A stretch of 40,016 nucleotides of DNA, taken from contig NZ_JAMXRU010000019.1 in the NCBI RefSeq assembly GCF_024124745.1, forward strand, positions 1-40,016. The letters run 5' to 3'. This DNA is from Aeromicrobium sp. CnD17-E. GTDB taxonomy: Bacteria; Actinomycetota; Actinomycetes; Propionibacteriales; Nocardioidaceae. Made by a program: the position numbers and the translations under genes. The notes beneath the pieces were generated by a model, which saw only the letters and a program-made list of their open reading frames with translations, was not told where the DNA came from and ran no database searches. Shown here one piece after another: positions 1 through 40,016 of this stretch. The first letter of the stretch is position 1; every line of letters begins with the position of its first letter.

Positions 1-997
1 CGTCGGCGCCCACCAGCAGTCGCGCCAGCTCGGTGCGACCCGAGCCGAGCAGCCCGGCCACGCCGACGACCTCGCCCTCGTGCAGGGCGAGGTCGGTGGC
101 CTCGAGCTCGCCGGAGCGACCCAGGCCGACGACCTTCAGCACGGGCTCGGCGGCGGGGGCGGCCGGGTCGGCGGGCTGGCGGTCGAGCCGCTCGAGCACC
201 TCCAGCTCGCGGCCGATCATCTCCTGCACGAGCTCGAGCTGCGTGATCTCCGCCGTCCGGTGCTCGGCGACGAACCGACCGTTGCGCAGCACCGTCATCC
301 GGTCGGAGAGCTCGAAGACCTGGTCGAGGAAGTGCGACACGAAGAGCACCGCGACGCCCTGGTCGCGCAGGGAGCGCACGACGTCGAAGAGCACGCGGAC
401 CTCGTCGGCGTCCAGGCTCGACGTCGGCTCGTCGAGCACGAGCACCTTGGCGTCGACGTCGACCGCCCGCGCGATGGCGACGAGCTGCTGCACGGCGATC
501 GGGTGGCTGCCGAGGGTCGAGGTCGGGTCGACGTCGAGACCGAGCCGCGCGAGCACCTCCGCGGCCCGGCGGTTCATGGCCCGGGTGTGGATGCGGCCGA
601 GCCGTCGCGGCTCACGTCCGAGGAGCATGTTCTCCGCGACCGTGAGGTTCGTGCAGAGGTTGACCTCCTGGTAGACCGTGCTGATCCCCGCGGCCTGGCT
701 CTCGGCCGGGCCGGAGAACCGGTGCTCCTGACCGTCGACCTTGAGGGAGCCGGCGTCGATGGCGTACACGCCGGTCAGCGCCTTGATCAGCGTCGACTTG
801 CCGGCGCCGTTCTCGCCCATGAGCGCGTGCACCTCCCCCGGCAGGAGTCGCAGGCTCACGCCGTCGAGCGCCTTGACGCCGGGGAAGCCGATCTCGATGC
901 CGGTCAGCTCGACCACGGGCTCCACCGCGCTGTCGGCGGGCGGAGCGGGTCGGGCGGCGGGGGTCTCGGCCCTCGCGGCGGCGGTTCCTGCGCTCAT
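1..997 (-). CDS. Sugar ABC transporter ATP-binding protein, YtfR/XylG-like (3' end missing)
   Basis: This is the ATPase of a CUT2-type sugar importer, which energises uptake by a membrane permease not present in the window. The first nucleotide-binding domain is complete: Walker A GENGAGKST at residues 61-69, the degenerate signature HPIAVQQLVAIARA that is typical of this subfamily, and Walker B VLVLDEPTSSLD. The second domain has just begun (VVGVAGLLGSGRTELARLLVG) when the window ends, so about 332 of the usual ~500 residues are visible. The ATG at 995-997 follows a GAGGAGCACGTC stretch that can serve as ribosome binding site. The N-terminus carries an Ala/Pro-rich extension of about 25 residues. 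It lies 88 bases downstream of the binding-protein gene on the same strand, so the two are probably one operon. Family is certain; the substrate comes only from the neighbour. Confidence 0.93.
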   Translation of the reverse strand, partial: MSAGTAAARAETPAARPAPPADSAVEPVVELTGIEIGFPGVKALDGVSLRLLPGEVHALMGENGAGKSTLIKALTGVYAIDAGSLKVDGQEHRFSGPAESQAAGISTVYQEVNLCTNLTVAENMLLGREPRRLGRIHTRAMNRRAAEVLARLGLDVDPTSTLGSHPIAVQQLVAIARAVDVDAKVLVLDEPTSSLDADEVRVLFDVVRSLRDQGVAVLFVSHFLDQVFELSDRMTVLRNGRFVAEHRTAEITQLELVQEMIGRELEVLERLDRQPADPAAPAAEPVLKVVGLGRSGELEATDLALHEGEVVGVAGLLGSGRTELARLLVGAD

Positions 998-1085
998 GAC
1001 GTGCTCCTCACGGTCGAGCGGACGGACGGTCGGGGGTGGGACGGGGCGAGGTCGTGGCAGCGACCCCGCCCCGTCACGGGCAGGC

Positions 1086-2078
1086 TCAGTACTGGCGGTC
1101 GGCCAGCACCTGCTTCGCCTGGTCCTGGGTGAAGGTCGTCTCCTCGGTGACGACCCGCTTCGGCACGTCCTCACCGGCGACGACCTTCTTCGCCAGCTCC
1201 ATGAGCTGGGGGCCGAGGAGCGGGTTGCACTCGACGATGAAGTTGATCTTGCCCTCGCTCAGCGCGGTCATCCCGTCCTTCACGGCGTCGACCGTGATGA
1301 TCTTGATGTCCGTGCCGGGCTTCTTGCCGGCCGCCTCGATCGCCTCGATCGCACCGAGACCCATGTCGTCGTTGTGCGCGTAGACCACGTCGATGTCGTC
1401 GTGGGACTGCAGGAACGCCTCCATGACCTTCTTGCCGCCGTCGCGCGTGAAGTCGCCCGTCTGGGAGGCGATGATCTTGATCGCGTCGTCGGAGGAGGTG
1501 ACGTCCTCGAAGCCCTTCTTGCGGTCGATGGCCGGCGCGGCACCCGTGGTGCCCTGCAGCTCGACGACGTTCACGTCGCCGTCCTTGTCGACGTCGGCGT
1601 CCTGGGCGTTGTCGACGAGCCACTGGCCGGCCTTCTCGCCCTCCTCGACGAAGTCGGAGCCGAGGAACGTGACGTAGAGCGAGTCGTCGTCGGAGTCGAC
1701 GGCGCGGTCGGTCAGGATGACCGGGATCTTGGCGCGCTTGGCCTCCTGCAGCACCGCGTCCCAGCCGGTCTCGACGACCGGGCTGAAGGCGATGACGTCG
1801 ACCTTCTGCTGGATGTAGGAGCGGATCGCCTTGATCTGGTTCTCCTGCTTCTGCTGGGCGTCGGAGAACTTGAGGTCGACGCCCTCCTTCTTCGCCGTGT
1901 CGCGGATCGACGTCGTGTTGGCGGAGCGCCAGCCGCTCTCGGCACCGACCTGGGCGAAGCCCATGGTCAGGCCGTCGCCACCGGATCCACCGTTGCCGCC
2001 GTCCGAGCTGCTGCCGCACGCCGTCATGCCACCGAGCAGGGCCAGGCCTGCCGTGACCGTGATGACCTTCTTGAACAC
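1086..2078 (-). CDS. Sugar ABC transporter substrate-binding lipoprotein, YtfQ-like (galactofuranose type)
   Basis: Periplasmic-binding-protein-like lipoprotein of 330 residues that captures a sugar outside the membrane for the ATPase encoded next. I chose the GTG at 2078 because GGAGG sits 5-6 bases before it and translation from there gives a lipoprotein signal peptide (MFKKVITVTAGLALL) with lipobox GMTAC, Cys21. A longer open frame upstream lacks these features. Stretches such as QQKQENQIKAIRSYI, VVELQGTTGA, AIDRKKGF, QTGDFTRDGGK and VYAHNDDMGLGAIEAI closely resemble E. coli YtfQ, the galactofuranose-binding protein, as I remember it. A Gly/Ser linker follows the lipid cysteine. Transcription probably starts at the promoter around 2194-2222, which is covered by a LacI-type operator. 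The exact ligand is inference; another furanose or a polyol is possible. Confidence 0.93.
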   Translation of the reverse strand: MFKKVITVTAGLALLGGMTACGSSSDGGNGGSGGDGLTMGFAQVGAESGWRSANTTSIRDTAKKEGVDLKFSDAQQKQENQIKAIRSYIQQKVDVIAFSPVVETGWDAVLQEAKRAKIPVILTDRAVDSDDDSLYVTFLGSDFVEEGEKAGQWLVDNAQDADVDKDGDVNVVELQGTTGAAPAIDRKKGFEDVTSSDDAIKIIASQTGDFTRDGGKKVMEAFLQSHDDIDVVYAHNDDMGLGAIEAIEAAGKKPGTDIKIITVDAVKDGMTALSEGKINFIVECNPLLGPQLMELAKKVVAGEDVPKRVVTEETTFTQDQAKQVLADRQY

Positions 2079-2193
2079 TGCTTTCCTCCATCTGGTTCGG
2101 CGCCGGGACGGCACCTGCGGGGGGCTCGTGTGGCGGGCGGACAACCGGACACACTGGCGACGCGGGCACGTGACCTGCATCACTGATGCCTGA

Positions 2194-2222
2194 TTGTTAA
2201 CGCTCACAACGGGACGCGTCAA
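2194..2222 (-). promoter_or_regulatory. Promoter of the sugar-binding-protein gene with overlapping LacI-type operator O2
   Basis: On the minus strand TTGACG (2222-2217) and TAACAA (2199-2194) are separated by exactly 17 bases, a good sigma-70-like promoter about 110 bases before the start codon. The 16-base element TTGTTAACGCTCACAA (2194-2209) matches the symmetric LacI operator at 14 of 16 positions and covers the spacer and -10 box, so a bound repressor would occlude polymerase. Confidence 0.7.
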
Positions 2223-2238
2223 GCACTTCGGGAAAGAA

Positions 2239-2256
2239 ATTGTGAGCGCTCACAAT
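2239..2256. promoter_or_regulatory. Perfect LacI-family operator O1
   Basis: ATTGTGAGCGCTCACAAT is a perfect 18-base palindrome and contains the idealised symmetric lac operator. It is centred 46 bp from the imperfect operator O2, between the divergent sugar-transport and oxidase genes, 26 bases before the oxidase start codon. CACAAT at its right end could be the oxidase -10 box. No LacI-family gene is in the window, so the repressor must be encoded elsewhere, possibly beyond the left edge. Confidence 0.85.
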
Positions 2257-2282
2257 GGCCGACCTCCGTGCGAGGATGTGTC

Positions 2283-3524
2283 GTGACCACCACCCCGCGC
2301 CGCACCAGCTGGTCCGGCACCGTCCCGTACCACTTCGCCGCCGAGCACCGCCCCGACGACCTCGACGCACTGCGCCGCCTGGTCACCACCACGCCGCGAC
2401 TGCGCCCGGTCGGCACCGGGCACACCTTCAACGACGTCGCCGACGGCGCCGAGGCGGTCGCGCTGACCGCCTTCGACACAGTCGAGGTCCTCGACGACGG
2501 CGCCGCCGTGCGGGTCGGCGCCGGGCTGACCCACGCACGACTGGCCGAGGAGCTCGCGCCGCACGGCCTGGCCCTGCCCAACCTGGCCTCGCTGCCGCAC
2601 CTCAACGTCGTGGGCGCGGTCGCGACCGCGACGCACGGGTCGGGCACGCGCACCGGCAACCTCGCCACGCAGGTGCGCGCCGTCGAGCTCGTGCTCGCCT
2701 CCGGCGACGTCCTGGGCGTCCGCCGCGGCGACCCCGACTTCCCCGGCGTCGTCGTCAACCTCGGCGTGCTCGGCGTGGTCACCGCCCTCGAGCTCGACGT
2801 CGTGCCCGCCGTCGACCACCGCCAGGTGGTGCTCCCCGACGCCGACGTCGCGAGCCTGGCCGACCGGCTCGCCGACCTGCACCGGCTGGGCCGCAGCGTC
2901 AGCGTCTTCACCCGCTGGGACGACGCACCCAGCCACGTGTGGGTGAAGTGGCGCGACGGTGACCCCGACCCCGCCCCGGGGTGGGAGGCGCTCGGGCTCA
3001 AGCCCGCCACGGAGGAGCTGCACCCGATCCCCGGCCTCGACCCGGTGCACTGCACGGCCCAGCAGGGCGTGCCCGGGCCGTGGGTGGAGCGGCTGCCGCA
3101 CTTCCGGCCCGGGTTCCTGCCGAGCGCGGGCGACGAGGTGCAGTCGGAGTACCACCTGGCGGCCGAGCACGGACCCGCGGCCGTGCGCGCCCTGCAGGAG
3201 GTCGGGCACCTGCTCGACTCCGCCCTGCTGACGTCGGAGATCCGCGCCGTCGCGGCGGACGAGCTGTGGCTGAGCCCGCAGTCGGGGCAGGACACCTGCT
3301 CCTTCCACTTCACCTGGACGGCCGACCTCACCCTCTCCTCGGCCGCGGCCCTCGTGGTCGAGCACGCGCTCGAGCCGTTCGCGCCGCGCCCGCACTGGGG
3401 CAAGCACTTCGCGCTCGACGTGCGCGGCCTCTACCCGCGCCTGCCCGACTTCGAGGCGCTGCGCCGACGCCTCGACCCCGACGGCGTGCTGGCCGGCCCC
3501 TGGTACGACCGCGTCCTGGCCTAG
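2283..3524 (+). CDS. FAD-dependent alditol/sugar oxidase (AldO/xylitol oxidase-like)
   Basis: Flavoprotein of 413 residues in the family of alditol oxidase and aldonolactone oxidases, which oxidise a polyol or sugar lactone with O2 and release H2O2. The GTG at 2283 was chosen because GAGGA lies 6 bases upstream. GTGHTFN at residues 44-50 matches the region where AldO attaches FAD covalently to histidine (here His47). [20 protein letters not shown] and [15 protein letters not shown] are the FAD-binding (VAO/PCMH-type) segments. The C-terminus (PHWGKHF, then [19 protein letters not shown]) is the conserved end of the ALO domain. The length agrees with AldO (about 418). It is divergent from the sugar importer and shares its LacI-type operators, so it probably oxidises the imported compound or a derivative. 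The substrate is not determinable from sequence. Confidence 0.88.
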
Positions 3525-3538
3525 CCCGACGACAGAAG

Positions 3539-3609
3539 TCCCCACGATTCGGAACGTGGTGGCCCGTTCTCGCGCCCGGAACGGGCGATGGGGTTCCAAA
3601 TCGTGGGGA
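3539..3609. repeat. Nested double hairpin between oxidase and upp
   Basis: An outer stem pairs 3539-3555 (TCCCCACGATTCGGAAC) with 3593-3609 at 16 of 17 positions. Inside it, GCCCGTTC (3562-3569) pairs with GAACGGGC (3579-3586). It starts 15 bases after the oxidase stop and ends 30 bases before upp, so it may terminate transcription, although there is no T-run. The two-stem architecture resembles the structure at 13281-13387. Confidence 0.75.
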
Positions 3610-3639
3610 GCGGGCGGCGCTGGCACTAGGCTCGGCGTC

Positions 3640-4281
3640 ATGCACGTCCACGTCGCCGACCACCCGCTCGTCTCCCACAAGCTCACGGTGCTGCGCGACG
3701 CGTCCACCGACTCCCCCACGTTCCGTCGGCTCGCGGACGAGCTGGTGACGCTGCTGGCCTACGAGGCCACGCGCGACGTCCGCGTCGAGACGGTGCAGGT
3801 GACGACGCCTGTTGCGCAGGCACAGGGCGTCCGGCTCGCCGACCCGCGTCCGCTGGTCGTGCCGATCCTGCGCGCGGGCCTGGGCATGCTCGAGGGCATG
3901 CAGCGACTGCTGCCGACGGCCGAGGTCGGCTTCCTCGGGATGGTGCGCAACGAGGAGACGCTCGAGGCCGACACCTACGCCGAGCGGCTGCCTGACGACC
4001 TGTCCGGGCGCCAGTGCTACGTGCTCGACCCGATGCTCGCGACCGGCGGCAGCCTCGCCGCCGCCATCCACTTCCTGGTGAAGCGCGGGGCCGACCACAT
4101 CACCGCCGTGTGCCTGCTCGCCGCCCCGGAGGGCATCGAGCGGATCGAGCGCGAGATGGCGGAGGTCGGCGTGCCCGTCACCCTCGTCGTCGCCGGTCTC
4201 GACGAGCGCCTCGACGAGAACGGCTACATCGTCCCCGGTCTCGGCGACGCCGGCGACCGGCTGTACGGCGTCGCCGACTGA
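3640..4281 (+). CDS. upp: Uracil phosphoribosyltransferase
   Basis: Converts uracil and PRPP to UMP in pyrimidine salvage; cytosolic. The 213-residue product matches the usual length (about 208-210). The N-terminus [16 protein letters not shown] is highly conserved in the family, as are [14 protein letters not shown], the PRPP-binding loop [14 protein letters not shown] near residue 130, and the C-terminal uracil-binding segment [16 protein letters not shown]. The ATG at 3640 is the only sensible start, since the conserved N-terminus begins there. No strong ribosome binding site is seen before it. A small membrane-protein gene begins 1 base after the stop, so the two are probably co-transcribed. 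Confidence 0.97.
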
Positions 4282-4282
4282 C

Positions 4283-4885
4283 GTGGCCGTCACGCAGGAG
4301 CTCCGTCCGGGGCCGTGGGGGTGGGCCGAGCGTCGCCGTCGCATCGCGGCGTCCGGTGTGGTGCTGGCCGTGGCCGTCGGACTGCTGCTGCTGGCGGGTC
4401 GCGGCACGGGCCTGCTGGGCGTGCTGCTGATCGCGGTCCCGACCGTCGTCGTGACGGTGCCGCCGATCCTGCTCTACGAGCGACTCGTCTACCAGCGCGA
4501 GCGCCTGGTGATCACGGCGCGCACGCTCGAGATGTACCGCGGCGACCGGCTGCTCCACCGCCTCGACCGCACCGCACCGATCCGGGCCCTGCGGTTCCGG
4601 CTGTCGGCGTCGGGCCACCCGTTCGGGCTGGCGAAGCTGCTGCTGCACGACGGTCGCGACAACGTGCGGCTGGCGAGCGACCGGTGGCTCGTCCGGCACG
4701 AGCAGCTCCTCACCGCCCTCGGCGTCGAGGCACCCACCGTCGACCACCGCCAGGCGCAGCAGCTGGTGCCGGACGCCTTCCCGCTGTGGGAGCGCCGCCC
4801 CAACCTCGTCGCGGGCCTCACCGTGCTCGGCCTGTTGGTCGCGATCGTGGCCGTCCCTGTCGTCGTGGCGCTCCTCACCGCCTGA
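4283..4885 (+). CDS. Small membrane protein, paralogue of the next gene
   Basis: I do not recognise a named family. The 200-residue product has two hydrophobic segments close together (about residues 23-65), a central soluble part of about 100 residues (VITARTLEMYRGDRLLHRLD, then LLLHDGRDNVRLASDRW) and a final membrane segment (LTVLGLLVAIVAVPVVVALL). Soluble beta-rich parts between membrane helices are common in bacterial PH-like membrane proteins; that is only a suggestion. The GTG start is 1 base after the upp stop. The downstream gene has the same layout, with short alignable motifs (YE/ELVLVRRER, VVVTAESVEWWRG), so the pair probably arose by duplication. Confidence 0.8.
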   Translation: MAVTQELRPGPWGWAERRRRIAASGVVLAVAVGLLLLAGRGTGLLGVLLIAVPTVVVTVPPILLYERLVYQRERLVITARTLEMYRGDRLLHRLDRTAPIRALRFRLSASGHPFGLAKLLLHDGRDNVRLASDRWLVRHEQLLTALGVEAPTVDHRQAQQLVPDAFPLWERRPNLVAGLTVLGLLVAIVAVPVVVALLTA

Positions 4886-4947
4886 TCAGCAGGGACGTCC
4901 GGCCAATCGGCTGCGGCGACGACCGCGGACGTGCCAGGGTGTGCGCC

Positions 4948-5607
4948 ATGACCGAGCCGGGTCCTGACGCGGACGCCACGGCGCTCGTGCTGCGGCCCCT
5001 GGGCTGGCGCGAGGCCGACGGCGTGGCGCGACTGTGGCGGGACCTGCTGGTGATGTTCCTCCCTCTGCTGCCATTCGCCCTCCTCGCCGGGCTCTTCGGC
5101 GAGCACCATCCGGCGGTCCTCGCCCTCGTCCTGGCCTGCGTGCTGCTCATCCTGGTCGTCTACGTCCTCGAGCTGGTCCTGGTGCGCCGGGAACGCGTGG
5201 TCGTCACGGCGGAGTCGGTCGAATGGTGGCGCGGACGCCGCCTCCGGGCCAGCCTGCGTCGGGGGCCTTCGCTGCGTGCCGCGCGCTACGTGCCGTGGCC
5301 GCTCGGCCGGTCCTTGGGGCTGATCCACCTCGCTGTCTCCGACGGCACGACCGGGTTCAGGCTCTGCGACGCACGGTGGATCGCCCGGTTCGAGACGATC
5401 GTGCTGGCAGCGCAGGTGACGGCACCTCGACTCACCCCAGCGCGGGCACGCCGGCGCATGCCGGAGTGCTTCACCGCCGTCGAGCACCTCCTCGACGCGC
5501 TCCGCGCGCAGGGCTCGACCCGGGTCGCGGTGGGTGTCGTCGTGCTCGTGTCAGCGAGCCTGGTCGCCGGCTACCTGGCCGGGGCCCTCACCGGCGCCGA
5601 GCCGTGA
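4948..5607 (+). CDS. Small membrane protein, paralogue of the preceding gene
   Basis: Product of 219 residues with no recognised name. Two adjacent membrane helices (LLVMFLPLLPFALLAGLF and VLALVLACVLLILVVYVLELVLV) are followed by a charged soluble section starting RRERVVVTAESVEWWRGRRL and a last helix near the C-terminus (VAVGVVVLVSASLVAGYLAGAL). Helix placement and the RERLVITARTLEMYRG-like stretch match the gene before it, 62 bases upstream. The ATG at 4948 was preferred to earlier in-frame positions, which overlap the previous gene and encode low-complexity Arg-rich sequence. Confidence 0.78.
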   Translation: MTEPGPDADATALVLRPLGWREADGVARLWRDLLVMFLPLLPFALLAGLFGEHHPAVLALVLACVLLILVVYVLELVLVRRERVVVTAESVEWWRGRRLRASLRRGPSLRAARYVPWPLGRSLGLIHLAVSDGTTGFRLCDARWIARFETIVLAAQVTAPRLTPARARRRMPECFTAVEHLLDALRAQGSTRVAVGVVVLVSASLVAGYLAGALTGAEP

Positions 5608-5685
5608 GCGACGCCGGTGCCGCGACCTGATCCCACGCCGCACCGTTCGGCTTGCGCCGACCCTGGACTCGGCCACGCTGGTCAG

Positions 5686-7152
5686 GTGAGCGAGGACCCG
5701 GTCGACACCCACGAGGACCGACCGACCACCTCGGACGAGCCGAACCCGGCGCGCTGGCGGATCCTCGCGGTCACCCTCGTCGTCGGCTTCATGTCGCTCC
5801 TGGACGTCACCATCGTCAACGTCGCGATCCCCTCGATCCAGGAGGGGCTCGACACGTCGGCCTCGACCGTGCAGTGGGTGGTCTCCGGCTACGCGCTCAC
5901 GTTCGGCCTGACCCTCGTGGCCGGCGGACGCCTCGGCGACGCCTACGGGCGCCGACGCCTCATGCTGATCGGCCTGGCCGGGTTCGTCGCGTCGAGTGCC
6001 GCGGTCGGGCTCGCTCCCACCGCCGAGCTGGTCGTCGTCGCGCGGCTGCTCCAGGGCGCGTCAGCCGGGCTCCTCACGCCCCAGAGCTCGGGCCTCATCC
6101 AGCAGCTGTTCTCCGGCGCCGAAAGGGGCCGCGCGTTCGGCTACTTCGGCCTCACCGTCTCACTCGCGTCGGCCACCGGGCCGCTCCTCGGCGGCCTCGT
6201 CATCGGCCTCGTCGGCGAGGACCTCGGCTGGCGGCTGGTGTTCCTCGTCAACGTGCCCATCGGCGTGGTCGCCGCGATCGCCGTCGCCCGCATGGTCCCC
6301 GGACGCGAGGACGACAGCACGCCCGGCCGCATCGACACCCTCGGCGCGGCGCTTCTTGGGGTGTCCGTGCTCTGCCTGCTCTACCCGCTCGTCAGCCTCG
6401 AGTCGGGGGCGCGCTGGCCGCTCGCACTGCTCGTCGGCGTGCCGGTGTTCGCGTGGGCGTTCGTGCGCTGGGAGCACCGCGAGAAGCGGCTCGGGCACGA
6501 TCCCCTGCTCGACCTCGACCTGCTGCGCCGCCTCCCCGGGTACGGCAACGGGCTGCTCGTCGGCACCGTCTACTTCACGGGCTTCACCGGAGTGTTCCTG
6601 GTCGCGTCGGTGTGGCTGCAGGACGCGCGCGACGTCAGCGCGCTGCACGCCGGTCTGCTGCTCACGCCGTTCGCCCTCGGGTCGGCGATCACCTCCCCGC
6701 TCGCCGGACGCCTGGTCAGCACGGTCGGTCGACCACTGACCGTCATCGCGCTCGGCGTCATGATGGTCGGCGTCCTCGGTGCCGCGCTGGTGGCACCCGG
6801 GCGCCCCACCGAGGATCTCTGGTGGGCGCTCTCCCCGTTCCTGCTGCTGGCCGGTCTCGGCGGCGGCGCCGTCGTGTCGCCGAACATCACGCTGACCTTG
6901 CAGGAGGTGCCGCCGCGGATGGGTGGCGCGGCCGGCGGGGCCCTGCAGACGGGCCAGCGCATCGGCTCCTCGCTCGGCGCGGCCCTGCTGGCCACGACCT
7001 ACCAGGTGGTCGCGGGACGGTCCGACGGCGACGCCGGCATCCAGGTCTCGCTGCTCGTCGCGCTCGTCGTGCTGGCGCTCGCCCTCGCGGCGGCCCTGCT
7101 CGCCTGGCGCACCTCGCGACGCAGCGGTCCCTCCTCCGCACCACACGCCTGA
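5686..7152 (+). CDS. MFS multidrug exporter, DHA2 family (14 TM)
   Basis: Proton-driven efflux permease of the EmrB/QacA type, 488 residues in the inner membrane. Visible family motifs are LDVTIVNVAIPSIQ in helix 1 (the motif characteristic of 14-helix drug/H+ antiporters), GRLGDAYGRRRLMLIG (motif A, cytoplasmic loop 2-3) and a GPLLGG element (motif C, antiporter). The GTG at 5686 gives a short acidic N-terminus (SEDPVDTHEDRP) before helix 1; a longer frame upstream would put unlikely residues in front. The substrate cannot be inferred. The stop codon lies in a 12-base element (TGATGGGAATCA, 7150-7161) that recurs at 13.3 kb. A second, distantly related DHA2 exporter is at 34.8-36.3 kb. Confidence 0.93.
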   Translation: MSEDPVDTHEDRPTTSDEPNPARWRILAVTLVVGFMSLLDVTIVNVAIPSIQEGLDTSASTVQWVVSGYALTFGLTLVAGGRLGDAYGRRRLMLIGLAGFVASSAAVGLAPTAELVVVARLLQGASAGLLTPQSSGLIQQLFSGAERGRAFGYFGLTVSLASATGPLLGGLVIGLVGEDLGWRLVFLVNVPIGVVAAIAVARMVPGREDDSTPGRIDTLGAALLGVSVLCLLYPLVSLESGARWPLALLVGVPVFAWAFVRWEHREKRLGHDPLLDLDLLRRLPGYGNGLLVGTVYFTGFTGVFLVASVWLQDARDVSALHAGLLLTPFALGSAITSPLAGRLVSTVGRPLTVIALGVMMVGVLGAALVAPGRPTEDLWWALSPFLLLAGLGGGAVVSPNITLTLQEVPPRMGGAAGGALQTGQRIGSSLGAALLATTYQVVAGRSDGDAGIQVSLLVALVVLALALAAALLAWRTSRRSGPSSAPHA

Positions 7153-7181
7153 TGGGAATCATGCCCAGGTAGAGTCGACCC

Positions 7182-7976
7182 ATGGACGCCGAGGCACGCT
7201 CTCACGTCGACGCACTCTGGTCCGCCGGCGACTACGCCCTCCTCGCCGCACGGCTCGAACCGGCGGCGCACACCGCCGCCGCCCGGGTCGGCGACGGCCA
7301 CGGACGTCACGCCCTCGACGTCGCCGCGGGCACCGGGTCGCTGGCGCAGGCGCTCGCGGAGCGCGGCTGGCGCACCGCCGCGGCCGACATCTCCACCCGT
7401 CTGGTCGAGGAGGGGCGGCACACGTGCGCGGCCGCCGGCCTCGAGGTCGGCTGGCACGTAGCACCCCTCGACGAGCTCCCCGGCGAGCCGGGGTCCCTCG
7501 ACCTCGTCGCGTCGTCGTTCGGCATGATCTTCGCCCCCGACCCCTCGGCCGCCTTGGCCGAGAGCCGCCGCGTGCTCCGCCCCGGCGGCGCTCTCGTGCT
7601 GACGACGTGGCCGCACGACGGCTACCTGGCGCACATGACCGCGGTGATGGGCACCTTCCTGCCGCCCGGGGCGCCGGTCCTGGCGCCGTTCCTCTGGGGC
7701 GACGCCGACGTCCAGCGCGCATGGCTCGACCCCTGGTTCACCGACGTCGAGGTCACGACGCACCGACTGCCCTGGCAGTTCGACGACGTCGACACGGCCA
7801 TCGGCTTCCTGTTCGACGCGTCGCCCGGTCACCTGGCTGCCGCGCGTGCGGTCGGCGACCGGGTCGAGGAGCTGAGGTCGGCCGTCGCCGACCATCTCGT
7901 CGAGGTCAACGGTTCACCCGGTCGGGTCGACCTCGAGCTCGACTACCTGCTGACGCACGCCGTCGTCCGACCGTGA
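7182..7976 (+). CDS. Class I SAM-dependent methyltransferase
   Basis: Product of 264 residues with the methyltransferase motif I ALDVAAGTGSLAQALAERG (about residues 44-62), the acidic end of strand 2 (AADIS), and SLDLVASSFGMIFAPDP followed by ESRRVLRPGGALVLTTW, the pattern of UbiE/Methyltransf_11 enzymes. It should transfer a methyl group from S-adenosylmethionine to a small molecule, but the substrate is unknown. The ATG at 7182 is the first start after the MFS gene. The last codons overlap the start of the GTPase gene (GTGA, 7973-7976), so the two are translationally coupled. Confidence 0.9.
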   Translation: MDAEARSHVDALWSAGDYALLAARLEPAAHTAAARVGDGHGRHALDVAAGTGSLAQALAERGWRTAAADISTRLVEEGRHTCAAAGLEVGWHVAPLDELPGEPGSLDLVASSFGMIFAPDPSAALAESRRVLRPGGALVLTTWPHDGYLAHMTAVMGTFLPPGAPVLAPFLWGDADVQRAWLDPWFTDVEVTTHRLPWQFDDVDTAIGFLFDASPGHLAAARAVGDRVEELRSAVADHLVEVNGSPGRVDLELDYLLTHAVVRP

Positions 7977-9004
7977 CCCCGCCCGCCACCGTCCCCGTCG
8001 TCGCCCTCACCGGTAGCCTCGGGAGCGGCAAGACGACGATCCTGAACCACCTGCTCGCCCACCGGGGCGGACGTCGGGTCGGCGTGCTCGTAAACGACTT
8101 CGGCGCCGTCGACGTCGACGCGCTGCTCGTCGACGCCGGCTCGGCGGCCACCCTCTCGCTGGCGGGCGGGTGCGTATGCTGCCGGGTCGACGACGACACC
8201 CTCGACTCGACGCTGGAGCAGCTGACGTCGCCGCGGGCCGGGCTCGACCTGGTGCTGGTCGAGTCCAGCGGGGTGGCCGACCCGACGACGCTCGCCGCTC
8301 GCCTCCACCGCGCGGTGCGCCACCCGGGGCAGGTCGGCGGGCTGCTGCACGTGCTCGACGCGCGCGCGTGGTCCGACGACGACACGGTGCTCGACCCCGC
8401 CGCGCTGGCCCGCGCCGACCTCGTCGCGCTCACGAAGACCGACCTGCCCGGCTCCGTCCCGGTCGGCGAGGCGCGACGTCGGCTCGAGCCGATGCTGCGC
8501 ACCGGGGTGCCCGTCGTCGACGCCCCGCACGGCGCCGTCGACCCCGACCTCTTCGCCGACGCCTCGGCGCCGCTGGACGACGGCCCCCGTCAGCTGTCCC
8601 TCGCGGAGGCCCTCCCCCTCCCCGGCGGCCACCAGCACGTCCACGCGAGCACCTGGGAGCACGACGGGCTCGTGCACCCGCGTCGTCTCGCCGAGCTGCT
8701 CGACGGCGGGCTGCCGTCGGCCTACCGGCTGAAGGGCGTCGTCCGGCTCGACGTGCCGTGGGGTGCACGCTGGTGGACGGTGCACCGGGTCGGCGGGCTG
8801 CCGCGCGTGACCCCGGCACCGAGGCCCGCGCCGACGAGCCGCCTCGTGGCCCTCGGCCCGACGCTCGACGAGCGCGCGGCGGAGGTCGCCCTGACGCACG
8901 TCGGGCGCGACCTCCAGGAGGAGGTCGCGCCCGACGACCACGCGGCGCTCATGCGCTGGGTGCCCGACGACCTGCGCCCGGAGTGGGCGCGAGTCGAGGG
9001 CTGA
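7973..9004 (+). CDS. COG0523/CobW-family metallochaperone GTPase
   Basis: G3E-family P-loop GTPase of 343 residues; relatives deliver zinc, cobalt or other metals to client proteins. Walker A GSLGSGKT is at residues 14-21, the invariant metal-binding CxCC is GGCVCC (Cys67, 69, 70), Walker B-like LVLVESSGVADP follows, and LTKTD replaces the usual NKxD base-recognition motif. The CobW C-terminal domain begins at a His-containing stretch (GGHQHVHAS) and continues through YRLKGVVRLD. The GTG at 7973 overlaps the methyltransferase stop. It converges, with only 7 bases between, on a zinc-sensor operon encoding a His/Cys-rich protein, which supports a zinc-related role. That functional link is inference. 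Confidence 0.9.
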   Translation: MTPPATVPVVALTGSLGSGKTTILNHLLAHRGGRRVGVLVNDFGAVDVDALLVDAGSAATLSLAGGCVCCRVDDDTLDSTLEQLTSPRAGLDLVLVESSGVADPTTLAARLHRAVRHPGQVGGLLHVLDARAWSDDDTVLDPAALARADLVALTKTDLPGSVPVGEARRRLEPMLRTGVPVVDAPHGAVDPDLFADASAPLDDGPRQLSLAEALPLPGGHQHVHASTWEHDGLVHPRRLAELLDGGLPSAYRLKGVVRLDVPWGARWWTVHRVGGLPRVTPAPRPAPTSRLVALGPTLDERAAEVALTHVGRDLQEEVAPDDHAALMRWVPDDLRPEWARVEG

Positions 9005-9011
9005 GCCCGGC

Positions 9012-9332
9012 TCAGGCGGCGTGCTTGCAGGTGCTGCAGGTGCAGTCGCTGCACACGCAGTTGGCGCAGCTGTCCGAGCAGTGGGCGCAGGAGCACGTGT
9101 TGTGGTTGCAGGTCGCGCACGTGCAGTCGGTGCAGGTGCAGGTCGCACAGCTGTCGCTGCAGTGCGCACAGGAACAGGTGGCGCACTCGTCGTAGTGGCC
9201 GTCGTGCTCGCGGTGCACGTGGCCGTCGTGGAGGTAGTCGACGTGGTCCTCGTGGACGACGGCGTCGTGGCCGCAGCCCGGGCCGTGCGTGTGGTCGTGC
9301 TTCTCGGCCTCGCGGTGGTCGATGACGGTCAT
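9012..9332 (-). CDS. His/Cys-rich metal-binding protein with duplicated cysteine block (metallothionein-like)
   Basis: Small cytosolic protein of 106 residues with 20 Cys and 16 His. The first half is His-rich (HDHTHGPGCGH, then HDGHVHREHDGHYDE, residues 12-49) and resembles short actinobacterial proteins often found next to zinc regulators. The second half contains two 23-residue copies, 53-75 and 80-102, each CSCAHCSDSCAxCxCxDCTCxTC, identical at 19 of 23 positions. Such CxC/CxxC density indicates a metal-thiolate cluster, so a buffering or sequestering role for zinc or a related metal is likely. The ATG at 9332 overlaps the repressor stop (ATGA), and AGGAG lies 8 bases upstream. I know of no named family that has the duplicated C-terminal block. 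Confidence 0.88.
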   Translation of the reverse strand: MTVIDHREAEKHDHTHGPGCGHDAVVHEDHVDYLHDGHVHREHDGHYDECATCSCAHCSDSCATCTCTDCTCATCNHNTCSCAHCSDSCANCVCSDCTCSTCKHAA

Positions 9333-9646
9333 GGGTGGTTCTCCTGGGTGTGCTGGAAGGCGTCGAGGAGCACGTGGGCCACGTGCTCGTCGGTGAGGGA
9401 GTAGACGACCTCGCGTCCGCGGCGCTCGCCCGAGACGAGACGTGCGGTGCGCAGGATCCTCAGGTGCTGCGACACGAGCGGCTGCGACCGCCCGGTCCAC
9501 TCGACGAGGTCGCCGACGGTCTGCTCCCCCGCGCACAGGCGGTGCACGAGAGCGGCGCGCAGCGGCGTCGACATCGCGTCGAAGAGTGCAGCGACGGCGG
9601 CGTAGGCGTCGATGTCCCCCCGGCCGACGTCACCCCGCTCACTCAT
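9329..9646 (-). CDS. ArsR/SmtB-family zinc-responsive repressor
   Basis: Winged-helix transcriptional repressor of 105 residues. The DNA-recognition helix is in SQPLVSQHLRILRTARLVSGERRGREVVYSL. In helix alpha5 the spacing Asp86-x-His88 ... His99-x-x-Glu102 reproduces exactly the D/H/H/E zinc site of SmtB, whereas the cysteine of the alternative alpha3 site (ELCVGDL) is Thr here (EQTVGDL). This argues for a zinc sensor that releases DNA on binding metal. ATG 9646 was chosen because AAGGA is 7 bases upstream; an in-frame ATG at 9676 would add MHELLYKDVC but lies directly after the TTGACA box. It is the first gene of a two-gene operon with the His/Cys-rich protein and is probably autoregulated. 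Confidence 0.9.
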   Translation of the reverse strand: MSERGDVGRGDIDAYAAVAALFDAMSTPLRAALVHRLCAGEQTVGDLVEWTGRSQPLVSQHLRILRTARLVSGERRGREVVYSLTDEHVAHVLLDAFQHTQENHP

Positions 9647-9650
9647 GCAC

Positions 9651-9681
9651 ACATCCTTATATAGCAATTCATGCATGTCAA
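9651..9681 (-). promoter_or_regulatory. Promoter/operator region of the smtB-like operon
   Basis: An AT-rich island in an otherwise extremely GC-rich window. On the minus strand it contains TTGACA (9681-9676) and TATATA (9663-9658), but only 12 bases apart, shorter than a standard promoter. GCATGAATTGC and the downstream GTGTGCATGA share TGCATGA as a direct repeat. The repressor probably binds here; I see no perfect 12-2-12 SmtB operator. Confidence 0.5.
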
Positions 9682-9709
9682 CCTCATCCGTCGTCCCTTC
9701 TCCCCCGGA

Positions 9710-9751
9710 GCACGACGGCCGGCCGCCCCTTGGGGCGACCGGCCGTCGTGC
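9710..9751 (-). terminator. Strong hairpin after pntB
   Basis: GCACGACGGCCGG pairs with CCGGCCGTCGTGC and CGCCCC with GGGGCG around a TT turn, with one unpaired base on each side. It begins 10 bases after the pntB stop and separates pntAB from the smtB-like operon on the same strand. There is no T-run after it, as is common in actinobacteria. Confidence 0.75.
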
Positions 9752-9760
9752 ACCTCCGAC

Positions 9761-11149
9761 TCACAGCGCGCGCAGGATGTCCTCCACGCGGTCCTTCGCG
9801 TCGCCGAACAGCATCTGGCTGTTCTCCCGGAAGAACAGCGGGTTCTGCACCCCCGCGTACCCGGCGGCCATCGAGCGCTTGAACACCACGACGTTCGACG
9901 CCTCCCACACCCGCAGCACCGGCATGCCGGCGATCGGGCTGGTCGGGTCCTCCGCGGCGGCCGGGTTCACGGTGTCGTTGGCGCCGATGACCAGCACCAC
10001 GTCGGTGTCCGCGAGGTCGTCGTTGACCTCGTCCATCTCCAGGACGATGTCGTACGGGACCTTCGCCTCGGCGAGGAGCACGTTCATGTGCCCGGGCAGG
10101 CGGCCGGCGACCGGGTGGATGCCGAACCGCACGTCGACGCCGCGCTCGCGCAGCTTGCGGGTCAGGTCGGCCACGGGGTACTGCGCCTGCGCCACGGCCA
10201 TCCCGTAGCCCGGGGTGATGACGACGCTCGACGCGTCCTTCAGCAGCTCGGCCACACCCTCGGCGTCGACCTCGCGGTGCTCGCCGTAGTCCGTCGCCTC
10301 GCCGGCCGGGGCCTCGATGCCGAAGCCGCCCGCGATCACCGAGATGAACGAGCGGTTCATCGCCTGGCACATGATGTAGCTCAGGTACGCACCCGAGGAG
10401 CCCACGAGCGCTCCGGTGACGATCAGCAGGTTGTTGCTCAGCAGGAAGCCGGCCGCGGCCGCAGCCCAGCCCGAGTAGCTGTTGAGCATCGACACGACGA
10501 CCGGCATGTCGCCGCCGCCGATGGAGGCGACGAGGTGCCAGCCCAGGGCGAGGGCGAGCGCCGTCACGAGGATCAGCAGCCAGATGTTCGGGCTCGCCAC
10601 GAACACGACGGTCAGCACGAAGAACAGCACGAGCGCGCCGATGTTGAGGTAGTTCTTGCCCGGCAGCACGAGCGGGGACGACTTGATCCGTGCGCTCAGC
10701 TTCAGGTACGCGACGATCGACCCGGTGAACGTCACCGCGCCGATGAAGACGCCCACGAAGACCTCGGCCGAGTGGATCCGCTCGAGCGACTCCAACGGGT
10801 ACACCGGGTGCTCGAGGTAGCCGTTCCAGCCGACGAGCACGGCCGCCAAGCCGACGAAGGAGTGCAGGAGCGCGATCAGCTCCGGCATGCCGGTCATCTC
10901 GACCTCGCGGGCCCGCCAGATGCCGATGCCCGCGCCGATCGCGATCGCGCCGACCAGCAGGACGACGCCGACCGTCTCGGCGTCCTCGACGGCCAGCACG
11001 ATCGTCGCGACCAGGGCGATGGTCATGCCGGCGATGCCGTAGGCGACGCCGGAGCGTGCCGTCTCGTGCTTGCTCAGCCCGGCGAGGCTGAGGATGAACA
11101 GCAGGGCGGCGACGATGTACGCCGCGGTCGCGATGCTCTGTGCGGTCAC
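9761..11149 (-). CDS. pntB: NAD(P) transhydrogenase subunit beta
   Basis: Membrane subunit with the NADP(H)-binding domain III of the proton-translocating transhydrogenase, which reduces NADP+ with NADH using the proton-motive force. The 462 residues match the E. coli subunit's length. The N-terminal half is a bundle of membrane helices starting [18 protein letters not shown]. The C-terminal half carries domain [39 protein letters not shown], and [16 protein letters not shown] with [26 protein letters not shown] and [16 protein letters not shown] chose the GTG at 11149, 5 bases after the pntA stop. The frame extends upstream but inside pntA. It works only together with PntA. Confidence 0.96.
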
Positions 11150-11154
11150 TGCGA

Positions 11155-12720
11155 TCAGCCCTTCGCCACGGTGTCTTTGGAGAACATGCCGAGCATGCGG
11201 CGGGTCACGGCGAAGCCGCCGAAGATGTTGATGGAGGCCAGGAGCACCGCGACGAACGCGAGCAGGCGGATCGCCCACGCGTTGTCGGCCCCGTCGCCGA
11301 CGCCGATCTGCAGCAGCGCACCGACCACGATGATGCCGCTGATGGCGTTGGTGACGCTCATGAGCGGCGTGTGCAGGGCGTGGTGGACCTTGCCGATCAC
11401 GTAGTAGCCGATGACGACCGACAGCGTGAGCACGAAGAAGTGCTCGGGCAGCGGCGGCGGCGCGTACGCGTTGACGAGGAACAGCGCGGCGATGCCCGCG
11501 GCGATGAGGAGGTACTTGCCGCGCTGGGTGAGGCCGGGACGCGGCTCCGGCTTCTCCTGGACGGCGGGCATCTCGGCCGTCGGGGCGGGTGTCGCCGAGA
11601 CCTGCACGGGCGGCGGCGGCCAGAGGACGTCACCGTCGTGCACCACGGTCACGCCGCGCTGCACCACGTCGGAGTGGTCGAGGACGAGCTGGCCGTCCTT
11701 GGCCGGCGTGAGCAGCGTCAGCAGGTTGACGAGGTTCTGCCCGTACAGCTGCGAGGCCTGGGTGGGCAGGCGACCGGCGAGGTCGGTGTAGCCGAGGATC
11801 GTCACGCCGTTCGCGGTGACGACCTTCTCGCCCGCCACCGAGCCCGCGACGTTGCCGCCCTGCGCCGCCGCCATGTCGACGATGACGCTGCCGGGCTTCA
11901 TCGAGGCGACGTCGGCCTCGGTGAGCAGGCGCGGGGCCTGACGTCCCGGGATGAGTGCGGTGGTGACCACGATGTCGACGTCGGCGGCCTGCTCGGAGTA
12001 GATCTCCGCGGCACGGCGGTCGTACTCCTCGCTGGTGGCCTTCGCGTACCCGTCGGTGGACTTCTCGACCTCGACGTCGACCGCGAGGTACTCGCCGCCG
12101 ATCGACTTCACCTGGTCGGCGACCTCGGGACGCGGGTCGGTGGCGCGCACGATGGCGCCGAGGCTGGACGCGGCGCCGATCGCCGCGAGCCCGGCGACGC
12201 CGGCACCGGCGACGAGCACCTTGGCCGGCGGCACCTTGCCGGCGGCCGTGACCTGCCCGGTGAAGAACCGGCCGAACTCGTGGGCCGCCTCGACGACCGC
12301 GCGGTAGCCCGCGATGTTGGCCATCGACGACAGGACGTCCATCGACTGCGCCCGCGAGATGCGCGGCACGGCGTCCATCGCGAGGACGGTCAGCGGGCGG
12401 GCCGACAGCGCCTCGAGCAGCTCGGGGCTGGTGGCCGGCGCGATCAGGCTGACCAGCGTCGCGTGGTCGTTGAGCCGGTCGATCTCGGCCGTCGTCGGCG
12501 GGTTGACCTTGAGGACGACGTCAGCCGTCCAGGCCTCCTCCCCCGTGACGACGGAGGCACCGGCCTCCGCGAACGCCTCGTCGGCGAACGCGGCCTTCGC
12601 CCCGGCCCCGGACTCGACGCTCACGTCGTACCCGAGCTTCAGCAGACGTGCGACCGTCGCGGGAGTCGCGGCGACCCGGGTCTCCCCGGCACGCGACTCG
12701 GCGACCACTCCGATCCTCAT
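11155..12720 (-). CDS. pntA: NAD(P) transhydrogenase subunit alpha (fused form)
   Basis: NAD(H)-binding domain I plus the first membrane helices of the transhydrogenase; 521 residues, so the subunit is unsplit as in E. coli rather than divided into A1 and A2. The N-terminus [20 protein letters not shown] is the alanine-dehydrogenase/PNT start. The Rossmann segment [19 protein letters not shown] is at about 170-190, followed by ATDPRPEV and the [23 protein letters not shown] segment. After a Pro-rich linker (about 375-400) four hydrophobic helices follow. The start is unambiguous. The upstream region contains two palindromes (12762-12777 and 12775-12795), the second also found before the SDR gene at 19.8 kb, which suggests shared control. 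Confidence 0.96.
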
Positions 12721-12761
12721 TCCGCGGACACTAGCGGAGGCCTCGGGAACCGACCACTGGA

Positions 12762-12777
12762 TGAGACCCGTGTCTCA
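12762..12777. promoter_or_regulatory. Inverted repeat upstream of pntA
   Basis: TGAGAC-N4-GTCTCA, a 6-bp-arm inverted repeat 42 bases upstream of the pntA start codon. It overlaps by three bases the TetR-like palindrome that follows, so it may be a second operator or the core promoter area. Nothing in the sequence identifies its ligand protein. Confidence 0.4.
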
Positions 12778-12795
12778 GGTACTGGCGGTATCTGA
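12775..12795. promoter_or_regulatory. TetR-like operator upstream of pntA (copy 1)
   Basis: The 19-base core CAGGTACTGGCGGTATCTG, flanked by T and A, reads as a palindrome TCAG(R)TAC(Y)G-N-C(R)GTA(Y)CTGA with only two mismatched pairs. It lies 55 bases before pntA and 57 before the divergent membrane-protein gene. The perfect version, AGATACCGTCGGTATCT, is at 19804-19820 before the SDR gene. Confidence 0.6.
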
Positions 12796-12851
12796 AACTT
12801 GCGGCCAGTTGGGCGGCGGCGTGGGAGGCTGAGCCCGACACGAGGGAGACC

Positions 12852-13283
12852 ATGACCGACCTGCAGGACCGGGCCAGCCGGACGCCGCACCCCGAGCTCA
12901 CGCCCGAGCAGAGCCGGGTGTTCCTGTGGTTCTGCCTGCAGTCGATCCTCCTCGTGCCGGCCGTGGTCGACCCCACCTTCTGGCGAGACGTGCCGCATCT
13001 CGCGTGGCGCGACGCCGCGGTGATGCTCCCCGTCGTCGGGCTCCTCTCGTTCATCCTTGCCCGGACGACGTGGCGCATCGCGCGCCTTCCGTGTCCGGTG
13101 GCACGCGGCGGGTACGTCGTGATGGGCAGCCTGCTGGTGTTCCTCTCCTCCGGGCCGCTGTTCTGGTCCACGAACCCGGACCAGAACCTGCGCGGCGCGG
13201 TCACGCTCGCCCTGGGGCTCCTGCTCTGGACCTTGGTCGCCAAAGACGTCCTTGCCCACCGACGCGCCCGCACCGCCGCCTGA
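12852..13283 (+). CDS. Small integral membrane protein, unknown function
   Basis: Not recognised. The 143-residue product has probably four membrane helices: FLWFCLQSILLVPAVV, DAAVMLPVVGLLSFILA, GYVVMGSLLVFLSSGPLFW and GAVTLALGLLLWTLVAKDVL, with a basic C-terminus (HRRARTAA). The ATG at 12852 has GAGGGAG 5 bases upstream (cacGAGGGAGaccATG). The gene diverges from pntA across a 131-base region with two palindromes, so it may share their regulator. The stop codon is the first triplet of the nested hairpin at 13281-13387. Confidence 0.75.
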   Translation: MTDLQDRASRTPHPELTPEQSRVFLWFCLQSILLVPAVVDPTFWRDVPHLAWRDAAVMLPVVGLLSFILARTTWRIARLPCPVARGGYVVMGSLLVFLSSGPLFWSTNPDQNLRGAVTLALGLLLWTLVAKDVLAHRRARTAA

Positions 13284-13387
13284 TTCCCATCAGTTCACGG
13301 GAACCAGCAGCCCACCATGGTTTCCCTCGCTCACCTGCGGATGCAACCGCAGGTGAGCGAGGGATTCCCATTCCTTGATGGGAATCA
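13281..13387. terminator. Nested two-stem hairpin between convergent genes
   Basis: Outer arms TGATTCCCATCA (13281-13292) and TGATGGGAATCA (13376-13387) are perfect complements. Inside is an 18-bp perfect stem TCCCTCGCTCACCTGCGG (13323-13340) / 13347-13364 with loop ATGCAA. It lies between two converging genes and so could stop transcription from both sides. Its outer arm recurs at 7150-7161, and its apex shares TGCAACCGCAGG with the core hairpins of the long palindromes at 30.8 and 34.5 kb. Confidence 0.8.
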
Positions 13388-13422
13388 GCATCGACGGCGA
13401 CGGCGACGGGTCGAGCCGGGCG

Positions 13423-14091
13423 TCAGCACCCGGCCAGGACGTCCTGCAGGGCCGACTTCTCGGCGGAGTCGACGCTGAGGCCCCACCGGTACTTCACGGC
13501 GATCCAGTCCGACACGTACGTGCAGCGGTAGCCGGTGGCGGGCGGCAGCCAGGAGTCCGGGTCCTGGTCGCTCTTCGACCGGTTCGTCGACGCCGACACG
13601 GCGATCAGGCTGCGGGCGTCGCCCAGGTCGTTGGCGAACGACTCGCGCCGGCTCGCCGTCCAGCCGGACGCACCGGAGATCCAGGCCTCCTTCAACGGCA
13701 CCATGTGGTCGATGTCGAGGCTTCCCGCGTCGGTGAAGCGCACGTTGTCGTAGCGCGACAGCCAGGAGCCCGACGTGATCGTGCAGGTGCCGGTGCGCCC
13801 CGTCGCCGACGACGACTCGTCCATCAGCACCTCGGCGCGGGTGTTGCAGCCGTCGCCGTCCGCGTCGATCCAGTGCCGGAACGCGTCGCGGTCGTAGGTG
13901 GAGCCGTCCGACTCCGCCCGGACCGTGAGCTCGGCGAGCTGCGACTCCGGCGACGCCGACGCGGCCGGCGCGACGAGGACGGTCGCGACGAGCGTCGCGA
14001 CCAGCACGCCGACGACGTGGGCGAGGCGGTGTCGTCGCCGCACGACGGCGGGACGGACGTGGACGGTGGACGTGGCAGCACGAAGCGGCAT
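13423..14091 (-). CDS. Secreted HNH endonuclease, DUF1524 family
   Basis: Product of 222 residues. A long signal peptide (basic to about residue 25, hydrophobic VVGVLVATLVATVLVAP, Ala-rich AASAS cleavage region) shows export. The mature part has the DUF1524/HNH core: LDIDHMVPLKEAW holds the catalytic DH pair, and NRSKSDQDPDSWLPP provides the following N and D/H-type residues. Secreted actinobacterial relatives are thought to act as nucleases, perhaps for nutrient DNA. Cysteines in DGDGCNTRAEV, GTCTI, YRCTY and the C-terminal GC could form disulfides. The ATG at 14091 follows GGGGGGAG. It lies 100 bases downstream of the GGDEF-EAL gene on the same strand, with a small hairpin between, so it probably has its own promoter. 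Confidence 0.88.
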   Translation of the reverse strand: MPLRAATSTVHVRPAVVRRRHRLAHVVGVLVATLVATVLVAPAASASPESQLAELTVRAESDGSTYDRDAFRHWIDADGDGCNTRAEVLMDESSSATGRTGTCTITSGSWLSRYDNVRFTDAGSLDIDHMVPLKEAWISGASGWTASRRESFANDLGDARSLIAVSASTNRSKSDQDPDSWLPPATGYRCTYVSDWIAVKYRWGLSVDSAEKSALQDVLAGC

Positions 14092-14172
14092 GGTGGGACT
14101 CCCCCCGAAGTCACTGGTCAGGTCGAGAGGACCCTAGGCCGCGCCGTCGTCCGCACGGAAGCCTCGGAACCA

Positions 14173-14190
14173 GACGTTCACCCGAACGTC
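14173..14190 (-). terminator. Small hairpin after the GGDEF-EAL gene
   Basis: GACGTTC (14173-14179) pairs with GAACGTC (14184-14190) across a 4-base loop, directly after the stop of the GGDEF-EAL gene. It could be a weak terminator or an operator for the downstream HNH nuclease gene. Confidence 0.45.
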
Positions 14191-14191
14191 A

Positions 14192-16816
14192 TCAACCGCG
14201 TCCCTGCGCGCCCACGCCGGCCGTCGGCGGCGTGGCGGGAGCCGGCCGACCCAGGTGGTATCCCTGGAGCAGCCGGTAGCCGAGGGACTCGAGCGCCGTC
14301 TGCTGCTCCGCCGTCTCCACCCCTTCGGCCACGACGTCGATGCCGATGCCCTGGGCCATCGCGACCACGCCGGCACAGACCGAGCGCGCCCGACGCGAGT
14401 GCGTCATGCGGGCGACGAACGAGCCGTCGAGCTTGACGACGTCGACGGGCAGGTCGACGAGGTGCGCCAGGGTGCTGTAGCCCGTCCCGAAGTCGTCCAC
14501 CGCGATCCGCACCCCGTGGTCGCGCAGGGCGAAGAGGTCGACGACCAGACCGCCCGTCACGTCGAGCAGCTGCGTCTCGGTGATCTCGAGGACGAGCATC
14601 GACGGCGGGAGCCCGACCTCGTCGAGCACCGACAGGACCCGCGTCACGAGGCCCGCGCGCCCCAGCTCGACGGCCGAGACGTTCACGTGCACCGGCACCG
14701 GCGTGCCCTGCGCGGCCAGTGAGGCCGCGTGCGCGCACGCCGCGCGGAGCACCCCGTCGCCCACCTGGTGCATCAGGTCGCTGACCTCGAGCACGGGCAT
14801 GAAGTCGCCCGGGCGCAGCTGGCCCCGGATCGGGTGGTCCCAGCGCAGCAGGGCCTCGACCGCGTGGAGGTAGCCGGTGGCGACGTCGACGATCGGCTGG
14901 AAGACCAGCGAGAACTCGCCCGACGCCTGCGCCCGCTCGAGGTCGAGGAGCAACCGCGCCGACGACTCGATGCCGGCGTGCACGGTCGGGTCGTAGAACT
15001 CCGCCCGCCCGCGACCGCGGTCCTTCGCGGCGTAGAGCGCCTGGTCGGCGTGACGCAGGAGCAGGGGCGCCTCGGCCTGCTCGTCGGCGGCGGCGATGCC
15101 GATGCTGACGGTCACGGAGACCGCGGCGCCGTCCTGGAGCGCGACGGGCTCGGACAGCCGGTCCATGATCCGCTGCGCCTCGGCGGCGAGCTCCTCGCGC
15201 GTCCCCGCCGACGTGCACAGGACGACGAACTCGTCACCGCCGAGCCGGGCGACGGTCGCCCCGTCGCCGACGAGGGCCGAGAGTCGCTCGGCGAGCTCGA
15301 CGAGCACCGCGTCGCCGACCGCGTGGCCGCGGCCGTCGTTGACCTGCTTGAAGCGGTCGACGTCGATGAACATGACCGCCAGCGCGGACCGCTCGGACCC
15401 GACGCCCTGCGCGGCGCGCTCCAGCGAGTCCGCCCAGAGGGCTCGGTTGGCCAGACCCGTGAGGTCGTCGTGGAGGGCAGCGTGGGCGAGTGCCTGCTCG
15501 GCCTCCTTCTGCGCCGTCACGTCGATCATCTGCAGCGTGATGGCCGCCGACGACGCGCCCGACCCCCCGAGCGAGAGGCTCGGGTCGAGGTCGGGGTCGA
15601 CGAGCGCCAGCGCCACGTCGACCCATCCGCCGCCCCACGCGTCGTCGAGCCGCAGCTGGGTGCGCCAGCCGAGCGCGCGGCCCAGCGTCAGCTCGCAGAT
15701 GCCCTGGCGGAACGCCTCGACGTCGTCGTCGACGAACCAGTCGCGCGGGTCGACCCCGAGGAGCGCGTGGCGGGGTCGACCGGTGAGCGTCACGAGCGCC
15801 GCGTTCACGGCGTCGACGTGCACGAACCCGTCGGGGTCGACCACCACGTGCGCCGATGCCAGCAGCGCCGCCTCCATGTGGTCCTGCAGCTGGTCGCGGT
15901 CGCGCCGGCTCTGCACGAGCGCGGCGTCGCGGGCGTCCTCGAGCGTCGCGAGCACCACGCCCACGACGGCCAGCACGAGGACGAAGGCCTGCGCCGCGAC
16001 GACCCTCGCCTGGGGGTCGTCGAGCGACGCGAACTGTCCGTTGCCGGCGACCGTCGCGGCGACGACGAGCACGCCCTGCAGCGCCACCAGCACCGACGTC
16101 GCCTGCGCGCCGCAGCGCAGCGCCACGACGACGACGATCGGCACGATGGCGAAGTCGACCGGCCACGGCAGCCAGAGCAGCACGCCCGTGACGGCGAGCG
16201 CCGCAGCCATCGTCAGCGGGCACTCCGCGCCGCGCTCGCGGCGGGTGCGCCAGAGCTTGGGCAGCGCCAGCAGCGCGTTCAGCACGACGAAGGAGCTGAC
16301 CACGTTGCGGAAGCCGATGATCAGCAGGCCCTCGAGGAACGGCTCGTCGAAGCGCCACCACGCGACCAGCGACCCCAGCAGGCCGCTGGTGGCGGCAGCC
16401 GCGGCTGCCACGGCGAGCAGCACGCCGACGTCGCCGAGCGTCGTCCACGTCGAGCGCAGCCACGCCGGACGCCAGCGGTGCAGCAGGGCCGCACCCACGG
16501 CGCCGTGCGACAGGTTGACCAGGCCGAAGAGCCAGGCGCCGAGGGGCTCGGTGCCGGTGACCTGGTTGAGGACACCGCTCACCACGATGACGACGACGCA
16601 CGCGACCAGCCGCTCGAGCGCACTGCGGGCCACCAGCAGCCAGAGGATGACCACGCCGGCAGCGGGCCAGGCGAGCGCCAGCTGCGCCGGGGGCACACGG
16701 GTCGCACGACCGGCGAGGAACGCGAGCGCGAAGAGCACGGCGAAGCCCAGCGCCAGCGCCGCGGCTCGCGTCCGCGTGCGCGGGGCGCTGCTCTCGAGGC
16801 CGAGCAGCCGCTCCAT
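14192..16816 (-). CDS. MASE1-PAS-GGDEF-EAL cyclic-di-GMP protein
   Basis: Membrane-bound protein of 874 residues that may make and/or break cyclic-di-GMP. Order: about eight N-terminal helices of MASE1 type (residues 15-300, including LAWPAAGVVILWLL), a PAS-like domain (about 325-430), a GGDEF domain and an EAL domain. The cyclase site is intact (ARLGGDEFVVL near residue 525; metal ligand region FIDVDRFKQVNDGRGHAVGD). The phosphodiesterase site also looks intact: VEALLRWDHP, NVSAVELGR, LVLEITET, IAVDDFGTGYS, VDVVKLDGSFV, VVAEGVET and QGYHLGRP. Both activities are therefore possible, and the balance cannot be told from sequence. I chose ATG 16816, which has GGGAGGGG about 10 bases upstream and begins MERLLGLESS; an earlier ATG at 16876 is in frame. 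Confidence 0.94.
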   Translation of the reverse strand: MERLLGLESSAPRTRTRAAALALGFAVLFALAFLAGRATRVPPAQLALAWPAAGVVILWLLVARSALERLVACVVVIVVSGVLNQVTGTEPLGAWLFGLVNLSHGAVGAALLHRWRPAWLRSTWTTLGDVGVLLAVAAAAAATSGLLGSLVAWWRFDEPFLEGLLIIGFRNVVSSFVVLNALLALPKLWRTRRERGAECPLTMAAALAVTGVLLWLPWPVDFAIVPIVVVVALRCGAQATSVLVALQGVLVVAATVAGNGQFASLDDPQARVVAAQAFVLVLAVVGVVLATLEDARDAALVQSRRDRDQLQDHMEAALLASAHVVVDPDGFVHVDAVNAALVTLTGRPRHALLGVDPRDWFVDDDVEAFRQGICELTLGRALGWRTQLRLDDAWGGGWVDVALALVDPDLDPSLSLGGSGASSAAITLQMIDVTAQKEAEQALAHAALHDDLTGLANRALWADSLERAAQGVGSERSALAVMFIDVDRFKQVNDGRGHAVGDAVLVELAERLSALVGDGATVARLGGDEFVVLCTSAGTREELAAEAQRIMDRLSEPVALQDGAAVSVTVSIGIAAADEQAEAPLLLRHADQALYAAKDRGRGRAEFYDPTVHAGIESSARLLLDLERAQASGEFSLVFQPIVDVATGYLHAVEALLRWDHPIRGQLRPGDFMPVLEVSDLMHQVGDGVLRAACAHAASLAAQGTPVPVHVNVSAVELGRAGLVTRVLSVLDEVGLPPSMLVLEITETQLLDVTGGLVVDLFALRDHGVRIAVDDFGTGYSTLAHLVDLPVDVVKLDGSFVARMTHSRRARSVCAGVVAMAQGIGIDVVAEGVETAEQQTALESLGYRLLQGYHLGRPAPATPPTAGVGAQGRG

Positions 16817-16906
16817 CTCAGGCAGTCCCCTCCCGACGTTCCACCTGCGGAGAAGCGTAGACCTCGGTGAGGCCACGCGGGTAGGGATCGAGGCTCGACG
16901 TCCCGC

Positions 16907-17599
16907 TCAGGTGGACAGGTCCACGACGTCCCACGCGTCGTGGCCGCCGCTGCCGACGGTCCACTCCAGGGCGCGACGTCGCTCCCAGAGGACGGACGGA
17001 TCGACGTGTCCGGGGTGCGGTCGGCCCGCGAGCCGTGCGTCGGTGATCCCCCACGTCAGGGCGAGGTGCAGGTCGAGCACGGGGAGCACGTCCTCGACGT
17101 CCCTGCGCCGAGGGCCCGTGCGGGAGCGCCACGCCGTCACCGGCTCACCGGTCCGCAGGTCGGGCATCAGCGACGCGAGCTGGTCGCCGCACGGTGTGCC
17201 CGCGTCGAGGTCGGGCACGAGGCCGAGGACCCAGGCCAGCGCCCACAGGGCCTCGACCTGCGCCTCGTCCGAGGAGTCCGGCTCGACCGCGCCTGACACG
17301 AGAGCGCGCTCGCGCGGGCTGAGGGACGCGAGCAGTCCCTGCTCCGCCAACCAGGTCCGCGCGAGCTCCGGTGGCATGCCGAGCGCCAGGTTGACGCGCA
17401 CCGTCAGCACCAGCGCACGCTGCACCACGTGCTCCTCGTCCACGAGCACGAGGGGATCGGCAGCGTCGGCCACCAGAGGCAGGTGCGACGGGGGCTGCGG
17501 GAAACCGAGACCGGACAGCGCCGCGAGCGTACGGCGACGAGCCTCGGTGGCCGCGTCGTCGCGCTCACGCCGGGCGTCCCGACCCCGAGACCACCTCAC
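16907..17599 (-). CDS. DUF4272-like protein
   Basis: Product of 230 residues resembling DUF4272: RRRTLAALSGLGFPQPP at the start, then DEEHVVQRALVLTVRVNLALG, SLSPRERALV and QVEALWALAWVLGLV, the usual order of conserved stretches. Function is unknown; the domain is found in bacteria and has been listed among immunity-like proteins of polymorphic toxin systems. The GTG start overlaps the stop of the SUFU gene by four bases (17596-17599), so the two are translationally coupled. The long open frame continuing upstream is the SUFU gene read in another frame. No toxin gene is adjacent. Confidence 0.82.
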   Translation of the reverse strand: MRWSRGRDARRERDDAATEARRRTLAALSGLGFPQPPSHLPLVADAADPLVLVDEEHVVQRALVLTVRVNLALGMPPELARTWLAEQGLLASLSPRERALVSGAVEPDSSDEAQVEALWALAWVLGLVPDLDAGTPCGDQLASLMPDLRTGEPVTAWRSRTGPRRRDVEDVLPVLDLHLALTWGITDARLAGRPHPGHVDPSVLWERRRALEWTVGSGGHDAWDVVDLST

Positions 17600-18327
17600 C
17601 GTGGAGGGCCGAGGACGCTCGGCCGGTGCGGGTCCAGCAGCTCCGTCACGCCGTGCGCGTCGAGGCCGTCGAGGAGGCCGTCGACGCCCTCCGTCAGCTT
17701 CACCTCGAGCTCGTCGGGCAGCAGCGGCAGCATCGCCAGGATGGCGACGTCTCGACCGTCGTCGGTGCGGAAGGTCCGCGCCTCCTGTGGCAGCCGGATC
17801 GGCGGGGCGAGCAAGAGGCCGCAGAAGCGGGTGTCGTCGGCGTACGGCTCGGCCGGGTCGCCGTTCGGCAGCGAGTGCCACGCACCCAGCCAGGTCCCGT
17901 ACTCGTGGGGGAAGCGGGCGAGCACCTTCAGCGCGCGCACGGGCCAGTAGGAGCGCTCGTCGACCCAGGACGCCTCGTCGACCGGCCAGTCCGGCGGGAG
18001 CATGACCATGACCTCGAGCCGGTCCGGCACCTGCCCGCGCAGGTTCTCCGGCACGGTCATCCTGCGGTCGGACATGCCCGACGTCGCCAACGTGTGGAAC
18101 GGCCGACCCTCGCCGGCCGGCACGAGGTGCACGTCGACGTGCACGAGGTCCGACACGATCTCGTGGAAGACCGTCTCCACGGGCCCGACCCACTGCTCCA
18201 GGTGACGGTCGACGGCGTCCACCGTCTCCGAGCACCCGAGGCCTGCCGGCTCGAACGGTCGCTCCCGCTCCTGGTGGCGGATGGTCGTCGGGTGCTCCCG
18301 ACGCCGCGCGCGCCTGCGTCCGAGCAC
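17596..18327 (-). CDS. Suppressor-of-fused (SUFU) domain protein
   Basis: Cytosolic protein of 243 residues with a full bacterial SUFU domain: VFHEIVSDLVHVDVHLVP, PFHTLATSGMSDRRMTVPE, DRLEVMVMLPPDWP, YWPVRALKVLARFPHEYGTW, LGAWHSLPNGDP and GLLLAPPIRLP are all recognisable. Bacterial SUFU proteins are of unknown biochemical role; some are predicted immunity proteins against secreted toxins. I chose the GTG at 18327, which has GGAGGG 3-5 bases upstream; a longer in-frame extension would overlap the preceding gene. The first 20 residues are strongly basic ([10 protein letters not shown]). It is the middle gene of three on this strand. Confidence 0.88.
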   Translation of the reverse strand: MLGRRRARRREHPTTIRHQERERPFEPAGLGCSETVDAVDRHLEQWVGPVETVFHEIVSDLVHVDVHLVPAGEGRPFHTLATSGMSDRRMTVPENLRGQVPDRLEVMVMLPPDWPVDEASWVDERSYWPVRALKVLARFPHEYGTWLGAWHSLPNGDPAEPYADDTRFCGLLLAPPIRLPQEARTFRTDDGRDVAILAMLPLLPDELEVKLTEGVDGLLDGLDAHGVTELLDPHRPSVLGPPR

Positions 18328-18394
18328 GAGCCCTCCGTCCCTCGGTTCTCCCGGTGGGCACGACCCTAGCGTCGCCGCGGTGCCGGATCCAGGG

Positions 18395-18736
18395 TCAGCG
18401 GAACACCTGCACGACGTCGATCGTGCCGACGATGTGCTCGTTGAGGTCGGCGAGGTCCTCGGCAGGTATCCAGTACTCCAGGATGGTGTCGCCACCCGCC
18501 TGCTGGACGTCGTACGCGTCGAGGAACGACGTCTCGACCTCGAAGCGCGTCACGTAGCCCACGCCACTCGCCGGCACGTTCCAGTCGCGCGCGATCCGCA
18601 CGGCGTAGTCCTCGTTCAGGACGGGGTAGAAGATCGGCTGGTCGGGCAGCCGTGGCGGCCACGCGCGCCACCCCGAGGCCTCGACCAGGGCGAGCTCCTG
18701 CGGCCCGGTCGGCCTCCAGAGCGTCGTCGTGTCCAC
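18395..18736 (-). CDS. Conserved protein of the type annotated 'ADP-ribosylation/crystallin J1'
   Basis: Product of 113 residues beginning (GTG) DTTTLWRPTGPQELALVEAS. The stretches WPPRLPDQPIFYPVLNEDYA, IARDWNVPASGVGYVTRFEV, YDVQQAGG and YWIPAEDLADLNEHIVGTIDV match a widespread small family that databases often label ADP-ribosylation/crystallin J1. The label is historical; a catalytic role is unproven and I see no ADP-ribosyl hydrolase motif. It precedes the SUFU gene by 67 bases on the same strand, forming with the DUF4272 gene a likely three-gene unit. Confidence 0.8.
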   Translation of the reverse strand: MDTTTLWRPTGPQELALVEASGWRAWPPRLPDQPIFYPVLNEDYAVRIARDWNVPASGVGYVTRFEVETSFLDAYDVQQAGGDTILEYWIPAEDLADLNEHIVGTIDVVQVFR

Positions 18737-18788
18737 CGCGCCATCCTGCCGCAGGACACGGTGGCGGACCCAGCGACGTCCGGCCCGC

Positions 18789-19733
18789 TCAGTAGTACCA
18801 GGGGAACGGCGACCAGTCGGGGTCGCGCTTCTCCAGGAACTGGTCGCGACCCTCCTGCGCCTCGTCGGTCATGTAGGCCAGGCGGGTGGTCTCGCCCATC
18901 AGCACCTGCTGGCCGACGAGCCCGTCGTCGATGAGGTTGAAGGAGTACTTGAGCATGCGCTGCGCGGTGGGGCTCTTCGCATTGATCTTGCGCCCCCACT
19001 CCAGGGCGGTCGCCTCGAGCTCGTCGTGAGGGACGGCCCGGTTGACCGTGCCCATGCGGACGCCGTCCTCGGCGGAGTACTCGTCAGCGAGGAAGAAGAT
19101 CTCGCGGGCGAACTTCTGCCCGACCTGGCGGGCCAGGTACGCCGATCCGAAGCCGCCGTCGAAGCTCCCGACGTCGGCATCGGTCTGCTTGAAGCGGGCG
19201 TGCTCGGCCGACGCGAGGGTCAGGTCGGCGACGACGTGCAGGCTGTGCCCGCCGCCCGCCGCCCAGCCCGGGACGACGCAGATGACGATCTTCGGCATGA
19301 AGCGGATGAGGCGCTGGACCTCGAGGATGTGCAGCCGCGCGAGGCGGGCCTTGTCGATGGGCGACGGCTCCTCCGCGCCGGTGTCGGAGCCGGACGCCTC
19401 GCCGTCCTCGTACTGGTAGCCGAACCGGCCGCGGATGCGCTGGTCGCCGCCCGTGCAGAACGAGCGCTTGCCGTTCTTCTCGCTCGGGCCGTTGCCGGTG
19501 AGCAGCACGCAGCCGACGTCGGCCGACGTGCGCGCGTGGTCGAGCACCTGCAGCAGCTCGTCGACCGTGTGCGGGCGGAACGCGTTGAGCACGTCGGGCC
19601 GGTCGAACGCGACCCGCACGGTGCCGTGCGTGCGGGCGCGGTGGTAGGTGACGTCGGTGAGGTGCTCGAAGCCGGGCACCTCGTCCCAGCCGGACGGGTC
19701 GAAGGTCTCGGACACACCGGGGAGCGCACTCAT
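18789..19733 (-). CDS. menB: 1,4-dihydroxy-2-naphthoyl-CoA synthase
   Basis: Crotonase-fold enzyme of menaquinone synthesis that cyclises o-succinylbenzoyl-CoA. The 314 residues match actinobacterial MenB. Diagnostic stretches: VAFDRPDVLNAFRP, LLTGNGPSEKNGKRSFCTGGDQ (oxyanion-hole region, with the FCxGGDQ of MenB), KIVICVVPGWAAGGGHSLHV, RFKQTDADVGSFDGGFGSAYLARQVG (catalytic Asp/Tyr region), and the C-terminal EGRDQFLEKRDPDW...FPWYY that is typical of MenB. An insertion (EDGEASGSDTGAEEPSPIDKARLARLH) is also seen in actinobacterial homologues. The ATG at 19733 follows from the conserved N-terminal segment. It diverges from an SDR gene with a TetR-like palindrome between. Confidence 0.96.
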   Translation of the reverse strand: MSALPGVSETFDPSGWDEVPGFEHLTDVTYHRARTHGTVRVAFDRPDVLNAFRPHTVDELLQVLDHARTSADVGCVLLTGNGPSEKNGKRSFCTGGDQRIRGRFGYQYEDGEASGSDTGAEEPSPIDKARLARLHILEVQRLIRFMPKIVICVVPGWAAGGGHSLHVVADLTLASAEHARFKQTDADVGSFDGGFGSAYLARQVGQKFAREIFFLADEYSAEDGVRMGTVNRAVPHDELEATALEWGRKINAKSPTAQRMLKYSFNLIDDGLVGQQVLMGETTRLAYMTDEAQEGRDQFLEKRDPDWSPFPWYY

Positions 19734-19803
19734 GGCCGCGAGGCTACTGGTGGGCGGCTGCAGGGCGCGCGTCGGGAATCGGTCACACCCGCGTGACGCG
19801 CTC

Positions 19804-19820
19804 AGATACCGTCGGTATCT
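19804..19820. promoter_or_regulatory. TetR-like operator between menB and SDR (copy 2, perfect)
   Basis: AGATACCGTCGGTATCT is a perfect 17-base palindrome ending 7 bases before the SDR start codon and 71 bases from menB. A looser copy lies upstream of pntA (12775-12795). A further inverted repeat GTCAC-N6-GTGAC lies just upstream (about 19782-19797). The placement suggests repression of the SDR gene by occlusion of its start region. Confidence 0.65.
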
Positions 19821-19827
19821 TGACGCC

Positions 19828-20748
19828 ATGGCACTGTTCGCCCGCAAGGGCTTCACCGGCAAGGTCCTGCTCGTCACCGGCGCCGCACGCGGCATCGGCG
19901 CGGGCGTGGCACGGGCGTACGTGGCACAGGGCGGCAAGGTCGCACTGCTGGGCCTGGAGCCCGAGCTGCTCGAGGCGCTCGCCGCCGAGCTCGGCCCCGC
20001 CGCGGCGTGGTGGGAGGCCGACGCGCGCGACGGTCGCGCGATGACCGAGGCGATCGACGCTGCCGCCGCGCACTTCGGCCGCATCGACCACGTCCTCGCG
20101 AACGCCGGCATCGCGTCGTACGGCACCGTCCGCCAGATCGACGAGGCGTCGTTCGAGCGGGTCGTCGACATCAACGTCAACGGCGTCTACCGCACGCTGC
20201 ACGCGTCGATCCCGCACCTGGAGCGCACCCGCGGGTACGCCCTCGTCGTCGCGTCGCTGGCCGCCTTCACCAACCTCGCGGGGCTCGCGTCGTACAACGC
20301 CAGCAAGGCCGGCGCCGAGTCGCTCGCCCTCGCGACCCGCCAGGAGGTCGCCCACCTCGGGATCAAGGTCGGGGTGGCGCACCCGTCGTGGATCGACACC
20401 GACATCGTGCGCGGCGCCGAGGCCGACCTGCCGACGTTCAAGCTGATCCGCGGCAAGCTCCCCTACCCCGCCAACAGCACCACCACCCTGGCCGACTGCG
20501 TCGACGCGATCGTCGCGGGCCTGCGCCGACGCAAGACCCGCGTGTACGTGCCGCGGGGCGTGCTGCTCGCCAACTGGACGAAGCCGCTGCTCAACTCCCC
20601 GGTTGCGTGGCTCTTCATGCGTCCGCAGCTCAAGCGCCACGTGCCCGACCTCGAGCGCGAGGTCGCCGCCCTGGGCCGCTTCCAGCACGCGCACGTCCCC
20701 CTCACCGACCCCAAGAAGCCGCTCGAGGAGACCCCCTCCGCCCCCTGA
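19828..20748 (+). CDS. Short-chain dehydrogenase/reductase
   Basis: NAD(P)-dependent oxidoreductase of 306 residues. The dinucleotide loop is TGAARGIGAGVA (residues 17-28), the structural motif is NAGIAS, and the catalytic residues are Tyr156 and Lys160 in SYNASKAGAESLA with the preceding Ser in VVASLAAF. The C-terminal 60 residues (after RRKTRVYVPRGVLLANWTKP) are longer than in a minimal SDR and hold a hydrophobic stretch near LNSPVAWLFM, as in several actinobacterial SDRs acting on lipids. The substrate is unknown. The ATG at 19828 sits 7 bases after a perfect palindrome, so the gene is probably repressor-controlled. Confidence 0.92.
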   Translation: MALFARKGFTGKVLLVTGAARGIGAGVARAYVAQGGKVALLGLEPELLEALAAELGPAAAWWEADARDGRAMTEAIDAAAAHFGRIDHVLANAGIASYGTVRQIDEASFERVVDINVNGVYRTLHASIPHLERTRGYALVVASLAAFTNLAGLASYNASKAGAESLALATRQEVAHLGIKVGVAHPSWIDTDIVRGAEADLPTFKLIRGKLPYPANSTTTLADCVDAIVAGLRRRKTRVYVPRGVLLANWTKPLLNSPVAWLFMRPQLKRHVPDLEREVAALGRFQHAHVPLTDPKKPLEETPSAP

Positions 20749-20763
20749 CCCACCCCGGCCGCC

Positions 20764-20974
20764 CTTGGGGTGGGGCCCCACCCCAGGTGTGACTCCCCCA
20801 CCCAGCGCTGGGGTGGGAGGCACCGTTTGGGTGGGGCCCCACGCAAAGGCGCACTTCCCCACGCAAGCGACGGCCGCCGGCGCACGTTGGGGTGGGGCCC
20901 CACGCAAAGGTGCACTTCCCCACGCAAACGACGGCCGAAAGTGCGCGTTTGCCTGGGGCCCCACGCAAACGCGC
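20764..20974. repeat. Four GGGGCCCC-centred palindromes at exact 61-bp spacing
   Basis: The block G/C-TGGGGCCCCAC begins at 20770, 20831, 20892 and 20953, giving three intervals of exactly 61 bp. Each is the centre of a 20-32 bp palindrome; the last, 20943-20974, starts GCGCGTTTG and ends CAAACGCGC with a single mismatched pair. The second and third units also share the 14-mer ACTTCCCCACGCAA and GCGACGGCCG/ACGACGGCCG in the spacer, so the whole 61 bp is the repeat. It fills the 234-base gap between the convergent SDR and ACT-protein genes. Two more units occur at 31804-31889. Confidence 0.9.
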
Positions 20975-20982
20975 AGCGGCGG

Positions 20983-21624
20983 TCAGGCCTGGACGGACCC
21001 CGCGAGCGAGGTCATGTGGCCCAGGCGGGCGAGCTCGGAGGCGAGGAACTCCGGGCCCCCGTGCCGTCCGACGACGACGACGAACCCGCGACCCTGGCGG
21101 TCCTTCGCGTGCGTGCCGGCGAGCAGCGTCGACGACCACGCCTCGACACCCTCCAGGCGCGACGACGAGCGGATCGACAACCACTCCGCGGCCTCGGGCA
21201 CGAGCTTGGGCGCCGACGGCGACGCGAACAGCACCGACGCCTCGCCGTCGACGCGACGCAGCGCCATGGCCCAGTCGGTGCGGAAGGTGGCCGGCACGAC
21301 CTCGACGAGGCGCTCCAGGGCGTGCTCCGGCTCGGACGTGAACTGCTCGACGGCCTCGAGGTCCATGCTCAGGTTGGCGCCGGCGTTGTACCGCGAGATC
21401 CAGTGCACCCGCACGCCGTCGAGCTCGTGGCACGCCGTCACGAGGGCGTCGGCCATCACGCTCGGCGGCAGCTCGAGGAGCACGTCGTCGACCGCCTTGC
21501 CGTCCGCGCGGTGCTCCACGATCTCGATCGCCTCGATGTCGGCACCCGCACCACCGAGCGCCGTGGCCAGCGCACCGAGCGAACCCGGGACGTCGGGCAG
21601 CTCGACGCGCAGCAGGAAGGCCAT
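20983..21624 (-). CDS. ACT-domain protein, unknown role
   Basis: Product of 213 residues. The first 65 residues form an ACT domain (FLLRVELPDVPGSLGALATALGGAGADIEAI, then DGKAVDDVLLELP), a fold that binds amino acids or other small ligands to regulate enzymes. The rest resembles a GAF-like sensory segment (ALRRVDGEASVLFASPSAPKLV, then GRGFVVVVGRHGGPEFLASELARL), but I am not certain. It carries no catalytic domain, so it is probably a ligand-binding or regulatory protein. The ATG at 21624 starts directly at the ACT domain. Its 3' end faces the 61-bp repeat array. Confidence 0.82.
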   Translation of the reverse strand: MAFLLRVELPDVPGSLGALATALGGAGADIEAIEIVEHRADGKAVDDVLLELPPSVMADALVTACHELDGVRVHWISRYNAGANLSMDLEAVEQFTSEPEHALERLVEVVPATFRTDWAMALRRVDGEASVLFASPSAPKLVPEAAEWLSIRSSSRLEGVEAWSSTLLAGTHAKDRQGRGFVVVVGRHGGPEFLASELARLGHMTSLAGSVQA

Positions 21625-21680
21625 GTCCCCATCTCACCACGAGGCTGTTTCCTTTGTGTGACGCCACTACGCTGTGGGTC

Positions 21681-22085
21681 GTGACCGATCCTGCGGCCTC
21701 CGAGACCGTCCCCCAGCCTCACGACCGGGCCCGGTCGGTGCGGCGCTGGTTCCGCATCTTCGCCTTCGCCGAGGCGTTGTCGTGGGGCGCACTGCTCGTC
21801 GCGATGTTCTTCAAGTGGGTCGTGCAGGACGACCCGCACACCGGCCTGGAGGGCGGTGTGCCGATCGTGGGCCCGATCCACGGCGTCCTGTTCCTCGCCT
21901 ACTGCTCGCTCGCGGTCGTGGCGTGGTCGACGTTCCGCTGGAACCTCAAGACCCTCGCCCTGGCGCTCGCGGCCTCCATCCCGCCATTCTTCACGATCTG
22001 GTTCGAGACCTCGGCGGAGCGCCGCGGGCTGCTCACGTCGGTCGCCGACGACCCCGACCCTGCCCCCGGCGTCAGTCAGGTCTGA
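21681..22085 (+). CDS. DUF3817 membrane protein
   Basis: Product of 134 residues with three membrane helices; RWFRIFAFAEALSWGALLVAMFFKW, GPIHGVLFLAYCSLAVV and LALALAASIPPFFTIWFE correspond to the DUF3817 pattern, including the GxxHG-type motif at the second helix. Function is unknown. The GTG at 21681 is preferred; TACGCT ends 9 bases upstream and there is no ribosome binding site, so the transcript may be leaderless. Its last 10 bases overlap the end of the convergent GGDEF gene. Confidence 0.85.
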   Translation: MTDPAASETVPQPHDRARSVRRWFRIFAFAEALSWGALLVAMFFKWVVQDDPHTGLEGGVPIVGPIHGVLFLAYCSLAVVAWSTFRWNLKTLALALAASIPPFFTIWFETSAERRGLLTSVADDPDPAPGVSQV

Positions 22086-23044
22086 CCCGGCTCCGGGCGA
22101 CGTCCCTGCTTCTGCGCGTACATCCGGTCGTCGGCCCGCGCGAGCAGCGACGCGACGTCGTCGTCGGCGCGCGCCTGCGCCACCCCGCACGACCACGACG
22201 CCGGGGCACCCACCTGCAGCCGCCGCGCGACGACCTCCGCGACGCCGTGGTCGGCTCCGGGCATGACGACGAGGAACTCGTCGCCGCCGAGGCGGCCCAG
22301 CACGTCACCCTCGCGCAGCCCCGCCCGCAGGTGATCGACGACCGACGTCAGCAGCCGGTCGCCCGCCGCGTGACCACCGAGCGTGTTGACGGCGCGCAGG
22401 TCGTCGACGTCGAGGGCGAGGACGGTCAGCGGCGTCCCCAGCCGACGGCGGCGGACCAGCTGCGCGTCGACCACGGCCTGCACGCCCCACCGGTTGAGCG
22501 CGCCGGTGAGCTGGTCGGTGCGGGCGAGCCGGTCGAGCCGGAGCCGCAGCCGACCCAGGACCTCGGTCCCCACCAGCACCTGCACGACGACGGCGACCGT
22601 CGGACCGAGCATCTGCGGGTCGTGCTGCGAGGCGACGGCCAGCACCCACAGTGCGGTGCCGACGTACGACACCACGCGTGCCAGCGCGAGCGGAAGGAAC
22701 CACACGGCGAAGACGGCCAGGGTCGGCGTGCTCGTGCCGTTGGCGAGGACGGCGATCTGGCGCTCGGTGCCCCAGGTCAGCACGGCGAGCGCCACGAAGC
22801 AGAGCGACACCATCACCGCGACCTCGCGCGGCTCGAGCAGCGGACCGCGCCTGACCGTCCAGCCGAGTCCGCCGAGCGCCACGACCACGAGGAGGTAGAG
22901 CACCCATCGCGGGTTGTTGTCCGGCTGCCAGGTGGCGAGGGTGAGCGCGAGCATGCACAGGGCGGTCAGGCTGAGCAGCACCGTCGCCGAGGTCATGGCC
23001 GGCCATCCCACGGCCCTCTGCAGCCCGGAGACCTTGCGCAGCAC
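22076..23044 (-). CDS. Diguanylate cyclase (GGDEF), membrane-anchored
   Basis: Product of 322 residues. The N-terminal half has about six hydrophobic helices of no recognised sensor type (TSATVLLSLTALCMLALTLATW, WVLYLLVVVALGGLGWTV, VMVSLCFVALAVLTWG and others). The C-terminal GGDEF domain has DQLTGALNRWG, the metal-binding LALDVDDLRAVN and an intact active site GRLGGDEFLVV. It should make cyclic-di-GMP from two GTP. The inhibitory RxxD position is not clear to me. GTG 23044 was selected because GGGAGG lies about 5 bases upstream. Its 3' end overlaps the convergent DUF3817 gene by 10 bases. It is the second c-di-GMP gene in the window. Confidence 0.9.
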   Translation of the reverse strand: MLRKVSGLQRAVGWPAMTSATVLLSLTALCMLALTLATWQPDNNPRWVLYLLVVVALGGLGWTVRRGPLLEPREVAVMVSLCFVALAVLTWGTERQIAVLANGTSTPTLAVFAVWFLPLALARVVSYVGTALWVLAVASQHDPQMLGPTVAVVVQVLVGTEVLGRLRLRLDRLARTDQLTGALNRWGVQAVVDAQLVRRRRLGTPLTVLALDVDDLRAVNTLGGHAAGDRLLTSVVDHLRAGLREGDVLGRLGGDEFLVVMPGADHGVAEVVARRLQVGAPASWSCGVAQARADDDVASLLARADDRMYAQKQGRRPEPGQT

Positions 23045-23230
23045 CTGGACCTCCCCTGGACGGCACTCCGACGACGCCCGCCATGATCGCAAGAAGGGGG
23101 TCTCTCGCGCCGCCGAACGTCGAAAACTGGGTGAATGTCCGGTCGCGTCGACGGCCAGGGTGCGTCGCCCAGGCCCCGGCGATAGTGTCGTGAGCAGAAG
23201 CATCCACGCCGACCGAGGAGCCGTGCCAGC

Positions 23231-23719
23231 ATGTCGCTGAGGAAGAACAAGACCGTCCGGGACAAGGTCCAGGAGCGCCTCGAGGGCCGCCTCGACGACC
23301 TCGTCGCCCAGGCCGACAGCGTCCGCCAGCAGCTCGCCGACCGTGCGCCCGAGGTGCGCGACACCGTCGTCGCCAAGGCGCAGTCCGGTGTCGCCGACCT
23401 GCGCGAGCGTCTCCCCGAGATCGGGCACGACCTGCTCGACCGCGCGCCGGAGCTGAGCGAGAAGACCTACGACCGCCTCCCCAAGGGCGTCGCCGACCGT
23501 CTCCCCGACGAGGTGAAGCCGAAGAAGAAGCGTCGTCTGCGCCGCATCGTGGGGATCGGCCTGATCCTCGGCGCGGGCGCTGCCGCCTTCGCGACGCTGA
23601 AGGGCAAGCAGACGCCGCCCCCGCCGCCGTACCAGCCGGCGACGCCCCCGCCCGCCCCGCCGAAGCCGGCCGCCCCGGCCGACTCGCTCGACTCCGTCGA
23701 CGCGCCGGGCACGAACTAG
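23231..23719 (+). CDS. Helical single-TM protein with Pro-rich tail
   Basis: Not a named family. The 162-residue product starts with about 90 charged, helix-forming residues built on a loose heptad/11-residue pattern (KVQERLEGRLDDLVAQADSV, DRAPEVRDTVVAKAQSGVADL, RERLPEIGHDLLDRAPEL), then a basic KPKKKRRLRR, one membrane helix (IVGIGLILGAGAAAFATL) and a Pro-rich tail (PPPPPYQPATPPPAPPKP). Positive-inside logic puts the helical part in the cytoplasm and the Pro-rich tail outside. Similar YtxH-like membrane proteins are associated with stress, but this assignment is tentative. ATG 23231 is 2 bases after a weak GAGGAG-containing region (GAGGAGCCGTGCCAGC). Confidence 0.8.
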   Translation: MSLRKNKTVRDKVQERLEGRLDDLVAQADSVRQQLADRAPEVRDTVVAKAQSGVADLRERLPEIGHDLLDRAPELSEKTYDRLPKGVADRLPDEVKPKKKRRLRRIVGIGLILGAGAAAFATLKGKQTPPPPPYQPATPPPAPPKPAAPADSLDSVDAPGTN

Positions 23720-23739
23720 TCGACCGCATCACCCCACGC

Positions 23740-23769
23740 ACGGGCCGGGACCTTCGGGTCCCGGCCCGT
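23740..23769 (+). terminator. Hairpin with TTCG tetraloop
   Basis: ACGGGCCGGGACC pairs perfectly with GGTCCCGGCCCGT (13 bp) around a TTCG loop, 20 bases after the stop of the preceding gene and 49 before ku. There is no T-run, but stability and position support intrinsic termination. Confidence 0.8.
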
Positions 23770-23818
23770 CGTGCGTCACGGAGTGGCCGCCGACCTTCCA
23801 GTGCGGAACACTGATCCC

Positions 23819-24661
23819 ATGCGTTCGCTCTGGAAGGGGTCGATCAGCTTCGGCCTGGTCAACGTGCCGGTGCGCGTCTACAGCGCCACCGAGAGCCACG
23901 ACGTCTCGCTGCACCAGGTGCACGCGGAGGACGGCGGACGCATCCGCTACCAGCGCCGGTGCGAGGTCTGCGGCGAGGTCGTCGCCTACGAGGACATCGC
24001 GAAGGCGTACGACGACGGCGAGAACACGGTGGTGCTGACCGCCGACGACCTCGCGTCGCTGCCGGCGGAGTCGGCCAAGGAGATCGAGGTGCTGGAGTTC
24101 GTGCCGGCCCAGCAGATCGATCCGATCCGGCTCGACAAGGCGTACTTCCTGGAGCCCGACAAGACCGCGATCAAGCCCTACACGCTGCTGCGCAGAGCCC
24201 TCGAGGACACCGACCGCAGCGCGGTGGTGAGGTTCGCGCTGCGACAGAAGTCGCGTCTGGCGGTGCTGCGCGTGCGCGACAAGACGCTGCTGCTGCAGAC
24301 GATGCTGTGGGACGACGAGGTGCGCACCGCCGACTTCGACGTGCTGGAGACCGTGCCGCGGATCAGCGCGAAGGAGCGCGACATGGCCTCGCAGCTGGTC
24401 GACTCGCTCGCGGCCGACTTCGACGCGTCGCAGTTCACCGACGACTACCAGGAGCAGCTGCGGACGCTGGTGGAGGCGAAGCTCGAGCAGGGCGACACGA
24501 TCGACACGGCGGCCACGTTCGGCACGAGCGACGACGAGGGTGACGACGCCGAGGTGGTCGACCTGATGGAGGCGCTCAAGCGCAGTGTCGAGCGGAGCAA
24601 GGAGCGTCGCGGCCAGGGTGGCAGCAGCGCGTCGACGTCGCGCGCCCGCAAGAAGGCCTGA
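23819..24661 (+). CDS. ku: Ku DNA end-binding protein
   Basis: Homodimeric ring that binds broken DNA ends and recruits LigD for non-homologous end joining. The 280 residues are typical of bacterial Ku. MRSLWKGSISFGLVNVPV is the conserved start, CEVC (Cys48, Cys51) is the short zinc-knuckle remnant, and FVPAQQIDPIRLDKAYFLEPD is the core motif. The C-terminus ends in a basic tail (RARKKA) after a Glu/Asp-rich linker, as in relatives whose tails aid DNA binding. A small inverted repeat CAGTG-N5-CACTG lies 5 bases before the start codon. ligD follows after 9 bases, so they form an operon. Confidence 0.97.
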   Translation: MRSLWKGSISFGLVNVPVRVYSATESHDVSLHQVHAEDGGRIRYQRRCEVCGEVVAYEDIAKAYDDGENTVVLTADDLASLPAESAKEIEVLEFVPAQQIDPIRLDKAYFLEPDKTAIKPYTLLRRALEDTDRSAVVRFALRQKSRLAVLRVRDKTLLLQTMLWDDEVRTADFDVLETVPRISAKERDMASQLVDSLAADFDASQFTDDYQEQLRTLVEAKLEQGDTIDTAATFGTSDDEGDDAEVVDLMEALKRSVERSKERRGQGGSSASTSRARKKA

Positions 24662-24670
24662 CCCGGCGGC

Positions 24671-27151
24671 ATGCCCAGCCGCGGGTCGTCGAGCAGCCAG
24701 ACCGTCACGATCGACGGTCGGCGCCTGCGTCTGACGAACCCCGACAAGGTGCTGTACCCGGCGACGGGCACCACCAAGGCCGAGGTGATCTCCTACTACG
24801 TGGCCGTCGCGGACCGCCTCCTCCCGCACGCCTCCGGACGACCGGTCACCCGCAAGCGTTGGCCTGACTCAGTCGGCACGATAGATCGACCAGGCGACCT
24901 GTTTTTCGAGAAGAACCTGCCGGACTCCGCGCCCGACTGGGTGCGCCGCGTGGTGGTGCGCCACAAGAGCCACGTGAACGTGTACCCGCTCGTGGACGGT
25001 CCGGCGGCGCTGGCGTGGCTGGGCCAGGTGGCGGCGCTGGAGCTGCACGTGCCGCAGTGGCGGGTGGAGGCCGACGGGACGCCGCGCCACCCGGACCGCC
25101 TGGTGCTCGACCTCGACCCCGGCCCGGGCGTGGGGCTGGCGGAGTGCGTGGAGGTGGCGCACGCGGCGCGTGACCTGCTGGCCGACGTCGGGCTGGAGGC
25201 GTTCCCGGTGACGAGCGGCAGCAAGGGCCTGCACCTGTACGCGCACCTGACGGGCGAGCACGACGCCGACTACGTCAACGCCTTCGCGAAGCAGGTGGCT
25301 GCGGCGCTGCAGGACGAGCTGCCCGACCTCGTGGTCTCGTCGATGAAGAAGTCGTTGCGCGAGGGACGTGTGCTCGTCGACTGGAGCCAGAACAACCAGG
25401 CGAAGACGACGATCGCGCCGTACTCGCTGCGCGGGCGCGCCGCGGCCGACGGCGAGGGTCCGTTCGTCGCCGCGCCGCGGTCGTGGGACGAGCTGGGGCC
25501 CGACCTGCGCCACCTGACGATGGAGGAGGTGCTGGAACGTGACGACGACCCGCTCGCGGGGCTGGACCCGCAGCCGACGTCGGGCGACGAGACGCCCGCG
25601 GCCGCGCCGGACCGGCTGACGGTCTACCGCTCGATGCGCGACGCGTCGCGCACTCCTGAGCCGGTGCCCGCGGAGGCGCCCACGGAGCGCGGCGACGACC
25701 CGATCTTCGTGGTGCAGGAGCACCACGCCACCCGCCTGCACTACGACGTCCGGCTCGAGCGCGAGGGCGTGCTCGTGTCGTGGGCCGTGCCGAAGGGGCC
25801 GCCCACCGACCCGAGCCGCAACCACCTCGCCGTCCCCACCGAGGACCACCCGATGGAGTACGCGACGTTCGAGGGGACCATCCCGAAGGGCGAGTACGGC
25901 GCGGGCCAGGTCAGCGTCTGGGACCACGGCACGTACACGCTGGAGAAGTGGAAGGAGGGCGAGGTGATCGCCGTGCTGCACGGCTCCGCTGGCGGCGGGC
26001 TGGGCGGCAGCGTGCGGTTCGCCCTCATCCGCACCGGTGAGAACTGGCTGATGCACCGCATGGACCCGCCGGCGGCCCCCGATGCTGCCGCCCACGCCCC
26101 AGAGGCGCGCGACGCTGCGACGACGGACGAGCCCGACGGCGGGAGTCCGCCCGACGCCGGCCGTCTCGAGACCGTCGCACCCATGCTCGCGAGCCGGCCC
26201 GACGGCCTCGACCCGCACCGCGACGCCGACGTCTGGGCGTTCGAGATGAAGTGGGACGGCGTCCGCGTGGTGGCGACGTGCGACGGCGAGGCCGTGCGCC
26301 TCGTGGGACGCAGCGGCAAGGACGTGACGACGACCTACCCGGAGGTCGCCGAGGCCCTCGCCGGGCTGCACCTCGACGACGCCGTCGTCGACGGCGAGGT
26401 CGTCGCGCTCGGCGACGACGGGGCGCCGTCGTTCGGGCGCATCCAGCAGCGCATCGGGCTCGTCCGGCCACGCGACGTCACGGCTGCGCGCCGGGCCGTC
26501 CCCGTGCGGTACGTCGTCTTCGACCTGCTGCGGCTGGGCGGGGCCGACGTGACGGGCCTGCCCTACGTGCAGCGACGCGAGCTGCTCGAGGGTCTCGACC
26601 TCGACGACGCCGACCGGCTCGACGTGCCCTTCGCCTTCGACGGCGACCTCGACGCCGCGCTCGCGTCGAGCCAGGAGCTCGGCCTCGAGGGCGTGGTCGC
26701 GAAGCGGCGCAGCAGCCGGTACCGACCCGGCAGCCGCTCGGCGCACTGGGTGAAGCTCAAGCACGAGGACCACGTGGAGGTGGTCGTGGTCGGGTGGCGA
26801 CCTGGCCGCGGCGGGCGCACCGGCGGGGTGGGCTCGTTGCTCGTCGCGGTGCCTGACGCGACCGGCGGCCTGCGCTACGCGGGTCGGGTGGGCACCGGGT
26901 TCGACGAGCGCGCGCTGACCGACCTCGCGCGACGGCTCGAGCCGCTGCGGCGTGAGCAACCGACCGTCCAGGCCCCGCGCGACGTCGCCCGGGAGGCGGT
27001 GTGGACCGCGGCCGAGCTCGTCGGCGAGGTCACCGCGGCGGGCTGGACCGACTCCGGCCACCTGCGCCACCCCGTCTGGCGCGGTCTGCGCGCCGACAAG
27101 ACCGTCGCCGACGTCGAGACCGTCCCGGACCACCGACCCGGCCCGACCTGA
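24671..27151 (+). CDS. ligD: Multifunctional DNA ligase D (polymerase-phosphoesterase-ligase)
   Basis: End-joining enzyme of 826 residues with domains in the order POL-PE-LIG, the mycobacterial arrangement. The primase-like polymerase domain (about 10-290) has metal-binding Asp147 and Asp149 in [10 protein letters not shown] and the [10 protein letters not shown] motif. The 3'-phosphoesterase domain (about 330-460) begins [19 protein letters not shown]. The ATP-dependent ligase domain (about 490-815) has the adenylated lysine Lys527 in [11 protein letters not shown], plus [16 protein letters not shown] and the final WVKLKHED motif. A Pro/Ala/Asp-rich linker ([14 protein letters not shown]) joins PE and LIG. 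The ATG at 24671 follows ku by 9 bases. Confidence 0.97.
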
Positions 27152-27276
27152 CGCTGCCCCCGCCGACCACCACGGGCGTCCGTCGCACGACCACGTCACG
27201 TCCAGTCGGCATGCGCTCCACCACGGTCGCTCCTAGCGTGGAACGTGACCCCGTTCCCCTGACGCCAGGACGTGTC

Positions 27277-28674
27277 GTGAGCTCCTCCTCTTCCCTCCCT
27301 CCGCAGGTCGTCGTGCTGTTCGGCGCGACCGGTGACCTCGCCAAGCGCAAGCTGTTCCCCGGTCTCTACCGGCTGGCGCTCGCCGACCGGCTGCCCGCCG
27401 ACTACCGCGTCATCGGGTCCGGGCGCCACGAGCCGAAGAAGGACTTCCGCGAGCAGGTGATGGACGGGCTCAAGGAGTTCGTCGACGACCTCGACGTCGA
27501 CGTCGCCGAGCAGCTCGTGTCGCGCACCAGCTTCCAGACCTCCGACGCCGACGACGGCAGCGACCTCGCGGCCGCCGTGCGCGACGCCGAGTCCGAGCTG
27601 GGCGACGACGCACGCCGCCTGGTCTACCTGTCCGTCCCGCCCGCGGCGATGGAGCCGATGATCCGCATGCTCGGCGAGACGGGCATCGCCGACGGCGCAC
27701 GCATCGTCGTGGAGAAGCCGTTCGGCACCGACCTGGAGTCGTCGCGTTCGCTGCAGGCGACGCTCGACGAGGTCGCCGGCGAGGACAGCGTGTTCCGCAT
27801 CGACCACTTCCTCGGCAAGGAGGCCGTGCAGAACGTGCTCGCGCTGCGCTTCGCGAACGGTCTGCTCGAGCCGTCGTGGGACGCCGAGCACGTCTGCGCC
27901 GTGCAGATCGACGTGCCGGAGGAGCTCACCATCGAGGGCCGCGGCAGCTTCTACGAGGCCACCGGCGCGCTGCGCGACATGGTCTCGACGCACCTCTCGC
28001 AGGTGCTCGGTTTCCTGGCGATGGAGCGGCCCGAGAGCATCGACGCCGACCACCTCCGCGACGCGAAGGCCGCGGTGTTCGCCGACGTGCAGCCGCTGCG
28101 CGCCGAGGACGTCGTCCGGGGCCAGTACGAGGGCTACCGCGACGAGGAGGGCGTCGACGACGACTCCGAGGTGGAGACCTTCGTGGCCGTCCGCGTGCAC
28201 GTCGACAACGACCGCTGGCGCGGCGTGCCGTTCCTGCTGCGCACCGGCAAGGCGATGGCGGCGACCCGCCGCACCGCGACGCTGTTCTTCCGCGCCCCGG
28301 AGCCGCTGTTCGACGAGCGTCAGGACGGCGACGACCGGCTCGTGCTCGAGCTCGGCGAGGCGCCCGAGGTGACGGCCGCGCTGCACGTCAAACGACCCGG
28401 CCCGACGTTCGAGCTGACGCGCGCCTCGGCCACCTTCAAGCTCCCCGAGGACGACCCCGAGCACCGCCCGCTCGAGGCGTACGAGCGGCTGCTGCTCGAC
28501 GTCATGCACGGCGACCAGACGCTGTTCACGCGCGGCGACGAGGTCGACCGGCTCTGGCAGGTCATCACGCCCGTGCTGGAGGACCCGCCGCCGGTGCAGT
28601 CGTACGAGAAGGGCTCGTGGGGCCCGCAGGCGGCGCTCGACCTCGCGGGCGAGCGCGGCTGGCACCTGCGATGA
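27277..28674 (+). CDS. zwf: Glucose-6-phosphate dehydrogenase
   Basis: Oxidises glucose 6-phosphate to 6-phosphogluconolactone with NADP+, the entry to the oxidative pentose phosphate pathway. The 465 residues include the N-terminal Rossmann motif [20 protein letters not shown], the EKPFG motif, and the catalytic RIDHFLGKE at residues 174-182. The GTG at 27277 leaves a short Ser-rich N-terminus and has AGGA upstream; TAGCGT at about 27234 may be the -10 box. The ORF is not next to the usual tkt-tal-opcA group; instead it overlaps the GH15 gene by four bases (ATGA, 28671-28674), as in some other actinobacteria. Confidence 0.96.
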
Positions 28675-30593
28675 CGGGATCCCCACCGGGTCCGACGTCG
28701 GGGCCGCTGCCGATCTCCGACCACGGCCTGGTCGGGGACCTGCGCACGGCCGCCCTCGTCGGCACCGACGGGACCATCGGCTGGTTCTGTCCCGGGCGCT
28801 TCGACGCGCCGAGCGTGTTCGCGTCGGTGCTCGACGACGAGCGCGGCGGGGCCTGGGAGCTCGAGCCGGTCGACGGGTCGGTGCGGTCGCAGCAGTTCTA
28901 CTTCCCCGACACCGCGATCCTCGCCACCCGCTTCCTCACCGACGACGGCGTCGTCGAGGTGCACGACTTCATGCCCGTGCTCCGCGCGGAGGACCCCGAC
29001 CACCGCCAGCGCCTCGTACGTCGCGTCGTGGCCGTCCGCGGACGCTCCGTGGTCCGCACCCGGGTGGCGGCCCGCCCCCACTACGGGCGCACGACGCCCG
29101 ACCTCGAGCCGCTCGACGTCGCGTCGGGCCACGGGGTCTCCCTCACCTGCGAGGGCCGGGGTGACGACCCGGGCGTGCGCATGGCGTTCGGCGCGACGGT
29201 GCCGCTCGAGGTCGATGCGGGCGACGTGACCGCCGAGTTCACGCTCGAGGAGGGCGAGCGGGCCCTGTTCGTGCTGGAGGTGCTCGACCCGCACGCCGAC
29301 ACCCCCACCGACGGCTGCGACGACACCGACACGTCGGCGCTGTTCGAGGCGACGTCGCAGTTCTGGCGCAGCTGGCTGTCGCAGTCGACGTACGCCGGAC
29401 GCTGGCGCGAGACGGTGCACCGCTCCGCCATCACCCTCAAGCTGCTCACCCACGAACCCAGCGGCGCGGTCGTCGCCGCCCCCACGACGAGCCTGCCGGA
29501 GACGATCGGCGGCACCCGGAACTGGGACTACCGGTACGTGTGGATCCGCGACGCCGGCTTCAGCCTGTACGCGCTGCTGCGCCTGGGGTTCACGTCGGAG
29601 GCGAACGCGTTCACGCGCTGGCTGTCGGAGCGGCTCGGCGAGGAGCGCGACGACGAGGCCGAGCTCGGACCGCTGCGCGTGCTCTACGACATCGACGGAT
29701 CGGCCCCCACCGACGAGCACGAGCTCGACCACCTGGCGGGCTACCGCGACTCGCGTCCGGTGCGCGTCGGGAACGCGGCCGTCGACCAGCTGCAGCTCGA
29801 CATCTACGGCGAGGTCATCGACGCCGTCTACCTGTTCGACAAGTACGGTCCGGGCATCAGCCACGACGCGTGGAACGACCTGCGGCGCGTGCTCGACTGG
29901 GTGCTCGAGCACTGGGACGCCGACGACGCCGGCATGTGGGAGATCCGCGGCGACGTGCGCGCCCACACCACGAGCCGGCTCATGTGCTGGGTCGCGGTCG
30001 AGCGGATGATCCGCATGGCCCGGCGCCGCGGGCTCCCCGGCGACGTCGGCGCGTGGTCGCGGGTGCGCGACGAGATCCACGAGCGGATCCTCAGCGACCA
30101 CTGGGACCCGCACCACGAGACGTTCCTCATGGCCGAGCACGACCCGGACGCCGACCCCGACGCCGACCCGGTGCTCGACGCCGGCGTGCTGCTGATGCCG
30201 ATGGTGAAGTTCTGCTCGCCCGTCGACCCGCGGTTCCTGTCGACGTTGGCCGCCGTCGAGGAGCAGCTCGTCGCCGACAGCCTCGTCTTCCGCTACGACG
30301 TCCACGCCGCGCCCGACGGCATCGAGGACGCCGACGCCGACGGCGACGGAGTGGGCGACGGCGAGGGCACCTTCAGCCTCTGCTCGTTCTGGTACGTCGA
30401 GGCCCTCACCCGCGCCGGCCGTCTGCGCGAGGCCGAGGTCGCGCTGGAGAAGATGTTCACCTACGCCAACCACCTCGGCCTCTACGCCGAGCAGATCGGC
30501 GCCACCGGCGACCAGCTCGGCAACTTCCCCCAGGCCTTCACCCACCTGTCCCTCATCAGCGCCGCCATCAACCTCGACCGCGCGCTGGCTTGA
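28671..30593 (+). CDS. Glycoside hydrolase family 15 (trehalase/glucoamylase-like)
   Basis: Cytosolic enzyme of 640 residues with no signal peptide. The N-terminal beta-rich domain starts [27 protein letters not shown]; the (alpha/alpha)6 barrel includes [20 protein letters not shown] (from Asn284), [26 protein letters not shown] (a candidate catalytic Glu region) and [20 protein letters not shown] near residue 605. Actinobacterial GH15 enzymes of this form include trehalases as well as alpha-glucosidases, so trehalose is a plausible substrate; that is inference. A short Asp-rich insert ([13 protein letters not shown]) and DADADGDG are unusual. Its start overlaps the zwf stop, linking glucose release with glucose 6-phosphate oxidation. 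Confidence 0.92.
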
Positions 30594-30596
30594 CGC

Positions 30597-31171
30597 GGGG
30601 CCTGTGCTGGCCGGTGCGCTGGCTGCGGGGGTCTCGGCCTGCTGCTGCGCGGCCTGCGGGGGTCTCGTCCTGCTGGTGCGCTGCTTCGGCTGGCGCTGGG
30701 AGTGGTCTCCGAGAGAGCCTCGACCGGCAGCGGGCCCGGGGCTGGCTTCGGGTCTCGGGGTCTGGTCTGGGCCTGCGGGTGACGCACGATTCTTCTTTTC
30801 TGCGTTCTCGGGCCAAGGTTCTGCGTTCGCGCGTTCCATCGGTGGATCTGCAACCGCAGGAGCGCCCCTGCGGTTGATGATCCGCCGATAGCGGGCGTCA
30901 TGCCGGAACGATTCTGCCTTGACGTGGACCGTTCCACATGAACGCAGAATCCTGCCCCCACGCCGAGCACCAATCCACAGCCCGAGACCCCAGACCAGCG
31001 CCGCCGCCAGCCGCCCGGTCGAGGCCTTTCGGAGACCAGACACAGCGCCAGCCGAGGCAGCGCACCAGCGAGCACGAGCCTCCCGCGGCAGCGCACCAGC
31101 AAGCACAGACCCACCGAGGCAGCGAACCAACGAGCCGAGACCCCTGAGGCCCCGCCCCAGCAAGACCCCCG
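30597..31171. repeat. Long imperfect palindromic element, copy 1
   Basis: This nearly 600-base gap has no credible gene. The left arm has ~31-base tandem units (GGGGGTCTCG...CTGCTGGTGCGCTGC) and the right arm carries their reverse complements (GGCAGCGCACCAGC repeated). Matching arm segments include CTGGTGCGCTGC, TCGGCTGGCGCTG, GTGGTCTCCGA and CCTCGACCGG against their complements at about 31000-31080. The centre has inverted GAACGCAGAA/TTCTGCGTTC motifs and a 50-base hairpin at 30839-30888 whose arms start TCGGTGGATC and end GATCCGCCGA. The whole unit is homologous to 34286-34830. The boundaries are approximate. Confidence 0.85.
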
Positions 31172-31190
31172 AGATGCCAGGATCTCCCGC

Positions 31191-31766
31191 ATGGGCACCC
31201 CGACGACGACGCACGCAGGCTCGACGACGAGACGCCTCGTCGCGGCCGTCGCCGTCCTCCTCGCGCTCGCGGGCTGCGGGGCTCCCGGGGGCCCTCGCTA
31301 CGACATCCCTCACGACGCGGAGTCGGGCGGGCAGACGTTGCGCCAGGCGCAGGCTGCCGTCTCGAGCATCCCCGGCCTGACGATCGACCTGGCCGGGGGC
31401 GAGCCGCCGAACATCAAGGGCAACACCGGCTACGACGTCCGCGTCACGGTCGCGCCGGGGTACCGGATCGTCGACGGGCCCGCGCTGGTCACCTTCCTCG
31501 TGGAGTCGGCGTGGTCGGTGCGCACCGGATACCTGCCGAACACGCAGATCACGGTCAGCGTCGAGACCGGCGACGGACCCGAGTTCGAGGTCGACGCGGC
31601 AGCGGCCGAGGCCGGGTGGGTGGAGCGCGGCGAACCCGTGCCGGGACAGACCGCCTTCAGCCTCGTCAACGTCCGCACGGACGACGGCTCACCCGGCCGC
31701 GAACGGTTGGGCGACTGGCCCGGCGACGTCCCCGACGTCCCGCGCGACGTCACCGCCCGGCGCTGA
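31191..31766 (+). CDS. Hypothetical lipoprotein
   Basis: Function not recognised. The 191-residue product has a signal peptide (TTRRLVAAVAVLLALAGC; lipobox LAGC, Cys29) and a mature domain (RYDIPHDAESGGQTLRQAQA, then GYDVRVTVAPGYRIVDGPALVTFLVESAWSV) that looks like a small alpha/beta domain of the kind found in other actinobacterial lipoproteins. The ATG at 31191 follows AGGATCTCCCGC. Immediately upstream is the long palindromic element copy 1, so its promoter lies inside or beyond that element. Downstream are two 61-bp repeat units and the convergent helicase gene. Confidence 0.82.
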   Translation: MGTPTTTHAGSTTRRLVAAVAVLLALAGCGAPGGPRYDIPHDAESGGQTLRQAQAAVSSIPGLTIDLAGGEPPNIKGNTGYDVRVTVAPGYRIVDGPALVTFLVESAWSVRTGYLPNTQITVSVETGDGPEFEVDAAAAEAGWVERGEPVPGQTAFSLVNVRTDDGSPGRERLGDWPGDVPDVPRDVTARR

Positions 31767-31803
31767 TCCGCGCGGCCCCCGTCCGCTTCGCGTCCGCCGG
31801 CCC

Positions 31804-31889
31804 GTTTGCGTGGGGCCCCACGCAAACCCGCTCCCCCCACCGCAACCATGCGTCGTTCTTGCACGTTCGGGTGGGGCCCCACGCAAACG
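31804..31889. repeat. Two GGGGCCCC-centred palindromes, again 61 bp apart
   Basis: GTGGGGCCCC begins at 31810 and 31871, exactly 61 bp apart, the period seen at 20770-20953. The first is the centre of a perfect 24-base palindrome (31804-31827, arms GTTTGCGTGGGG and its complement); the second spans 31864-31889 with two mismatched pairs. The spacer keeps a degenerate CTCCCCCCACCGCAA element. They lie between the convergent lipoprotein and helicase genes. Confidence 0.88.
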
Positions 31890-31910
31890 CGCGGGTGGAG
31901 GCGGGTCGGG

Positions 31911-34037
31911 TCAGCGGCGACGCGAACGGAGCGAGTCCGACAGGATGCCGACGAGCGCCTCGAGCTGGACGTCGGTGACGTCGACCTCGGTGTCCTCGCC
32001 GTCGAGGGCGCGCGCGGCGAGCCCGGCCTTGCTGTCGATGAGCTCCACAATGCGCGTGTCGATCGTCTGCGAGGCGATGATGCGCCACGCGGTGACCGGC
32101 TCCTCCTGGCCGATGCGGTGCACGCGGTCGATCGCCTGCATCTGCTCGGCGTCGGTCCACGACAGCTCCGCGAGGACGACGTTCGACGCCACCTGCAGGT
32201 TGATGCCGACACCGGCCGCCGTGAGCGAGCAGACGATGATCTGCGTGCCCGGGTCGTTCTGGAACGCGTCGATCGCCTTCGCCCGGGCCGCGGCGGTCTG
32301 GTCGCCGCGGATCGTCGAGTAGCCGATGCCGCGCTCCTCGAACGCCTTCTGCGCGGCGTCCATGACGTCGAGGTGCTTCGCGAAGAACACGACCTTGCCG
32401 ACGCTGCGCGCCAGCTGGGCGGTGTAGTCGGCGGCCAGACCGGCCTTGGCCTGGCCGATGCGACGCACCATCGAGAACACGTTCTCGCCGGTCGACTCGT
32501 TGGCCTCCTCGCGCTCCCACGCGGCGACCTTGCGGACGAGGTCGAGGTCGAGCACCTCGGCCACCGGGTGACCGGCCTCGACGCGCGCGGCGGCCGCCCG
32601 GTCGTAGCGGGCGACGAGCCGGCGGGCCAGCTCGGCCTCGGCGGCGCGGATGGAACGGCCGGCCTCGCCGTCGAGCTCGACGGGCATGTCGGCGATGCGG
32701 CGGGCGGGGATGTCGGCGGCGACGTCGATCTTGCGACGGCGGACGATGCCCATGTCGATGACGGCCTGCCGGGCGGCGGGGAAGAAGCCGGGGTCGAGCG
32801 GCGTCAGGCCGGTCTCGTCGAGCCGGTGCATCAGCTCGGGCAGCGGCTTCTTCTCGTCGATCCAGCCGAGGAACTGCCAGATGGCGCGGAAGTCCTCGAC
32901 GTCGTTGATGAGCGGGGTACCGGTGAGCGCCATCATGAGCGGTCGCGCGGTGCGGCTGCGGATGCGGTCGGCGATGCGGAGCACGTGGCGCGACCGCTGC
33001 GACGACGTGTTCTTGATGAAGTGGGCCTCGTCGAGCACCATGCCGCGGAAGCCGAGGTCGCCGAGCCAGCCGGCGTGACGGTCGAGGATCTCGTAGTTGA
33101 CGACGACGATGTCGGCGAACGCGTCGATGTCGTCACCGTTGCCGTGCACGACCGTGACGGCGCGCTGCGGCGTCCACAGCCCGACCTCGCGCGCCCAGTT
33201 CGCCTTGACGACGTTCGGCACGACGACGAGCAGCGGGTACGCCTGCGCGGCGTGCGCGGCGAGCAGCGACTGCGCGGTCTTGCCGAGGCCGGGCTCGTCG
33301 GCGAGCAGGAACGTGCGGTGTCCCTCGGCGGCGGACGACACGAGCTGGGCCTGGTGGCGCATCAGCTCGGGTCCGCGGTGGTTCAGCGGCAGGGGCTCGG
33401 GGAGCTCCATGCAGGCGGGCGCGCCGGCGGCGGCCCGCTCGAACGACGACAGCAGAGGGCCGATGAGCTCCCACGTCGCGAGTCGGCTCGGCCCGGTGCG
33501 GGGCGGCGGCTCGGGGGAGAACTCCGGCGGCATGAAGGGGTTCGCAAGCTGGCGCGCGACGACGGAGCGGGGCACGACGGAGCGGTCGACCCGCAGCTCG
33601 GTGGTGGAGGCGGGCGGCTCGGCGGCCAGCTCGAGGCCGGCGGCTGCCATCAGCTCACGCTTGAGGGCGAGGGTCGAGCTGGAGATCTCGGCGTCGTCGG
33701 TGAGCAGCATGAGCAGCGCGGGCTCGCGCGTCGCGGTCTTGGCCAGGATGGTGGCGACGCCGTCGAGGCGCTTGAGCTGGTCGGCGCGCTGCGGCTCGGT
33801 GAGGTCGGGGTCGGTCTTCACGCGGGCGCGCTCCTCGCGCACCAGCAGGCCGACGGCCTGGAAAGTGGCGCGGGTCGACGCGGTGACGCGTCGTCGCTGC
33901 ACGGCGTTCTCGACCTCGCGCACCGCCTTCGCGAGCACGGGCATGAGTCCGGTGTCGTCGTCGTGCTTCTTGCGCCGGGCCCCGCTGCCGTTCTGGCGTG
34001 CCTTCTGCGGGTTCCGCTGCTGCGTTCTCGTGGCCAA
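31911..34037 (-). CDS. SNF2-family DEAD/DEAH helicase (SMARCAL1-like)
   Basis: ATP-dependent DNA translocase of 708 residues. The N-terminal 215 residues are helical and unassigned. The SNF2 ATPase core follows: LADEPGLGKTAQS (Walker A, about 246), VVVPNVVKANW (motif Ia), VLDEAHFIKN (DEAH, about 330), ALTGTPLINDVEDF (motif III), then HELICc with VVFFAKHLDVMDAA, IIVCSLTAAGVGINLQ and QAIDRVHRIGQ (motif VI, about 634). The brevity of the core and the LTAAGVGINLQ form resemble the SMARCAL1/HepA-like branch. I chose TTG 34037 because GGAGGAGGAG lies 4 bases upstream; ATG codons inside are too late. It is convergent with the lipoprotein and bracketed by the palindromic elements. Confidence 0.92.
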   Translation of the reverse strand: MATRTQQRNPQKARQNGSGARRKKHDDDTGLMPVLAKAVREVENAVQRRRVTASTRATFQAVGLLVREERARVKTDPDLTEPQRADQLKRLDGVATILAKTATREPALLMLLTDDAEISSSTLALKRELMAAAGLELAAEPPASTTELRVDRSVVPRSVVARQLANPFMPPEFSPEPPPRTGPSRLATWELIGPLLSSFERAAAGAPACMELPEPLPLNHRGPELMRHQAQLVSSAAEGHRTFLLADEPGLGKTAQSLLAAHAAQAYPLLVVVPNVVKANWAREVGLWTPQRAVTVVHGNGDDIDAFADIVVVNYEILDRHAGWLGDLGFRGMVLDEAHFIKNTSSQRSRHVLRIADRIRSRTARPLMMALTGTPLINDVEDFRAIWQFLGWIDEKKPLPELMHRLDETGLTPLDPGFFPAARQAVIDMGIVRRRKIDVAADIPARRIADMPVELDGEAGRSIRAAEAELARRLVARYDRAAAARVEAGHPVAEVLDLDLVRKVAAWEREEANESTGENVFSMVRRIGQAKAGLAADYTAQLARSVGKVVFFAKHLDVMDAAQKAFEERGIGYSTIRGDQTAAARAKAIDAFQNDPGTQIIVCSLTAAGVGINLQVASNVVLAELSWTDAEQMQAIDRVHRIGQEEPVTAWRIIASQTIDTRIVELIDSKAGLAARALDGEDTEVDVTDVQLEALVGILSDSLRSRRR

Positions 34038-34265
34038 CAGGCTCCTCCTCCACGGCCGGACGTCTGCCTCGGCCGGCGGCGGACGGGTCGTGCCCGTCAC
34101 CGCGACAGGGCGTACGGCGACTCGGCCGCCAGTGATCTCGGCGGCGGGTCGGTGGCTGAGCACCCACCCACGAGTGCGGGCCGTACGGCTCCTGCTCCGG
34201 CAAGTGTAGACGAGAGGGGTTCCTTTGGCGCGTTCTGCCCAGTTGTGGCGCCGGATCCACGTGGT
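34038..34265 (-). other. Region upstream of the helicase
   Basis: No credible gene. TACACT on the minus strand (34208-34203) is a fair -10 box, about 165 bases before the TTG start, but no good -35 is at standard spacing. It is bounded by a perfect hairpin CCCGACGGG-N6-CCCGTCGGG at 34266-34289 at the edge of palindromic element copy 2. Confidence 0.4.
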
Positions 34266-34285
34266 CCCGACGGGGTGGTGCCCGT

Positions 34286-34830
34286 CGGGTCTCGTCCTGC
34301 TGGTGCGCTGACTGCGGTGGTCGTGACCTTGCTGGTGCGCTGCCTCGGCCTTCGCTGGTGGTGGTCTCCGAAAGGGGCCTCGACCGGCAGCGGGCCTGGA
34401 GGTGACTTCGGGTCTCGGGGTCTGGCCCGGGCCCGCCCATGGACGCACGATTCTTCGTTTCTGCGTCCTGGGGCCCAAGAGTCTGCGTTCGCGTGTCCTA
34501 TCGGTGGATCTGCAACCGCAGGAGCGCTTCTGCGGTCGCGGATCCACCGACAGGGGGGATCGCGGCCGAACAAAGATGCGTTCGCGACGGGATCCCGTGA
34601 CAAACGCAGAAGCCTTGGACTTCGGACGCACGAACGCAGAATCCTGCGCCCACCCCGTGCCCCACCCGCAGCCCGAGACCCCAGACCAGTGCCGCCGCCA
34701 ACCGCCCGGTCAAGGCCCTTGCGGAGACCACCCCCAGCGAAGGCCGAGGCAGCGCACCAGCAACCCCAGGCCCCTGCGGCAGCGCACCATCAGGACGAGA
34801 CCCCCCCGCCTGCGCACCAGCGAGGGTCAG
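34286..34830. repeat. Long imperfect palindromic element, copy 2
   Basis: This element fills most of the ~800-base gap between the helicase and the MFS gene. Left arm: GGGTCTCGTCCTGCTGGTGC at 34286, TTGCTGGTGCGCTGCCTCGG, CCTTCGCTGG and GGTGGTCTCCG, then CCTCGACCGG. The right arm repeats these as reverse complements (about 34700-34815), with roughly 100 bp alignable at each end. The core hairpin 34501-34550 starts TCGGTGGATCTGCAACCGC and ends GATCCACCGA; its first 27 bases equal those of copy 1. GAACGCAGAA motifs recur in both arms. Orientation is the same as copy 1. A 9-bp-arm hairpin (34266-34289) sits at the left edge. Confidence 0.85.
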
Positions 34831-34834
34831 ACCC

Positions 34835-36295
34835 TCAGTGCACGACCTCCCCCGACCCGCTCGCCTTGCGCAGGAAGGGGGAGAAGGCGACGAGCACGAG
34901 GCTGAGGATCGCGCCGACGAGGAACGCGCGCTGCACGCCGTCGACGAAGGCCGGACCCTCGCCGAGCCCGGCGTCGACGCCGCTCGCGGAGACGACGGTC
35001 ATGATGGTGATGAACAGGGCTGCGCCGGCCGCGCCGGCCACCTGCTGCAGGCTGCCGACGACGGCGCTCGCGTAGGAGTACAGACGAGGCTCGACCGACC
35101 CGAGGGCGGTCGTCATCAGCGGCGTGAACGTGGCCGACAGACCCAGCATCAGCACCAGGTTGGCGCCCACCAGCCACGCGACCGACGTGTCCGCGTCGAC
35201 GTCGACCAGCAGCCACAGGCCCGCCGACACGAGCAGCGAGCCAGGCACGACGAGCACGCGCGGACCGAGCCGGTCGTAGAGCCGGCCGACGAACGGTCCG
35301 GTGACACCCATGACCACCCCGCCGGGCAGGGTGATGAGTCCGGTCTCGAGCGCGCTGAGGCCGAGCGTCTGCTGCGCGAAGAGCGGCAGCAGGAGGAACG
35401 AGCCGAACATGGCCGCCATGGCGATGAGCATCGCACCGGTGGCGATGCGGAACTGGCCCGACGTGAACACGCGCAGGTCGAGCAGGGCCCGGTCGTCACG
35501 CTGCAGCTGCAGCTGGCGGGCGACGAAGGCGGCCAGGGCCACGCCGCCGACGACGAACGGCAGCCAGGTGGGCGTCCCCGACGACCCCTGCGCGTGCTCG
35601 CCGATGCCGACGAGTCCGTACACGAGGCCGCCGAGGCCGAGCGCCGAGAGCGGCACCGACACGACGTCGATCCTCTGGTCGCCCGTGGCTGCCACGCTCA
35701 CCACGTACCGGGCGCCCACCACGAGGGCCGCGAGCGCGACGGGTGCGACGACGCCGAAGATCCAGCGCCACCCGAAGTGGTCGAGCACGAATCCCGAGAG
35801 CGTCGGGCCGAGCGCGGGGGCGACCGCGATGACGACCGTGATGTTGCCCATCATCGCGCCGCGCCGGGCGACGGGCACGATCGTCATGACCGTCGTCATG
35901 AGCAGCGGCAGCATCACCGCGGTGCCCGACGCCTGCACGACCCGCGCGACCAGCAGCATCGCGAAGCCCTGCGACGCGAACGCGAGCACCGTGCCCGCCG
36001 TGAACAGCGACATCGCCGCGACGTAGAGCGTGCGGGTCGCGACGCGCTGGATCAGGTAGCCGGTGAGCGGGATGACGACGGCCATCGTGAGCATGAACGC
36101 GGTGGTCAGCCACTGGCCCGTCGACGGCGGCACGCCGAGGTCGTCCTGGAGCACCGGAACCGCCACGCTCATGACCGTCTCGTTGAGGATCACCACGAAC
36201 GACGCCACCAGCAGCGTGCCGATGACGAGCAGGTGCTCGCGCGGCAGCGGCGGCGTGTCCGTCGTCGCGGTCGGGTCGGTCGTGGCGGTGCTCAT
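34835..36295 (-). CDS. MFS multidrug exporter, DHA2 family (second)
   Basis: 14-helix drug/H+ antiporter of 486 residues. Features: LLVASFVVILNETVMSVAVP (helix 1, with Asn-Glu in place of LDVTIVNVA, as in the LmrB/EmrB-like branch), GQWLTTAFMLTMAVVIPLTGYL, LARVVQASGTAVMLPLL and the antiporter motif VAPALGPTLSGFVLDHFGWRWIF. The C-terminus ends KASGSGEVVH. ATG 36295 follows directly from the Thr-rich start STATTDPTATTD. It is only distantly related to the exporter at 5.7 kb. Its stop is 5 bases from the right end of palindromic element copy 2, which may serve as its terminator. Confidence 0.93.
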   Translation of the reverse strand: MSTATTDPTATTDTPPLPREHLLVIGTLLVASFVVILNETVMSVAVPVLQDDLGVPPSTGQWLTTAFMLTMAVVIPLTGYLIQRVATRTLYVAAMSLFTAGTVLAFASQGFAMLLVARVVQASGTAVMLPLLMTTVMTIVPVARRGAMMGNITVVIAVAPALGPTLSGFVLDHFGWRWIFGVVAPVALAALVVGARYVVSVAATGDQRIDVVSVPLSALGLGGLVYGLVGIGEHAQGSSGTPTWLPFVVGGVALAAFVARQLQLQRDDRALLDLRVFTSGQFRIATGAMLIAMAAMFGSFLLLPLFAQQTLGLSALETGLITLPGGVVMGVTGPFVGRLYDRLGPRVLVVPGSLLVSAGLWLLVDVDADTSVAWLVGANLVLMLGLSATFTPLMTTALGSVEPRLYSYASAVVGSLQQVAGAAGAALFITIMTVVSASGVDAGLGEGPAFVDGVQRAFLVGAILSLVLVAFSPFLRKASGSGEVVH

Positions 36296-36440
36296 GCGGT
36301 CCCCTGGGGTCGGTGCCGGGCGTGCTCGTGGCGCGCGGACTCCATCGTCGACCACGGCGCAGACCTGGGGGTGAACGTCAGGAGGCAGCGGGATGTTCCC
36401 GCCCCGCCCTGCCCCGAGGTCCGGTCCAGCGGCAGATGCC

Positions 36441-36872
36441 TCAGAGCCGGTTGAGCACCTGCACGAGGTCGTCCTCGGTGTCGCTGCCGATCTTCTCGAA
36501 GACCAGCTTGACGACAGGCGTCGCGAGCTTCGCGGCACCCTTGAGCTGGATGTCGGCGACGTAGGTGATCTCGCTGCCCGAGCCGTGCGGCTGGACGGTG
36601 ATGGTGTCGGTCGAGTGGGCGGTGTCGTTGGTGCCGACGAACTGCACGTGCGTGTCGTCGAGCTCGGTGAGCTCGTACTCCAGCTCGGTGCTCACGCCCG
36701 CGATCTTCGACGTGTTGCGCCACCGGCTGCCGACGGCCACCGGACCGTCGTCGATCCGCTGGCACGACTCCGTGCCCGGGTCCCACTCCTCGGCGTGCGA
36801 GAAGTCCTTCAGGTAGTCCAGGACGGTCGACGGAGCGGGCTGGACGGTGAACGTGCGGCTGATCTCGGTCAT
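36441..36872 (-). CDS. SRPBCC-family (START-like) protein
   Basis: Product of 143 residues with the polyketide-cyclase/START-like signature: SRTFTVQPAPSTVLDYLKDFSHAEEWDPG at the N-terminus, then VAVGSRWRNTSKIAGVSTELEYE, and the C-terminal helix KLATPVVKLVFEKIGSDTEDDLVQVLNRL. Such proteins bind hydrophobic ligands; no catalytic residue can be named. The stop precedes the MFS gene by 145 bases on the same strand, with a small hairpin (GCGGGA-TGT-TCCCGC, 36388-36402) between. ATG 36872 is the natural start. Confidence 0.88.
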   Translation of the reverse strand: MTEISRTFTVQPAPSTVLDYLKDFSHAEEWDPGTESCQRIDDGPVAVGSRWRNTSKIAGVSTELEYELTELDDTHVQFVGTNDTAHSTDTITVQPHGSGSEITYVADIQLKGAAKLATPVVKLVFEKIGSDTEDDLVQVLNRL

Positions 36873-37028
36873 GCCTCCAGGTTCGGCGACGATCCCGACC
36901 CCTGCACCTCGAGCCGCCGCAGCGCCACCCGCGCCGCACGCCGTCCGGGTCCAGGCCCGCGGCGTTCGGGAGGCGCACCTGCCCACCCCGTCCTACGGTC
37001 GAAAGGACCCCCGAGACGAGGAGCCACC

Positions 37029-37514
37029 ATGAGCGACACGACCGACGAGAAGACCCTCGACGACCTGCTGACCGACCTGCGGATCGCGATGTTCACGACC
37101 ATCACCGACGACGGCACCCTGCGCAGCATCCCGATGGCGCGCCAGGACACCGACCTCGACCCCGCCGAGCTGTGGTTCATCACGGCGAAGGACACCGAGC
37201 ACACCCGCGACGTCGCACAGCGTCCCGACGTGCAGCTGACGTTCAGCTCGTCGGACTCCTGGGTGGCGCTCACGGGCCACGCGGAGGTCGTCGACGACCT
37301 CGCCAAGCTGAAGGAGCTGTGGAACACCTTCGCCGAGGCGTGGCTGCCCGAGGGCCCCGAGGGCGAGAACTCGACGCTGATCAAGGTGCGCGTCGACAAG
37401 GCGGAGTACTGGGACACGCCCGGCAGCAAGGTGGCGTCCGCGATCAGCCTCGTGAAGTCGAAGCTGACCGGCGAGCCGTACAAGAGCGACCACGGCGTCG
37501 TCGAGAACCCCTGA
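37029..37514 (+). CDS. PNPOx-fold general stress protein (Pyrid_ox_like)
   Basis: Flavin-binding split-barrel protein of 161 residues. DLLTDLRIAMFTTITDDGTLRSIPM, ELWFITAKDTEHTRDVAQRPDVQLTF and WVALTGHAEVV match the general stress protein 26 type; the VEYWDTPGSK-like VDKAEYWDTPGSKVASAI at the end is diagnostic. It likely binds FMN or FAD, with an unknown reductase role. ATG 37029 has GAGGAG 6 bases upstream. A 25-base gap separates it from the next gene, so they are co-transcribed. TACGGT near 36991 is a possible -10 box. Confidence 0.9.
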   Translation: MSDTTDEKTLDDLLTDLRIAMFTTITDDGTLRSIPMARQDTDLDPAELWFITAKDTEHTRDVAQRPDVQLTFSSSDSWVALTGHAEVVDDLAKLKELWNTFAEAWLPEGPEGENSTLIKVRVDKAEYWDTPGSKVASAISLVKSKLTGEPYKSDHGVVENP

Positions 37515-37539
37515 TCAGCCTGACGGAGGAGGTCCGACG

Positions 37540-37857
37540 ATGAGCGAGGGCAAGCACCAGCCGCCGAAGGGCGTGCAGGAGACCGCACAGCGCGCGGTCC
37601 GCTGGATCGAGGACGGCAAGGCCGGCAAGGGCTTCACCGACACCGGCGACCACCGGGCCCACCAGCTCGCGAACGGCGAGAAGCTCACCGACGAGCAGGC
37701 CACGAAGATGCGCGCCTACTTCAAGCGGCACGACGTCGACAAGGACGCCGAGGGCTTCAAGAACGGCTCCGACGGCTTCCCGTCGCCCGGTCGCGTCGCC
37801 TGGGACGCGTGGGGCGGCGACGAGGGCGAGCGCTGGGTGGGCACGCTCGACCTCTGA
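37540..37857 (+). CDS. Small conserved protein, unknown function
   Basis: Soluble, 105 residues, without signal or membrane segment. RAVRWIEDGKAGKGFTDTGDHRAHQLANGEKLTDEQATKMRAYFKRHDVDKDAEGF ends with GFPSPGRVAWDAWGGDEGERW; I recall similar short actinobacterial proteins without a defined role, and a resemblance to segments of phage portal/protease proteins. The sequence is helix-rich and charged. AGGAGG sits 7 bases before ATG 37540, an unusually strong ribosome binding site. It shares an operon with the PNPOx protein and is followed by a very strong terminator. Confidence 0.85.
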   Translation: MSEGKHQPPKGVQETAQRAVRWIEDGKAGKGFTDTGDHRAHQLANGEKLTDEQATKMRAYFKRHDVDKDAEGFKNGSDGFPSPGRVAWDAWGGDEGERWVGTLDL

Positions 37858-37884
37858 GCCCCACCCCCGATGGGCCGAGGGCTC

Positions 37885-37926
37885 GCAGCAGGGGGAGAGC
37901 GTCGAGCGACGCTCTCCCCCTGCTGC
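37885..37926 (+). terminator. Perfect 20-bp-stem hairpin
   Basis: GCAGCAGGGGGAGAGCGTCG and its complement are separated by just AG, with no mismatch, 27 bases after the stop of the preceding gene. There is no T-run. This is the most stable hairpin of the terminator type in the window. Confidence 0.85.
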
Positions 37927-38017
37927 GTCCGCGGAGGGGTTGACCCCCTCGGGCACGGGTACCTCCTGGGACGCGACCGGTCCGCGGTCGCCCACAGCCT
38001 CGAGGGGGTCAGTCAGC

Positions 38018-39193
38018 ATGCCGCTCGCCGACACGGAACCGTCCAGCGGGCAGTCCACGGCCTCACGCCAGGGTCGGCCCGAGATCAGGATCGCGTCCGT
38101 GCCCTCCGGGCACGTGTACGTGCGGCACCTGTCGTCGCCCGACCGCGACCTCGACGACCCCGTCCGCCGCCTGGCCGACCCCGCGCCCGGGGGTGGCCCG
38201 GCCGCCGCGGGCCAGCCGTGGTGGCCGCCCGCCATGCTCGACGCAGCCTGGGTGGAGCGGTCGCACGACTCCTTCGACCTGATGCACGTGCACTTCGGCT
38301 TCGATGCCCTCGCCCCGGCGCAGCTGACCGCGCTGGTCGAGGCGCTGCGCACGCACGGCAAGCCGCTCGTGCTCACCGTGCACGACCTGCGGAACCCTCA
38401 CCACCTCGACCGCGCCCTGCACGACGCCCAGCTCGACGTGCTCGTGCCCGCGGCGTCGGTCGTCGTCACCCTGACCGACGGAGCGGCGGCCGAGGTGCAC
38501 CGGCGGTGGGACCGCGACGCGCTGGTGCTCCCCCACCCGCACGTCGTCGAGCCCACCACGATGGAGCGGCTCGCCCGACACCGTCCCGCACCCGCGGAGC
38601 GCGGCGGCGAGTTCCGCGTCGGCCTGCACGTCAAGAGCCTGCGCGCCTGCATGGACCCGGCCACCCTCCTGCCCCCGCTGCTCCGCGCCGTCCAGCAGGT
38701 GCCGGGCGGCGTGCTGCAGGTCGACGGCCACACCGACGTGCTCGACCCGGGCGGCGCGCGCTTCGACGCCGACCTCGCCGCCTGGCTCGCCGACGCCCCC
38801 GTCGTCGTCGACGTGCGCGTGCACGACTACTTCACCGACGACGAGCTGGTCGACTACCTGGCGTCGCTGGACCTCTCCGTGCTGCCCTACCGCTTCGGCA
38901 CCCACTCGGGCTGGCTCGAGCTCTGCCGCGACGTCGGCACCCCCGTCGCCGCTCCGAGCTGCGGCTACTACGCCGACCAGGGGCCGGTGCACGCGTTCAC
39001 GTTCGACGAGCACCGGTTCGACGCCGACAGCCTCGTGGCCGCGGTGCGCGACGCGTGGACGTCGACGCCCACCCCCGCACCCACCGTGGCGCAGCGGCTG
39101 GCGCAGCGTCGCCAGCTCGCCGAGGCCCACGCGACCGTCTACACCGACGCCCTGACGGGTGCCTGCAGCATCGCGACCGTGGGTGGCCGATGA
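38018..39193 (+). CDS. Glycosyltransferase-like protein (GT-B fold)
   Basis: Product of 391 residues. SFDLMHVHFGFDALAPAQLTALVEAL followed by GKPLVLTVHDLRNPHHLD is the N-terminal Rossmann domain of GT4-type enzymes. The C-terminal domain includes FRVGLHVKSLRACMD, GVLQVDGHTDVLDP, DYLASLDLSVLPYRFGTHSGW and ELCRDVGTPVAAPSCGYYADQGPV, in the place of the usual donor-binding EPxGxxxxEA motif, which is not evident. Acceptor and donor are unknown. ATG 38018 was chosen with GAGGGGG about 11 bases upstream; longer in-frame starts overlap nothing but lack a site. The stop overlaps the next gene (ATGA). Confidence 0.82.
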   Translation: MPLADTEPSSGQSTASRQGRPEIRIASVPSGHVYVRHLSSPDRDLDDPVRRLADPAPGGGPAAAGQPWWPPAMLDAAWVERSHDSFDLMHVHFGFDALAPAQLTALVEALRTHGKPLVLTVHDLRNPHHLDRALHDAQLDVLVPAASVVVTLTDGAAAEVHRRWDRDALVLPHPHVVEPTTMERLARHRPAPAERGGEFRVGLHVKSLRACMDPATLLPPLLRAVQQVPGGVLQVDGHTDVLDPGGARFDADLAAWLADAPVVVDVRVHDYFTDDELVDYLASLDLSVLPYRFGTHSGWLELCRDVGTPVAAPSCGYYADQGPVHAFTFDEHRFDADSLVAAVRDAWTSTPTPAPTVAQRLAQRRQLAEAHATVYTDALTGACSIATVGGR

Positions 39194-40016
39194 GGATCTG
39201 CCTCGTCGCGTCCGCCCGCTTCCCCGTCGCCGAGCCGTTCCAGGGAGGCCTCGAGGCGCACACGGCCACGCTGGCCCACGCGCTCGCCGACCGCGGCCAC
39301 CGGGTGAGCGTCTTCGCCGCACCCGGGTCCGACCCCTCGCTCGACGTCGAGGAGCTCGACGTGCCGCCGTTCGAGCCGAGCGCGGCAGCGCGCGCCGACG
39401 TGGGGGCCCATCCGGACGCATGGATGCGCGAGCACCACGCGTACCTGGCGCTCATGCTCCGGCTCGCCCGCGGCGGGCAGTCGCGCTTCGACGTCGTGCA
39501 CAACAACAGCCTCCACCACCTCCCCGTCGCGATGGCGCCGATGGTGTCGGTGCCGATGGTGACGACGCTGCACACCCCGCCGCTGGGCTGGCTCGAGTCG
39601 GCCATCGCGATGTCGGGCGACGCGTCGACGTTCGCCGCGGTCAGCCGGCACACCGCCGCCGCCTGGTCCCACGCCGTGCAGGCCGAGGTGGTGCCCAACG
39701 GCGTCGACACGTCCCGGTGGCAGCCGGGTCCGGGGGGCGGGCGGGCGGTGTGGACCGGCCGGCTGGTGCCGGAGAAGGCTCCGCACCTGGCCATCCTCGC
39801 CGCCCGACGCGCCGGGCTCGCGATCGACCTCGCGGGACCCGTGCTGGACGCCGACTACGTGCGTCGCGAGGTCGAGCCGCTGCTCGGCGACGACGCCCGC
39901 CTGGTCGGCCACCTGCACACCGACGCCCTCTGCGACCTCGTCGGGCGCGCCGGCGTGGCGCTCGTGACGCCGCAGTGGGACGAGCCGTACGGCCTCGTCG
40001 CGGCGGAGGCCATGGC
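39190..40016 (+). CDS. Glycosyltransferase family 4 (3' end missing)
   Basis: The first 275 residues of a GT4 enzyme: RICLVASARFPVAEPFQGGLEAHTATLAHALADRGHRVSVFA is the typical GGxE-containing start, HNNSLHHLP and TTLHTPP are in the N-terminal domain, and VPNGVDTSRW, AVWTGRLVPEKAPHLAI and the donor-binding PQWDEPYGLVAAEAMA mark the C-terminal domain. The sequence runs off the window. ATG 39190 overlaps the upstream glycosyltransferase stop, so both work on the same glycan or glycolipid, which I cannot identify. Confidence 0.93.
   Translation, partial: MRICLVASARFPVAEPFQGGLEAHTATLAHALADRGHRVSVFAAPGSDPSLDVEELDVPPFEPSAAARADVGAHPDAWMREHHAYLALMLRLARGGQSRFDVVHNNSLHHLPVAMAPMVSVPMVTTLHTPPLGWLESAIAMSGDASTFAAVSRHTAAAWSHAVQAEVVPNGVDTSRWQPGPGGGRAVWTGRLVPEKAPHLAILAARRAGLAIDLAGPVLDADYVRREVEPLLGDDARLVGHLHTDALCDLVGRAGVALVTPQWDEPYGLVAAEAM

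Follow-up and report, generated by a model that had tools for sequence, protein, structure and literature searches.

A clade-restricted family of long palindromic intergenic elements in Aeromicrobium, tentatively interpreted as protein-binding DNA sites

Two homologous elements in one window

The window, a stretch of 40,016 nucleotides from contig NZ_JAMXRU010000019.1 of Aeromicrobium sp. CnD17-E, contains two long noncoding elements, e1 and e2, whose positions and parts are listed in Table 1. The gene 5' of e1 encodes a protein with GH15 and trehalase-like N-terminal domains, and the gene that begins 15 bp beyond the end of e1 was judged by eye to encode a putative lipoprotein, with no Pfam match. 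A first-pass annotation of the window had set the limits of the elements at 30597 to 31171 and 34286 to 34830; these are the right places, but the true extents are slightly larger. Its description of one element occurring twice in the same orientation holds, as e1 and e2 are 77% identical (query positions 40 to 545 of 586), with an E value of 1.7e-105.

Both elements are palindromic, as had been claimed, and fold on themselves far beyond shuffled sequences. The minimum free energy of e1 is -384 kcal/mol, compared with a mean of -275 kcal/mol for 100 shuffles (standard deviation [SD], 7.2; z, -15.2), and that of e2 is -378 kcal/mol, compared with -250 kcal/mol (SD, 6.7; z, -19.1; 100 shuffles). 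The predicted fold of each is a single long hairpin, and the apex hairpin alone, folded as DNA, has z scores of -7.9 (e1) and -6.6 (e2). The arms are built of tandem units as first described, with CTGGTGCGCTGC-type units 31 to 32 bp apart on the left and their reverse complement 30 to 31 bp apart on the right; with up to two mismatches allowed, GCAGCGCACCAGC has 20 matches in the window, including 11 in e1 and e2, where 5.3 are expected for the whole window. Both elements also contain the inner motifs TTCTGCGTTC and GAACGCAGAA and the central hairpin that had been noted for its identical start, with 28 bases (ATCGGTGGATCTGCAACCGCAGGAGCGC) the same in e1 and e2. The inner modules differ, being H1 and H2 in e1 and H1 and H3 in e2. 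A codon-usage gene caller finds no gene inside e1 or e2, consistent with the earlier reading that neither carries an open reading frame. An ordinary intrinsic terminator, already discounted in that reading, was rejected, since a short GC hairpin with a following T run is absent inside both elements.

Table 1. Coordinates of elements e1 and e2 and of their parts in the window
Feature	Position	Strand	Remarks
e1, whole element	30594..31175	+	From stop of GH15-type gene (30593) to putative lipoprotein gene (start 31191)
e1 left arm, three tandem units (start-to-start 31, 31)	30610..30684	-	
e1 left 21-bp box, 2 mismatches to CCGGTCGAGGCCCTTTCGGAG	30707..30727	-	
e1 hairpin H1 (apex)	30836..30892	.	
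e1 short palindrome H2 (GTGGACCGTTCCAC)	30924..30937	.	
e1 right box, one base shorter	31016..31035	+	By eye
e1 right arm, three tandem units (31, 31), inverted relative to left arm	31057..31131	+	
e2, whole element (start approximate)	34260..34834	+	From 5' side of SNF2-type helicase gene to stop codon of MFS gene (34835)
e2 left arm, two tandem units (spacing 32)	34299..34343	-	
e2 left box, one base longer	34367..34388	-	By eye
e2 hairpin H1 (apex)	34497..34554	.	
e2 short palindrome H3 (ACGGGATCCCGT)	34587..34598	.	
e2 right box, 2 mismatches	34706..34726	+	
e2 right arm, three tandem units (30, 30)	34749..34821	+	

A dispersed family in four genomes of the genus

Searches of the whole genome and of its relatives revealed a dispersed family restricted to 4 of the 49 genomes of the genus; the two elements first noticed are both real and are merely two of dozens of copies. 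With e1 as the query, the window's genome (G000; 3.57 Mb in 219 contigs) gave 152 matches, with 40 of 164 candidates scored. At least 56 element pieces were collected from G000, and a further match (C142:1894) lies outside these pieces. On G007, the complete chromosome of a relative, pieces of at least 120 bp merge into 61 elements. We estimate that each chromosome holds roughly 60 noncoding elements, about 1% of the genome.

The carriers of the full element are G000, G007, G019, and G039. The e1 interior, used as a query, matches 6 of the 49 genus genomes, two of them weakly (G005, with one match, and G022, with seven). Arm matches among the best 150 candidates per genome number 108 in G000, 113 in G007, 109 in G019, and 114 in G039, and the arm profile R1, a sequence-only profile of one arm built from 36 copies, has no match among the 150 candidates scored in each of G022 and G005. 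The 21-bp box CCGGTCGAGGCCCTTTCGGAG is found, with up to two mismatches, 86 times in G000, 98 times in G007, 77 times in G019 (where at least 11 boxes are exact), and 100 times in G039. At the same threshold, it has one match in 13 of 337 other genomes of the taxonomic family and none in 324, and the backward control for this box has at most one match on either strand in any genome. The core 23-mer occurs exactly in just one of 84,980 species genomes, a collection that may omit near relatives of the window's genome; this is the Propionibacteriales metagenome-assembled genome JAPLCA01, which is most likely G039. A plasmid or phage origin was rejected, as e1 has no match in plasmids or phages, and so was a viral origin, the exact box being absent from viral contigs. 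The titles and abstract openings of the top-ranked matches in the PMC open-licence literature do not describe the family. Separately, contig 1 of G022 has four H1-like cores (575516, 2396889, 2640618, and 2707123) at three mismatches, compared with one in the control; in this genome with no box or arm matches, they may be related to the apex hairpin as an older form.

Anatomy and placement between genes

From the outside to the center, an element consists of 31-bp tandem units, a box, and a mosaic of H1, H2, H3, and TTCTGCGTTC/GAACGCAGAA motifs, followed by the mirror image; the presence of H1, H2, and H3 varies between copies. Elements are mostly 350 to 870 bp long. The mean unit spacing is 31.23 bp, with 327 of 360 neighboring pairs 31 or 32 bp apart in a sample limited to pairs at 27 to 35 bp. 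A second unit sequence has a similar period, and inspection by eye (G039 tails) found some elements with one kind of unit on each side. The box varies at four letters. Preceding GGGCC, these are GAAA in 128 boxes, GCAA in 42, and GAGA in 14, with GCCA, GCGC, and AAAA once each, and GACA precedes GGGGCC twice; read from the outside to the inside, most copies of the four carriers have GAAA, GCAA, or GAGA.

No piece among 124 extends more than 40 bp into a called gene. For elements of at least 250 bp, the median distance from an element end to a stop codon is 13 bp (n = 133, with 92 at 30 bp or less) and that to a start codon is 59.5 bp (n = 96, with 13 at 30 bp or less). Elements longer than 250 bp lie between convergent, codirectional, and divergent genes in 18, 28, and 8 cases in G000 and in 18, 31, and 10 cases in G007; the excess of convergent over divergent pairs is not significant in either genome (18 versus 8, P = 0.08; 18 versus 10, P = 0.18). 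Where the gene pair is divergent (8 of 54 elements in G000 and 10 of 59 in G007), no gene 3' end adjoins the element. The origin of G007 is taken to be near coordinate 0, with dnaN, a RecF/SMC-type gene, and gyrB within 2500 to 10000.

Some elements have themselves been interrupted. Three near-identical IS30-family insertions lie inside G007 elements (L113, 3650 to 4727; L108, 3052 to 4127; L078, 4022 to 5097), and the matching G000 elements are unsplit; the one insertion that was scanned matched NF033563 with 233.8 bits (cutoff, 80). In G039, a transposase-type frame (L172, 19121 to 19466; PF01527, 29.8 bits versus 24.1) begins just past the right arm of an element and is cut off where the contig ends. 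We take it for an IS insertion or, with lower probability, for an element copy that carries a gene.

Fixed addresses and changing content

The addresses of the elements are nearly constant across G000, G007, and G039 and are partly shared with G019, a more distant carrier with a median protein identity of about 82%. Fifty-four of the 56 G000 pieces have orthologs of both flanking genes around one G007 element locus; the two exceptions are e2 and L056, the latter with no flank matches. Among 26 G039 elements of at least 120 bp, all have a flanking gene that lies beside a G007 element and 24 have both, compared with 21 (one flank) and 20 (both flanks) against the less complete G000 list. The G019 elements share a site with G007 in 7 of 20 cases and with G000 in 6 of 20. 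The windows examined from G039 (20) and from G019 (20, comprising 19 around elements and 1 at the GH15 gene) were chosen rather than random, so that site-sharing counts among the collected windows are biased, and the near-complete G007 list is the fairer reference.

The sequences at these addresses turn over. Between G000 and G007, the median identity of elements at the same address is 0.797 (43 pairs), compared with 0.723 for other pairs, and the positional partner is the top match in 8 of the 43. Judged by the best BLAST piece, the partner ranks first in 12 of 53 cases for G000 and G007 and in 1 of 24 for G039 and G007. Length differences of roughly 31 or 62 bp, from insertions or deletions, are frequent. 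In G019, L182 and L188 occupy two addresses common to G007 and are 95.4% identical over 347 bp. Against the respective G007 partners, their best pieces reach 71% (156 bp) and 67% (333 bp), and identity between the two partners is 78% (265 bp), the pattern expected of gene conversion that overwrites copies in place. Exact 45-mers are common to 109 element pairs within G000, 112 within G007, 120 within G039, and 3 within G019 (56, 64, 26, and 20 elements compared, respectively), and megablast with a 96% identity filter, which judges whole alignments, retained just three within-genome tracts of at least 60 bp.

Sites free of the element, which the first-pass annotation had thought worth seeking, were found for both window elements. 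An element is present at 3 of 28 GH15 loci (G000, G007, and G039). G019 lacks both the element and the lipoprotein gene at the e1 site, where 90 bp separate the end of the GH15 gene from the next gene, a helicase gene as judged by its last bases. In place of e2, G007 and G039 carry another inverted repeat (GGTAGGTGGCGCGCG...) following the MFS gene (by eye; L120, 7190 to 7340; L201; L202), and G019 has an apparently intact gene, of which G007 keeps a remnant resembling the end (by eye). As the site is differently occupied in G007, G039, and G019, e2 was probably gained in G000 by spacer replacement. Recent copying of e2 from another collected copy was rejected, the best match being just 83%. 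At the empty sites (those of e1 and one convergent site in G019, and that of e2 in G007 and G039), the spacer has been replaced and nothing is alignable by eye. The elements spread, by whatever process, probably mostly before G000, G007, and G039 split.

Uneven conservation within the elements

Between G000 and G007, the box has diverged by 5.9% (95% interval, 4.8 to 7.3) and the remainder of the element by 15.8%, compared with 12.6% at four-fold sites. Intermediate values were obtained for the H2 apex (7.5%), the unit core (9.0%), the GAACGCAGAA motif (10.3%), H1 (11.8%), and the H3 apex (12.0%). Windows with gaps or poor alignment were excluded from these counts, as were pairs whose flanking genes enclose a called gene, and the counts rest on motif instances picked by resemblance, with box instances up to five mismatches from the box. 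Columns conserved in at least 97% of G000 copies differ between the genomes at 3.0% and those conserved in less than 75% at 26%, a partly circular comparison in that the classes were drawn from the G000 copies also compared. Whole elements are more divergent than four-fold sites, which argues that most of the element sequence is unconstrained. In-place gene conversion can help to make the box uniform; conversion acting evenly along the element would not be expected to leave conservation uneven, but conversion starting at the box could mimic such a pattern.

Candidate function and rival explanations

We interpret the elements, tentatively and from sequence comparisons, as a clade-restricted, BIME-like family of predicted protein-binding DNA sites that may have spread in an ancestor and been retained since. 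In their conserved parts, the elements resemble docking sites for a DNA-binding protein more than an RNA, and we infer both the protein and the function of the elements. An element is a set of motifs in dyad symmetry, comprising the outer 31-bp arrays, one strongly conserved 21-bp box per side, and the central short palindromes. The motifs would be recognized as double-stranded DNA by a sequence-specific protein, and units of 31 bp, about three helical turns, could align several protein copies along the same helical face. The resulting symmetric nucleoprotein site could work in either orientation between transcription units, as a boundary, topology, or 3'-end site, in the way thought to apply to BIMEs. 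The intergenic place, fixed positions, box constraint, regular unit spacing, and unlinked halves argue for this reading, whereas gene conversion, the picking of box instances, the paired changes in H1, the unconstrained bulk, the nonsignificant convergent excess, and the elements in divergent pairs argue against it. A stronger version, in which a lineage-specific protein occupies dyad-symmetric arrays in helical phase, some 60 per chromosome and each at a fixed gene boundary, as a new kind of dispersed nucleoprotein site with content rewritten from other copies, seems rather unlikely as a whole; under it, continual rewriting would cause the whole element set to evolve together.

The main rival of the protein-site reading is that the elements are relics of a nonautonomous mobile element (MITE- or foldback-like) that spread in an ancestor and is now stuck, subject to drift and ectopic overwriting and with no host role. 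The first-pass annotation had offered a nonautonomous mobile element as one option, and the past of the family fits it, being dispersed, clade restricted, and absent at some orthologous sites, including those of e1 and e2. The few sites shared by G019 and G007, the frequent closer match to another copy at shared sites, and the L182/L188 pair point the same way. We consider this origin a serious if somewhat doubtful candidate, however: the searches made, which among transposase families covered RAYT, turned up neither a partner transposase nor an autonomous copy or a target duplication; three species keep nearly the same positions; at fixed addresses, the box has changed less than four-fold sites; and e2 has no close donor among the collected copies. 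Simple insertion with target duplication was not demonstrable at the sites compared. A search for RAYT (Y1_Tnp, PF01797) gave no match in 10 genomes, including all four carriers, whereas the control search found it in 5 of 14 known genomes; REPs or BIMEs with a RAYT were rejected on this ground in spite of the many-copy extragenic palindromes, which agrees with the earlier statement that the elements are not REPs. Genes within copies are just the IS30 insertions and the L172 frame beside an element, and with these on record an autonomous copy is still conceivable.

A large structured RNA, which had also been suggested, or a giant 3' untranslated region or terminator hairpin selected for base pairing, would account for the strong predicted folds, the elements near stop codons, and the predominance of GAAA, GCAA, and GAGA at the box loop, but the arms show none of the co-evolution that such selection entails. 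The folding energy averages -268.7 kcal/mol for native halves and -267.8 kcal/mol for halves taken from different elements (24 elements; Wilcoxon P = 0.92), evidence against a structured RNA. The arm match within and between elements is 0.782 and 0.791 in G000, 0.788 and 0.789 in G007, 0.828 and 0.818 in G039, and 0.726 and 0.731 in G019, and two-sided arm changes number 29, equal to the 29 of the control pattern, in 37 matched pairs that left out three pairs of opposite orientation. Consensus folding with RNAalifold yielded a stem of just three pairs around the box (-1.32 versus -0.16 kcal/mol; SD, 0.36; 30 column shuffles; 289 sequences); with this stem and with flanks that lack consistent pairing by eye, a GNRA-tetraloop reading of the box was rejected. 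The window gave no Rfam family at the gathering score, and the sole terminator-like match in 30400 to 35100 lies outside e1 and e2, with shuffles yielding as many. With arm match, quartet patterns, consensus folding, and chimera folding all negative, the RNA reading was rejected for the arms, and the long palindrome looks like a by-product of two inverted sets of conserved motifs. The apex hairpin behaves differently: H1 match is higher within than between hairpins (0.796 versus 0.731; 114 hairpins), and H1 switches between two forms at matching sites, with 14 paired changes versus 1 in the control. Paired change in H1 fits a dyad-symmetric site and also a hairpin or cruciform. The corresponding count is 8 versus 6 for H2, and H3 had no usable pairs. 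Overall, selection for RNA pairing appears improbable. Chromosome-wide organizing or segregation sites with positional logic, of which matS, KOPS, and parS are examples, seem more improbable still. The annotation's nucleoid- or chromosome-organizing site is possible in the sense of a DNA-binding site, and the symmetric motif arrays, the number of sites (about 60), and the poverty of the origin-proximal quarter of G007 (5 of 61 elements; 5, 21, 15, and 20 per quarter; Kolmogorov-Smirnov [KS] P = 0.003) are consistent with organization along the chromosome. However, spacing on G007 is as irregular as random (coefficient of variation, 1.13 versus 0.98), an element occurs near gyrB, about 6 kb from coordinate 0, and the scarcity near the origin may merely reflect gene organization. 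The G007 elements have no replichore strand bias, on which ground a polar segregation motif was rejected.

Relation to known repeats

Palindromes dispersed between genes are commonly attributed to the action of RAYTs or insertion sequences. Bacterial MITEs are noncoding, dispersed, and clade restricted and have inverted repeats. The elements described here share these properties but differ in their variable outer ends, in the lack of visible target duplications, and in their nearly fixed positions in three species. Foldback (FB) elements of Drosophila have long inverted repeats of tandem units, one kind of which is 31 bp; the tandem-unit inverted repeat is common to both, neither sequence relation nor mobility is seen here, and the common unit length may be chance. 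Palindromes of the ERIC and YPAL type consist of one long palindromic unit between genes and are much shorter; both kinds are intergenic palindromes, but those of the ERIC and YPAL type are not known to carry tandem arrays or a box.

BIMEs are described as composite REP structures (PMC2817692). Published accounts give REP sequences as binding sites of gyrase, IHF, and DNA polymerase I and name insertion sequences of five families other than IS30 as targeting them (PMC1525189), and another describes REPs as 20 to 40 bp long, with GTAG or CGTC tags (PMC3733652). Like BIMEs and REPs, the elements here are intergenic, mosaic, palindromic, and multicopy, vary in module number, and are targets of insertion sequences. 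Unlike REPs of the length so described, they have inverted 31-bp arrays and a 21-bp box and are far larger, and unlike RAYT-associated REPs, they have no accompanying PF01797 protein in the genomes searched. The family is a large one with no RAYT, in which addresses are kept across species, the sequence at each turns over, and one short box stays. It lends itself to testing whether repeats of this kind serve the host or are junk, and the box or the 31-bp unit is a defined bait for a candidate DNA-binding protein.

Other features of the window

A second palindrome family (GTTTGCGTGGGGCCCCACGCAAAC) is found in the window at 31800 to 31903 and 20825 to 20970, both places lying between gene ends, and is often repeated about 61 bp apart. 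Its half-site has 73 matches in G000, 77 in G007, and 27 in G039, with none in G019, G022, or G016. At 7973 to 9652, genes read from their translations as encoding a CobW-like GTPase, a small cysteine-rich protein (9012 to 9332), and an ArsR-type regulator are adjacent, a group that looks like one for metal handling.
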